Shown here in pieces: positions 1-64,000 of a stretch of 64,000 nt of DNA. The position numbers and the translations under genes were made by a program. Origin of the DNA: Tetraselmis striata. Taxonomy: Eukaryota; Chlorophyta; Chlorodendrophyceae; Chlorodendrales; Chlorodendraceae. Positions within the stretch are counted from its first letter, which is position 1. The number at the start of each line of letters is the position of its first letter. The stretch is taken from positions 1 to 64,000 of the forward strand of contig VCJN01002889.1 of NCBI GenBank assembly GCA_006384855.1, written 5' to 3'. The notes under the pieces were generated by a model. The model ran no database searches. It saw only the letters and a list, made by a program, of their open reading frames with translations, and was not told the origin of the DNA.

Positions 1-3000
1 GCAGTATACTTGCATGGCCCAGCAAAAGCATCGCAAGCCCCCCCCCCCCCCCCCTAGATGGCGCTGACGATCGCAAGAACATCCTTGTCCGCATACAACC
101 CCATGGTGGGTCGGGCTGGCGGGCAGAACGTATATTTGCATCCTTTCGCCCGTGTCGTGCACTCGTGATGTTGATATTACATGTCACGCTGCTGTTTTGC
201 AGTGCACACTTTGCACATACGACTGCGATGATGAAGCATGTACCTTATTTAATACGGGACGACACCTAGTCAACATGTCATCTCGGCGGCTATTGCGCTA
301 AGCCGCTAAGGTCGACTTATATGCGTCTCGGAGTCTGGGCGGTATGCTCCAACATAATAGATATGCCATCAATATGATCTAATGATAACACGATGCTTGA
401 ATGCATGACCACGCATGTGCACACTGCTGGTTTCGGAGCTCGTTGTCATGGACCGATCCCGGCCGCAGTTGGCAGCAGCCCTGCATTAGTGCAGCAAGAC
501 ATCGCATATATACATGTATATATACTCATCGTCGTGACCTCATCTAGTACACATCGTACAGGCTTCGTAATTGTCACAATATATCCGCGGTGTCGTGGCT
601 ACTACTAATGAGTTGTATACTCACATCACTATGGCGTTGTCAGCAGTAATTGCATGTTATTTCACTCCCGCTATCTATCGCACCAGCAGCGTCACTATTA
701 TTGTGTTGCAAGCTGCGCAACATCTCATCCCCCGTGCTGCATCTCGTCATGCACTACTGTTCGTAGATATATAAATGGCGTTTTAAGACCGGGGCACGAT
801 TTTAGCCTGCTCATATAGTGCTGCTACTCTATATTAGAGTTGGCACAAGATGGAATGAAAAGATAAGGCCAGCATATTGCTACTATTGATAAAAATAAAC
901 TGCATTCTTACTACTGCAAAAGTACGTAGACATGATAACTGGGAAAAAATCAATAAGAAACAGCAGCGGCGTGCGCGCGTGGGTTTCATACTAATACTGA
1001 AGAAAGCAAACAAATATGGCTCCATTGTCGGTGGCCACGTGACTGGCGACGTTGCGTACGAGTAGTCATCAACGACAGAGCGATGAACGGCAAAGATAGT
1101 TACACGCGCACGCGGATTATTTCTAATTTTCTATGAGCCCAGACAGCTTTTATGGGCCATTGTACACCGACAATACTATTACAATCATCCATGTATATCA
1201 TAACATAATATATCGATTTCGGATAGATATAATATATCCAGGCGGTTTCGGAGCGATGTTGCTGTCAGAACACCATGTTGATGCATGACCAGCCGACAAT
1301 ATATTATATGTAGTAATATACCCATCCCGCCACGCACGACCTCAAGTCAGTCGCCGTGTGCGATTGTGGGTGACTGCGTCCGCATGCTCCTCGACGAGCG
1401 GCCATTCGTAAGAACCCGCTCGCAAGTCGTCAGCCAACTATATGCGGCGGGCAGGCTTCACAACTCCACGCGACTGTCTACGTCTCGTAGTCTCTTGGAG
1501 GGTACCGAATTGCTGCTGTCTCATACCGATGCTGCAGCAGACGCGGTTCGGTCGTCTGCAATATCGCGCGTCTGGCGGCGGCACCTACGCAGAAGGATTA
1601 TACCTTAATATACTAATACGCAAGTAACTATCATGTATCTGGTAGGTGCTGCCCTTAACTGCATTGCAGGCAGCTGTTGCACGAAATGCTACATACTGCG
1701 GTGGCGGGAGGCAGACCGACAGTCCAATAACCATACAGGCAAATAATATCGGAGTTAATGCACGCGCATGAGTCATTGCACTTTACGGTTACGGCCGGCA
1801 ACTCTGAAGTTGGACATGTATTTTAACGCCGTTATTGCCATATCTACATACTATTCTATATACCTGACCGTGATGGGTAGAAACGGCCGGCGCCTCCTAT
1901 CGCTACGAGTTGCCTTGGGACGTGTAGTGTCGTACTTACATAGTGATGTGGTCGTCGCTTTAGATAAACCATTAATGCAGAGCAATAGCAAAGCCCTGCG
2001 CCTTGCCCGGTGTGGCCACATGCATGAATCCATAAATAAAACGCAATACATTGCGTATAATCAGCGCGGCGGCATGGCGCGGGGACACCCTACAATTAGT
2101 ACCGTTGGTGCTGACGGCTGTTGACGCGCGCGGCAATAATAGCGCTACACACAGTGCGGATAAGAACTTCTTGCCCTCAGAGGTCATCACATAAAAATGT
2201 ATATAAACGATGGAATCAAAAAACTGTTGCGAACGTCGTTCTCAAATATATATAGCTTATTCCAGCATCCAAGGTCAATAAATAATTTGATCAGGCTTTA
2301 ATATTGTAATAGCATAGTTGGTTCTTTGATTCCAACGACGACCATCATATAATTTAAATAGGCGACCATGTACATAGGCGGTGATTTTGGGCGACTAATC
2401 CTTATATAGATAGGAACCAGCGACACTTTCGATGATTTTCGAAACGTGCAGACAAGACATTTATGGATGACCACTGCTGTAGAGGGACTGTGAATGATGT
2501 GGTTTCATTGTGTGTCGTGGTTTCATTGTGGTTTCATTGCGGAGCATATTGACGACGCGTATGATAAATGCGACAGTGTTGTCAGCACATCACCGGCCAG
2601 GAGCAATGCTGCTCCGAAACCAGTATTTTTTTCTGTAGCGGGGGTCGAAACCCGCATTGACGTATCATCACCAGCAGTACAGGGTAGCAGGGGTCGTGTG
2701 ATCGGTCAAGCTGCGGGGCCGCGCGCGCGCGGGGAGCAACGGCGCGAGCGACCGCCTGTATTCCGACTACCTGTAGCGCTACTTGTCGCTACTAATCCTC
2801 ACGCGGTCGTCGCACGAACTGTGCGCCGCTGCTGGTCTCCCCGGGGGGCGGTAGTAGCCGATGCTGCAGCAGCCAGCAGGGGTTCGGTCGGCGGTCGCGC
2901 CTGGCGGTGTACCTGCGCATCCGGGTGTCATCACCCGCATAGCCGGCAGCTGCTGCGGGTGAGGGGCCACAGACCGCGGCGACAGGAGCCAAGCGCGAGT

Positions 3001-3162
3001 GAGCTGTCACCTGTCGGAGGCCGTCGCAGCGAGCCCCTTGCTAGGCGATCCGGCCGGCCGACGTGTAATGGCTTGGCGAAGGAGCTAGCGTCGCCCTGTT
3101 AGCCCTCTTCTAGAGTCCGGGACAGTGGGCGACGGGGCGAGAAGTCCTCGGCCGGCGCGAAG
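1..3162. other. Left end, no recognisable gene
   Basis: No coding region with a recognisable family was found here. The first 2.4 kb is AT-rich with short, compositionally random ORFs. From about 2.6 kb the GC content rises towards the promoter side of the nucleoside transporter gene. A 17-C tract lies at 38-54. The stretches near 1530-1590 and 2860-2930 look like diverged copies of each other: both contain CGATGCTGCAGCAG followed closely by GGTTCGGTCG and a CTGGCGG block. The 202-codon ORF at 2494-3102 is low-complexity and Arg/Ala-rich, and is judged not to be a gene. Confidence 0.5.
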
Positions 3163-6100
3163 ATGCCACCTAAGGACAAGGTGGCGCCCCCTCCCAACCC
3201 ATAGCCACCCACGTGGGCAGCAAGCGGGCGGGATGCCAGTGTGCTCCATGCGTGCCCCGCGAGGCTGGCATGCGCTGTTGGCGCGCTCAGTGGCGGCGCC
3301 CCATGGATGACCGTGCCCCCGCAGTACCATGCCGCCTACTGGTGCTACCTCATCATGGGAATGGGCCTGCTGCTGCCGTGGAACGCCTTCATCACCGCGG
3401 TGGATTACTTCACGGCGCTGTACCCCGGTAATACGCCGGTGGCTGCTGACGGCGCCATCCCGGGACCATGTGCCTGCGCACGGCGCCAGCTGCTAGTAGG
3501 CCATTCCCGCCAGGCCGGCACCGCGGATCCTCACCGGCATGCACCGCCTAACTGCGCCCCTGCCGTCCGTGCCGCCCTTGCTCCGTGGCAGGCAAGCACG
3601 TGGACCGCGTCATCCCGGTCGCCTACAACGTGCCCAACCTGCTGGCGATGTGCGCCACGCTGCCGTTCAGCCAGACCTTTGGCGCCAGGCTGCGTATAAT
3701 CGTGGGTACGTATGTGCATGCGTCCCCCCCCCCCCCCCCCCCCCCAACCCGCTCCATTCCTCATGCCGGTTTACTCCCCCGCCCCCACCCCTCACGCCGC
3801 GCAGGTTTCTCCGGCTTCCTGTTCTGCACGGTCGCCATCCCCGTGGTGCGCGCCCCTGCTCCGAGTCGGCTGGGGCCGGGCAGCCAGAAAGGGGCGGATG
3901 CGCCCACACCCATCGGCCGCCCTCCTACCACTCACCCGAACGCCCCGGCTGCGCTTGGGTAGATCGACACGCTGATGCTGGGCGGCTCCGGGACGGGCAC
4001 CACCGCCACGTACGCGATCACCATCTCCCTGGCGGCCCTCCTCGGCGCCTCCGACGGCGTGGCTCAAGGCAGCCTGTTTGGCGCCGCGGGGTGCCTGCCG
4101 GCACGGTACACGCAGGTGCGCCGCGCCCCCGCCCCCCCCCCCCCCCCCCCCTTGGTAAGCGCGCCGGCATCGCCTGGCCGGCAGGCAGCTCCATCCGCGA
4201 GGCACCTACACGCTGGCGCTCCGCACCGGCCCCGGCTCGATTTCGACCTCATCGGCTGTCACCTCCCTCCCGCTCGCCATGTTACCCATGGCGATACAGG
4301 ACGCAGGCCCGCATCCCAGGAAGCTCCTTCGATGATTGTCCACCAGCCGGTCAGTCAGCTCACCTGTCAAGAAACCAATCGCGCACAATGCCGTAAAATT
4401 ACCTACGGTCCGCGGGGCCAAGAGACAATGAATTGTTATGCACCTTTGCGTCGGAATATGCGTGATGTATTCGTGCTGTATTCTCAGTTATTGCGTCGTT
4501 TTGGTAGTTTTTCCCTCTTCGGAAGGGGGGGGGTATTAGCGAGTTGTTTTGCACCTTGGCGCCGGTCCATTCGTGTTGCCTTTGTGTTTAATTCTGAATT
4601 AATTGCATCCCTGTTTTGATACTGAGGGGGTGGGGAGGGGGTCGGCATCTATGGTACAGTATCACGATCCTCAATCTTGAACCACGCCAATCATGTGTAA
4701 TCCACTATCTGTCTCCACCCTGTGCCCAAGCTCTGACCTATCACTTCGGCAGCGCGTGTTATGACGCCCTTGCCGCCCCCCCCTTTGCGGCACCGGCGCG
4801 CACATGCAGCTTTTCGCGAGCCATGCGTGTGGAGGCCCCGACCCGGCTGAGAGGCAGAGCCACGGTTGGGTCGATCCATGTCCCGACGAGAGGATGAATG
4901 GGCGCAGTGGAGAGGCCCCTCAGGGTTTGCGCTCTTGCGCTGCTGGTCGCCACGGGTGCCGACGCACCGATAGGAACTTGGGATATTGACATCGGTGTTG
5001 TGTTGGCATGCAACCTGTGCGGACATGCGCCAAGGACCACTGTAGTCTCGTCTACATCCGACCTCTGGCGGATTGGGGCAGGATCGTATTTTCGCAGCGT
5101 CCCCGTTGTCTGGTTGGCACCCGGAAGATAGCCCGGCTTTCTGACCCGGGTTCAGACACGCTGTGCCCACTCGCCGTGGCTGGCGCAGCGGACGTGGGCT
5201 CACTCCCCACCCTGGACGCGGCGGGTGCCCCCTGCAGGCCGTGTGTGCCGGGACCTCCTACTCCGGGCTCGTCGTGTCCCTCCTGCGCATCGCCACCAAA
5301 GCCGCCCTGCCCATGACCGCGCCGGGGCTGCGCTCCTCGGCCTTCCTCTACTTCGGCATCGCCTCCGCCACCGTCGCGCTGTGCATCGCCATCGACGGCG
5401 CCGTCATCCCGCGGCTGCCCGTCGTCAAGCACTTCAAGGGCGGCGGAAGCGCCCTCGCGGCCAACCCTGCGCGCGAGTCTGGCAAGAAAGGTGCGGCGGC
5501 GCCGCTGAGCTCCGCCCCTCCCATCATGACACGGCCCCCTGCGGCTCTGGGGACCCCAACGTAGACCCTGCCGCGACCCGGGATTTTAATCACTGGTGCG
5601 CGCACTCGCAACAGCCAACCGCCGCCTCCCCATGGGCCGCGATGCCCAATGAATGATGACACGATGTGGTCCTTCGAGCATATGCAATACGCCGCCTAGA
5701 TTTTAAATCCTTTGTCACTTGCATGAGTGTGTATGTATGTATGTATGTATGTATGGCGCATCGCACCGAAACGCACCGGAGTTTGCTCGTCTTGATCGCC
5801 CCCACGCACAAAGAACCCCCCCCCCCCCCCCCCCCCCCCTCCCCCCCTTACGTATCCATATTCGACAGGCATTCTGACGACACTGATACTGAGCACCGCT
5901 AGGTGCTGTCATGGACTGGAATGATGCATGCGTCCATGTGTTTTGCCGCTGGTTCAGGAGATGAGCCGACGCCGGATCTGACCGCCGACAGCGGACCCAC
6001 TTTGCCGCTCGGAGACGCGGAGATCGAGATGACCGTGCTAGAGAATGTCGAGGGTGTGTTTGGCCATGCGCCGGCCCCCTATCGCACGGCCGCACCAGCT

Positions 6101-7232
6101 TGGCCCGCATGCAGTGGCCTTTGGCTAATGCTGCGTGTGACCGTTTGGCTGTGCGCAGCGGCGGACGTGGATGGCGACGTGCTGCTGCTCAACCCCTCGC
6201 GGTCCACGGTGCCCGCCCCTGTATGTTTCGCATCGCTACGTGCCGAGGGAGGAAACCATCCGAAGAGTGTGCCCTGCTGCATGGGGCTGACATGCGCGTT
6301 GTTGCTGCCTCAGAAGCCGCGGCTCAATGTGAAGGACTACCTCGATGTGGTGCGGCACATGAAGTACGAAGCTATTTCGCTGGTGGTTGTGTACTGGGTG
6401 ACTCTCTCCATCTTCCCCGGTGAGTTTGGCGCCGCGGGTTGCGTGCGTGGAGCAACGCGGCCTTCCCCTGCAAGACACTTCTTTAATGCCCTCTCTGTCC
6501 AACTCTGCTCCAGGCTTCTTGGCTGAGGATGTGCACAGCGAGAGCATGGGGGACTGGTACCCGATCCTGCTCATCACGGCGTACAACGTGGGGGACGCTG
6601 TTGGCAAGGGCGGGCCGCTGGTGCTGCCTTCTGTGGCGCCCAGGGCAGTTCTCCTGCTCAGCTTGCTGCGCTTCTTGTTCATCCCGGCATTCATCCTGTC
6701 CGCAGCGTACGCGGCTCCCGCATGGGTGAGGCCCTTTCCCGCACGATTGCGTGCCTATACACAGCAACCGCTCCTCGTCTTTTTCACGGCATGAGACAGT
6801 CCTCTGTGTCATTGCCGCGCTCGTCATGTGAGCTGCGGCTGGGTCATTTGCATCCGCCTTGGCTGCCGCTTTCACCGCCCTGGCCATCTTCGCTGCCAGC
6901 GCCTTCTAGGGAGCAAGAGGATGACAGTATGACACTGGAGGGCCAGTAGGCGCATCCGTAATCCCTAGGGTTCCCACAGGGGGCGGATAAAGCATGTCCT
7001 AACACTCATGCTTCCTAACACTCGTCGGGTGTCTGTCGCGCCGCAGGTCATCGGCCTCCTTACATTGCTCCTGGGCGCCACGAACGGGCACCTGACGGCG
7101 TGCGCCATGATGAGCGCCCCGAGGAACCTGGACCGGGTCAAAGCGGAGCTCTCGGGCATACTGAGCGCGTTGTTCCTGGTGCTGGGGATTACGATAGGGG
7201 CTTTCAGCGGGTACGCCTGGGGTTTAGTGTAG
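3163..7232 (+). CDS. ENT: Equilibrative nucleoside transporter (ENT/SLC29 family), 11 exons
   Basis: This is a membrane transporter for nucleosides or nucleobases. Proposed exons are 3163-3180, 3325-3427, 3592-3705, 3805-3845, 3963-4115, 5238-5490, 5958-6053, 6159-6220, 6314-6419, 6514-6725 and 7047-7232. All introns are GT-AG and phases agree at every junction. The sum is 1344 nt, giving 447 residues, the usual ENT length. The first long exon carries the family signature GMGLLLPWNAFITAVDYF (TM1). Later exons give the GG-GTG and QGSLFGAAGCLPARYTQ region, then SGLVVSLLRIATKA, and the last exon gives LLGATNGHLTACAMM and a final hydrophobic helix. The loop between TM6 and TM7 (exons 6-8) is acidic and is the least certain part. 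The tiny first exon (MPPKDK) is inferred from a phase-0 GT and the CCCCGCAG acceptor before 3325; an alternative is the in-frame ATG at 3307. Introns 3 and 5 contain 20-22 C tracts. Intron 5 is 1.1 kb and carries a dispersed repeat. Confidence 0.92.
3724..3745. repeat. Poly-C tract (22 C) in ENT intron 3
   Basis: An uninterrupted run of 22 C lies just after the GTACGT donor of intron 3. A second run of 20 C occupies 4132-4151 in intron 5, and 24 C lie at 5816-5839 in intron 6. All three put C on the transcript sense strand. Confidence 0.95.
4397..4620 (+). repeat. Dispersed repeat inside ENT intron 5
   Basis: The stretch containing TGCACCTTTGCGTCGGA and TTTTTCCCTCTTCG, followed by a short G tract, recurs at about 61003-61140 in the same orientation with small differences. 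Within this copy the TTTGCACCTT(T/G)G(C/G)CG block occurs twice (near 4440 and 4550), so it is partly duplicated in tandem. No coding potential is seen. It looks like a fragment of an interspersed element. Confidence 0.7.
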
Positions 7233-7311
7233 CGATCCCCGGCTCCAGCAGGCGCATTGTAGTGGACAGTTAAAATTCTGCGCCCCTGGCGATGCCGCAT
7301 AGCGGGGCGCA

Positions 7312-7316
7312 TGTAA
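7312..7316 (+). promoter_or_regulatory. TGTAA polyadenylation signal of the ENT gene
   Basis: TGTAA lies 80 nt after the ENT stop codon, at the usual distance for chlorophyte algae, which use TGTAA instead of AATAAA. It sits 14 nt before the end of the convergent Sel1 gene. Confidence 0.6.
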
Positions 7317-7329
7317 TTATATCGAGGAC

Positions 7330-8403
7330 TCAGGCTGCGCTGTTGCCGCCGACCTGGGCGACCTCAGCGAGCAGGTCGGCCAGAGGCTGAGCGGCGGGCT
7401 GGAATCCTTGCTCGTGGGCCGCCCGGAGCAATTCGAGCGCGCATCCCGCGTCCCGGGCCGGCACTCCGAGGCCTCTGTCCAGGCAGAATGCCAGTGCGTA
7501 CTGCGCAGGGGCAAAACCCTGGACCGAACAGCACCACGCGGACAGTACGTCAGTGTGCAGTCGCAGCATGACTGCGCCTCTCTGCGATATGGCGCATTAG
7601 TTCTGCCAGGCCTCGCTCAGAAGATCGTCGCAGGACCCGTCAGATTCCAACCCGGAATAGAGCATGCCCAATGAGGCTGACCACAAAAACATACATATGT
7701 TGCGTGAATCGGCCACATGTCATCATTGATCTTGCCAGAGACCGACTGACGTCGTCAGTAAACAGTGTACAGCGCGTGGTCGATTGACTGCTTGCTAGCA
7801 GGATAGCAGTCTCCTGAAACGGTATACCTTGTCAGCGGCGCAGGCGAAACAACTGGCTGCCTGCACTGCATCGGCGTCAGTACCGAAGCCATGCAGGTAG
7901 CAGAAGCCCAGCGCGTACTGCGAAACGGAGTAGGCAGCCGAGGACGGGAAGACCGCGAGATGCAAGAGCTTCCAGGCCTTTTCGTGAGCGCGTTGCGGCT
8001 GGTGGTCCGCCGCCTCGGCCAGTCCGAGGAGCACGTTGTCCGCGACGGTCGCCTCGTGCTTGAAGGCGGGGCTGCCGCGGACATACGCACGCGCTTGCTC
8101 TAGGACCGGCCTCGCGAAGTCGCCGCCGAGTGTGTTGAGACTGTCTCCGCCGCTTTGGCGCCGGAGCACAGCGGCTGGTTGTGACACGCCTTCAGGAGAC
8201 GCCTGCGCATGGAAGCTGGCGATGATCTCGCGCGGCTTGCTTGACAGCTGATAAAGCAGGTGGCACAGCCCAGGCTGTGCATAGCAGTGCCGCATTCGAC
8301 AAAGTGTCAGTATAACCGATTGCGAATCATGGCACATGAATGCATTGTGGTCTATATTTGCACTGTGCTGCTTGTGCTTCAAATGCATAATTCGTATGGC
8401 CAT
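7330..8403 (-). CDS. Sel1-like repeat protein, copy 1 (two exons)
   Basis: Proposed exons are 8403-7828 and 7518-7330 on the minus strand, with a 309-bp GT-AG intron (donor GTATAC, phase 0). Splicing joins two Sel1-like repeats: SQYALGFCYLHGFGT...AADK and then GFAPAQYALAFCLDRGLGV...AAHEQGF. Sel1 repeats form alpha-alpha solenoids and serve as protein-protein adaptors. The N-terminal part is Ala/Gln-rich and has no recognised domain. The start codon is uncertain; Met codons further in are possible and an upstream exon cannot be excluded. Copy 2 at 10534-11598 is a paralogue with the intron at the identical position after AADK. The gene converges on ENT, with only 97 bp between the two stop codons. 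The client and pathway are unknown. Confidence 0.72.
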
Positions 8404-10533
8404 CGCTCAAAGAGACTTTCACCGGGACGCCGAAGCTCCTGGCCTACGAGGCAGACTATGTGAAAAATATGTTTCCTGGCCAGCTGCCTGGAATGGCCCT
8501 CAGATATCTTTCACGCCGTTTGGCCAGATACGGTCCCAATGGTTGTCATGATAGTGCCGAACAAACTGTGGCCCCATAGCTACTCTATTGTCTTTGCGCG
8601 AATCTGCTGATTACACCTCAGCTGCACCACAACTGTGACAATATCATATATTGCACACGGGGCACGACTATCTATAAACCGCAGCAACAGCTTTTGCTCC
8701 TTGGCGGAGATACTTGAATGCCATTGTCGGAGGTATCAGCAAATGTCGCTAAAGCTGGGAAGCAAAGGGAGGCCACAGACTAGCTAAGCCTGTCAAGCCT
8801 GGCAGCCTATGGTGACGGCCCCAGTGTCCCGAAGAAGGACTTCACGTCGAGTACAGTTCCAAGCCGCGCTGCAGGGCCAAGTCTCAACGCGTTACCTTCA
8901 GTGCTGTCATCGCTGACTCTGGCTCCGTGGCAGCACCGGCAGTTGGACTGCTAGATATCGGAGATGCTGCGTCCCCCGCCATTCCGTTCCGACTCGAGAG
9001 CCTACGCAGACCGGCCGAATTCAGTTGCATCGTCTCTGCGTGCTGCTATTCATCCCGACGAGGCGACGACGGCGACAGCCGACAGGGTCCCATACCCAGT
9101 GGAGCTATATGTAGGCGCGCTGTGGACATGCCAGGCAATTATAATGAAGACAATACATATTCTGACGCGCCCGTACGTCTTAGCAGCATATTACCCGGGA
9201 CCAGCGCCGAGCCGCCCGCTGTTGTCTGGATCAGCGTAAGCGTGATCGCAACATATGCTTGGATCAGCGTAAGCGTGATCGCAACATATGCTGCCGACTG
9301 ACGAACGGTCATTGAGCATATTATTGACACCATGCACTGCGGCATTATCATCTGTGGTGCAGCGGCTGCATGCGCCGGGGACATATGTCATGCCGCCACC
9401 CTGTCGAGACACATGCATCGAGGTGCAAATCCGCCAACGGCAGTGTTTCTGTATCTGAAACTTCTGACATCCACCGTAGGTTCGAGATTGCTATATCTAT
9501 GCCCAAGTATTGAGTCCACTGCCCGCTGATACGGTGAAACAGTGTAGTGATTGGGACCTATATATATGTATGTCGGACGACCCCGCCGCGCGAGCGGTGT
9601 GTCCCCGCCCGATGGCGCGGGACCGCGCCTCCCGGGATCTGACGACGACTGCTGCACGATTGACGATGACTAGCGCCAACCGAGGACTTTTGCGTTGAAG
9701 CGCTACTACTGGTACTCGATGAATGTCTGTTCTCATGACAGCACTGTGTGTGCCTATACAGCAGGAATACTGATATCTTTAAGACAGCACTATTATTTAC
9801 TGCAGTCGGGTGTTTATTACAGAGGTTAGCACTCTGCCCTATATATGTATGATATATGTATTGTAAATAGGCCGACTCCGACGAGGGTACGAAGAACGCA
9901 CAGCAGTAGCACATCAGAATACTCGTCGTCACATAGTATCCATGGAAATACATCATTGGCAGCACTGATTATGAAACCTACAGGTAGCATAATAATATAC
10001 ATCAGTCCTTGTATCCGTCACGGCCCCAGCGGCAAAGAGCCCGAAACAGTCATGCATCGAGCAACATCCTTGAGCTGAAATCACGATGGAATTATTATAT
10101 GATCTGACTGCCATGATGCTACACTGCAAACAAGCGGTCAAGCTGGTGATGCTACTGGCTGCACGCTGCATTTACTCGTGCTGTTATCATCAGAGCAAAC
10201 AAAGCAGGCATTTGGTCAGGCTCTGTTGAAATTCATCCGCAGCTATATGGAAACCCCGCAAGGACAATGATGTATACTGGGCAGAAGAGCCTAACAAAGT
10301 ACATAGGCAATGCAGCAAAGCGGTGTGCCATCTAGTTAATAAAATGGGCACATCAATTAATCCTGCCAGCCAGCGACTAATGAGAATGCCATTGATCTGC
10401 AAATAAGGCGGCAAGCTGGCATATGAGCGAGTGTACTTTCGGGCATGCTGGGACATGGGGGCAAAGGTCACATATGAATATCACAGAAATGTCTTCAGAG
10501 GTACATTATTTGGCTGGTAGCGGCGATTTCTGA
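8404..10533. other. Intergenic stretch between the Sel1 paralogues
   Basis: No gene could be supported. The stretch should contain the promoter of Sel1 copy 1 (high-coordinate side) and the 3' end of copy 2. The only structured item is a perfect two-copy 33-bp tandem repeat at 9227-9292, annotated separately. Confidence 0.5.
9227..9292. repeat. 33-bp tandem duplication
   Basis: Two perfect adjacent copies (9227-9259 and 9260-9292) of a 33-bp unit that begins TGGATCAGCGTAAGCG. The lack of differences points to a recent duplication. Confidence 0.95.
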
Positions 10534-11598
10534 TCACAGATGGCTGTCAATCAGGAACTCGAGCGGATTCTCAGCCGCCAGAAGGCGGAGGAGAGGCTGC
10601 ACTGCTGGCCTAAAGCCGTCCTGCGCTGCAATGGTGAGCAATATCAGGGCGGATCTTCTGTCTGCTCTTGGAACTCCGATGCCAGTGTCCAGGCAATAAG
10701 CCAGTCCGTATTGAGCTGGAGCAAATTCCTGAACGCCGGCAAGTACAGAGAAGGGAAGCAAAGGGGGGGGGGGGGGCAGAATGGGCAGAGGTCAAGTTCC
10801 CTACAGGGGGACTCAAGATCACCGTGGCCACCAAGAACTTCGCTTCCTTTATATACCTGGGACGTTTCACACATCGCATATAATGGACAGCATAGTAGGT
10901 AAGCGCCGCATATATTGATTAAGATGTCAACAGATTGCAAGTTAGTGTTGATGTAGTATACCTATGCGATTTTGGACGCATTGCATATCAGTATGATTGT
11001 ACAGGAACGCATCCAATGGGCACTTTAAGAAATGTGTTGAATGCTGCTTCATGTCGGTGGCAAATTGCGATGCACAGCCAGGTGTTACCTTGTCAGCTGC
11101 TCGTGCAAAGTACCACCCTGCCTGCTGGGCGCTGGCCGCAAGGCCAGTTCCATGCAGATAGCAGAATCCCAGGGCAAACTGGGTGACGGGACACTCGGCA
11201 ACATCGGAATCGGCAAGCAAGCTAGCCACATGTGATGCGGTCCCACTGCTGGCCATGTCTTGGGTAGGCTTCTGCACCATTTCCACAAGTCTTCCAATGA
11301 TGCTGCTAGCAACCGCAGCTTTGTGCTTGAAGACAGGGCTGGCCTTGACGTATTCTAGAGAAGATTTGAGCACTTCCAGCTGCTGCACTTCTGCTGCGGT
11401 ATCACTTCGGCCAGCGGCTGCTGGCTCGGCCCGATGGCAAGCAGACGCCCTGCCTCGCCTGTGTCTTCCGCCCTGTCTCTGCGATTCTGATAGGGCCGCT
11501 CCAGGTAGTTCTGTCTGTTTCATGGGACAGCAATATGTCACCTTCAGATATTTGCCGGCATCCACAGAGGATGCAAGCGGCAATAAGGTGTGCGGCAA
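10534..11598 (-). CDS. Sel1-like repeat protein, copy 2 (two exons)
   Basis: Proposed exons are 11598-11089 and 10738-10534 on the minus strand. The 350-bp GT-AG intron (donor GTAACA, acceptor GTTCAG) is phase 0 and holds an 11-base homopolymer tract. The spliced product joins TQFALGFCYLHGTGL...ARAADK to EFAPAQYGLAYCLDTGIGV...AAQDGF, two Sel1-like repeats that match copy 1 residue by residue in the core. Upstream, YVKASPVFKHKAAVASSII corresponds to YVRGSPAFKHEATVADNVL in copy 1, so the homology extends over a unique N-terminal segment. A start at the Met near 11523 is equally possible. The extreme N-terminus is not conserved between the copies. The two genes lie in the same orientation about 2.1 kb apart, so they arose by tandem duplication. 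Likely an adaptor protein; function unknown. Confidence 0.72.
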
Positions 11599-13072
11599 CA
11601 GAAAATATGAAGAAAACTCAGCATCTGGTGAGACTGTCCTCTACTGTCTCTAGTCACAATGCCATCTTCTGAAAGGGATGAAGGCCTTGCCACTTCCAGG
11701 GAAGCCTGTATGCAACAGTGTATCCATAATGTATATATACGCATGCTGCGCGACACTGGCGCCGTTTTCTTGTTCCCGAGTCGCAAATTGAATGAGCCGA
11801 CGACCGCTCGGCTACATTCGACACACGCTGCTGTTCATGGCGAGTGCTGGGCACCAACCTCCTGTTCCGCTCTTCTCGGCCGGAGACTGTAGGGCGCGGA
11901 TTTCTGTCCCTCGACTACAACAGAAGCTCGTCGCGTCTCTTCCATGGCCACCTGCGGGTGTTCAACTCGAGCGAATGAGCTGGTTGCTACCGCTTTCCCA
12001 CTGAGGCTCTGCTGTCTACCGTCGCCGGCTACATGTATGCACGAATGATACTCCAGTTTCCGGCAATAATAAGCATCGTGCGGCCTCTCGACACCGACGG
12101 TTCGCACCGGTCGGCGTCACGCTCAATCGTGTAGTAGTATATCGAACAGCGGAATCTGTGTATACTATACAAGTGGCAAAGCCAAGGGAGGTCTATTTTT
12201 AGTCAGTGCCTGCCTATGCTGCCGACATTGCCCGTGCGGCTCTCTGGCTTTCCGTTCGTACCTCTGTTACTCTTCAACTCAGCACGACAACCCCGACTGA
12301 TGACCTGCCTGATACGGTACTAGCGGCAGTGTGTGATGCAAAGTTTTGACTACGGGCGGAAATGCGGCAGTAATAAATGCTGCGACAGTGGCAGCGGGCT
12401 TCACGCACTTGGTGACCATATCAATAGAGGTGTGTGCCAATGACGTCTTCCTGGGTTGCAGCACCAATTGGTGTAGAGTCGTTCTGCTGCAACACAAGTG
12501 GGAGACAGCAGTATTTACAGCAGTGTGACAGGCGCTTGCCTCGGTGGTTCTCTAATCGTTGGTCCCTTGTACTCATCGTTCCCCGCCGTCCCTTCCTCTG
12601 ATCATCTGCCGCGTTCTGCCGACGAACCGGCAGCGCAAGTACGGGGGTAGTATGGTGACAGCGAACTACCGCCATTTGTACTGACTGCAGGCCCATGCGA
12701 TCAGAAACTACTACTCTGAATCCCTAAAAGTGTATTCACACGCAGTATCGAAGGAATCCATAATTAAATAACACGGAAATAGCACAGAAAGTATTGTAGG
12801 CAATATTTCCGCCCACTATATATGACACCGCCGAACGATTATGTCAGACCTTTGCTCTATGGATGATGCATAGCGACGAATAACGTGTACCTGTACTGAT
12901 CTTAACCTCCTGATCTGCTCGAACCGCCAATGCGGCATGTACTTGTGAAATGTTCATTGGGAGCCTCGCGGATGCCGTCAGCCTCGGTATGGTCGGCCCA
13001 CAACGCCTTGCTCTTCTGGTTCAAGTGTTGAACTGCCTCGCTGCCAGCACCAGTCCCCAGAATCTCACCCAC
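11599..13072. other. Intergenic, no recognisable gene
   Basis: ORFs here are short, overlap on both strands and show no family signature. The stretch should hold the promoter of Sel1 copy 2 near 11.6-11.8 kb. No repeat shared with the rest of the window was noticed. Confidence 0.45.
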
Positions 13073-13844
13073 TCAGACTTCATGACAAGGCGGAAGGCAG
13101 TAAAATGTCCGTAGCGCGTAGCCGTTCAGTTTTTCCAGGTCCTGAACAATATCGCCGGGGTAAAACTTCAGGCAGAGGGCGAGTAGGTTCAGGACTCCGT
13201 CTGTAGGGAAGCCCGCCTCGCAGTCCAGTAGCCTCACCTCAAGCATCACGCGTGAGGTAAGCATCACGGTATTCATTGGTGATGGATGGGGGTCGTAGTC
13301 TGGGCCACATATAGTCCTTGTAAAAGACTGGCGTCCAGCGCCAGTGGTAGACAATATCACTGTGTAGGGGGACGGTGCCAGGGATAGGCTCGACCCGCAG
13401 GCTGTGAACATGGCCTCGAACATGATAGAGTGGGAGATATCTTGCCCGCCTAGCCCGTCCTCCTCCTCGTCGCTGTCGGCGCCTCCACTCTCGTTCACTA
13501 CCTCCTTGGGTGCATTTCATGTCTCGAAGGGCAGCTCGTTCAGGTCGTCGCCCGCGTACCCGCGTATTGCGGCGCGCGGGGTTAACACGTCGTAGCCTCT
13601 TAGCCATGAGCAGGGCGCGCGACGAGGCAGCGACGCCGATGTAGCGGAACATGCAGCCGACCCAGCTGCCGATTGTACAGCCAGCCCTACCGCGCGTCCG
13701 TGACGCTACCGTCAGGTGTAGACTCGTTCTGGGCTGAAACGAGTGGTATAACCGCCGGTTGGTCAAGCACCTCTGTAACATGGATCGAGACGCCGGATGG
13801 CGGAGCAGGATCGGCGGCGAAAAGCGGCGGCACTGCGTTATCAC
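13073..13844 (-). pseudogene. Unassigned, probably decayed coding region
   Basis: Two overlapping minus-strand frames look coding-like. One has an acidic stretch ADSDEEEDGLGG followed by a hydrophobic, cysteine-containing region ending FYCLPPCHEV. The other encodes PLHSDIVYHWRWTPVFYKDY. Upstream of 13498 the first frame continues through NELPFET but is broken by a stop. No family is recognised. It may be a relic of a mobile element or an exon of an uncharacterised gene. Confidence 0.2.
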
Positions 13845-14628
13845 GGGATTGGGGGTTGGGCACTAAGGCACAACGGACAGCCGACGGCGCCGCGAGAGGC
13901 GCCGCGACACCATGGTCGCTTACGGGGCGATCGGGAGGTGATGGGCAGGGCGTAGCTTATCTTGGCGCTGTGAAGGGGGCGGTCGACAGTGCTCTGGCCT
14001 GCGGGGCGTATAGGCCAGTAAGTTGTAATCCTTATTTGTAATATTTGAAATTATTTGTAATATTTGGCCGGCGAAGGCTCGCCTCATGCTCCTTGCCTTT
14101 TCCGTCGTCGTCGCCGGGCATACTGAGCCGAACGAATGTCGCGCATGCAGCGTCGTCTGATACGGGCAGGAAGTCAAGTCGAATAGATAGCCGCTCCCTC
14201 ACAACGCAATGCCGTGTGCGATCGTTGTAGTGCGAGAAGCGCTATAGCACAAGGGATATGAGCACAATGTCACCTCCATCACCACCTAAGTAATGCTCGA
14301 AGCTCGAGAATGTGAGGTCAGGAGCTGCGACGGTCAGCTGGCCCAGCTGCCAGCAGCCGCCACGCTAGAAATTTCGGGTACTCCTAAAAAGTCCGGCGTG
14401 TGAATGTGTGTTTTTTTTTTCAGTAGCAGCGATAGCCGGCGCGATCCCTGTATATATATGCTAATCTTTAGTTTACAGCGCAGCACCGCTAGTCGTCCGC
14501 CACTCGCGACATGAAATTACAGAAGTCCCTATCGCTTAATAAATTGGAACCCCGGACCGAAATATGCTTGATCTCTTCGCGCGCCCCGCCTCTGCTTGCA
14601 TCATGCAATCTGACGAGTCGGCAGAAAA
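13845..14628. other. Intergenic, no recognisable gene
   Basis: No gene supported. A short tandem repeat TTATTTGTAATATTTG occurs twice at about 14031-14065. A T10 run lies at about 14411. Confidence 0.45.
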
Positions 14629-14762
14629 GTTTTAAAAGTAAAGTTCGCCCCGGGACATCGGCCGAAGCCGCCCCAGCACTTGACCTCGTGCGCCAACTGC
14701 AGTCGTAGGTCTGGCATAGCCCATAGACCATTGCCTCATTCGAACCCCGAAGGGCTATTAAT
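14629..14762. repeat. Dispersed repeat, copy 1 of 2
   Basis: About 130 bp containing CGCCCCGGGACATCGGCC and CATTGCCTCATTCGAACC recurs at 44851-44985 in the same orientation, with scattered substitutions. The TTCGAA core resembles an RNA polymerase III B-box on the minus strand (GGTTCGAAT). That would fit a SINE-like origin, but no full tRNA fold is present. Confidence 0.7.
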
Positions 14763-14810
14763 GCATCAACCGGGTAAACCCGGGACACGCCGGGCCGATA
14801 TTGCCGAAAT

Positions 14811-14880
14811 ACATCAGCCAGGAGTCGAACCCGGGTCTCTCGCATACGAGACGACCGCTCTATACCGAGCGGACAAGGGA
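14811..14880 (-). other. tRNA-like sequence (degenerate)
   Basis: On the minus strand a perfect T-arm geometry is seen (CCGGG, loop TTCGACT, CCTGG), with a D-arm-like GCTC/GAGC hairpin about 45 nt before it. The anticodon region instead folds as a bulged stem with a six-base loop, and the acceptor strands do not pair. It is therefore a tRNA pseudogene or part of a tRNA-derived SINE rather than a working tRNA. Confidence 0.3.
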
Positions 14881-15098
14881 TGTACCTTGTAATTTTAGTA
14901 CCGGATGTACCACAAAAGTTTTAGTCGCTACGAGTAGCGGCGCGAATTGAAGTCCCTGCGCCTGTCTGACTTAAGTACTAAACCAAGGATGAACCCCTCG
15001 TCATCAGTGCCTACTAAAGTATTGTACCCGGGTAGTGCCTCAGCGGCGTTAGTGCCTGCTTGGGGCTTGTAGTGCCTTCTACATAAAGAAAGTATTGC

Positions 15099-15111
15099 AT
15101 ACCCCCCTGTA
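15099..15111. repeat. Target-site duplication, left copy (13 bp)
   Basis: ATACCCCCCTGTA at 15099-15111 is repeated exactly at 16288-16300 and brackets the mobile repeat between them. A 13-bp duplication is typical of target-primed retroposition rather than of LTR elements (4-6 bp). Confidence 0.8.
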
Positions 15112-16287
15112 TACATATTATTTACCAATCAACCCACCCACCCACCGCGCGCGCCTGAGCGGGCCCGACGACCGTCCTCGGGCCTCGGAATCGCGGGCCC
15201 TTCCTCCGCCTCCACCCCCGGCTGGGGATGGGGGCGGGGATGGTGCACGGGTGGCGCCTTGGTAGCCTTGGCCCCGCCCGTGTTGCCACTGCCGCGGAGG
15301 AGCAGTGTGAGCTGAACACCGGCGTTTCACATCATTGCTGGTCCGGTCAACTCCCCGTTCGCTGTTCTTTGAGCACCCTCTCCCTTCCTGTCCTGTCGGC
15401 GCCTCCACATCACATTCGGCCTAGTGCCGCCATTGGAGTGGCCCGGGATGTTGTGCTGGGAAGGGAGTTCTACGTTCGGCGGAAGGGGACGCGGCCGAGG
15501 TGGCGGCGGATCTGGCGTTGGGCGGAACAACGTGCGCTGGACACCGGCGTCTTACGTCGTTGTTGGTCTGGTCAACTCCCCGTTCGCTGTTCTTTGAGCA
15601 CCCTCTCCCTCCCTGTCATGTCGGCGCCTCCACATCACATTCGGCCTAGTGCCGCTATTGGAGTGGCCCGGGATGTTGTGCTGGGAAGGAAGTTCTACAT
15701 TCGGCGGAAGGGGACGCGACCGAGCCGGCGGCGGATTTGGCGCTGGGCGGAACAGCGCACACTGGACACCGGTGTCTTACGTCGTTGCTGGCCCGGTCGG
15801 CTCTCCATTCCCTACTCGTTGAGGACTCTCTCCCTTCCTGTCCTGTTGGCGCCTCCACATCACATTCGGCCTAGTGCCGCTATTGGAGTGGCCCGGGACG
15901 TTGTGTTGTGGAAGGCGTTCTACGTTCGGCGGAAGGGGACGCGACCGAGCTGGCGGCGAATTTGGCGCTAGGTCTGTTGCACGCCCGTGCCGCCCCGTTC
16001 TGGGTTGGACCCCCCCCCACTTCCGCTCCTTGCTGCGAGACCTCTACTTCGAAGCCCCTTTCCTGTCGGCGCCTTCACATCACATTCGGCCTAGTGCCGC
16101 TATTGGAGTGGCCCGGGATTGTGTGCTGGGGAGAGCGTCCCTACTGCGTGGAGCGGCGGCTGGCTGGTGGCGATGCTTGATCGGTGGTTGTCATGGCGGT
16201 TCCCGCCTCTTGTGGCCCGTAGCTGGATTTTCTTCTGGATTTCCGCATGGATTTCTTGAATTTTGCAGCTAGCACATGTAATCATGA
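15112..16287 (+). mobile_element. Mobile repeat with exact 225-bp units, copy 1
   Basis: The element is bracketed by a perfect 13-bp direct repeat. Its core has units starting at 15316, 15541 and 15766, exactly 225 bp (75 codons) apart, so a 247-codon ORF (15228-15971) reads through three 75-residue repeats containing HIRPSAAIGVARDVVLG. A fourth, diverged unit follows. The 3' end reads GGATTTCTTGAATTTTGCAG then GCACATGTAATC, and so includes a TGTAA element next to the duplication, as expected if a polyadenylated Pol II transcript was retroposed. Related copies are inverted at 34930-36941 and 38566-39240. No reverse transcriptase is encoded, so it would be non-autonomous. The peptide matches no family I recognise, and its translation may be fortuitous. 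Confidence 0.75.
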
Positions 16288-16300
16288 ATACCCCCCTGTA
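16288..16300. repeat. Target-site duplication, right copy (13 bp)
   Basis: Exact repeat of 15099-15111. See the left copy. Confidence 0.8.
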
Positions 16301-16485
16301 CCTCCCCCGCCGCCCCCTTGCTTGCCGCCGCCCGTACCAGTACCAGGGTAGTAAGGTTCTTCCGACTTAATTTCCTGGTTTAGCTGCCGATTCCCCGAAT
16401 AACAATCGGAGGGGGGGGGATCTTTTGTATTCAAGAACTTTTCCGGGGAACGAATCAGTAAATAAGCGCGAGCTCACAACCACAG

Positions 16486-16812
16486 ATGAGTACGCGCGCG
16501 ACCATGCGCGCCCTTGCGCGCTGCCACTCACGCTATGAGAAACTGTGTGGCCGGGAGCAGCCGCCGTCACTCCCACCTTATCCACCGCCCAACAACCATA
16601 AGCGCCCTCTCTGCCCCGCGATGGAGGACAACATCGAGGACGAGGCGGGGACATCTCGGCGCCCCCGCCCGCTGCCACAAGTCCGCATGATCAATGTCTC
16701 GGTCAAGTGGGACGACGCTACCCTCGGCAAGGCTGCCGTGCTTGCCATGACGCTCGACCCCATGCAAATGGCGCATGAGTTGTTGGACAGGCGCCAGAGT
16801 GACAGCGAGTGA
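16486..16812 (+). CDS. Hypothetical small protein (108 aa)
   Basis: The ORF has no recognised domain. Its second half, from the internal Met at 16621 (MEDNIEDEAGTSRRPRPLPQ), alternates acidic and basic stretches and ends in an amphipathic segment LGKAAVLAMTLDPMQMAHEL. A TGTAA lies at 16968-16972, about 155 nt downstream, inside a small palindrome (ACATGTAA...TTACATGT). The stretch 16805-16915 is an imperfect GTGACAGC-type repeat. It could equally be noncoding repeat flank. Confidence 0.2.
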   Translation: MSTRATMRALARCHSRYEKLCGREQPPSLPPYPPPNNHKRPLCPAMEDNIEDEAGTSRRPRPLPQVRMINVSVKWDDATLGKAAVLAMTLDPMQMAHELLDRRQSDSE

Positions 16813-17279
16813 CATGCTGACAGCGGCAGGTAAGCCAGTGTCAGTGACATCAAGTAAGCAGTGACAGCGAGCAACAGAGTGACAATGAGTAGTGACAGCA
16901 AGAAGCGAGCAACAAGTAGATGGTAGGCCGGGAGGCCGGGAGGGTCCGGGGCGTAGCCCCAAAAACATGTAATTGCGGTTTACATGTTTGGCACTATATA
17001 TGGTCTGTTCTCATTGCACTGCACTCCAATAGCACTTGCAACAGTATGCATGAGGCATTAACAGAGGAAAACCTCCTTAATGTCCCATGACAGTACTTTG
17101 CACAGTAATGGACTTCACTGACAAACAAAGTGCGCAAGCCGCAAAATCAGAGGGAGGGGGGCGGAGGGGGTTGTGGCAGCTAATAAACCAGGAAATGAAA
17201 TCGGAAGAGCCTAACCGTACCAGGAGTAAGTACGTAAGATTCCTGATACCCGTAGTACGTTATTATCTTCGCCTTGTCA
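16813..17279. other. Flank upstream of the retrotransposon repeats
   Basis: Contains the imperfect GTGACA repeats, a purine-rich AGAGGGAGGGGGGCGGAGGG block at about 17150 and no gene. It directly abuts the first 1058-bp repeat. Confidence 0.5.
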
Positions 17280-18337
17280 CAGCGTACAACGTTTCAGCGT
17301 ACGCATGCGCGCGTACAGGGACTTGCTTACTTGGCATACCGGCGAATACTCGTCGCCTGTCATACGGGTATCAATTTTAGTACTTGCAGTACTGCGTTGT
17401 ATGTGTATGCCTGATGTCCAAGCGAGCAGTCACCCATGGCGCAACGACCAACTGTCTGTCGCTCAGCTCTCACACCTAGAACCACCGACAGACCTAGGGC
17501 CCGTACCAACGGCTAACTGCCGCCAACCACGGCGCCCGTGCAGACCAATAGCGCGTGGGAAGGCCTAGGGGCTTAGTCGGCTCGCGCGCCCGCGGGATGC
17601 TTTAGCATCCTGTCGGCGCGCTGCCCGCCCACTCTTTGGCTTTCCAAACGTCTCATCCCACCCATCTTGTAACCACGCTACTACACCACAAACACCTCGA
17701 ATCTGTGCACATCACACCTGCACGTGCCTCGTCTATTGCTGTCCATCAAGGGCAGTGCAACCTGCTGTCGAGCTGCGAGTGATATCGCGCAGCAAACAAC
17801 GGTGGTGAGTCGCGGTTACACCTGTGTTGTTTGCGTCGTGACGCCCGTCTTGCTTTTACCTCCTGTGAACCCGTCGTACCGACTGCCTGGACTTGTCGAC
17901 CGACCGACCGACCGACCGATTAGCGTACCGAACGTGCCTGATCAGCACTGGCTTGCTTGTTGCCATATGCGAGCAGTCGGTACTGCGCGTCGTCGTCGTC
18001 GAGTCGTGTCGTGATACCGTACGCGTACGCATATGCGCGCGTGCGGGCACTCGTAGTCCATTCGCGAGAGGCATGTCGTGCGGCACAGGGTGAGGAGTGC
18101 TTGACGTATTTCGCGTCGATCGACCACACACACACACACCTCTGTCACGCCGAGTAACCAAGCAACTCGCACGCGTGTGTAGTGCCGGCCAATAGGGCCG
18201 ATGGCACTGTGAGACGTACTTCTACTGGAGTCATAGGAACCGAGGCCAAGAGTCAGCAAGTCTTAGACAGAGACTTAGAGGCCAGGACACGTACATAAGA
18301 CCACATGCCTAAGAGTCTGTTAGGCGATCGTTTGGAA
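17280..18337 (+). repeat. 1058-bp long repeat, first copy (LTR-like)
   Basis: This unit is repeated immediately downstream (18338-19395) with no difference seen. It begins CAGCGTACAACG and ends GATCGTTTGGAA, so it lacks the common TG...CA ends. It contains a hairpin GGATGC-TTTA-GCATCC at 17594-17609, a (CCGA)n microsatellite near 17897, a (CA)n run near 18125 and several small ORFs that look fortuitous. It is interpreted as an LTR of the adjoining Ty3/gypsy element because the second copy abuts the internal region. Being placed in tandem, without a downstream copy, is unusual. Confidence 0.8.
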
Positions 18338-19395
18338 CAGCGTACAACGTTTCAGCGTACGCATGCGCGCGTACAGGGACTTGCTTACTTGGCATACCGG
18401 CGAATACTCGTCGCCTGTCATACGGGTATCAATTTTAGTACTTGCAGTACTGCGTTGTATGTGTATGCCTGATGTCCAAGCGAGCAGTCACCCATGGCGC
18501 AACGACCAACTGTCTGTCGCTCAGCTCTCACACCTAGAACCACCGACAGACCTAGGGCCCGTACCAACGGCTAACTGCCGCCAACCACGGCGCCCGTGCA
18601 GACCAATAGCGCGTGGGAAGGCCTAGGGGCTTAGTCGGCTCGCGCGCCCGCGGGATGCTTTAGCATCCTGTCGGCGCGCTGCCCGCCCACTCTTTGGCTT
18701 TCCAAACGTCTCATCCCACCCATCTTGTAACCACGCTACTACACCACAAACACCTCGAATCTGTGCACATCACACCTGCACGTGCCTCGTCTATTGCTGT
18801 CCATCAAGGGCAGTGCAACCTGCTGTCGAGCTGCGAGTGATATCGCGCAGCAAACAACGGTGGTGAGTCGCGGTTACACCTGTGTTGTTTGCGTCGTGAC
18901 GCCCGTCTTGCTTTTACCTCCTGTGAACCCGTCGTACCGACTGCCTGGACTTGTCGACCGACCGACCGACCGACCGATTAGCGTACCGAACGTGCCTGAT
19001 CAGCACTGGCTTGCTTGTTGCCATATGCGAGCAGTCGGTACTGCGCGTCGTCGTCGTCGAGTCGTGTCGTGATACCGTACGCGTACGCATATGCGCGCGT
19101 GCGGGCACTCGTAGTCCATTCGCGAGAGGCATGTCGTGCGGCACAGGGTGAGGAGTGCTTGACGTATTTCGCGTCGATCGACCACACACACACACACCTC
19201 TGTCACGCCGAGTAACCAAGCAACTCGCACGCGTGTGTAGTGCCGGCCAATAGGGCCGATGGCACTGTGAGACGTACTTCTACTGGAGTCATAGGAACCG
19301 AGGCCAAGAGTCAGCAAGTCTTAGACAGAGACTTAGAGGCCAGGACACGTACATAAGACCACATGCCTAAGAGTCTGTTAGGCGATCGTTTGGAA
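18338..19395 (+). repeat. 1058-bp long repeat, second copy (LTR-like)
   Basis: Identical to 17280-18337 and joined to it with no intervening base. It directly precedes the internal region of the retrotransposon. It contains at 18687-18708 the sequence complementary to the presumed primer site at its own 3' end. Confidence 0.8.
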
Positions 19396-19408
19396 AGCCA
19401 AAGAGTGG
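19387..19408 (+). promoter_or_regulatory. Candidate self-priming primer-binding site
   Basis: CGTTTGGAAAGCCAAAGAGT plus GG (22 nt) spans the repeat/internal boundary at 19395/19396. It is perfectly complementary to 18687-18708 inside the second repeat (and to 17629-17650 in the first). Thirteen of the 22 nt lie exactly where a primer-binding site belongs, directly 3' of the LTR. This arrangement is what self-primed elements such as fission yeast Tf1 use, where the 5' part of the mRNA folds back as primer. The role is inferred. Confidence 0.5.
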
Positions 19409-19774
19409 CTGTTCCTAAGTGGTCTTAGTCCTGAACGCCCACATCCAAATACCCCCACTTAGACGCTGACCTCGAGGTTGTTCAGGGGACGCCCTCACCT
19501 CCTGCAGTCAGCCACGTCTTCACAAGTGGAGGGAGCAAGTCATCACAGTGCAACGTTCATCGGCGCCGATCTTCTGCGCTATTGTTGGCAAGGCACTGTG
19601 CAAGGCGCGCGTAGGAGGCATCGCCTACACCTACAACGCGTGCAACGAGCTGAGAGGAGCCGCGTGTGGTGGTTACCTCAGCCTGGAGCGCGTTTGTCGG
19701 CAACCGCTTCATCAACCTGTTCAGTCCAGACTTCTGCGCGCCAATTGGGGGGGAGCGGTCGCTGAGCAAGGCGC

Positions 19775-22700
19775 ATGTCAGAGGGAGAGAGCCCGCGCCA
19801 ACTCAGACGACGCTTCACGAGGAGTACCGGAGCACCTGTGGCAGCACCCTTATTGGAGCCGGAGCGCGTCTTGCGTCAAGCGCTCCGTGACGCCATGGCG
19901 CAGCGCGGTGGAGACCCCAGCGCCGTAGGATCTGGAACACCATCAAGACGACGACCACCTGGAAGTCAGCACTACACGCCCAATCAGATCATGGGTGACC
20001 TGAGTGCAGCGGAGGAGCGCATCTACGAGGAGCGAGAAGACGCGCGGACAATCGCCGGTGGTCTACGCAAGGAGACAACACCACGCCATGAGCGCTTCGA
20101 CGGCGCTACCTCAATATGGACGGAGTGGTTCAGTTCATTCAACGCCAACGTGTTGGTGCCATACGCGCTTAACAAGGCGCCACCAAGATCAGCCCCGAGG
20201 GCTGACGGAGCTGGTCCATCGGAGGGCGAGAGCACCGGACCGGAGTGGGTGTTCAGCCCAGCAGACTCCCTTCAGCTTCTTCAAGAGTACGTCGAGATCA
20301 ACGCTGTCACCAGGCCCATCATCGATCAATGGCAGAAGGACACTCTACGCTATCAACAACAAACTCTCCGCTTCGACCCTGCATCCGGACGCATTAGAGT
20401 GCCATCGCGCGAGGATGCGGACGCCTTTCACGAGTTCCGCTATCGACGCTACGTGGAGCTCTTTGAGACCAAGTTCAATGAGGCGCCGAAGATGCGCACT
20501 AGGTACGACGCCTACACCCGTGAGGGCTTCCGCGAGACCCCTGCCAGCTTGGCGATGACTCTTCGCGAGCTCAAGGCGCATCTACCAGACCTCACGTGGG
20601 ACAAGGTCAACCAGAAAGCGTTCGACGTCATGACCTCTGTGTGGCGCTCTATTCCGGCGCTCAAGCAATCCCTCGACGCTGGGTTCCACCAGCTCAAGGA
20701 CATCGCTGTTCTACGCCAGTCTCATGAGGACCGCTTGGACGAGATAGCTGCGGAGGTGGAGCGCTATGAGGACATCGTGAGGAAGGATGAGATTAGAATG
20801 GCGGAGGCCTTGACGGCTGCCCAACACTTCGCGGAACTGACTGGAGCATCGCCGCCGGCAGCTGGTGGAGGACGGCAGCACGGCACCAGCACTCCAGAAC
20901 CGGTCATCACATGGACCATGGTCAACGGACGTCGTGTGCGAGCGCAGCTTGTCGTCGTGAAGGACACCCACCAGATCCGCCCGTTGTGCGAGGCATGCAC
21001 AAAGGCGCGTGGACGCGACATCTTTCACGGAGCCAACTACCGAGAGTGTGCCAACAAGTTCGGCTCAACCATGTATGTCAACGACGCCGCTGGTGGCCGT
21101 GGCGGCCGTGGAGGCGGCCGAGGCGCAGGCCGAGTTGGCCGTGGTGGTCATGGCGGCGGACGCGGCGATGGAGGCGCACCCGGAGGCGGACGAGGACCGT
21201 GCTGGAACGCTGGGTGCGACGGCGCTCATAACTTTACTGAGTGCGACAAGCCAATCACTGACCCTACGCTCATCGCACGACTGAAGCGCAACCAGCGGGA
21301 GCGAGAGCGCCGTCTTGCCTATGGACAGCAACGCGGATGGGCTATGGACGTGGAGACCGGACTGTCCAAGCTCGAGATGGACTTGGCGAGGAAAGCCGGA
21401 CACATGCTCACTGGGCGACACGACGCCCATGTTGACGGAGCGGCGAGATCATCAACAATGGCAGACCTGGAGGCCATGTTCTCTCGCATCCTCGAGAAGT
21501 CTCAAGCTGCCCATGGTGCTACGGGTGCCATGCGCTTGGCCGTGGAGGTGCCAGACCCCTTTCTGGATTGCGTTGACACCGACGATCACGGCACTTTGCT
21601 ACATGGAGCGTCGTGTGTGGAGCTGCCCGTGCGTGAGCTGCGTGAAGTCTTCTTTGGAGCTCCAGGTCGTGCGCAACCTGTGGGAGCTGACTGGACGCCG
21701 GAGTCAACTGTGCCAAGACCGCGTGGACGCCCGGCAGTGCTGCCTCCAGGATCGGCGCGGAACCCTGAACTTCGCATGCGCCAACCCGGATGGGACGCCC
21801 AACGCGAGCAGCTCACCAAGCAGCGGCCCCAAGGCTTTGAGCCGGCAGTCGAGCAGGAGGCTCCTGCGTCCTATGAGGGCCGCCGTGCAGGAGGAGCAAT
21901 CACCTCGGACATGTTGGACATCCGCAATCAGCAGCTCCTGCAGCACCTGCGCACAGCGCTACAGCACGCCAAGTTCCCTGGTCTACCCGTTGCTGTAGTA
22001 TCGGACATGACACCCGAGCATGCTGCAAGGTGGTTGGAGGCACGCAACACTGCACTGCGTGGAGGACTTGACACTCGTGACCACATGGCCGTGGCATGGG
22101 AGACGGTGCTTCAGCAAGCCGTCCGACGCTTCGAGGCGACAGCGCGGCTCACCTGGGTTGACTACACGCACCTCGACTTGACGCGCGTCTTTGCCGCAGC
22201 CGTGCAGAGCGTCTATGGTCTGTCTCTCCCACGCGTCAGTGTCCCGCCACTGTCCTTGCCATCAGCGGAGCCCCAAGCCAACATTCATCCAGTGGACGTG
22301 GTGCAACATGGCGTCAAGCCTCTGGAGTCTCGGCGCCAACTGTCAGCGACATCTTCGGAACTTCAACAGTTGCGAGAGGTGCAGCGCAGCGCATACCCTG
22401 ACTACCCGGAGTATGACCGCCACAGTGCTTTCTACGTGGACTGCAAGTTGACCGTCATCGTCATTGGCGGCGTGCGCATCCTTATGGCCTTGTTAGACAC
22501 CGGCTGTGACTACAGCGGTGTGCACCGGCGCGTGGTGGATCGCATGAAGCCGGGCGAGGCGGACGCCACGCTGCAGTCCATGTCCATGCAAGGCATTGGC
22601 GGCAAGATGGAGATGCAGCGCCTTGTGGGGCGCATCTCCTACGTGATCAACCCGGACACTGATTGGGAGCGCAAGTTTGAGTGGCCATCGTTCGCCATTC

Positions 22701-25700
22701 TCGAAGGCGATCATCTTCCAGATGTCATCTTGTGCACATCCGTCATGGCACACCTTGGCATGGTCATCGATGTGGGGGGGCATACTGCCTCATACCGCCC
22801 AGATCCCCACGATCTCAGCCGCCACGTCGATGTGCCGCTGAAGCATCACAACATGCCCAAGCTCCAAGTCCCGCGCAGGCTGCCGCACGCAACGCTGGCC
22901 GTGTTGGCATCGGACGGCCCATCTCCCGGACTGCCGTCAGGAGTTGGGGGGGGGGAGGAGCCCGATGCCGCAGCCAACCTGACCTCTTCATTCTCCTTCA
23001 ACAGCCGGATCGAGCTGCAACCGGACAACGTGGGCGCCGGCGCTGCAGTGCAGCTGGAGCAGCAGGACGACGACGCTGAGCTACCGGAGCTTGTAGCCGA
23101 CTCAGATGGCGAGGAGGACTTTGTGCCCTGTTGGGTAGAGGAAGTGCCCGACCATGTTGCCAACGTCATTGCGTCATGCTTCACCCTGCGCGCCAGTCCC
23201 ATGGACGTCGACTCTGATAGCGATGAGGAGCTGCCGGGCCTGGTGGAGGACTCCAGCGATGATGACGATGTCTACGAGGAGCTGCCGGACCTGATGGAGG
23301 ACTCCAGCGATGATGACGATGTCTATGTGGAGCTCACCATCATGACACAGACGGAGCCGGAGGTCGGAACAACGCTTGATAGCGAACCACTGGCCGCGGG
23401 CGCGTGTTACGCCCTGCGCGCGGAGGGCCCCGGCGCCGACAATCTGCAGGAGCATGACTGCCCATCAGACGATGAGGAGCTGGAGGATGGCACTGCAATG
23501 CCATTGAAGGAACATGAGGACGAGATACCGGGCTGGAGGGAGCTCCGGACGCAGCGTCAAGCTGCCGGCCGGCTGCACTTGAGCGGCCACACACTGGAGC
23601 GTTTAGCGCTCGTGCGCGCCGTGCCGCATTCGACGCCGGAGCTGAGCTACATCATCGACCTCGACCGGACCGGAGGCAAGGAGGGACGCGCCAAGCAAGG
23701 GCTCTTCTTGTTCGCTGGCATGCTGTCAGTGTTGTTCACCAACCTCGTCGACGGGTACCACTATGAGCTGATACAGATCGTGGATCGTATGCTCCGGAGC
23801 GTGGCTCATCGGCAGCGCCTGCTGCGACAGCTTGAGTGGATGCATCAGCGGTGGCCCGTGCAACTTCCTCGCAAGGCGTTCGAGAAGTGCTTCGCTCTTA
23901 GCGACGAGTTGGAGCATGACGTGGAGCACATCACAGCACCAGCCATCCTGAGGCACCTGCCGGAGCTGGACGAGCTACGCGCTGAGCCGCCCTGTCAGGA
24001 CGTGTCATCGATGGGCACTCAGCATGGACTACGTGGTGCGCGTACTGGAGTGATAGTCCCGTTGGCAGAGGCGATGAGCGAGCTCAACTGCATGTTGGCC
24101 AAGGCACGAGGCGTCAAGGAGTACTGGGCTGCTCCCGCGCAGTATGGATACGTTATAGAGAACGTGATACCGGCTGCGCCGAGCCGGCGCAGCCCTGAGG
24201 TGCAGGAGTTCATCGACTTCATGGCCCGTGTCTTTGGCGAGCCCAACGCGCATCATGCCCACAAATGCGGAGACGCCTCTCTTCGCTCTGCTTTGTGGTG
24301 GACCAACACCTTCACTCAGCACTACTACCAGGCTGTGCAACACGAGTTTGAGCGGCCGCCTCGCGAGACCTACGCGCAGATTGTGGAGCGTTGCAGCGGT
24401 GGGCTGCTTCGCGCTCAAGTGGCGACGCCCACACGCCCAGGCACACTGCTGGGGGGGCTCAACGTTGCCGGTCGGCGCATGATTTATGCGCCCAAGTCAG
24501 TCAGCACGCCCAACACGCGTACGCAGCGCCTCCGACCTGGGGGGGCGCCCGGCTCAGGAATGGTGGAGGTTGTCGGCATTGACCCGCCGCAATACCGTCC
24601 GTCATCAGCCGTCATGCGTGAGGCGTGCCTTCTCGACAGAGACTATGCTGGCTTTTACACCCGGCAGGAGCTAGGCTTTTCTGAGGAGGAGATGGTGATT
24701 GCCATCGGAAATGTTTGTGCGCCGACGTCGGTGTCGGTCATGAACCGGTGTGCTGTCGCCTATGCGCATGAGCGCAGACATCAACATATGCTGCAAGCTG
24801 TTTGTGCAGCAACGATTGAGAAGGACGCCCCTGCCGGCGCAGCAGTTGAAGATCATTTGGTCAACACGCAAGAGCTGCGCGCCGCACAGCACGAGCTCCG
24901 CCGCTCAACGGCTGCCGCCGTGGAGGCAGAGATGGAGCATGCCATCAACATGGCTACCCTCAAGCAAGGTACTAGAGTGAAACCTCCTGACAACCCACGC
25001 ACAGCAGCGCGAGTGACCAAGGCGGGGCGCCGTTGGCTGGAGGAGCAGCGCCAAGCGACTCGAGCGACGGAGCGGGAGGTCGCCAAGGCTCGGCGCCGTG
25101 TGTTGGCAGCTGACCACACAGCCCGAGTTGTTGCCGGCGATCACAAGGCTGCCAAACCAAGACCCCGTCGTGGTAGAGCTGCTACCGGACGCAAGACTGT
25201 CAGCGCGGCGTTGACACTTCTGATGTGGCTAGCCCTTTTGGGCCCCGCGTGCTTCGTCGCCGCTGGCGTCGGTTCGCGTGCTGGCGCTGGACTGATGGCA
25301 GATGTCTTTGGTGGAGCGCAAGAGCGTCCTGCGTGGGCCCCATCACATGTGGACGGTGTTGACGACAAAGCTGCAGCGGACGGATGGAGTCGACGCAGCC
25401 AGGCAGCTCTCGTGAAGTGCTATGCCGCATACGCCAACGAGAAGCATCTCGGTAAGGAATCACCAACGGTGAAGGTAACGAGCAAGCTCATCAACCCCAA
25501 GGACTCCAAGCAGCCTCATCACTGGGCGATATCGGCAGATTGGAAGGACAAGGAGGGCTTCGCAGCACTTATGGACTCAGACCCGGGTTGGTACGCGTGG
25601 GGTCTGGACGACTTGCGTGCCGTTGACGCCGAGCCCTATGACTTCCAGCTGGTCGACTACAACCCAGTCTTCAAGCGCCAGTATCACCTTGCCCATCGAG

Positions 25701-28627
25701 AGCAAGAGTGGGCTAACGATTGGGTCAAGAAGTTGGAGAAGGCAGGCATCGTGGGCGAGATCGAGAGCCCTTATGCTGCACCAGTCATCGTGGCGCCGAA
25801 GAAGGACGAGCATGGCGCCTGGACCGATCTTCGCTATGCGGTGGACTATCGTGGCCTCAACGAGCGTACCATCCGCGATCAATACCCGTGCCCGACAGCG
25901 GACGAGCTCATGACGCGCATGGAGGGAGCTTCGCGATTCACCGCGACTGATTGCACGAAGGCGTTTCATCAGCGCCGAGTGTCAGACAAGCCGTCCGGAC
26001 CCGATGGATTGTCAGCACAGCAACGTCTCGCGTTCCATGCAGGCAATCGGCTGCTAACCTTCAAACGCATGCCCTTCGGACACAAGAACTGCGTGGCAGC
26101 ATGGCAGCGCGTTGTGGATCAAGCGCTCGCTGGTTTGGACTTCGCAGTCGCCTTCGCGGACGATGTACTGATTTTCAGTCATGACGATGAGCAGGAGCAC
26201 ATGCGCCGTGTGCGCATTGTGTTTGATCGACTCAAGGCCCGGGGAGTGCAGGTCTCTCCACCCAAGACACGGCTCGGACTGTCACGAGTGACCTTTCTTG
26301 GTCATATTGTCAGCGGCGCAGGCGTGGAGCCTATGGCTGACAAGGTGGAGGCCATCAACTCTCTTCCGGCGCCGAAGAATGTCAGTGATGTGCGCCATTT
26401 CCTCGGGATGGCCACCTACTACTGCCGTTTCTTGGAGAGCTTCTCGCTTGTGAAGGCACCTTTGACAGCGTTGACCAAGAAGGATGCGCCGTGGAAATGG
26501 GGCGCAGCCGAGCAGCAATCCTTCGACGCCATCAAGGCCATGCTGGTTTCGGCGCCGGTGCTGCGCCATCCTGATTGGCGTCGCCCGTTTGTGCTGCACA
26601 CCGATTGGTCACGAGCTGGAGTAGGAGCGTGCCTTTCGCAGGTGGACGACAATGGCGTGGAGTATGCCGTGTCTTTTGCGTCGCGCATGAACACCCCAGT
26701 GGAGGCAGACCTGTCTAGCTACGAGGGAGAGGTCGGCGCAGTCGTGTGGGCTGTTCAACGCTTCCGCTACTACCTGTATGGCAACCACTTCCAGCTCATC
26801 ACTGACTGCAAGGCCATGGAGTGGCTGCGGACGACAGCAAGGCTGCGAGGCAAGCTTGCTAGGTGGAGCCTCATCCTTGCGGAGTACGACTTCAGTATCA
26901 AGCACCGTCCGGGCAAGGACAACACCGTGCCGGACTTGCTCAGTCGGCGTCCAATGCCAGCGGAGCCAGTAAGGGCCACCTCGGAAGCCGCCGGCACCGC
27001 CACTGCAATCGCCACTCAGAGGAGGTCGCCAGCCGCGATGGCGGATGCGTCGGCTATGTTTGGTGGCTGCTCACCCAGCAAGTGCCTTGGAAGGACGCCC
27101 GCGCTACCCTCGGCACACGCAGCGTTTGCAACACAGTGTATCGCAATGGCCTTCACGGCAGGTGTCTACGCTAGCCAGGAGCTTCATTGGCCTACCCGGG
27201 ACGTGTGGAGCAGCCCAGTGGCTATCTCTTACCTGCGAGGTGAGACCACGCCAGCCGACGTGTCAGTGGAGGTGTGGCAGCAGCTTGTGCGCCGCTGCGC
27301 CAAGTACAGCTGGCACAACGACAAGGTGTGGCTGCACACTGGAGACACTGCCCGTGAGGTGCCCAAGCCTGAAGAGCGACCGGACGCGATTCGCCGAGTG
27401 CACGCCAGCATCGGCCACCTTGGCCGGGACCGCACTTACCAAGTGTTGGCCCGCCACTTTGTATGGCCGGGCATGCACAAAGACGTCGGCGCCATGGTCA
27501 AGCAGTGCCGCGCCTGTGACCGCGTCAAAGCGTCGTTCAACCAGAAGCACGATCGTCTCAAGCCCATGCCACTGTTTGGGCTCTTCTATCGCTTCAGCGT
27601 GGACTCAGCCGGACCGCTGCCGACTAGCAGCGAGGGCCACAAGTACGTAATCGTCATCGTGGAGCACTTCAGCAAGTGGATCGAGCTGGTGCCTGTCCGC
27701 GACCTCGAGGCGACTACGACTGCCAAAGCGTTCCATGAGCGCGTGTTGGCCCGTTATGGAGCACCAGTGGAGGTCGTCACAGACAATGGCACTGAATACC
27801 AAGGCGCGTTCCGCGAGCAGTTGGAGCGCCATGGCATTCAGCCCGTGGACATTCCGCCAGGGCATCCCCAAGCCAATGGCATGGCCGAGCGCATCGTTCA
27901 AGTCTTGAAGGTGGCACTTCGGAAAGTTGTGCCAACCCTCGGCACTGCCTCTTGGCACTCGTGGATGCCAGTGATCGAGTTTGGCTATCGTGTCAGCAAG
28001 CAAGCAACAACCGGCTACAGCCCGTACTTTCTTCTGTTTGGCCGTGATCATGTGGCACCGGACCAGGTTCGCGCGCTACTGGAGGAGCCGGTCGACATGG
28101 ACAACGACATTGCAGTCATCAACCTAATCACACAGCGGGCTGATATGCTGAGGGCTGCCATGCCTAAGGCATTCGAGAGGGCGCTGCAAGCTCAACAGCG
28201 CGATGTGGTACGCTACCGCAAGGTTCGGCGCGGCGATGTGCAGCCTCGGCGCCACCGCTTCGAGATCGGCAGCTACGTCTACGTGGCGCAGCCCCCGCTC
28301 AACACCCTGGACGTCCGTACCGCCCGCACCATCCTGCGTGTTGTGGAGATCTTGGAGTCCGGATGGCTGCGTTTGTCCGGATCCGATGGCAACGAGATTC
28401 AAGTGCACATGGACAACTGCGCGCCGTGCCACTTGTCCAACCTTGTGCCGGCGCGGTACGGCCGCGGCATGCCAGCATGCAAAGGTTGTGGCAGCGACAG
28501 CATTGCAGCCCCACGACTCATCTGTGACAAGTGCCAAGCCATGTGGCATGTGGCGTGCGCCAAGGCAGAGTTACATCCTGGCGAGGAGTGGCTATGCCCG
28601 GACTGCGCGCCGCCACTACGCCGCTGA
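19775..28627 (+). CDS. Gag-PR-DNMT-RT-RH-IN-PHD polyprotein (2950 aa)
   Basis: One uninterrupted frame. Gag covers roughly residues 1-500, with a Cys/His cluster C405-C408-H418-C425, an RG-rich stretch and a CX4CX3HX4C knuckle at C476-C481-H485-C490. The aspartic protease has LLDTGCDYSG with catalytic D908. An acidic linker at 1151-1184 contains two copies of a 17-residue unit. The cytosine methyltransferase spans about 1290-1671 (C1407 in PPCQ, E1462 in ENV). A basic stretch and a hydrophobic segment (about 1809-1833) follow. RT has the active site FADD at D2129-D2130. RNase H has D2277 and downstream Glu/Asp motifs. Integrase has an HX4H...CX2C finger (H2543, H2548, C2578, C2581) and the triad D2610, D2670, E2705. 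A PHD finger lies at 2902-2944. All catalytic residues are present, so the element may be competent. No Gag-Pol frameshift is seen, so a single translation product must be cut by the protease or made at one stoichiometry. Confidence 0.96.
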   Translation: MSEGESPRQLRRRFTRSTGAPVAAPLLEPERVLRQALRDAMAQRGGDPSAVGSGTPSRRRPPGSQHYTPNQIMGDLSAAEERIYEEREDARTIAGGLRKETTPRHERFDGATSIWTEWFSSFNANVLVPYALNKAPPRSAPRADGAGPSEGESTGPEWVFSPADSLQLLQEYVEINAVTRPIIDQWQKDTLRYQQQTLRFDPASGRIRVPSREDADAFHEFRYRRYVELFETKFNEAPKMRTRYDAYTREGFRETPASLAMTLRELKAHLPDLTWDKVNQKAFDVMTSVWRSIPALKQSLDAGFHQLKDIAVLRQSHEDRLDEIAAEVERYEDIVRKDEIRMAEALTAAQHFAELTGASPPAAGGGRQHGTSTPEPVITWTMVNGRRVRAQLVVVKDTHQIRPLCEACTKARGRDIFHGANYRECANKFGSTMYVNDAAGGRGGRGGGRGAGRVGRGGHGGGRGDGGAPGGGRGPCWNAGCDGAHNFTECDKPITDPTLIARLKRNQRERERRLAYGQQRGWAMDVETGLSKLEMDLARKAGHMLTGRHDAHVDGAARSSTMADLEAMFSRILEKSQAAHGATGAMRLAVEVPDPFLDCVDTDDHGTLLHGASCVELPVRELREVFFGAPGRAQPVGADWTPESTVPRPRGRPAVLPPGSARNPELRMRQPGWDAQREQLTKQRPQGFEPAVEQEAPASYEGRRAGGAITSDMLDIRNQQLLQHLRTALQHAKFPGLPVAVVSDMTPEHAARWLEARNTALRGGLDTRDHMAVAWETVLQQAVRRFEATARLTWVDYTHLDLTRVFAAAVQSVYGLSLPRVSVPPLSLPSAEPQANIHPVDVVQHGVKPLESRRQLSATSSELQQLREVQRSAYPDYPEYDRHSAFYVDCKLTVIVIGGVRILMALLDTGCDYSGVHRRVVDRMKPGEADATLQSMSMQGIGGKMEMQRLVGRISYVINPDTDWERKFEWPSFAILEGDHLPDVILCTSVMAHLGMVIDVGGHTASYRPDPHDLSRHVDVPLKHHNMPKLQVPRRLPHATLAVLASDGPSPGLPSGVGGGEEPDAAANLTSSFSFNSRIELQPDNVGAGAAVQLEQQDDDAELPELVADSDGEEDFVPCWVEEVPDHVANVIASCFTLRASPMDVDSDSDEELPGLVEDSSDDDDVYEELPDLMEDSSDDDDVYVELTIMTQTEPEVGTTLDSEPLAAGACYALRAEGPGADNLQEHDCPSDDEELEDGTAMPLKEHEDEIPGWRELRTQRQAAGRLHLSGHTLERLALVRAVPHSTPELSYIIDLDRTGGKEGRAKQGLFLFAGMLSVLFTNLVDGYHYELIQIVDRMLRSVAHRQRLLRQLEWMHQRWPVQLPRKAFEKCFALSDELEHDVEHITAPAILRHLPELDELRAEPPCQDVSSMGTQHGLRGARTGVIVPLAEAMSELNCMLAKARGVKEYWAAPAQYGYVIENVIPAAPSRRSPEVQEFIDFMARVFGEPNAHHAHKCGDASLRSALWWTNTFTQHYYQAVQHEFERPPRETYAQIVERCSGGLLRAQVATPTRPGTLLGGLNVAGRRMIYAPKSVSTPNTRTQRLRPGGAPGSGMVEVVGIDPPQYRPSSAVMREACLLDRDYAGFYTRQELGFSEEEMVIAIGNVCAPTSVSVMNRCAVAYAHERRHQHMLQAVCAATIEKDAPAGAAVEDHLVNTQELRAAQHELRRSTAAAVEAEMEHAINMATLKQGTRVKPPDNPRTAARVTKAGRRWLEEQRQATRATEREVAKARRRVLAADHTARVVAGDHKAAKPRPRRGRAATGRKTVSAALTLLMWLALLGPACFVAAGVGSRAGAGLMADVFGGAQERPAWAPSHVDGVDDKAAADGWSRRSQAALVKCYAAYANEKHLGKESPTVKVTSKLINPKDSKQPHHWAISADWKDKEGFAALMDSDPGWYAWGLDDLRAVDAEPYDFQLVDYNPVFKRQYHLAHREQEWANDWVKKLEKAGIVGEIESPYAAPVIVAPKKDEHGAWTDLRYAVDYRGLNERTIRDQYPCPTADELMTRMEGASRFTATDCTKAFHQRRVSDKPSGPDGLSAQQRLAFHAGNRLLTFKRMPFGHKNCVAAWQRVVDQALAGLDFAVAFADDVLIFSHDDEQEHMRRVRIVFDRLKARGVQVSPPKTRLGLSRVTFLGHIVSGAGVEPMADKVEAINSLPAPKNVSDVRHFLGMATYYCRFLESFSLVKAPLTALTKKDAPWKWGAAEQQSFDAIKAMLVSAPVLRHPDWRRPFVLHTDWSRAGVGACLSQVDDNGVEYAVSFASRMNTPVEADLSSYEGEVGAVVWAVQRFRYYLYGNHFQLITDCKAMEWLRTTARLRGKLARWSLILAEYDFSIKHRPGKDNTVPDLLSRRPMPAEPVRATSEAAGTATAIATQRRSPAAMADASAMFGGCSPSKCLGRTPALPSAHAAFATQCIAMAFTAGVYASQELHWPTRDVWSSPVAISYLRGETTPADVSVEVWQQLVRRCAKYSWHNDKVWLHTGDTAREVPKPEERPDAIRRVHASIGHLGRDRTYQVLARHFVWPGMHKDVGAMVKQCRACDRVKASFNQKHDRLKPMPLFGLFYRFSVDSAGPLPTSSEGHKYVIVIVEHFSKWIELVPVRDLEATTTAKAFHERVLARYGAPVEVVTDNGTEYQGAFREQLERHGIQPVDIPPGHPQANGMAERIVQVLKVALRKVVPTLGTASWHSWMPVIEFGYRVSKQATTGYSPYFLLFGRDHVAPDQVRALLEEPVDMDNDIAVINLITQRADMLRAAMPKAFERALQAQQRDVVRYRKVRRGDVQPRRHRFEIGSYVYVAQPPLNTLDVRTARTILRVVEILESGWLRLSGSDGNEIQVHMDNCAPCHLSNLVPARYGRGMPACKGCGSDSIAAPRLICDKCQAMWHVACAKAELHPGEEWLCPDCAPPLRR
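23225..23326 (+). repeat. 51-bp in-frame duplication in the acidic linker
   Basis: Two adjacent 51-bp units (23225-23275 and 23276-23326) differ at only a few positions. Each encodes EELP(G/D)L(V/M)EDSSDDDDVY, an acidic 17-residue repeat between protease and methyltransferase domains. A related ELPELVADSDGEED segment precedes them, so the linker has grown by duplication. Confidence 0.9.
23642..24787 (+). other. C5-cytosine DNA methyltransferase domain within the polyprotein
   Basis: This in-frame domain (residues about 1290-1671) shows the ordered motifs of C5-cytosine methyltransferases. A motif-I-like GLFLFAGMLSVLF is at 1309. Motif IV AEPPCQDVSSMGTQHGLRG has the catalytic Cys at 1407. Motif VI is YVIENV (E1462). 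A DNMT3-style GDASLRSALWWTN segment is at 1499, resembling the ARYFWGN region of DNMT3 proteins. Motif X is GFSEEEMVIAIGNVCAPTSV, starting at 1634. The target recognition part between VIII and X is about 120 residues. The motif order is linear, unlike plant DRM enzymes, which are permuted. Motif I lacks the usual glycine-rich GxGG, so cofactor binding is uncertain. The likely action is methylation of the element's own cDNA or its insertion neighbourhood. Capture from a host gene is inferred. Confidence 0.87.
25199..25273 (+). other. Hydrophobic segment between methyltransferase and RT
   Basis: Residues about 1809-1833 read VSAALTLLMWLALLGPACFV and continue with small residues, long and hydrophobic enough for a membrane span. 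They follow a very basic stretch KPRPRRGRAATGRK. A membrane-like segment inside a Pol polyprotein is not expected. It could also be a buried helix with a nuclear localisation signal before it. Confidence 0.5.
28478..28606 (+). other. C-terminal PHD finger of the integrase
   Basis: Residues 2902-2944 give a complete C4HC3 zinc signature: CKGC, then CDKC, MWHVAC and WLCPDC, with spacings typical of PHD fingers (CX2C-X11-CX2C-X4-HX2C-X14-CX2C). PHD fingers bind histone H3 tails. Its place right after the integrase tail is where chromoviruses carry a chromodomain, so it probably guides integration to marked chromatin (inference). The protein ends seven residues later. Confidence 0.88.
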
Positions 28628-28744
28628 CGCTGCAGCATAAAATGCTGCCACCCTACAAGCCATCTTCAAATCATCAGTCATCATCATCTTTTCTTCATGT
28701 CGTCAGCCGCGCACTTCCGTCTTGGACTCAACACCTGTGGAGTT

Positions 28745-28758
28745 GAGTGGGGGGGGAG
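28745..28758 (+). promoter_or_regulatory. Candidate polypurine tract of the retrotransposon
   Basis: GAGTGGGGGGGGAG, 118 nt after the stop codon, has the composition and position of a plus-strand primer tract. A 3' LTR should begin just after it, but the following CAGTGCGGCGCC is only superficially like the repeat start CAGCGTACAACG. Confidence 0.55.
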
Positions 28759-28760
28759 TA

Positions 28761-29547
28761 TGCAGTGCGGCGCCGACAGTTTACCATCACCACCCCATTT
28801 CTCTTTTTCCTGCGACAATCAGCCTCGCTTTTTCCGCCCCTAGCCGGCCCTAGGAGAGGACCGGCACCAGCGAAACCAGGGGTAAACCCTTGCAGCCCCT
28901 ACCTTGACCCTTGACCAATTCCCTCTACCCCGGCCCGTGGGCTGTGAGTAATAATATAATTACATGAGCTAGCAGCAGAAGGCGATATCGGAAATCACTA
29001 ACAAAAAGGGCTGTGAGTAATGATGCAATAAAGCAAAACCCATCTAAAAACGAGTACTACGGGTACGTTTAGTATTGATTTCCGCACGGCGGCGGGCGGC
29101 CGGTGATGATATAATACGAGGCGCGGCGGCGGCGCGGCGGCGGCGGTTCGTCGTCGCTTCTTGTCGCGACGATGATGCTGAGGCTGTCAACACCGCGACA
29201 AGGTCTCGTCGCCGCCATCGCCGCCGCCACCTATTCAACTGCTCTGTCAAATTGGACTGCTGTTCAAACCATAAGCTACAGTTGTACGGAATATAGCGAC
29301 CTGGGCGAGACATAGCTCGGTGAGAAAACTTGCACTGCTGCCCTCGAGCCGAAAGCAAGTCTAGGCCGCGCGCCGACCGGCTTCGCGTCAGGAAGTGGGA
29401 TTTCCAGTGAGGGCCTAAGGGGAAGAGTCGGGTGAAGCGGCACTACCTGTAGTGTTCCTACGGGCCGTTCCGCGACACTTGGCGACCCTTACACCAAACA
29501 CCGCAACTTATCGAAACTCTCCATCCAGGGCCAGCACCGACCTCAGG
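28761..29547. other. Flank between retrotransposon and PRMT3 gene
   Basis: No gene. A 17-bp motif GGGCTGTGAGTAAT(A/G)AT occurs at about 28939 and 29009, 70 bp apart. A (CGG)n-like block lies at 29117-29145. The 3' half should include the PRMT3 promoter; no clear TATA element was seen. Confidence 0.5.
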
Positions 29548-31374
29548 ATGAGGCGCCAGGAAGACGACGACAGCGGCAGCAGCACTGAGGAGGAGGAGCT
29601 GGAGGGGGCCGTGGACGACTGGGATGACTGGGGAGAGGGCGAAGGTACTTGTTGGAGGGGGGGGGGGGGGGGGGGGATGCTTGCTTGAGCGCCCTAGCCG
29701 TCTGGCCGGTTAGTCGACGCCCTTCACCTTGTCCTAGTGCCCCAGCTAGCTTACGGCAGTGCCGGCCCCGTGCCTGCTTGTTCCGCAGCCGGAGGCGACG
29801 AGGAGATGGGCGAAGAGCGCTGCAAGAGCCTGTTCTGCGAGGATACTTTCGCGTCCGCGGAAGAGGCGTTCGAGCACGACTCGGCCAAGTTCGGCTTCGA
29901 CCTGCGCGCGTTCACGGCGGAGCGGCGGCTGTCCGACTACGAGTGCATAAAATGCGTGAACTTTGTGCGCGCCACAGTGGCCGCCGGCGAGGACCCGCTT
30001 CCTGCACTGCGCAAGACCGAGGGACCGCTGCCCTTCGCGGACGACCGATGGCTGCAGCCAGTTCTCGAGGATGACGGCCTTATGTTCTACGACTTTGAGG
30101 GCGCCGCCCCTTCTGGGGAGACCAGCCAAGCGCCGGCAGGCAGTGCCACGCTGCCGCCAGCCGCAGTCCAGGAGCTTCTAGCTGAGAACCAGATGCTGCG
30201 CGAGTCGCTGGAGAGCCTGCGATGGTCTATCCTTCCAACGGAGCTTCGCCAGGAGGCGGAGCCGGGCTCCTCTGGGACCCCCAAGGAGAGCAAGGCGCGC
30301 GCGAAGAAGGAAGGGAAAGAGCAGTCCGCGGTGGACAAGAGCTACTTCCAGGGCTACGGCTACTTTGACATTCACCAGGAGATGCTGAGTGACAAGCACC
30401 GCACAGAGAGCTACCGGCAGGCGCTGGAGTGCAACCCCTCGGCGGTCGCGGGGAAGCGCGTGCTGGACGTGGGGTGCGGCACCGGCATTCTGTCCATGTT
30501 TGCGGCGCGCGGGGGTGCTGCCACCGCCATCGGGGTGGATGGGAGCGAACGCATCGCGTCCTTTGCGCGAAAGATTGCGGCGCTGAACGGCTTTGGAGGC
30601 GACAGCGAGGAGTCTGCGCGGGTGCAGATCGTGGCGGGGAAGGTGGAGGAGCTGCAGAGCCTAGCGCCCGGCGTGGACAAGGTGGACGTGATCGTCTCCG
30701 AGTGGATGGGCTATGCGCTGCTGTTTGAGTCCATGCTGGACAGCGTCTTCCTGGCGCGCGACAAGTGGCTCAAGCCTGGCGGAGCGATGATGCCCGACAG
30801 GGCGGCTATCCACGTGGCCGCCGGTGGCAAGCGCTCCACGGGCCTGAGCTTTTGGCACGATGTGTACGGCTTCAGCATGGCGCCCATTGCCGAGGAGACC
30901 CACCGCTCAGCATTGCAGGGCGCCATCGTGCGCGTGGTGCCGGCCGGGGACCTGGTCTCTGCTGCAGCTGCCGTCCAGGAATGGGACCTTCTGACCGCAC
31001 ACTCCGAGGATCTCAACTTCACCTCGGAGTTCCGATTGCCGCTTGAGGCTCCGGCGGGCGAGAGCTGCGCGTCCGTTGTCCTGTGGTTTGACACGGAGTT
31101 TTCGAGCCGCGTGTGCCCGGACAAGCCCGTGACGCTGACCACGTCCCCCATGGGCACCCCCACCCACTGGGCCCAGACGGTGCTGCCCCTGCGCGATGCC
31201 ATCCCGCTGGAGGGAGCAGCGGCCATCTGCGGCCGCGTCAGCTTTGCGGCCCGCAAGGGGGAGCTGCGCAGCATCGACATCTCCCTTGAGTGCTGGGCTG
31301 AGCTGGCGGGCGGGCAGCAGGCCGGCAGGCAGTCTCACATCTACAACATGGGCGTCAACCAGGACGGCGAATGA
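29548..31374 (+). CDS. PRMT3: Protein arginine N-methyltransferase 3
   Basis: Type I arginine methyltransferase using S-adenosylmethionine; PRMT3 enzymes modify ribosomal protein uS5 in the cytosol. Exons are 29548-29644 and 29789-31374 (GT-AG intron, phase 1, with a 20-G tract), giving 560 residues. The N-terminus is acidic, as in the family, then CKSLFCEDTFASAEEAFEH marks the PRMT3-specific zinc-finger region. Of the usual C2H2 ligands, the Cys spacing is CX4C and the second His is not at the expected place, so zinc binding may be altered. A KEGKEQSAVDKSYFQGYGYF segment leads into the catalytic core: HQEMLSDKHRTESY, motif I VLDVGCGTGILSMFAA (257 on), the double-E loop SEWMGYALLFESM (E337, E346) and the THW loop (491-493). 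A coiled-coil-like stretch (QELLAENQMLRESLESLRW) lies between finger and core. A TGTAA signal follows the stop by 57 nt. Confidence 0.95.
29657..29676. repeat. Poly-G tract (20 G) in the PRMT3 intron
   Basis: The run starts 12 nt after the donor site, on the coding strand, the opposite polarity to the C tracts in the ENT introns. Confidence 0.95.
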
Positions 31375-31430
31375 GGGCAGCGCGCGAGCCGCAGGTCAGT
31401 TTAGAGGTATCCAGGCCGCCGGGTTTGTGC

Positions 31431-31435
31431 TGTAA
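31431..31435 (+). promoter_or_regulatory. TGTAA polyadenylation signal of PRMT3
   Basis: TGTAA 57 nt after the stop codon, the chlorophyte-type signal, as also seen after ENT. Confidence 0.6.
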
Positions 31436-32674
31436 TCCATTTGGCGCTCAATGCTGCACCCATGGGCAGCCCATTTCTGCCACATGCTGCAATGACGGGG
31501 GCATAAGCGCACCTGGCGGGATGTCCTGAGTAAATCTCCATTCAGATGAATGAGAGAACCTACTAGTGGGGTATGTTGCCGCAGGCAAAGGCTGCGCCCT
31601 GCACATCGGTGCCCCAGCCTCCGCCGAGGTCCTATCAATGAATGCGGCGTACATACTGCCTTTCTTTGACCTTTAACCGACTGCTTCATATGAGTGATTC
31701 GGTCATTGTGGCCGCCAGGGAGCAAAAGTACGGCTGCAGCCACGGACTCAACCCAACATCTTGCCCCCCCCCCCCCCCCCTGGCCCTCCCTGCGGCAACG
31801 TTTGGCGTGCCTGGGTGGGGGCCAAAGTCTAGTGCATGTCCCTGAGCGAGCGGCGCTGCCGGTTCGCACCGTCGTTTGAACCCGGCGCGGCGGCAGCGCC
31901 CCCTTCCTCGGCAAAGATGCCCTGAGGTGTGGAGCTGCCGAACTGCAACGTGCGGCGTCCCGAATGGACGACTTGTTGCGCTGCATGTCATTGCTGGTCC
32001 CAAACACTATGACCAATCCATTGCGTATAGTGGTGGAATGGGACGCCACCGCTGACCCGATGGCTTCTCTGATGGATCATAAACCATGTATACAGCACCG
32101 CCCGTTTCTCCCGCAGTTATGCAGCACCAAATAGATTTTGAGGAGGTGCAGGGAAAAGATCGACAGTCCCATAGGAAATATTCTTCAAAGGCCACCCCGG
32201 GGCAGCTTCATGCAGAGCGGCACGAATCATTGCAATACAGTAATTACATGGCAGTCACAGCGCTAGCCACACTCTGGCGGCCAGAGGAATATAATTGGAT
32301 GAATGGGGTTGCTGCCAGACTGTCATGGATCACTAGAATCACGGGCCTATGCCATGCACGTATCACTAGACTGGAGGAGCAGGACGAGCCTGCCCCAGGG
32401 GCATTGCCATCCACTGATGTGCCTGCGTTCCAGCGACTCGGTGGATCTCACATCTGCTCTTCCAATCACGACGTACGAGACGAGCTACCCAGTAGCTCAT
32501 GGGATACCAGTCCCTCTGCGATTATTTCTGTCACACATAGATAGATGAATCAGCGCATATATATTTAACCGAAGGCCGGTAAATATAGTATACATCATTG
32601 GCTGCTGGCGCCGCGTGTCAATCACGCGGCGGACGGGTCATCGTTGTCCAAGCGGGGGCGAGCGGCGGGAGCGC
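31436..32674. other. Region between convergent PRMT3 and cyclin genes
   Basis: No gene supported. A C15-type tract occurs at about 31766-31780. The 152-codon ORF at 32086-32544 has no recognisable features and is not called. The stretch should contain both 3' ends. Confidence 0.5.
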
Positions 32675-34339
32675 TCACGGCTGAAAATCAGTGCCAGCCA
32701 AGTCTGCAGGCCGAATGTCGGCCACTTCACCCATGGAGGGCGCCTCGTACTTGCTTCTCATGGACTCCCCTATCATGCTGTTGTCGGACTGAAACCACAC
32801 CTTCACGTGCCAGCAGTGGAGCACCTGAACGGCAGGCACGATGCCCAGCGCACAGTTTGACTCCAGGAACTCGAGGTCGGCCTCAGGCAACTTCTTCCCA
32901 AGACACAGGGCTGCAAGGTTGATGGCGGCAGCTGCGCGCGTAGACGGCTTGTACGCCAGAATGCTGTAGTCCAAGAGGCTGAGCTCCACGAGATATTCCG
33001 CAAGGACCAGAACACGTCGATCCAGCTGGAGCACCTTGTTCAAGGTCATGAGCCAAGTCCAGGGCGTGGCCGTCTCCATGCGCCACTCCAGCACCATCGA
33101 CACCTGCTTTGCCTGGTCAGCCAGCTCTTTCACGCTGAAGGAGTTAGCAGCGACTTCGACGAACTCGGCGGCGGGAAGAACGTCGGTTTCCTCGTACTTT
33201 GCTGCCAGCCAAAGGCAGGCGGTGCCTACCAGCTGCAGCTCGTTGCGGCAGGTCCGCGGGACAGCTGCGAGATAACGGTCCACCAGCGAGACACCCAGGA
33301 AGAGCGTCTCCGTGCGCAGGCTGAATTCCGAGGTCACCTCAGCCAGCCAGTCGATCAGCTTGGTGCGCATATGATCAGCGATGTGCAAGTCGGGAGGGCC
33401 GACGCTGGGCAGGAAGTTAAAGCCGGGCGAAAGATCGTCCTCGAGCCTTTGCAGGTATCTGCAAGGGCAGGATAGGGGGGTCAGAAACTGGCGTGGAAGG
33501 CGTAGGCAGGACTGGAAGAGAGAGGAGGCAAAGCCGGCCTCGCATGGGTACGGCGCGCGCGCGGACAGGGGGGATATTAGGGCAAAACACGTATCGGGCA
33601 TGCACGGACACCAGCGCCAGGTTCTGATAACCCGCCGGGAGCCGCACCGAAAATAATACTCGTCGAGTCCAGAGAGCTTGTGGCCTGGCACCGCCTCATC
33701 GCAGTGCCTATGCAGTTTCCAGTCATCAAGATTGGTGGGTCTGCTGCAGCCGCTTGGACTGTCGGCTGGGGCGCCGTCAAGGGAAACGCGCTGCACAGGG
33801 GGAGGGGGGGGGGGGTGAGGGGGCGTCAGCTTGGCCGGATAGAAGAGTCAGGTAGCGGCCCAGCGGCCCACAGCAGCTCTTGCACCGGCAACGCGGCAGC
33901 AGCAGCAGCAACAACAGATACTGTAGCCTATCTATGGGATTCCGCCGACAAAGTATGGCCGGACGCCCACCTGCGTGCTGGCTTCGGAGCACGGCGACGC
34001 CTCGCTGGACACCGTCTCCGGGACGCCGCTTAGGCAGCAGCGAGAGCTGCGCACTGCCTGCGCCCGCCGACCGCAGTCGCTGCGCGAGTCATCGTCCTCC
34101 AGCGCCGCTGCGGAGCGTTTCCTCAGGCGGGATACCCCAAATGGGCGTGCCACGGCGGAGTGAACAGCCGAGGAGGCGGGCGGCGCCGTCCTTGCTTTGG
34201 CTGGCCCCGGCTTGCCCATCGATGCGATCAGCGGTCCGGGCACGTTAAGGTCGGCGGCTTCGAAGGGGGGGCGGGATGCAGAAACAGTGTCGAACAGCTG
34301 CTGAGACTCCTCGGTACATACCAGCGAGAACATCTCCAT
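32675..34339 (-). CDS. A/B-type cyclin (three exons)
   Basis: Regulatory subunit of a cell-cycle CDK. Minus-strand exons are 34339-33971, 33790-33648 and 33458-32675 with GT-AG introns (phases 0 and 2). The sum is 1296 nt, or 431 residues. The cyclin box begins after YLQRLEDDLSPG with MRTKLIDWLAEVTSEFSLR (from M201), continues ETLFLGVSLVDRYL and reaches the CDK-contact motif LAAKYEE (K258). The second fold contains SILAYKPSTRAAAAINLA, typical of A and B cyclins. The start is the first of two close Met codons (MEMFSLVC); the frame is open upstream, so a longer N-terminus is possible. By eye the Glu that normally pairs with the KYEE Lys is not conserved. No clear RxxL...N destruction box or KEN box is seen in the 170-residue N-terminus, so A versus B cannot be settled. 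Intron 1 holds a C-rich pyrimidine tract before its acceptor. Confidence 0.92.
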
Positions 34340-34929
34340 ATTTACTGCCACGGCGTAGGAGTGCGGGTGGAGTGGCACGAAGTTGCGCCTTCTAGTAGTA
34401 GACCGTGGGCATCCGGCCACGATGGATAGCTCCGATCTTATTCGTAACGCTTCAGCGTGACACTGTGCTGTTATTACGGGCACAGTACACCAAAGGGTAG
34501 GATAGGCACAGTCTCGGCCGCTGCTGTGGTGCGACGAGGACAGGCCGCCCGCAGTCTTTCGTCGAAGGACATCCACACAGCAGTGGTTGCAGTGTACACA
34601 ACTGCTGCGAGTTCTCTGCCCTGAGGCGTGTGCGGAGGTGCAGATGACGAATAAAAAGCTTGGCGGTGGAGGAGCGGTGTACCGCCGACTGATATGAGTG
34701 CTGCGACGGTACGGGTGGTAACAAGGGCAACTACAGTTTATGGGCGGCGGGCGGTCGCCAACCCCCGCCCGTGCCTAACGCGCGCGGTACCTGTAGAATA
34801 TTTACCGCTGTACTGTAGTACCCAATACTCGTTCTGATGGTGCGCGGCGTTGGTACTAATACTGATAGCGACTTCAGCAGGTCGTCGCGGGTCGCCGTCG
34901 TAATTAGCCAGTAGAAAGAGGACGATGAT
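34340..34929. other. Upstream region of the cyclin gene
   Basis: Presumed cyclin promoter on the minus strand; no TATA element is evident. No other gene is seen. The stretch ends in GTAGAAAGAGGACGAT (34914-34929), a likely target-site duplication of the adjacent mobile repeat. Confidence 0.5.
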
Positions 34930-35365
34930 ACAGGTAGTGATTACATCATGTGCTGGACGCAACATTCAAGAAATCCACACAGAAATCCAGAAGGAAATCC
35001 AGCTTCGGGCCAACAGAGGCGGGAACCGCCATGGTAGCCACCGACCAGGCATCGCCACCAGCCAGCCGCCGCTCCACGCAGTAGGGACGCTCTCCCCAGC
35101 ACACTATCCCGGGCCACTCCAATAGCGGCACTAGGCCGAATGTAATGTGAAGGCGCCGACATGAAAGGAGCTTCGAAGTTGAGGTCTCGCAGCAAGGAGC
35201 GGAAGTGGGGGGTCCAACCCAGAACGGGGCGCCACGGGCGTGCAACTGACGCAGGCCACCCAACGCTAGATGCGCCGCCAGCTCGGTCGCGTCCTTTTTA
35301 CATTGCGGGTTTTATGTGGGTGTGCGCATGAGTGTGTATGGATGAGTATGTGGGTGGCGGTGGGT

Positions 35366-35383
35366 GGGGGGGGGGGGGGGGGG
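35366..35383. repeat. Poly-G tract (18 G)
   Basis: Uninterrupted G run within the insertion of mobile repeat copy 2. Confidence 0.95.
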
Positions 35384-35791
35384 CATTGGGGAGGGGGGTT
35401 AAGCGAATGTCACAGTTAGGGTGGCAGCGGCCACTCGGGCTCGTCGAGTCTTTGAATGCCATCAAGGGTTGAACATGCGGCATGTGTTCCGAGACTGAGG
35501 TACACGGGCCTCTGGCATGCGCCGTTCTTGCCGCCAGGGTGGGTGCTTGCCGACTGGGCGCGTCCCGGTGGCCAAAAGCATCGGCGGTGGGCGCCTTCCG
35601 CACGGAGCTTTTTGTGCAATGCAAAATACAAAATTCACCAAATCTGCCAGGTGTTGATGTTTTGCGCTGTCAAACATATCCCTGCAAGAATTGCCGCGCA
35701 TGTCCCGTACTCGGTAGACAACACCCCACTACAGCAGCGGAGCTGCGCTATGTTACTCCTAGCAATATCAGCGAGGGCCCTCACCCAAGGA

Positions 35792-36125
35792 TCAGCACTG
35801 CCACCCTACAGTCTCCGAGAATTGCAGCAAGTCCCCGCATGTGCAGTTGCAAAGCACCACACCGCTAGTGCCGGCGGCTGACGGCAGCATCGGCCGAACT
35901 TGCGTGCCAAGGGCACTGGTCAGGGCGACCAGCGCCATCCGTTTGTCCATCTTCTTCATCTTGGGCCGCATATCCTGTGAGGGCACACACATATCAGCCA
36001 CGCCCCTTGCGGCATGAACTACGGGCGGGCAGGAACAACTCTGTAAAAGATCAGTAAGCTTCAGGGTTCCGACATACTCCCAAAAGTCTTTGACTACCCC
36101 CAGCAAGATTGCACCAAACTGGCCT
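35792..36125 (-). pseudogene. Possible captured coding fragment inside mobile repeat copy 2
   Basis: The minus-strand frame entered from the repeat reads VNFVGQFGAILLGVVKDFWE, then SQDMRPKMKKMDKRMALVAL and SALGTQVRP, and ends after DLLQFSETVGWQC. It is less biased than the surrounding repeat and contains acceptor-like TTTTACAG and CCTCACAG sites. The KRMALVALTSALG part faintly recalls ribosomal protein uL4, but this is too weak to name. It may be a host gene fragment carried by the element or a fortuitous ORF. Confidence 0.25.
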
Positions 36126-36945
36126 ACAAAATTCACCAAACGTAGAACGCCTTCCCCAACACAACATCCCGGGCCACTCCAATAGCGGCGCTGAGCCGAA
36201 TGTGATGTGGAGGCGCCAACAGGACAGGAAGGGAGAAAGTGCTCAACGAGTAGGGAATGCAGAGCCGACCGGGCCAGCAACGACGTAAGACGCCGGTGTC
36301 CAGCGCGCTTTGTTCCGCCGAGCGCCAGATCCGCCGCAAGCTCGGTCGCGTCCCCTTCCGCCGAACGTAGAACTCTCTTCCCATCACAACATCCCGGGCC
36401 ACTCCAATAGCGGCACTAGGCCGAATGTGATGTGGAGGCGCCGACAGGTTAGGAAGGGAGAGGGTGCTCAAAGAACAGCGAACATGGACTTCACTGGACC
36501 AGCAACGACGTAAGACGCCGGTGTCCAGCGCACGTTGTTCCGCCCAGCGCTAGATCCGCCGCCAGCTCGGTCGCGTCCCCTTCCGCCGAACATAGAACTC
36601 CCTTCCCAGCACGACATCCCGGGCCACTCCAATGGCGGCACTAGGCCGAATGTGATGTGGAGGCGCCGACAGGACAGGAAGCAAGGGAGAGGGTGCTCAG
36701 AGAACAGCGAACGGGGACTTGACCGGACCAGCAACGACATAAGACGCCGGTGTCCAGCTCACACTGCTCCTCCGCATCAGTGGCAACACGGGCGGGGCCA
36801 AGGCTACCAAGGCGCCACCCGTGCACGATCCCCGCCCCCATCCCCAGCCGGGGGTGGAGGCGGAGGAAGGGCCCGCGATTCCGAGGGCCGAGGACGGTCG
36901 TCGGGCCCGCCCAGGCGGCGGTGGGTGGGAACTGCTAAGTGGTAG

Positions 36946-38520
36946 AAAGAGGATGATAGTGGTACGAGTACATGTACTGCTGGTAGCTAGGATCCTACCG
37001 CAGCAGCAGCAGTCGCTCATCGCTATATGTGACGATAGCTACCGCACTAATCAGCCACTATCTCGGAAACTACAGCATCAGTAGGTACTGGTACGGTCTG
37101 ACGACGGTAGTGAACGAGCATACATCAAGTAGTAGTCGCTAGGGCGAGTGTATGATACTAGCGAGTGACCCTTAGCGACTAGGAGTTAGCGACTAGCGAG
37201 TAGCGACAAATATAAAGGTAAGGATTACATATATATTATGTGATTTCGTGTGCTAGCTGCAACTTTCAAGAAATCCATATACATCCCTCCACATAAGTCC
37301 GGGTTTTGCATTATCGATCGCAAAGCGCATGCATGGGCGAGGATGACGCCGGCTGCATGTGCATACATGCTAACTACAGTGGGAATAGTTCGGGCGAACG
37401 CCTATTGTGCGCTTTATACCCACCCGCGCGACAACACGACCATTTGTGGGCGCCCTTTAGAAAACGCGAAATCAGTGCATGATGCGTTGGCGCCGGAAAA
37501 TTGTGGGTTGCGCCAACCGTCCAAACCTATGAAAATAGCGGCACTCGTCGCACCAAACTCGGTGAATACGGCCCTTGGCATAAGCTGCACACACTGTGCG
37601 TGTAGGCCACTGAAAGCATATCGCTATAGGCACGACGTGACACCCCAACGACAAGTTGGCCACTGTGGGGAGCAGTTTTGGGGTGAAAATGCTGCTGTTT
37701 CTGTGGCGAACGCACGTAGGAGAGGCGCGTGGTGGAATGCCAGTTGCACCGTTTCGTGGGCGGGGTGGCGCGATAGAGGCTTGGACTTTGGTTAATATGA
37801 AATTCCTTGAAAACTATTGTGGAAAATGGCATTTTGGCTGGTAGATGTGTGTATCGCTAGGAGGCGGCACATGCCAAGTGTTGGTGGTCCGTGGTCATTC
37901 ACACACATAACGTTCTCGCACAGCCGAGTATGGGGCTAAGACACGCACTTGGCGCAAAGCCACGCGCCCGACATGGGTGGGCACATACATGAGGCAGTGA
38001 GGGGCAACTTGGATGATCATCTTTGGGGATTTTTCCGGGGCCCCAAAAATCGAATTTTGATTTTAGAAGAATAATCTCGACGCGAATTCGAACGAGCAAT
38101 TGCGTGGTATTTTTAAAACAATTTTCTGAGCAAACCCTGAGAAGTTATAGCGTTTTAAAGCCAAGGGGTGTTGCTCAGCGTGGCCGACACTGATGCCATG
38201 CCAGTATCGCAACGCGACATGTACTAGCTGCCGCCCACACGGCGGCATCTCAGCCAAATGCACCCGAGCCCCTCGCCAATGTGTTCCTCACGCGTTTATG
38301 GCCATCCCGCCGTTTGGTTGTCTATTTACGCGCGTCGGCGTGTGCGTGATACCGACCCTGGTTTTGGTTCTGTTGCAGGCGACGCCCAGCCCCGCACCAA
38401 GTGCAGCGTGACACCCTAGTCAAAGGTCTTTAAGCTTCGGTTTGAGCCACTTGTCATGCAGGTTTTATAAAACCCTCTGATATTTCAGGGTTTCATCTCA
38501 TATACCCTACGTTCAGGTAC
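36946..38520. other. Intergenic, no recognisable gene
   Basis: A cluster of short GCGACTAG-type repeats lies at about 37135-37205. A 181-codon ORF at 37250-37795 (+) has several Cys and Trp residues but no recognised motif, and is not called as a gene. The stretch 38030-38170 is AT-rich. Confidence 0.4.
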
Positions 38521-38565
38521 CCTAGACTTCTGAATTCTTGAGACTGCCGAAAAGGGACCCCAAAC

Positions 38566-39240
38566 TTCTGTGCATGGGTGTAGAAATCCATACAGAAATC
38601 CGGCTACGGGCCACCAGAGGCGGAAAGCGCCCTGGCAGCCACAGACCAGGCATCGCCACCCGCCACCCGCCGCTCCACGTAGTAGGGACGCCCTCCCCAA
38701 CACACAATTCCGGGCCATTCCAATATGTATCGGCAGTAGGCCGAATGTGAGGTGGAGGTGCCGACAGGAAAAGAGCTGCGAAGAGGTCTCGCAGCAAGGA
38801 GCGGAAGGGGGGGGGGGGGGGGTGCCAACCCAGGACGGGGCGCCGCGTTTGAGTAGCCGACGCGGGCCTCCCAGCGCGATATCTGCCGCCATCTCGGTCG
38901 CGTCCCCTTCCGCCGAACGTAAACCTCCCTCCCCAACACAACATCCCGGGCCACTCCAATAGCGGCACTAGGCTGAATGTGAGGTGGAGGCGCCGACATG
39001 ATAGTAAGGGAGAGGGTGCTCAACGAACAACGAACGTGGAGTTGACTGGACCAGCAACGACATACGACGCCGATGTCCAGCTCGCACTGCTCCTCCGGCA
39101 CTGGCAGCACGGGCGGGGCCAGGGCTACCAAGATGCCACCCATGCACGAGCCCCGCCCCCAACATCCCAAGCCGAGGGCGGAGGCGGAGGGAGGGCTCGC
39201 GATTCAGAGGGCCAAAGATGTTTGTCGAGTCCACCCAGTC
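38566..39240 (-). repeat. Partial third copy of the 225-bp-unit family
   Basis: The minus strand shows the same GC-rich start (near 39100-39230), one to two diverged units and the GGATTTCTGTATGGATTTCT 3' stretch, but lacks the terminal TGTAA part. It holds a 16-G tract at 38807-38822. No duplication of the target site was found, so it is probably truncated. Confidence 0.6.
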
Positions 39241-39899
39241 AGCGAGAGGGTGCGGGGAGCTTACTATATGCGATCATATGGGGACATGCAGGATGGAGAT
39301 AGTCGACTTCTCACTTCTCACTCCGCTTTTTCCCTGTGTAGTTAAGCGCCCTTAGTACCCGCGACACCGCCCTCTGCGCCGAGTCGACCTCCCGCTAGCC
39401 CGCCACCGGTCGCCAGCCCCCAACGCCAGCCATACAGCCATCCATCCGGTCGTCAGCACCCCCACGGCCCTCCCTCGGGACTAGCCGCGCAACTTCGGGG
39501 GCTCACCGGTCGTCGTGATTTCGTGTGGCGGTGAGGATCCCGCGATTGATCGCGCGGTTAGGAGACTAATCGACTAATTGCCGGCGTCGAGCCCCCCCCC
39601 CCCCCCCCCCCCCCCCACCACCACCGCCAAGCGGGCCAGCTCGAGCAGGACATGCCACGAAAAGACATAATAGGACAGGGCGCCACGAGGTCAAGCAGTC
39701 ATGAGTCCTAGTGCATCCCGGCCCCGCTCCTCATGCAAGATTGCCCCCACCCGCCCGCCCGCCCGCCCGGCCGTGGTCAACCCGGCAACCCTTAGCCCCA
39801 TCGCGTACAATCTAGTCCATAATCCGCCCCCGTGCTGTCGGCCTTGTCCGGCCGGCGACTCGGGAATCCGTTATCCGTATACCTCGCGAAAGGGGATGT
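39241..39899. other. Simple-sequence-rich stretch
   Basis: Contains a 25-C tract at 39592-39616, (CCA)n and (CCCG)n runs near 39620 and 39750. No gene seen. Confidence 0.5.
39592..39616. repeat. Poly-C tract (25 C)
   Basis: Uninterrupted C run followed by ACCACCACC. Confidence 0.95.
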
Positions 39900-40380
39900 T
39901 TGCTAGGACCCTGCCGCATTACCGAGCTTTCCCGCCTGGCAAAACATAACAGTAGTTCCGGTAGGATTCGCCCCAATATGGGCAGCCGCGCGCCACCAGG
40001 TGCAGCCGTCATAGTGACGGGGGTTCGCCCCTTGATGGTTGGGCACCTAGTTGGGGACGCTGGGGCGTGCCTGCGTCGTGTGTGTTGTTGGGGGGACCCT
40101 CCGCCACTACCTGCCTTTTGGAACCGCGTCGATCGGGCGTTCAATGGCCGGCCCTCGGCCATTCCGAAGATCGATCGCGTGCTGCAACGGGATGGGCTAG
40201 TGCGCTTCGATGTGTATTATACCCAAGGGCAGGGTGCGCATGTCCGCGAGCGTTTACAACGTTTTGCAGGCCGGTGGGGTTGGCGGTACTTGCGGGGACA
40301 CCACTCGTACCGGGATCGCCACGCCGCCCGCCCTCCCCCTCCTCTCCACGCACCCGCCCTCGCTCTTCTCCTTCCCTCCC

Positions 40381-40500
40381 ATGCCCGCCCACTTGTGCGT
40401 TGCGACACTAAACATGAATGGGCTGTTATGTAAGGTGTAAGAAGTTGGCGCGCTGCTGATTGAGGGATCCGTAAATGTTTTGCTCGTTCAAGAGACCACG
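40381..40500 (+). pseudogene. Endonuclease (APE-type) remnant of the LINE
   Basis: The frame from the Met at 40381 gives VATLNMNGLL, the usual start of the endonuclease fold. After an in-frame stop it continues EVGALLIEGSVNVLLVQETT, matching the conserved 'QET' strand with the catalytic Glu. Downstream similarity is lost quickly. Confidence 0.6.
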
Positions 40501-41392
40501 GCCACATAACTTCCCGCGGTAACCCGTACGATACTGCGAAAAGGCAGTGCCCGAATTTAAGATCCGATATGCGGTTTGCGCCGTTGGTACAATATGCACC
40601 TGCGGCGGCGCGACTCGCCCATCGCGCGGCCCATTGCTCATGCTCCAGCCTCTAGCAAGCCCACGACTGTCAACCACTGACACCGCGACCGTCCGTCGTA
40701 GCGCCAGCAGTACCTATTTATGCGGCTATGGTAGGCAGGTCGCGCGCGACCGCTACGGCGCGTGAGCGGCGTGCTTCGGGATCTGAGTGGCGACCTCGCA
40801 CCAACCGATCTTAGCGCCGCCCCCACCATAAACTTCGCACCGATGGCACATGCTCGATTTGACGAGCTAGGGAATAACGTACAATGTTTTGGCCTTCTCT
40901 GTTGACTGAGTTGCCTTTCTACCCCAGCGTTTTTTCCTTAAAGGCGCATGGTGACAACAAAACGCAAATCCATGATAGCGGTGGTCAATCGGGCGGCAGT
41001 CGCGAGGGTGGACCTCTTGGCCGCCGTCTCGGGAGATACTCGTGCCCCGAGCCAGCCATGATCGCCTTGTGTCCTCCAATGGGGCATCAAAAGGTAGGGC
41101 TACTGGGTGGGTGGGAGCTGGTGGGCTGGCCGAGGGTGTGCTAGTGGATGCGTGATTCGCCGCCCGCAGTGCCGGGCGCGTACTTCGGACGTCGACGCGG
41201 ATCCCGCAGCGCAGGGGCGCGGCGCGCGGACAGATTATTCGTACCGTAGTCGGATCGCGAAATGTTGTACGGGAAGAGTTGTGGGAAATAGCGACCGACA
41301 TGAGAGTGCGTTTTAATGGGTACTCTAACTACTATTCGTTCGGTGACCGCGTTGCATCGGAACGTCCGGTCGCCGTACCGGGCGCGGGCTGT

Positions 41393-41397
<5 letters not shown>

Positions 41398-41424
<27 letters not shown>

Positions 41425-41425
41425 C
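41398..41425. repeat. Poly-C tract (28 C)
   Basis: Uninterrupted C run that breaks the LINE relic. Confidence 0.95.
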
Positions 41426-42747
41426 ATATTGAACCAGCGTTCGGGAGGGGGGAGGTTGCAGTGACGCCGCGGCCACTATATATTCATATCGGACTATTTG
41501 CCCACCGGCTCGCAGGGGAAGCGTATCGGGACCAGACGAGCTGGCGCAGCTTCGTACGAGTTATCCGAGGGATTTGATCATTGTGGTGGTGGTGGGGGGG
41601 GGGGGGGGGGGATTTGGAACATGTATGAGAGGAAGCAGCTAGCGGCTTTACTCCGGCGTTGGCGGTGCCTTCCCGGCGGTAACCCCATGTGGCCGCGGGA
41701 TGTATCGGCGCGCGAACGCAACACTTGCCGGAGGGGCAGCTCCCGCGTTCTCGAACACTTCATCGCATGCCCCCAAGCACCATACCCCCCTTTCCCCACC
41801 ACCACCCCGCTCTCGCCCTCGGCATAGGTGGACTACTCTTTGGACACCTCCGATTACTTCCATGTCGTGTCTTCTTCCCCGTGGGCGCCATCCGCGATAA
41901 TACCCGTCCACCTCCCCTGCATTAACGCATGTATGCAAGGTCCATTCCCAATAAACCGGCCCACGGTGACTCTCCCTATGAATGGCTGAAGCCGTTCCGC
42001 GATTTTGTCACCGCTAATCCGTACGCGGTGCTCGCCTATCTGAATGACCCACGTGTAATAGACGGCGGGCCTTCGGGAGGGGGGGGGGGGATCCCTAGAC
42101 ACCGGCGCTGACCAATTTATCCAAGCAGTATGGTCGGCGGCGCGCGGGGTAGGGGCGATTACCAAGATTAGGCGTCGTGGCCTAGGGCCGCCGCCGCAAC
42201 GCTCTATCCTAGGGGCGATAAATCATCGGCGCATGGCTGTTATGGCATGCCGGGGGGCTAGGGGCCCTTGGGATGCCGCTCTAGCGTCGGCGCATTATGT
42301 TGTTGCACGGCACAAGGCTCGGACACTAGTTAGTACGTAATAACCGCCACCGCCAGAGGGAGCGGGCCCCGCAGAAAGCGGTTCATGATTTTAAGCAGGG
42401 TGGTGGGAGACGGGAGTTTTGGAAGTGGGCGCGCTCTCTCTGTAAGGGGCAAGGTTCATTCGAGGGCGCGAGCGGCCAACTAGTACGCGATCCGATATCG
42501 GGGGTACTTCATACTGAGCTGGCTGGGTAAAATCAATGCGTGCTAGGCGCGGCACTATCGGGAGTTGTTGCGTGACCCCCGCCCCCTAGCAAAAAGGGTT
42601 GCGACATACCGTGCGGCGTGGGAACACTATTAGCTACCGCCACGGTACATCGCCACCCATTTTCCCCGCACTAAACGGGATTTTGGGCCTATAGCATGGG
42701 AGAAACTAGTAAAGGCTCTTCGGCGTTTAAAAAATAATAAGGCCCAT

Positions 42748-42772
42748 GGGGGGGGGGGGGGGGGGGGGGGGG
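42748..42772. repeat. Poly-G tract (25 G)
   Basis: Uninterrupted G run upstream of the LINE reverse transcriptase remnant. Confidence 0.95.
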
Positions 42773-42939
42773 TTGCTGGGGAGGCTTTAACATTGGCGAT
42801 ATACGCCCCCAATAACAATTTGTCAGGGCATTCCTGGCCTTAATATACGGGATGTGGACTAATAATCATATCCCCCGTAGCTCGGCCATAGTAGCGGTGC
42901 CAAGAAAGGGCGACTCGACAGTAATGAACAATTTTAAGG

Positions 42940-43560
42940 GTATTTCGATTATGTGTGCGGCTATGAATCAAAATCTTTCTTACCGTAATTACCCAACGCT
43001 TGCAGAACGTCTTCCATGCTAAAGGGATATAATTCGCCGTTGGCAAGCGGGTTTCATGCGGAATGAGGAGGGACCTCTGCAAGTCGCAAGCTAATTCGAT
43101 ATTGCGGCTCGTCGCCAAGCGTTAGGTTTACACTCGTACGCGGGATCGATTGACGTTAGGAAGACATATGACACCGTACCTCATGAGCATTGATTCCTAG
43201 AAGTACAAGCCATAAAGTCACGGGTCATATGCTTATCTTCATGAAAACTTTACATAGGGATAATATGGTACGGTTTAATACAAGGGTGGCCACGGGAACA
43301 TTATCAGACCCCATACCCATAGAGCGTGGCCTCCGACAAGGGTGCCCCGCTTTCCCCATCATATTTAACATATTTTTTAACGATATATTCGATGGGGTAG
43401 AACATCTAGGGTGTGATGTACCAAGGTGCACCGACACATTAGCGGCAAGGCAGCCACTACATGTGCCATGTCAGTTATACGCGGACGACGCTGTTGGTCT
43501 CACGTGCTCATTCGATAACCATGTTCGCCCACCTCTCGCAAGTGTGCGGTGATGTCTTGA
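42940..43560 (+). pseudogene. Reverse transcriptase remnant of the LINE
   Basis: Pieces in different frames restore the motif order of a non-LTR RT: a GISIMCAAMN block (about 42940), QAGFMRNEEGPLQVAS (about 43050), SIDVRKTYDTVPHEH (about 43145, first catalytic Asp), RGLRQGCPAFPIIFNIFFND (about 43325) and LYADDAVGL (about 43480, catalytic YADD). Stops and at least three frame changes separate them, so no active enzyme is made. Confidence 0.75.
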
Positions 43561-44207
43561 GACCGATATTCCGACGACACCACGTTACGCGAACAAGCTG
43601 CCCGATGGGAGCTTGGGGGGAAACGGGTACCGGTTGTACATGAATATATATGTGTTTGGGTTCGGTCATAAACTCGGATTCAGGTATGCGGCACGTAATG
43701 GACGACTTGGTTAAAAAGGGTAAACGCGCTACTGATGCGCTCGATTCGATATTTATCGAATCTAGCATTCCTGACAGCATACGACTTGAATGCATGTATA
43801 ACCCATTTAGTAGATCAGCAAAGTCGGGCGCACCCTATCACGTGGACGTCGGGGACTGATGTGCGGTGGTTGGATCGACCAGCTAAGGCAATTGTAGGGC
43901 TAGCTGAGGAAGGGGGGGGGGGGGGGGGGCTTGCACTTGTGTGGAAGTCACCAGCTGCGCGCGATGCCGCTAAACTAGTAAAGGCGTCGATATGGGCGCG
44001 TTGCGAATCGTCGGTAGCGTTAGCCAAAACTAAAACCTAGGGTATATATGATGTCCATGCGTCTTATGCGTCACACCCGTCGCTACAATACAATGCGGGT
44101 GTCCCCGCGGGGACTGTGGCCGGGCTGCACATTATGATAAAAATTCGCACCCGAGTATTTCCCACGGCCCGCCGATTGGCCCGGATTCATGCCATGCATG
44201 AGCGGTT

Positions 44208-44592
44208 CTGTGACAATTATACGAGTGCGATAGACTACGAGTTAGTACGTGTGTGTACTAGTACAATGTGTACCTGAGACTACGGGTATATGTACTGTAT
44301 AATGATGCCATGTGGTAAGCGTTGTGTTAAACAACTATTGTATTCTGAAAAACATTGTAGCCTCTCGCCTCTGCACCACCACTGCACACCCACCTTTGTT
44401 TGTCCTTGCAGTTTCTATCCTGTTGAGACTGGCGCCTTGTAACAATTGAGGCGGTATCAAACCGGCTCCGAAGCTTAACGCTTACCACATGGCATCATTA
44501 TACAGTACATATACATGTAGTCTCAGGTACACATGGTACTAGTACACACACATATTAAGTCGTAGTATATCGCACTCGTATAATTGTCACAG
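44208..44592. repeat. 116-bp near-perfect inverted repeat
   Basis: Arms at 44208-44323 and 44477-44592 are inverted copies with only about seven mismatches, separated by a 153-bp spacer. The left arm begins CTGTGACAATTATACGAGTG and the right arm ends with its complement. The left arm continues the coding tail of the LINE relic (ERFCDNY...), so it may be a duplicated and inverted LINE 3' end or a separate foldback/MITE element. Confidence 0.85.
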
Positions 44593-47500
44593 TTCCTTGA
44601 ACACTGTCAATTTGTTTGTTGACTAAAACGGAGCGTTGCCTACTCAGGGCTTCACTGCTGCCACTTATGTCCCGGGGGCGAAAAAAATAGTCGACGGATA
44701 GCGACTGATCCGTACTCGCTACCGGTCCAGCGGGACATGTTAGTTTGGCACCATATACGCCCTTATTTTGCGCTGATCGCTACAATCGGATTGGAGATTT
44801 TGGTCTATTTACATATTATATTGTATAAAGGATTAGCGACTACATGCGAAGGTAAAAGTAAAGTAAAACTCGCCCCGGGACATCGGCCAAAGCCGCCCCA
44901 ACACGTCACCCCTTGCGCTAACTGCAATCGTAGGTTTGGCATAGCCCTTAGATCGACCATTGCCTCATTCGAACCAGGCTAGGGCTTAACACACAAAAGT
45001 TAAATCTCTTAAATTAAGTTAAATCAGCACTTTAGTTAAGTCACTCCTCAAAAATTACTTGATTTGAGGTCGACTGAAGTGCTCAAATAGCAGTACATTG
45101 AATCACAACAAGCAATTACACAGTTACTTGTTGTGGCGAGCCTTACAACACTAGGCCGGTACTATTGCTATATGGGGATAGGCAACCTCCGTAAACTTGG
45201 CCGAAAAAAGTGGCGACAACTATGCTCTCACAGAAAAATCCCGCGAAACGGCAGTTGAAGTTAGCGTCTTAGGCGCCATCATTGGGGTTAGTGCCACACA
45301 TACCGTATTTATTTCGACTGACCTTCCGCGCGATCAGCTCGCTTGCTGGCATGATTGTGCTCGGAGCGGAGGTGGCGGGGCGCATCCTTTTGCAGGCGGG
45401 CAACCTCCGTCCGCCACTTGCGAAACCCGGTACGAGGTAGCGTAATGGTTCGTACTAGTTGCGAGGAGATCATGTATGGGTTACAATCCTATATCTCGAC
45501 CTCACTAATGCCCTCCTACGTAGTTTCATTAGCAATGCTGCCTAGATCTCCAGGCAGGCATGATAGCGCCGGCGTGGCATCCCGTCGAGTGTTGAGTACA
45601 TGTATACCGCATCGGAGACCACCTTGTAATCAATTCTCATTGTTCAGCCCACGGAGCTTATTTACAATTCAAGCAATATTCAAGCACTCCATACTTCGGG
45701 TACCGGGGGCGCTGCACATGCCCGATATGACATACGATTGTGTGCGTTGTCAGCGCTATTCAGCTTTGGCCCACCCACCGCCACATCCGCGAGTCCTATG
45801 GCTTCCACCGGGCATCCCACGCCACCCCCACCCTTAAGTGGCCTCCCCTAATTCTAATTCATGCCTCGCAGGGGTCTCCGGTTGCCGAACGACCGAGTTG
45901 ACCGCTCGCATTGCGGGTTTCCGACCGTGCTATGCGCGCACGCTTTTTTTTCCGCTGCGCGACACACACTTCCTAGTCGGCTGCCTCTCACCAAATTCCA
46001 AGGGGCTTCCTCCACACGGCCGCTCGAGTGACCCAGCCGCTTGATATCGCTTAGTATATGAGTTGGCTAGGACCATACGTTCTTGGAATTTCGAGTGTTG
46101 TCTCGAGACGTCGCCGAATTGTAATCCTGTGGGGTGGCCTTGTGCATGGTATATGGCGGCGTGCCCGAAATGCGCATTCTACACTACACACGGGAAGCAA
46201 CTCGTGGTACGGCCGTGGCGTGCAATGAGTGTGGCTTCGCTCCAGACGCCCCGCTCGTCGTCAGCTCGTATACCGGGAGAGGCCCTTTCCTCGCCCACGT
46301 GGCCGTGAGGATGAGGAAGACGAGGAAGGGGTCCAATTTCGGGGAAAGGAGCAGATAAACTACCCTGTACACTACTACAGTAGCAAGCCGATTTTGTCGC
46401 TCTTCGGGCGAATTGGAAAAAGCGCTGCTAGTAACGAATCCACCGCTAACAGCAGTCCTATACTGGGAGATCAACACAGGGCGGTTTTGAAGCGCGGCGC
46501 CTGCAGTAACCCACCGCTCGAGCGACCATGCTTTTATTATGCTTTATCATGCTTTTTTACATATATCAGGGCTTTAAGATATGCTTATTTATATATTAAT
46601 TTATGCTGCTTTAGTAATCAGCATCGCATTATAGCGACTACTAAGGGTAGCTAGCGAACGGAGATATATAAACACAAGGTAACCGATTTTTTGCTCCTGT
46701 AAATTAGAAAAGCGCTCTAGTGGTATCTCGATTCCACCTCTAAAAGTAGCAATCATTTCTGGGAGATTGACACAAGCCGCTTTGAGGAGCAGTCTGCCGA
46801 CGAGGCTGCTTTTTTGGGTTCCTCGCGTCGTATTATTTTTGGGTGCTCGTACTGATTGATACCTCTCAACACGGGGTACAGCCGGACAGCGCCATAATAC
46901 ATTTTCTGACGGGCATTTAGTACGAGGGTGTATTCCTTAATCCTTAGTACCTGCGCGAAGTCAGTCGCAGTCCGTACGCACGTGGTGGTTGAGAATAAAT
47001 GCCGCCACTAGTTCTTTTTCAGTACGCAAATGTTAAAGCACTGACAGGGCACGGATGTAAGAAAACAATCTGTGCCGCCATTGGCGACTACAGGTAGCCT
47101 ACTCATGGAGATACAGAGGAAGGAACCATCCGGAACCCGCCTATCACAGCAAGTCAATATTGCTGATATCCGTGCTCATCAGCAGCAAGCCTCACAGCTG
47201 TGAAACGCGCCTCGTCATCATCATCGCGAAACGCCTCGGCATTACAGCTGTCAGCAGCCGCCGCCTGCCATTTCATTTCGGCCCGGGCGTCACGAGATAT
47301 CGACCGAGTCTTATTAGAGTATTATCTAGGCAGGTCCGATTTATTCTAATGTTTTAGACCCCCCCCCCCCCCCCCCCATGGTTCCACCCCTGTACTTTAT
47401 TTCTGTTGATCTCACAGCACTTAGTAGATCATGCCCAAAGTCGCGTAGTAACTACCACTGGAATGACTTTTTTATGGTTCCAATGCATGGCTGTGTGCAG

Positions 47501-48225
47501 AAGGGTGGTCCCCACCATATGCAAGCGTAAATTGAGAGGGGGTGGGGCACTTTTTGGAACCATCACAGTATTACAGCCAACATCATGGCAACCCATCAAG
47601 GCAACCATACGGTCCGTGGCCCTATCCACCCCTCCGCCATGTTACTAAGTTGTTGTATTCCACTGCTAAATATATGTGTTGCCGATCTCACTGCGCTGCT
47701 CTACCATGCCGCGCAATCATGCCTGCTGCCTATCAAGTTCTTGCATCTTCTCATCAGCACACTTGGCCTTGTCGCCCCTCACGAGCACATGATGGCCAGC
47801 ACGCTCCCAAGTTTTGCACAAAGGCAAAATACTAGTGTAGACAGTCTGTAACACCTCATCTTTGATTCCTCCGTCTACATCACTACATGGACATTGGCAC
47901 AACGCATCATCAGAGGGAGCAGTGTGGCAAGCAGCCGGAAGGGGGGGCTAGGGGCAGCACATCGCATAGCGACACCGCTTCCAACCGCCGAGTACTGCTT
48001 AAGTACGTGAATAACATTAAGGTGAGACCACTTGCAAAGTGACCCCCCCCTCTGTTTCTCCGGAAAATAAAGTACTAAAACATAACCTGAAATCGGACTT
48101 GTTATGACATGTCAAATTTGCCAAAAATTTCGCGCAGGCTTTTTTTTACACTGTCAAGAGTCGAAATTGGCATGAAGGTTGAGTGAAAACGTCAAGGGAA
48201 AACGGAGTTAGGGGGGTTGTTGCGG
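44593..48225. other. Gene-poor stretch
   Basis: No gene can be supported. It contains the second copy of the 14.6 kb repeat (44851-44985), a small CACAACAAG...CTTGTTGTG hairpin at about 45105, an AT-rich block at 46530-46900 and a C-tract at about 47360-47377. Two ORFs at 45355-45837 and 46229-46654 (+) and a charged one at 47717-47902 (-) have no recognisable motif. Confidence 0.4.
44851..44985. repeat. Dispersed repeat, copy 2 of 2
   Basis: Direct-orientation partner of 14629-14762, sharing CGCCCCGGGACATCGGCC and CATTGCCTCATTCGAACC. Similarity stops before the tRNA-like part present downstream of copy 1. Confidence 0.7.
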
Positions 48226-48405
48226 GTAACGCAGCGAAATTGGAAGATGGCAGGCTGAGCTATTACGGTTGCTTTTAGCTTTACTCGTGCTGCACCCAAA
48301 GAGCGCAATGATAGGGGACTAGTAACTCGTACCGCTTTGCAGCAACGGTAGCCGGACGAAATTCGGTTTGGAAAGGAGGAAACCCCATAAACGAGTTTAG
48401 ATCAT
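48226..48405. repeat. 180-bp direct repeat flanking the recombinase element, left
   Basis: GTAACGCAGCGAAA...GGAAACCCCATAAACGAGTT recurs at 51604-51785 in the same orientation at roughly 80 percent identity by eye. It lies just past the 3' end of the recombinase relic. Confidence 0.75.
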
Positions 48406-48406
48406 T

Positions 48407-48743
48407 TCAAAGTCGAGTCTCGTTTTGCGAGTGATGAGTGAATGGAGAGAGCGGTAGATTGACGAAGGAGGGGTAGCGCCAGGTCACGAAGGGGGTACCG
48501 GGAAGGCCACCGCTACGGAGTCTTGTTTGATTCGCGCATGGAGGTGGCCGAGGGGCGCGATATGACCAAAGAAGAACCACGCGCCATGCGACGGAAGGAC
48601 GTTGGGGGTCGATGTAGTCCAAAACGACGTCGGAGTTGGTGGCCCATCCGCATTGGTAGCGGATGTGGGACAGAGGGGCTCCGATGGCGTTAGCGGCAGA
48701 TGTTGCACCTTTGCGAAGGCTCTGCGAGCTCCAAGAAGTGCTG

Positions 48744-48779
<36 letters not shown>

Positions 48780-50660
48780 CACCGACAAGACGAACGGCCG
48801 TAGAGAGCCAGTCCGACATTGTCGCGGCAGTCCAAGACTTGGACTGCTCGCTCGGGGCGACCGCCGGGAAGTTTGTCTCGGCCAAGACAACAAGGACCAT
48901 GGGGGCATGCTGTACGTGCTCGATGAAGTGGTGCAGGAGACGCGCGATGCGGAAATAGTGTTCCGACACTGGAAGGAGCAATACGCGTAGGTCGTCGGGG
49001 CCGCGTCGACATGCGCGCCCCTTCTTGCGGTACACCTGCATGGTGATGTTCTAGGCGTCGACATGCACGGCCCGCTCTCGGCAAGACACGCGAGAAATTC
49101 CCCTGGCAAAGAACATAAAGTTGACAACCGAGGCCATGAGGGCTCGGAAGCCGTATTGGTACTCGGGGGTGGGGGGGGGGGGTGGGGGGAGCAGACACAA
49201 TCAACCATGTCCCGCTCAACGACGCTGTAAGCGACATCAGCATGCAAAGGGACTCGCAAAGGGGCAGTCTCCATGCGGCATTGCCTTATTAGCAGCATGC
49301 CACAATGACGAGCGGCGGCAAGGTGCAGGCTGTCCTTTGCGATCGGGTCGAAATTGTGTAGTTCAAAGACGTGTGGATTAATGGCAGATAGGGTTGTAAC
49401 GACTTAGCCCCGATGTGACCCCGCTCGCCAATCCAAGCGACGTACCCGACGATAGTAGCAGTAGTCGCATCCAGCCAGCGGGCGGGTGTTCTCGGAGTCG
49501 TGGCATAAATCCGCGAACGGAGACCGTCTGCCGGCGTAGGTCTTGAGCGTCTGAGCATTGAGGTAGCTGGAGAGTAGGTCGAGGGCCCGTTGTCCGAATT
49601 GGTCCGAGCCGAACGCCTCATGCGGACGAGACCGGAGTGAATAAGCAGCCCAAGGGCGACAGCTTCGGGCTCGTCAATTACGTAAGTACGGCGCTTGGCC
49701 GACGGAGTAACATGGCGTCGGTTCAATTTTGCAAAGTACTCGGCCGCGGCGATTAGATAGATTGCCGGAGGTTGGCCGGTAGTCGATGGACGGGGTAGTA
49801 AGGGCATCGGTACGGGTTTGCGGGGCAAGGTTCAAGTAGGAGGGCCGCCCCGCCCCGCCTGCCCATCGCGCTCGTTGCGCATATGTCACGCGCGGAACGT
49901 ACACGCGCGTAGCTTGGTCGTTGCGAACAAGTTGTAACACGCAGTTTAGTAACCGACGGACGCGGTGATGAAATGGTACGGGAGGCGGATTGTTGAGCCG
50001 CCATGTCCAGGTGTGTGGATGGTTGAGCCGCACTCGGCTGTGACTGTAAGAAGCGCCGCTCCGAGGAAGGTCTAAATGGGAGGGTCCCGTCCGGACACAT
50101 GGCGCTCGCCGCTAAGCTGCCTGGATTCGCCGAGCGGCGGTCACCGAAAGGCGACCTCGCAACGCGCCAGCCGCTCCGACGAAAATCGCGCCCCACACCG
50201 TCACTCATGCTCACCTTCGCGGCCACACGCGCGATCGTCCGCCAATGCGTCCACGTCCACGCCCGCGTCTTGCAAACGCCGCCGCTGCCCGAGCAGTAGC
50301 GGTAGCTTTTTCGTTGAAAGCGACCGTCGCCTCGAAGACGCGACGCTCGTAGTCCTTCATCAGGTCCCCGAAATTCGCACAGCCCAGATGATCGGCAGCA
50401 TGCTGAATATAATGGTGGTTTGGAAATGCTGGTACGCCCAGAACACCTTGGTCACCGTGTGAACGCTTGCTCTTGTCAAGCATCCGCAGGGTGGCTAGAC
50501 GAAAGCGAAACGCCTTGTCGATGGCCTCGGCGTGATTCCGAGCGCATGCGAAGTAGGAGGCGAAGTCTTGATTTGCAACACGGACGTAAGGTAGCAGCTC
50601 GTCGAGAGCCACGAAGAGCAGCTATATGGGCTCCAAAAATCAACATCCAAAGATACTCAT
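48407..50660 (-). pseudogene. Decayed tyrosine-recombinase element gene
   Basis: Minus-strand frames carry the two halves of a transposon-type tyrosine recombinase. The N-terminal core-binding part is LDATTATIVGYVAWIGERGH then IGAKSLQPYL (about 49470-49390). The catalytic C-terminus has SLRKGATSAANAIGAPLSHI (the Arg of the HxxR-type box), then GWATNSDVVLDYIDP with the likely nucleophilic Tyr (about 48690-48600). Upstream, a 133-residue ORF (50612-50211) ending in an RGRGRGR stretch could be the element's N-terminal or Gag-like part. Frameshifts and a 31-G tract at 48746-48776 separate the pieces. No RT was found between them, so it is Crypton-like or an internally deleted DIRS/PAT-type element. 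The 180-bp direct repeats on both sides favour the latter. Confidence 0.65.
48746..48776. repeat. Poly-G tract (31 G), the longest of the window
   Basis: Uninterrupted run that falls inside the recombinase reading frame, where it would encode poly-Pro on the minus strand. Confidence 0.95.
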
Positions 50661-51603
50661 AATGGCCGGCAGACGCCGGTCATCCTGCTTGAGATACTCA
50701 TTCGTCAAACCCCCTCCGCCTCCCAACACCGCTGCAATCCGCCGCATGTGTAGGAAACTCTAAAAACACTCAATCGGATGGCTTCATACTCTCCTCCGCA
50801 TATCCCGACAGTCCCTCAAACCTGCCAGCATGCCCAACCCCGGTACCTTCACAAAGCCCGCACGCACACCCGCCGTTAACATACACGCTTCCGCATATCA
50901 CCGTACACGACACCCCTACGACATAGCTACGGTAGGGGGGACCAATATCAAGCGGCATGGAAGAAGGGGGGGCGCGGGCGAAAAGCAGGAAGGCCGAAAG
51001 GTGCATCCGTATTCCCTAGGGTTCCCACCGCGGTTGGATAAAGCAGAGGTCCTAACAGCAACTCGGCTTGGGCAGTGGAGAGCAGCAAATCAGCATGTTG
51101 TAAATCAACCTCAATCTCATTACTCCTTCGCCAGGTCGGTACTCCGAGGAAAGAGCACAGGCACTCGGCTGACCGGTCGTCGAACGGCCTCGTAACCAAA
51201 CTATGTTCGCTGCAGTAGCTCTGGCACCACGAGGTAGTCGTCCTCGTCACTCACGGATTTTGCTCTGGGTAGCTCTAGCAAGTCGGGGCGCTCTGCGGCT
51301 CCCACGATGCATGTTGGTTGTCCCGCGACGCGCCGCTCTGAGCATGAATCATGTGCTCCGTCTCCATCAACAACACGATCACGGGCCGTCAATTGAGCTA
51401 ACGTTGTTGCAAGCTCAAAAGACTGGGCTTTCATGTCCGCTTGTAGCGATTCGAGCGTCGGCTCAACGACGGTTCGTCTCCATCTTGCATGGTGACGCAC
51501 GGACGTACGGATGAGAATTTCACACACGGATGGCGAGGCGGATGTAGTGGTCTTGGAACTACATGTGACATTGCTCGCAACATGCTACGAGACAATGCTA
51601 CGT
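50661..51603. other. Upstream part of the recombinase element
   Basis: No coding region recognised between the first ORF of the recombinase relic and the right direct repeat. Short ORFs on both strands lack motifs. Confidence 0.4.
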
Positions 51604-51785
51604 GTAACGCAGCGAAACATGAAGATGGCAGGCTCGGCTGTTACGGCTGCTTTTATGTCTACTCGTGCTGCATCCAAAGGGCGCAACGACAGGGGAACTA
51701 GCAACCCGTACCATTTAGCAGCAACGGTCGCTGGAGGATATTCGGTTAAAAAAGGAGGAAACCCCATAAACGAGTTTGTATCATA
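51604..51785. repeat. 180-bp direct repeat flanking the recombinase element, right
   Basis: Direct-orientation partner of 48226-48405. Together they delimit about 3.6 kb that holds the tyrosine recombinase relic. Confidence 0.75.
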
Positions 51786-52089
51786 TCGAGGCGGCGGCGA
51801 CGAGATGGTCGCTGCAATAAAGTTCTGGTCCGGGGCACTTCTCCCCATGTAGTTATGGTTGATAGGATACCGGTATTTTTGTTTAGGGGGTATTGTTGAT
51901 TAACAATAGTAAAATACTATTGATTAATGCTACCGGTAATTTAATGATGAGTAGTAGTTGTGGGCGTGCGGCACGCCCGGAGCCGCCGCAAGCAGTGGCG
52001 GGACAACCGCCTAGCGGCCGTCGCACAATGTTTCGGCCGCCTTCCGTACCGCCGAGAGGCTTCAGAAAGTTCACAACATATGTCGCCAC

Positions 52090-52719
52090 GTCGTTGCGGC
52101 ATGAACCCGCTTACTACACCCGCAAACTTGTTATTCCAAAATGTCGACACCGCCGCGGACCACAAGGACATTGTGCAAAAAATAAAGGATATACCCACGC
52201 CTTAGTCACGGAAGAGTTTAAACTCACCGATGCCTATCAAAAAGCGCGCACGCCGACCATAGGATACGTACGGATGAGTTTCACGAAGGCGATAAAGTCT
52301 TGTTGTCTACACGGCATCTCATGCTTCGTAATCAAGCCGTTCAAAACAATGTGTCAAGTAACGATACATCGACCAATATCCAATTGTCCGCAGAATTTCC
52401 TCCTAGGCCTACCACTTATTCCGCCTCCGACTATCAACTGCCATCCCGTATTCCACATCTTCCGTCTCCTCTATTGCAAATCCCCGGACACCTCTGCCGA
52501 TACCGTTCCCGGCGGAGTGGAGCTCCCACATAACGAATTCATCGTCGTCGACGCCATCCGCGACCAAAACATCGCATTGACCAATAACAATCATTGCATC
52601 ATGCCCGCGGCCTTGCCTTAGTACTTGTAGTATATTGGTCCGGCTACGATGATTCCCACGACTCATGGGAACCATACGCTCACATGAAGAATGTCGACAT
52701 GTTTATTACGCCCGCATGA
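52090..52719 (+). pseudogene. Chromovirus (Ty3/gypsy) relic: integrase tail and chromodomain
   Basis: Frames on the plus strand contain NPLTTPANLLFQ (52100), DEFHEGDKVLLSTRHL (about 52274-52321, the conserved GDxVLLST segment of the integrase tail), NEFIVVDAIRDQNI (about 52534-52575) and LVVYWSGYDDSHDSWEPYAH (about 52622-52690), which is the WxGY...SWEP core of a chromodomain. Frameshifts separate these parts. The upstream integrase core is not recognisable. This is a different lineage from the PHD-bearing element at 17-28 kb. Confidence 0.7.
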
Positions 52720-53557
52720 CTTTGCCCAATGCCCAAGGCTTTCCGCAGCAATCCCCGATGGCTTTAAGACTCACTGAATTACATCTCCAATACGCCTATA
52801 GTGCCTGCGCGCAACCGGCTCCCAAGTCAATAGTTGTACAACGCCGTGTACGCCCCGGTACAATGTAATAATTCCCTTTGCTGCAAACTGTTTTGCCTAC
52901 GGTTAAGCCTCTCGCATATAGCTTACATGAAGTCGCCATCACCAGTCGGCGCTCCCATCATCGAGGTCAGCACGCCCAAGATTATCTTAGTCCTCACATG
53001 TCACATGGTAGAAATCCCCAAATTCATCCTAATCCTCATTCGCATTATTATCAGAAATTGTGTAGAGATCTCTTGTATCAAAAAAGCCTCGCGATACGGG
53101 GGAGAGGGGGGGGGGGGGGGGCAGCACAATCCAAGCCCGCGGGGACCCACCCCCACTACCACGAAATGCGGGCGCGCCTTGGTCTCAGTCTCAAAGACAA
53201 ACCGACCGCGGTCGGTCTCAAAACGGATCAAAGATCACGTCGGAACCAACACATTGAATAGCGATAACGGCATAACCAGAAGCGGCATAAGCGAGTATTA
53301 GCGGCATAACACCCGCATAGTAGCGGCAGCATAGCGTAATACGGCGACTACCCGTAACGACTACCCGTAGCGGGCGTCGCGTGCGAAAATATCGTCCGTT
53401 ATGTTAATGTACTGCGACTACTTTCTGTAAAAGATATATCTCGCGTATTTGGTCACGTGACGGACTCGCGGCCGTCGCGACTACGCGTTGAGTAAAGAGG
53501 TGAAGTACATTGCCATCGCGCGCGGAGTTGCGCGACGCTATGTCTTCCTCGCGCCGC
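52720..53557. other. Intergenic, no recognisable gene
   Basis: Short ORFs without motifs and a G14 tract near 53107. The GGCGACTACCCGTA/ACGACTACCCGTAGCG repeats at about 53340-53370 are minor. Confidence 0.4.
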
Positions 53558-53610
53558 GTCAACTGCTGTCAACTGTTGTCAATTGCTGGCAACAGTTGAC
53601 AGCAGTTGAC
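53558..53610. repeat. Perfect 21-bp hairpin
   Basis: Arms 53558-53578 and 53590-53610 are perfect inverted copies with an 11-nt loop. A further AGCAGTTGAC copy follows (53611-53620), so the right side holds TTGAC three times. It lies about 100 bp upstream of the ORF at 53707. Confidence 0.95.
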
Positions 53611-53706
53611 AGCAGTTGACATGCCCCCCCCCCCTGGGGGCCGGCAGTGCAGTCAACCACCCAAACCAGCCCAGTTAATCGCCCAGACCACCCGCCACGC
53701 CTCGCC

Positions 53707-54378
53707 ATGGCCGCACCAGACCGCATCCCCCGCGCCCGGGCGCTGGTTCACACAAAGAAGGGACTCCGTGCCCTCAACATATGTTTGCTTTTCGGGGCCG
53801 ACGCCATCGAGCGGGATGTGGCCGAGGTCGCTGGCGTGCCGGCCGCGTCACTGCGTGTGTTCCCGTCGGAGCAAACCGCACTAGAGAGAAGCTACGCCGC
53901 GCCGCTGACCACGTTCGGCGACAGCCTGGGGGAGCAAGGTCAACGGCCGCAACGCGACAACATGCAGGCCGCTCAGTACACCTTCGACGGCGACACCTTG
54001 GTGTTCCACGTCGCGGCGCCGCCGGTGCTGGGCGGTGGTGCACGTAGGCCACGACAGCGATCAACACAGCAGCCGTCGAGCGCGTATTCCACCGGCGGGT
54101 CCGCATCGCGCAGCCGCACATCGCCCGTGCAGGTGCAACAGCTTTGGGACGCTATCAACATGGTATGGCCTCGAGACGACCGCGGCGTCTACTACCCGTC
54201 CCGCGACAGCGAGCACGCTGGTGTGGTGGTCCCTCCGTGTTGGGCGGTGGAGCACGCGCGCGGCGTCTTCCTCGCGAACGCACCTGCGGTCACCAACACG
54301 GCGGACGGCGGCGACGAGATGTCCCTAGACATCTGTCGGTACGCACGCCCACCTCCGCCCACCAACCCACACGGTTGA
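53707..54378 (+). CDS. Hypothetical protein (223 aa)
   Basis: No family recognised. The chosen Met has a favourable context (GCCATGG); the frame is open another 60 nt upstream. The composition is balanced: DRIPRARALVHTKKGLRALN near the start, a possible globular segment with FGADAIERDVAEVAGVPAAS, a Ser/Thr/Gly/Arg linker, then QQLWDAINMVWPRDDRGVYY and a proline-rich end. The GC3-rich, coherent sequence is more gene-like than the surroundings. It may belong to a mobile element, since it is surrounded by relics and preceded by a perfect hairpin. A second ORF follows after 36 nt. Confidence 0.35.
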   Translation: MAAPDRIPRARALVHTKKGLRALNICLLFGADAIERDVAEVAGVPAASLRVFPSEQTALERSYAAPLTTFGDSLGEQGQRPQRDNMQAAQYTFDGDTLVFHVAAPPVLGGGARRPRQRSTQQPSSAYSTGGSASRSRTSPVQVQQLWDAINMVWPRDDRGVYYPSRDSEHAGVVVPPCWAVEHARGVFLANAPAVTNTADGGDEMSLDICRYARPPPPTNPHG

Positions 54379-54413
54379 CTTGTTAAGAACCGCAAAAGGG
54401 AAGGGAAGCTCAC

Positions 54414-54941
54414 GTGCAGGTGCGTGGAAACAGATTCGTCGCCCGCCGTCGGCGTGAGCACTTGAAAGCTTTGAAGGAGGCGGACCGGATGCCCCCAACG
54501 ACCATCCCGTGCTACGAGAGGAGGCCTCCCGGTTTCAGGCTTGGACGCGAGGCCGCTACGGCCGCTTGTGGACCTCCGGCCACAAAGGGGAGCCCGCCGC
54601 GACGCAAGTTTCGGGAGAGTCAGCCCCAAGGTGCGGCCCGTGCATGTCCAACCGCGCTCACTCGGTCGCTGCCTCGCGCTAGTATTATTTACGAGCTGGC
54701 CTCAACACCTTCGGACATGCCCGTGCGCAGACCGGACAAGGGCGACGTTGGCGACCAGCCTCCCGTGATCCCCGCCCCCAAGACCGCCCCCACTGCCGCC
54801 CGTGTCGTCAAGGTCCCGGTGCCCACCCGCTCGACAACCCCCCCTCGGCCACCCTTTGACGAATTGGAGCTTGTGGCGGCGAACGTGGCGCACGCCAAGG
54901 CCGCGAAGGACAAGGCGGTGGCGAAGAACGAAGCGCCATGA
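54414..54941 (+). CDS. Hypothetical protein (175 aa)
   Basis: Starts 36 nt after the previous ORF. The sequence is basic (ARRRREHLKALKEADRM) and then Pro/Ala-rich, with a Lys/Ala-rich C-terminus (AHAKAAKDKAVAKNEAP). No domain is recognised. It could be the continuation of the preceding ORF after a frameshift or intron, or a chance ORF in GC-rich DNA. Confidence 0.22.
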   Translation: MQVRGNRFVARRRREHLKALKEADRMPPTTIPCYERRPPGFRLGREAATAACGPPATKGSPPRRKFRESQPQGAARACPTALTRSLPRASIIYELASTPSDMPVRRPDKGDVGDQPPVIPAPKTAPTAARVVKVPVPTRSTTPPRPPFDELELVAANVAHAKAAKDKAVAKNEAP

Positions 54942-56957
54942 CATCGAGGACGACGAGGACAACGACGACCACGGCAGCGACAAGGACCTGGGCCTAGCGT
55001 CGTAAGTAGGGGCACATGCCGCAGCAACAAAGGATGCATGGCTAGCACGGAAAGGCAAGGCTGCAAGAGGCAAGAAGCGGGGGCGGGGTGGGCAGTAGGT
55101 GGCAGCGTGCCATGCCGGCGTGTAAACAAAACAAGAAAATGCAGACCCTACAAACCCTATCTTTTGATCGGACGGCTCACAAGCCTCCGTTGAAGATAGA
55201 AGTCCCAAACTTTCTCCTATTCGCGCTGTCGTTCAACGACAGAGATGTCATGAAGTACTGCGACTATTTTCGTGCCTGCATTTTTCACGGACGGATGTCG
55301 ATTAAAAATTTTCGGGCTAGTCGTACCCGTGCGAGACGGCCCGGGCAGCCGTCCTTATCCAGGCCGTGTACCCCCCGGTTACACTGGTACGACAGGCGTA
55401 ATTTCGTCACGGTTAGATACGGGTTTAAACGTACAAAGCCATCACTCGCAGATACTAATATCCGGGTGATACTCGTATGATACCGGTAGGCAGTCGCGGC
55501 TGCTCACGGATTATACTCGTACCGCTATGTCACTGTTATGCCGTTATCGCTATTCAGAGTGCAACTACGCAAGTACTAGCGGCGGTGGCATCGCTTAACC
55601 GACAAAAACCCACCAGAGATGTAAGCCACAAGAGCCAAATGGCTAAACAAGCCATGATACGGCGGAAGCACATGCATGCCCATGATCAAGCACCACTGCA
55701 TGCAAGGAGGAGGGCAGTAGCTCTACCTCATGACCAAAGAGGTCAGGCGGTACTTCCTCTCGGCAAGTCAGGAAGGTACTTACAACCATGCATGCGGCAT
55801 GGCAAACGTGATGCTCAGCACACGCACGGACGGCACCAAGCAGTAGACGATGGCTTATCGATGGCGACATACGCGACAACCCAACGATTTAGGCGCCCGA
55901 CATGTAAGGGCGGAAAAGCCCCATCGCGGGCGACTCGACTATCGCGCGGCATTTCCGTCCGACACCGCGCGAGGGCAATCATGCAGCAACAGTAGACATC
56001 AACTCCGCCCAATTAAGGAAAGCCAAACAACATGAGTGAGGTAACCCTCGGGAGGGCCACCGTCGCCGGCATGGGACCACCAAGGATGTCGAGGGGAGCA
56101 ATGCCAACATATCCGAGGAGTATATATACCAAGCAAGAAAAGAAAGCCAACCATGGCGAACACCGCACCCATGCAACTGCCGAGAATAAGGGGGAACATA
56201 TCTCGAAGCACCACGGAGACAAGTAGGCCACGCACTGCGAGCCTTAACTGTGCGCTGCGCAAAGGCGTCACGCCGCACCCCATGACACATACATATAACA
56301 TCATGCCACGGAATAACCGCGCCAAGTGGGAGACAGACGAAGCATGCACAAGACACGGGCAACTCGGACGGGGATTCACGAGTCACGGACACGGACAAGA
56401 GCGCACGCAAATCAACTCGTGGCAAAGGAAGCCACCGGCGAAATAAGTGTCGGCTACCACGGGGGGGAATGCACGCCGTCGTGCCGGGGAAGAGAAGATC
56501 GGCTAGCGCGACCACATCTCCAACATCGGTGGTAGCACCGGAGCCCATCTCAGCCACCGCCACCTCCGAGTCCAAGCATGGCCCATGAACCTCCTACAAG
56601 GAGGCGCCTCACTCAAGCGCCGTCTTAGGGACCAAAAAAAAGACATGGCCACGCTCATGCCCAACGACCTCCGCAGCGTTCGCAAAGGAAACCACGCGGC
56701 GCGCCGCGCAGCATCGGGCTCACCCACCAACCGAACCCTTCAAACTTGCTCTCATCTATCGGTGCCGGTACGTACCAACGCTCACATATAACGAGCGGAT
56801 CGGACAACAAAATCACCAGCACTGTACAAAAACAACCCTCTGGTTACAAACAACCACAGGAGTATAGTGTGGCCGGCCGATCCGCAGTCGCCGCCGCGAC
56901 CACCTGCTCCCGCCATGCGCTCACGGTGAATAGGCTGAGTGTACTATATAGCTATGG
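54942..56957. other. Gene-poor stretch
   Basis: No gene supported. Several ORFs of 60-200 codons overlap on both strands (for example 55477-55995 and 55979-56575) without motifs. No repeat shared with the rest of the window was noticed. Confidence 0.4.
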
Positions 56958-57720
56958 AGGAGGGGGGGGGGGGGGGAGGGGGAGCGCACGCTCACGCTCA
57001 CTTGCGCGATGGCAAGGGGCGGGGCGAGGGTCGCTCTCGCTCGCCCTCGAGGGGGAGGTTGGGGGCAGTCGCACTCTCTCGCTAGCTCGCTAGAGTGTAC
57101 GTGTGTGTGGGGAAGGGGAGGGAGGGGGGGGGGGGGAAGTCGCGCTCGCTCGCTCCCTCGGGGGGGTAAGGGGGGGGGGAGGCGCAAGCGCTCTATCTCC
57201 CTTGCTCGCTCGGCGGGGGAGGGGGGGGGTGGAGTCGCTTTCGCTCGCTCGCTCAATGGTGGTGGGGGGTGGGGGGGGGGGGGTATGGGGGTGGGGGGGA
57301 AGAGTAGCTCTCGCTCGCTCGCTCGAGAGGGGGGGGGGGGGGGGGGGGCGCAGACGCTCGCGCTCGCTGGCTCGAGGGCATGAGACGGGGGGGGGGGGGG
57401 GGGGGGGTTGCTCTCGCTTGCTCGAAGGGAGAGGGGGTTTTACTCTCATTCGCTCACTCGATGGGGGGGCAATCGCTCTCGCTAGCTCGCTCGTGGGGGG
57501 GGGGGGGGGGGGGGTGGAAATTGCTCTCGCTCGCTCACTCGAGGGAGGGGCGGGGGCAGTCGCTCACGCTCGCTGTTTCGAGGACATGGAGCGTGGGGGG
57601 AGACTATCGCTCGCTCGAGAGATGGGAGGGAGGGGGGGGGTGGGGGGGGGGAGGGGGCGCAGTCGCTATCGCATACTCGCTCGAGGGGCGCGTGGGGGGA
57701 GGGGGGGGGATGCAAGGAGC
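56958..57720 (+). repeat. GC-skewed minisatellite of TCGCTCTCGCTCGCTC and G tracts
   Basis: About a dozen irregular units of 50-70 bp alternate a CGCTCTCGCTCGCTCGCTCG block with runs of 8-20 G on the plus strand. One frame reads serial SLARSLEGGGGG, but the frame shifts with tract length and no start or family is evident, so it is noncoding. The strand asymmetry is extreme: G tracts lie on one strand only. Confidence 0.85.
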
Positions 57721-60700
57721 AAACATGGACATGTGGTGGAGCACGTGAAGCGTAGGGAGCGCGTGGAGTTCGCGGCAGCATAGGGGTGGGGTTGCATGCT
57801 TGGCAGCGATAATTGTGTAAGTTTTTACACGACTTGTTTTCAGCTGTTCGTGCTCCCCTCCTTGTCACACACATGAAGTCGCATGGCAGCGTGATGACAT
57901 ATGCAATAGCATAGGGATCGGGGCAGCCGCTTGCGAGGCAAAGCACACATACATACACAGTCACACACACCCAATCGCTCGCACGCAGCTGCCACAACCG
58001 ACAAGCATGGGAGTAGGCACTAGGACTCGCATGTTGGCGGTAGCGCGGGCAGCAAGAAGGTATCGGCAGTGGCTATTACATTGGCATCAACAGAGGTACA
58101 CTCCGCCTAGACAACTCCGGCCCTACCCACAACCCCCGCTCCGGAAGCATGATTGCCGAGGGCCTGCCCCTGCCTTCCAAATAACCTTACAACCCGCGAG
58201 ACGTCCCCGGAGGATGCTCGCCGGAAGCAGCTCACCATAGACGATGTCGACCATATGGACCGCAGCTCCCTCCGTAGACGCATTTGCATCGCCAACGAAA
58301 TCACCTCCCTCAACACAATCGGCACGCTCCACTCCCTCACTCGATTCCCCTCGCATGCTCCCCCCAGCGATGATGGGCACATGGACGACGACGCCCGCGA
58401 CTACGGCTCCGACCTCGGTGACCTGGTCGATGAAGACTACATGGACGACAATGGGGGCCTTTTAAAAGCCCGATGCCAACGAAACACCACATGTCCTAGC
58501 GGCACACCAACACCAAAACCTGAGGCCCTTGGCCAAACCGCAACTCCCATAACGTAACCACCTTTCCCACAAGACGGCACCCCACACGGTGGCGAAGATC
58601 CATGTACGGAGCGCAGAGCAAGGCGGGACGCCTCGGCTGCTCAGTCCGCATGCACTTCCTCTTCGGGACATACCCCACCGCTGGGAACGGACGAGAAAAC
58701 AGCGCCGCCCTAGCTAGATGCCTACCCGAGTAACGGTACAAGTTGCACCCATAGGACCAAATACCCAGAGGACGTCTGGGGCTCTATGAAAAAGTGGGCG
58801 CGGACGCCGGAGCGAGACGCCGCGAAGTCGGAGATAGTAGACCGGAGTAGGGCAGCCCACGGTTGCGATGGACGGAGGAGGTGTTGGAAACAGGAGAGAT
58901 CGGTCAATTAGTTTGAGCTTTAATACGCCTTGTGTCCCCACAACAATTAGAGATGCCAAGCCATGAGAACAACTCGGTCCGGGCGGAGCGGAGAATCGGA
59001 TTAGCATATGCTCTAACAAGTTTTAATTACAATTTCCACCGGCCCATGCCGGCCGGCAACAAAAACCATCCAACTAGGCGGGGGAACCACAAGCGAACGC
59101 ATCAGGGAAGCCGTGCCTCCTACCTACGACATGTAGACACCCACGCGAAGCGCTGCGCCGCACCCAGCACCCACAACGAGAAAGCCGAGCCAAAGGGGCT
59201 CGAAGCGCCGGAAAATGGAAGCGGCAATACGCGGCGGACCGAGAACTCCGCGGCCAACACTGACGAAAAGTACTGCGCCGCCCGGCGGAGCGCGACAATG
59301 GCGCACCCGTCCGCAAACGAAGCACGCCCACTAGACATAGACCGGCCACCCAAGGATGCGCCACTTACCATGGAGCGAGATATGGCGACAAGATAAGGGC
59401 GGCCGGCCGGCGGAAGGACCAACAAGCACATGCCTTTGTACTGTATACCGTATATATATGCACATCGTGTATACTGTAGACTTAAGTGCGATCCGCGGGG
59501 CCAAATTTGAATTTTGAAATTTCTTACAACTTTATTCCGGCTTAGTCTTTGATGCTAAATATGCTAGTTGTCTTGCGGCCGGGCGGCACGAATTCGCATG
59601 AGGTACACTAATTTGATAATGTTCATCGTGCAACCCTCTTAAGGCCATGTCCATCAACTAGCAGGCATATCCCGACTCCTTTGTATTTTCCATTCTTTTT
59701 GTAAGGCCTCTCCCTGTCCCTACCCCGCCCCAGTCTACTCAGGCCGGGCATTTTTCGTGCGTTTGAGGACCCCATACAAACCCAATCGGTCACCCTCATC
59801 CTATCGATAGGTGCCGCCCACTATCCCGGCGGGTGCAGCTAGGGCGCCCCCATGGACGCCCCCTCCCCACCTACCCCCACCAACAGAGCCTCCGCACTCG
59901 GGCTGAGGCAGCCGAGGCGTCCCAACCAACGTGCGGAGGGTGCTGGGCGTGGGGGCAGTTTGGGACGCTGCCGTGCTAGCTGTGCTAGCATGCTAGCCTC
60001 GGAACTGGTGATCCGGGCGTCTCGGCGCTCGGTATCTTCCTGCGGGTCGTTGGAAGATCGCCCCGGCGTCTCGCGGCGTGGCACCCAGTTCCGGCGCCGT
60101 AGCCGGGTGCGGTGGCTTTCTGACTGGAATAGCCGTCACCCGGAGAGGTCGGCGCGGCGGCGGGGCCTGGTCGAGGACCGTGGCCGGAGGGGCGGGCTCG
60201 GGGAAGGGTGGACCAGGGGCGGTAACGGGTCGGAGACAGTTGTCGCGGCGGCCGCGGTCGGTCCGTACGCGGCCGCGGCCGTCTGGCTTGGTCAATGGCC
60301 GGCCTAGCGACCGGGCCGGCCCTCTCCAATGGGGAAGTGACGGCCGACTCGGCCGCGGTCTCGGTCTCGTCTCGGTCGTTGGTAGCGGGTAGAGAGGGTT
60401 ACTTGTCGAACTTGCGGAGGTGGCGCGGCACTGGCCGAAGGACGGACGCTCACGCGCCGGATAGGTATCGCACACTCGAGTGTTGGGCGCTGATTCTTGC
60501 ACCGGCCCCGGCCCCGGATCTTGCCCCGGTGGCGCATGGAAGCGGCGGCTCCTACGAAGCCGAGGTACCTCCTCCGGGGCATCTCGCGCGGCGGCGTGGC
60601 GTTGACGGCGCGTAGCGGATCGCAGCGGGGGGGGGGGGGGGGGGGGGGGGGGAGGGGGGGGGGGAGGGGGGGGGGGGTCGTCGGTCGCTCCAACGATAAA

Positions 60701-61002
60701 CGCATAAATAATGGAGGAAAAAGTGGATGATCTTGCTCGGAGCACGCCGGGGCGCGCGCGTGGTTCGGCGGTTTAGCACGCCGGGTTCTAAGGGGTCGGC
60801 ACATCTTGGGGCTGGAATTCGCGAGGCGACAGTGTAGAGGAGAGGTGCGGCGGCTCGATGCCGACGGCTCAAGGGAGTGGGGATGTGGACTGGGGAGGCC
60901 ATGCTGGAGGCGGACACTCGGAGAGGCCACACTCCGCCGACTTTCGCATCATGGCGTGCCACAACACTGGGTAAATTAGTATTAACACCGTAAAAACGGC
61001 GA
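57721..61002. other. Gene-poor stretch with long G tract
   Basis: No recognisable gene. An acidic ORF at 58153-58557 (DDDARDYGSDLGDLVDEDYM) and GC-rich ORFs at 59852-60745 have no family signature. A 26-G tract at 60627-60652 continues as interrupted G runs to 60677. Confidence 0.4.
60627..60677. repeat. Poly-G tract (26 G plus further runs)
   Basis: 26 uninterrupted G, then A-separated G runs of similar polarity. Confidence 0.95.
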
Positions 61003-61140
61003 AAATTATGACGTTCGCGGGGCCAGCAAACAATAATGAATTGTTTTGCACCTTTGCGTCGGAGTAATCGTGCTATATACGTGATTTATCCCGGCTAATT
61101 TATAGTTTTTTCCCTCTTCGCGGTTGGAAGGGGGGAGGGG
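61003..61140 (+). repeat. Dispersed repeat, partner of ENT intron 5 repeat
   Basis: Shares AATGAATTGTT(T)TGCACC, TTGCGTCGGA and TTTTTCCCTCTTCG with 4397-4535, same orientation. Confidence 0.7.
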
Positions 61141-64000
61141 GTTCGAAAACGTTTTTCATCCGCAGACCGTGTGTGTGTGTCTACGGGGTACCACTGCGGA
61201 CAACCGCAGCCTAAACGGCAATCGTAGAGACGTTGCAAGGGTTTCACACTTGCGAATAGTCATGTCCCGGGGGCGGGAAAAACACTATTGCGGTAGCGAG
61301 GCAAGGCCCTATATTGGCGGGACTGGATGTAAATGTGCAATCTTATTGAAATTGGTCCTACAACTCAACTCGGAAAAGACCCATCTAATGGGGGTCATAA
61401 CAGCGCTGATAATGGTCGCAATATCTAGTGAAAACTGTTCTTTGTATGAATGTATTGCGAAGACAAAAAAGTACTTTCGTCAAAACACGCGTTGCGCTAC
61501 TGATGACTTGTACAAATATGTACCGCTAGGTGGCATTGTATTGTGTACGATAAACTACGTTCGGGAGGTGCTTAGCCTGCTACCTAGATGCCACGACGAT
61601 GCCTTCACCCAGCGCCGCCAACGGCGGATGTGAGCGGCCCCATGGGACCACATGCGCCGCACTTACGGCACAACCCTGACCGCGACCGAGCGCCCCTTAC
61701 GTCGTGCCCTCTTGACCGAAAACACAAGAAATGCCGGATCTTCGCTCGGGTCACCCGCGCCTATGTGAGGCGGCAGGCGACCTACCTTGTCTATGTTGCA
61801 CAAACATACCCGCGGCCGGACGCTCTACCCCTTCTGGCCTCGTCACCCAAAACACATGTTGGGGGGAGGGGGGCTGTTTATATTGAGTACGTCCGCATAT
61901 GTCGACATGTCGTCGCGCGCCTAGGCTAGATACATATACACGGTTGCCCCTGAGCAGCTGGCCGCAAATGCACGAAACGCAGATCATACATAGCGTATAG
62001 CTTTACCAAGCTCCTCTCTTCCCCCATATCACCTCACTAGTTGTAAGCGGGGGCCGAATAAGCTTACATGCGGAGCTCTCAATGGGATAGGACTCGCCCA
62101 AGTATGGACACCATGGGGGCATCGTTGTCTCAGCCGAAGCCCGCTATGGAGGAGGGGCTAGGACACACATGAGTTTGGCCGGAAACTTGAGCCACTCGTC
62201 GAAGCGGGGTCCGCTAACCGCGCTTAATACGGTGCTTCTACTGTATTTGCACTCATTCTTAACTATACGAGCACCGTATATCATATAATCCTTACCCACC
62301 CGGCCTTTAGAGGCCGCTTAATCGAGCTTACCCGCGAAAACTGCTCGCTTATCATGTCATCACAACGACCATCTGGCACCGCATGCCACTCGACTGCAGT
62401 ACTTGTACATAAATTGTACGTGGTGGCGACGTGCGTGGCGGCGCGCAGCGCAAAATGTATGTTAGCCGTACCTCGCGGTAGCGCGTGCATGCTGATAACA
62501 TGGCTCGTGGTCGCACGGTTGTAAGGGGATGATAATACTTTGAGTAAAACTTAGCAAACCTAATGTCATGTACCGATGACCCGGGTACATGGGCTCTTCT
62601 AGAGACTGCTTGTGCGACCGCCGGTGACGACACCACCTGCGGCTCGGTAATTCACAAATAGTCGCGTCCGCAGCACACCTCGTGTAATTCACTTCTCGCA
62701 GTCTCACAGCCAGACAACCTCTTGACAACTCTAAAACCTATTCTTTCGTAGCGAGACCCTCTCTAAAATTAGGCACATTTGGTGCTTCTGCCTCCCTAGA
62801 TCGCTCGACTCTCGTTTCAAAAAAACAAACTCTACGGGTCGCTCTCTTGCGAGGGCGGACTCGGATACTACGGCCCAACCATGCCACTTTTCGTTTCGAC
62901 AACGGTCACAACCTTGTCACATGAAACGACCAGCCTTGTTAAAGCTGTGTCTTTCCCTCTTGCCAGTCTCATACGACTGAGCACGCTTGTTCATTATCGT
63001 GTTGTGGCTTTTGGTTACTCGTTGGCCACCCGTAATTTGGCAATTACCGTTCTGGCGACTTCATAAGGCACGCCTATTGTTTTCGTTTCCCACAAAATTC
63101 GGCGACCTTTCGCCATCTCACATCTCCTACCATTATCTCCGCCTCAACCTTAGACTCGGAGTTGCGCTACGACGCACCAACGACGAATACCCATAACGGT
63201 CGTCACACTCGGGCTTGTTCTTTCCGTGCGCCACTTTTATACAGGCGGAGCCCGCGGTTGAGGCTTGACCGGCCAAAACCCTTATCTCAACAACTTAAGC
63301 CTCAAATCCAAAACCAAGTCCCTCAACCTTAAACCCTAACAAAACCTTAAACCTTAAGATCTCACAACAAAACATAACTTCAGTTTTCTTGACACGAAAC
63401 ATATCGAATATGTTTGCCACTGCGGCTTAATAGCGTTACACCGTTGGCACCACCACGCACGCACATTTGTTAGCTTGCTGGTAAGGCTGTGCATTGTTAT
63501 TTTCAATGGGCTGCTGTTCGGTCCCCGTAGCTCGCAAATTGCCGCTATATCAGAATAAAACAACCCTCTTTCAAATGAGTCGAGTCATTCGCTCGGTAGT
63601 TCCGATAAAGCTCGACAAGTCCTTGAGACCTCGACATCTCGTCGACAGGTCAGACACCCCCCTCAAAATGGCGTCGATAGTCCTACCCTCGGCTAGTTTT
63701 AATTCAAAACGAAATCAACGCCCGCCGAGTTGTATTTCACAACGGCCCACCAGGAGCGGAGGATCCTTGGTGCGGCACGGCCGGCGGCACTACCCCCATC
63801 TCCACGTGGTGGGCGCTGATAGCCCCTTGGACCCGTGCCCGGCTGGGTGCGGCAGGGGGCGTTTGTTAGCGGGGCGGCCGATTGTGGCGGGTCCTCGGAT
63901 CCTGCGACGACCGGGGAGCCAAACGGGGGGCTTTTCAAATAATACTCCCAGTCTCGGTAGCGCCTGCTTGCGCCGCCGGGCAACATTCATGTACGGGGGG
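61141..64000. other. Right end, no recognisable gene
   Basis: Short ORFs only. 61124-61633 (+) contains LQLNSEKTHLMGVI, faintly like the post-RT region of LINEs, but this is too weak to call. 63290-63360 is rich in CCTTAAACC-like words with a single CCCTAA, not a telomere array. Confidence 0.4.

Follow-up and report, generated by a model that had tools for sequence, protein, structure and literature searches.

A predicted C5-cytosine methyltransferase in Pol of a multi-copy Ty3/gypsy family from a chlorophyte

Organization of the locus

The DNA analysed here (the window) is a stretch of 64,000 nucleotides of contig VCJN01002889.1. It harbors one member of a Ty3/gypsy retrotransposon family that is present in many copies in a chlorophyte genome (Table 1). 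The protein of the element matches a Tetstr1 protein at 99%, which supports the chlorophyte host that the initial annotation had left conditional. Most likely the host is Tetraselmis striata, for which we take the prefix Tetstr1 to stand.

Table 1. Features of the window element. Positions are those of the window.
Feature	Position	Strand	Basis
GCCT, proposed 4-bp target-site duplication, left copy	17271-17274	.	sequence; repeated at 28822-28825
First A repeat, start TGTCACAGCG; last 8 letters belong to the primer-binding site	17275-18336	+	repeat comparison
Second A repeat, without initial TGTC, no B segment in front	18337-19386	+	repeat comparison
22-nt complement of the primer-binding site, proposed self-primer	18687-18708, also 17629-17650	+	exact inverted repeat
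Primer-binding site CGTTTGGAAAGCCAAAGAGTGG, directly after A	19387-19408	+	repeat comparison
Gag-pol ORF, uninterrupted, 2950 aa	19775-28627	+	ORF list
Protease active-site motif ALLDTGC, residues 905-911	22487-22507	+	alignment with relatives
C5-cytosine methyltransferase domain, residues 1290-1690	23642-24844	+	alignment, profiles, AlphaFold2 model, PDB matches
Motif IV PPCQDVS, from residue 1405, catalytic C1407	23987-24007	+	alignment
Motif VI ENV, residues 1462-1464	24158-24166	+	alignment
Motif VIII-like LRSALWWTN, residues 1503-1511	24281-24307	+	alignment
Motif IX/X-like YTRQELG...AIGNVC, residues 1628-1648 (YTRQELG from 1628, AIGNVC from 1643)	24656-24718	+	alignment
Hydrophobic segment, residues 1812-1850, between methyltransferase and RT	25208-25324	+	alignment
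Reverse transcriptase (RT) RVT_1, residues 2008-2179	25796-26311	+	Pfam
RNase H, residues 2242-2371	26498-26887	+	Pfam
DDE integrase (H2C2 zinc-binding part and rve core), residues 2531-2698	27365-27868	+	Pfam
C-terminal PHD finger, residues 2902-2944	28478-28606	+	Pfam, below cut-off
Polypurine tract, directly before B1	28739-28755	+	sequence; same in other copies
B segment, end GACA	28756-28817	+	comparison of copies
GCCT, proposed target-site duplication, right copy	28822-28825	.	sequence

The Ty3/gypsy order of protease, RT, RNase H and integrase is present. The last three are Pfam assignments; the 2950-residue protein has no Pfam match to a protease, and this domain is assigned by its motif, which reads D[TSG]GC or DGGAD in the aligned relatives. 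The PHD finger stays below the Pfam cut-off in the window element (E = 0.00097, 19.6 bits, cut-off 24) and exceeds it in the three relatives tested (28.7, 32 and 42 bits). It occupies the slot after the integrase where chromoviruses carry a chromodomain. The segment between methyltransferase and RT is membrane-like and also hydrophobic in the aligned relatives, at 20-37% identity.

A gene for an arginine methyltransferase (PRMT_C and a PRMT3-type zinc finger) occupies 29737-31374 and starts ~0.9 kb past the right end of the element. A 225-bp tandem repeat is present at 15296-16138 and 34938-39004, with relatives in inverted orientation ~20 kb away.

The methyltransferase domain

Motifs, profile matches of relatives and a structural model confirm that residues ~1300-1680 form a C5-cytosine methyltransferase domain, the enzyme activity of which is predicted. 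The initial annotation had placed such a domain between protease and RT, in the same frame of a Ty3/gypsy element, and this holds: both lie in the single 2950-aa ORF, and the motifs sit where it put them, with C1407 and E1462 (in ENV) as named there, LRSALWWTN from 1503 and AIGNVC from 1643. Its extent was given as 23642-24787. The start is retained and the end is moved, as the domain continues to about 24844.

In an alignment of 11 divergent elements (the window element and proteins P0009-P0018), the catalytic Cys and ENV are invariant in all rows. The Pro preceding the Cys is substituted in P0014 and P0018. The R, both W and the N of LRSALWWTN are also found in 11 of 11 rows (pattern R..A.WW.N), as are G and N of the motif IX/X-like region; in P0018, YTR is altered and much of motif IX is gone. 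The AdoMet-binding motif I is diverged (LFAGM, GYTGM, AASGM), with the G alone nearly constant (18 of 19 rows).

An HMM search had been proposed as a check. On the window element it stays below the Pfam cut-off of 22 bits, both for the whole protein (PF00145 over residues 1379-1433, 12.7 bits, E = 0.087) and for the isolated segment (about 15.6 bits, E = 0.01). The divergent elements do better: seven of 11 match PF00145 at E ≤ 1 (best 2.4e-5), nine match a PHROG DNA methyltransferase profile (best 2.6e-7) and two the NCBIfam dcm profile (best 0.025). These matches place the assignment beyond chance. Searched against the PDB, a profile built from the 11 rows weakly matches HhaI-type entries and no others (0.037).

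An AlphaFold2 model of the domain (input of 13 rows) has a mean pLDDT of 85 and a pTM of 0.87. The predicted structure has a Rossmann methyltransferase fold with a target-recognition part (pLDDT 85). In a Foldseek comparison, the best 50 of 140 PDB matches at E ≤ 0.001 all have the C5-methyltransferase fold, including one C5-carboxymethyltransferase and several DNMT3A/3B-DNMT3L complexes. The top matches are M.MpeI (8.6e-9), DNMT3B (2.6e-8), DNMT3A (2.9e-8) and HhaI (1.3e-7). Among viral structures, phage and giant-virus cytosine methyltransferases come first.

Relatives and DNMT3 kinship

Ten proteins were returned by a search with the domain in the whole protein: eight Tetstr1 models (71-99% identity) and two proteins from other sources (45-49%). 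With one of the latter as query, a second search returned 10, of which eight were new, with 41-74% identity to this query. Across P0009-P0018, identity to the window element is 35-51% in the domain and 64-75% in RT (the value of 75% belongs to P0011, with little of RT covered). The domain is better kept than the preceding spacer (17-28%) and the following linker (14-35%). When the domain profile was used to look for homologues (8000 candidates scored), no stand-alone relative emerged; apart from one lgn protein, the 17 proteins returned are pieces of Tetstr1 gene models. Two scans of viral contigs yielded no relative.

Kinship of the domain with DNMT3, as claimed initially, is suggested by two observations. 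The motif VIII-like segment has the form R....W.N (LRSALWWTN compared with HRARYFWGN of DNMT3A). In a small tree of 17 rows, 12 retroelement domains cluster (94/92, drawn open); DNMT3A falls on their side, with HhaI and a further three methyltransferases from the host genome on the other (100/99). This tree contains one DNMT3 row and few references, and the program warns of long branches. Two comparisons do not favor DNMT3: the window-family profile matches HhaI (E = 0.032) but lists no DNMT3A at E ≤ 1000, and Foldseek does not separate DNMT3 from M.MpeI and HhaI.

Copies in the host genome and constraint

The host genome (224,097,584 bases in 2903 contigs) was scanned for the domain and for RT. 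The domain has at least 120 matches (108 of 329 candidates scored), eight of which lie inside stop-free open frames of at least 2900 aa. Among the 114 RT matches listed, the best 54 were assigned to the family (at least 89% identity, shortest match 299 aa; 16 shorter rows of like identity were excluded). A domain is present upstream on the same strand in 50 of these 54 places, within 1.3 kb in 49 and at 8.6 kb in one. The spacing is exactly 1003 bp in 27 of the 50. One of the four places that lack an upstream domain is at a contig start. Full copies without the domain are thus not the rule. The domain is conserved in many copies of the family, and the window copy is no one-off chimera. Of the order for which a genome search had been proposed, the succession of methyltransferase and RT recurs in the 49 places with short spacing.

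Thirty loci were fetched for codon comparison, of which L017, L020 and L030 were excluded as out of register. In the 27 remaining copies, pN/pS of the domain is 0.27; the values are 0.60 for the preceding spacer (10 of 30 rows) and 0.11 in the direction of RT (19 of 28). The catalytic Cys is present in 26 of the 27. Variants common to at least two copies comprise 21 silent and 10 changing ones. The domain is under constraint in this family.

The copies of the family are young. CpG observed/expected is 0.97 in the ORF and 0.99 and 1.02 in the flanks; with no depletion of CpG, the element bears no trace of past methylation.

The genome holds a second gypsy family (L087), the open methyltransferase of which has 47% identity (pN 0.37, pS 0.70). 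No methyltransferase match was seen by eye near 40 places of another gypsy family with 43-46% RT identity.

Methyltransferases in other retroelements of the genome

PF00145 scores above its cut-off at 123 places of the host genome, 39 of them in open frames of at least 1000 aa (counted by eye). Three of the 39 were fetched for domain content. Two are copia polyproteins with RVT_2, integrase and gag-pre-integrase (L081 and L082, on C663 and C1471), in which the methyltransferase is placed before the integrase. The third represents another class (L083/L088, C2687:15300-24500), with RVT_1, PCIF1_WW, a C5 methyltransferase and RNase H in a frame of 3505 aa. By its domain matches, this retroelement may carry two methyltransferases.

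The three C5-methyltransferase domains pass the PF00145 cut-off with 46.1, 37.1 and 36.4 bits. The window-family profile matches them at 3.1e-21, 3e-14 and 2.5e-11 (search size 100,000), and a block PKF/Y-V...PG.GM is common to the window family and these domains. A profile built from them matches HaeIII (1e-7), DNMT2-type tRNA methyltransferases (1.2e-6), DNMT3A (3.3e-6) and HhaI (8.2e-6). Together with the tree, these sequence matches suggest that the gypsy, copia and third-class domains form one retroelement clade, probably DNMT3-like.

Terminal repeats and insertion sites

Both ends could be read in ten other copies, all of which have the order A1-internal-B1-A2-B2. A starts with TGTCACAGCG and reaches the primer-binding site after about 1054 nt. 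It starts with TT in the copy on C2232, in which the second letter of the element is changed. B has a length of about 62-66 nt in the ten copies, directly follows the polypurine tract and terminates with GACA. The palindrome GACAATTGTC is formed at the B1|A2 joint. The A2|B2 joints have nine forms in ten copies (those on C1905 and C494 are the same), with 0-2 shared letters or with 1 or 9 extra letters (9 in one copy). Target duplications of 4 bp were identified by eye in nine of the ten; the copy on C2425 has none. Three copies (C1657, C916, C1283) show no difference between A1 and A2 over the stretch aligned. A matches 42 places of the host genome (40 candidates scored).

The window copy has the order A-A-internal-B and lacks A2 and B2 after B1. 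Its A repeats are 100% identical to each other over 1059 nt. Its target-site duplication is weaker than those of the other copies because ATCA (28818-28821) lies between GACA and the right GCCT. An identical LTR at both ends, the usual trait of Ty3/gypsy elements, is found neither in the ten other copies nor in the window copy. At first sight the tandem A repeat resembles an ordinary LTR pair, a reading that was rejected once the repeat had been compared across the genome.

The 22-nt complement of the primer-binding site is located at position 355 of A in all ten other copies. Tf1 of fission yeast, also a Ty3/gypsy element, uses part of its own RNA as primer; it has ordinary LTRs and no methyltransferase. 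In the window element, by comparison, the complement has a length of 22 nt and is situated about 355 nt into A. A tyrosine recombinase has no Pfam match in the window ORF, and the seven PF00589 places of the host genome are all off the contig of the window.

Proposed route of integration and role of the methyltransferase

Polypurine tract and primer-binding site delimit the LTR in LTR elements, so that the LTR made by reverse transcription would be B-A in this family. The anatomy of the copies suggests the following route. The element RNA would prime itself through the 22-nt complement, and reverse transcription would yield LTRs of the order B-A. The B and A ends would then be joined, most simply in a two-LTR circle. 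Integrase would open the joined DNA at GACAATTGTC, where B meets A, and insert it with a 4-bp target duplication, and the variable A2|B2 joints would be repair joints. The window copy could be the product of a circle after loss of B and TGTC at the joint: only the other palindrome would be left to open, and A2-B2 would be missing on the right. A circle intermediate is suggested by this arrangement, and linear dimers joined at their ends would produce identical termini. The copy without target duplication on C2425 and the 4-nt filler needed in the window copy speak against the route.

Integration of two-LTR circles was once proposed for retroviruses and then given up, and has been doubted since the 1980s. 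Cutting of such palindromes by HIV-1 integrase and of two-LTR circles by foamy-virus integrase has been reported (PMC1905944, PMC1180852).

The repeats could instead arise by a fixed route of the DIRS type with an internal complementary region. DIRS elements are not known to make a target duplication. They have the A-coding-B-A-B order in common with this family, and de Mendoza and co-workers term the repeats of KnitGypsy-Dnmt3 DIRS-like (PMC5890265). Against such an origin stand the DDE integrase of the window element, the missing tyrosine recombinase match in its ORF, the location of the PF00589 places on other contigs and, in the family, the 4-bp target duplications and nine different joints in ten copies. 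We consider the DIRS-type route unlikely. Instead of another opening of the circle, an error of the assembly or a subsequent rearrangement could also account for the tandem A repeats and the missing A2-B2 of the window copy. This is a possible explanation of some weight, given the identity of both A repeats over 1059 nt, and we lean away from it: the ends TGTC and GACA are those of the other copies, and GCCT is present on both sides with the 4-nt filler.

In the preferred route, the methyltransferase would travel with RT and integrase and methylate the double-stranded DNA of the element before or at integration. A new copy would thereby enter marked like host DNA or already quiet. Methylation of the element's own DNA is most likely the role of the domain, by its place in Pol and by analogy to known elements (PMC5890265). 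Two other functions appear improbable to a like degree. The domain could act on RNA, for example the transcript of the element, in the manner of DNMT2-type enzymes. The copia/third-class profile matches these about as well as DNMT3A and HaeIII, and RNA methylation was raised for SymbioLINE by de Mendoza and co-workers (PMC5890265); the tree and motif VIII lean to DNMT3A, however, and the domain shares Pol with RT and integrase, both of which work on DNA. Alternatively, a dead methyltransferase fold could be retained for DNA binding or as a partner, like DNMT3L. The diverged motif I, the weak profile scores, a constraint weaker than towards RT and the loss of much of motif IX in P0018 would fit a dead fold, but the catalytic Cys and ENV are kept in every divergent row. 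In DNMT3L, catalytic Cys and ENV are lost.

Taken together, a Ty3/gypsy family with a DNMT3-like methyltransferase and a PHD finger in Pol, circle-derived insertion and methylation of its own DNA is a reading that we regard as probable. The data lend no support to the view that circles have a particular need for methylation. The idea that methyltransferases occur only on elements that use circles was rejected, because one copia carrier (C663) has an ordinary LTR pair (478 bp, 98.7% alike, 5-bp duplication by eye) and no repeated B. We propose only tentatively, and at somewhat less than even confidence, that a gypsy element with a DDE integrase integrates from end-joined two-LTR circles via the palindrome and that one captured methyltransferase moved between retroelement superfamilies.

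Comparison with known elements

The kind of element is already known. KnitGypsy-Dnmt3 of Klebsormidium nitens is a gypsy element with a DNMT in Pol and DIRS-like repeats (de Mendoza et al. 2018, PMC5890265, here and below as described in parts of that paper). It shares with the window element the LTR gypsy domain set, the DNMT inside Pol and the DIRS-like repeat order, and with the family the presence of several copies under purifying selection (Ka/Ks < 0.2 for KnitGypsy). The elements, compared by description, differ in host, a charophyte in one case and a chlorophyte in the other. A PHD finger and a protease are not named for KnitGypsy-Dnmt3 in the main text, whereas the window element has both (PHD below cut-off, protease motif). 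Variation of joints is not given in the parts of PMC5890265 that describe it, in contrast to the nine joints in ten copies found here. Its test in yeast was inconclusive and activity was not shown (PMC5890265).

SymbioDIRS-Dnmt3 and SymbioLINE-Dnmt of Symbiodinium are likewise numerous retroelements with embedded C5 methyltransferases, and the SymbioDIRS-Dnmt3 domains methylate CG in yeast (PMC5890265). SymbioDIRS has A-coding-B-A-B repeats, as in the other copies of the window family. These are tyrosine-recombinase and LINE elements, respectively, in contrast to the DDE integrase of the window element (PMC5890265). DIRS elements with adenine methyltransferases also combine a methyltransferase with split repeats (PMC5890265); that enzyme is unrelated to the one described here, and DIRS uses a tyrosine recombinase. 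DNMT3 members are further described in copia and DIRS elements (PMC12344493, in part), and retrotransposons with adenine or cytosine methylases in green algae among others (PMC6338049); the window element is not named in the relevant passages of the latter.

A literature search that covered few subscription journals found no published report of the window family. The elements of this host, the related copia and third-class methyltransferases and the anatomy of end-joined circles were not met in it. The case is larger and easier to test than the known algal one. Elements that are silenced by DNA methylation and yet carry a methyltransferase present a puzzle. One algal genome contains an intact-looking gypsy family, carriers of a second gypsy family, of copia and of a third class, and a gypsy family without the domain, so that methylation can be compared between elements with and without the domain. 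The terminal anatomy, if interpreted correctly, would reveal a DDE integrase that uses a circle.

Outside retroelements, DNMT5a and DNMT6 are described for Tetraselmis in parts of PMC9998398. In the genome scanned here, stand-alone Dcm-like genes without introns are repeated, with frames of 325 aa on C1993, C776, C1647, C2337, C355 and C1455 and three frames of 341 aa on C1230. These repeated genes, two of which were fetched (L084, L085), are perhaps of viral origin.
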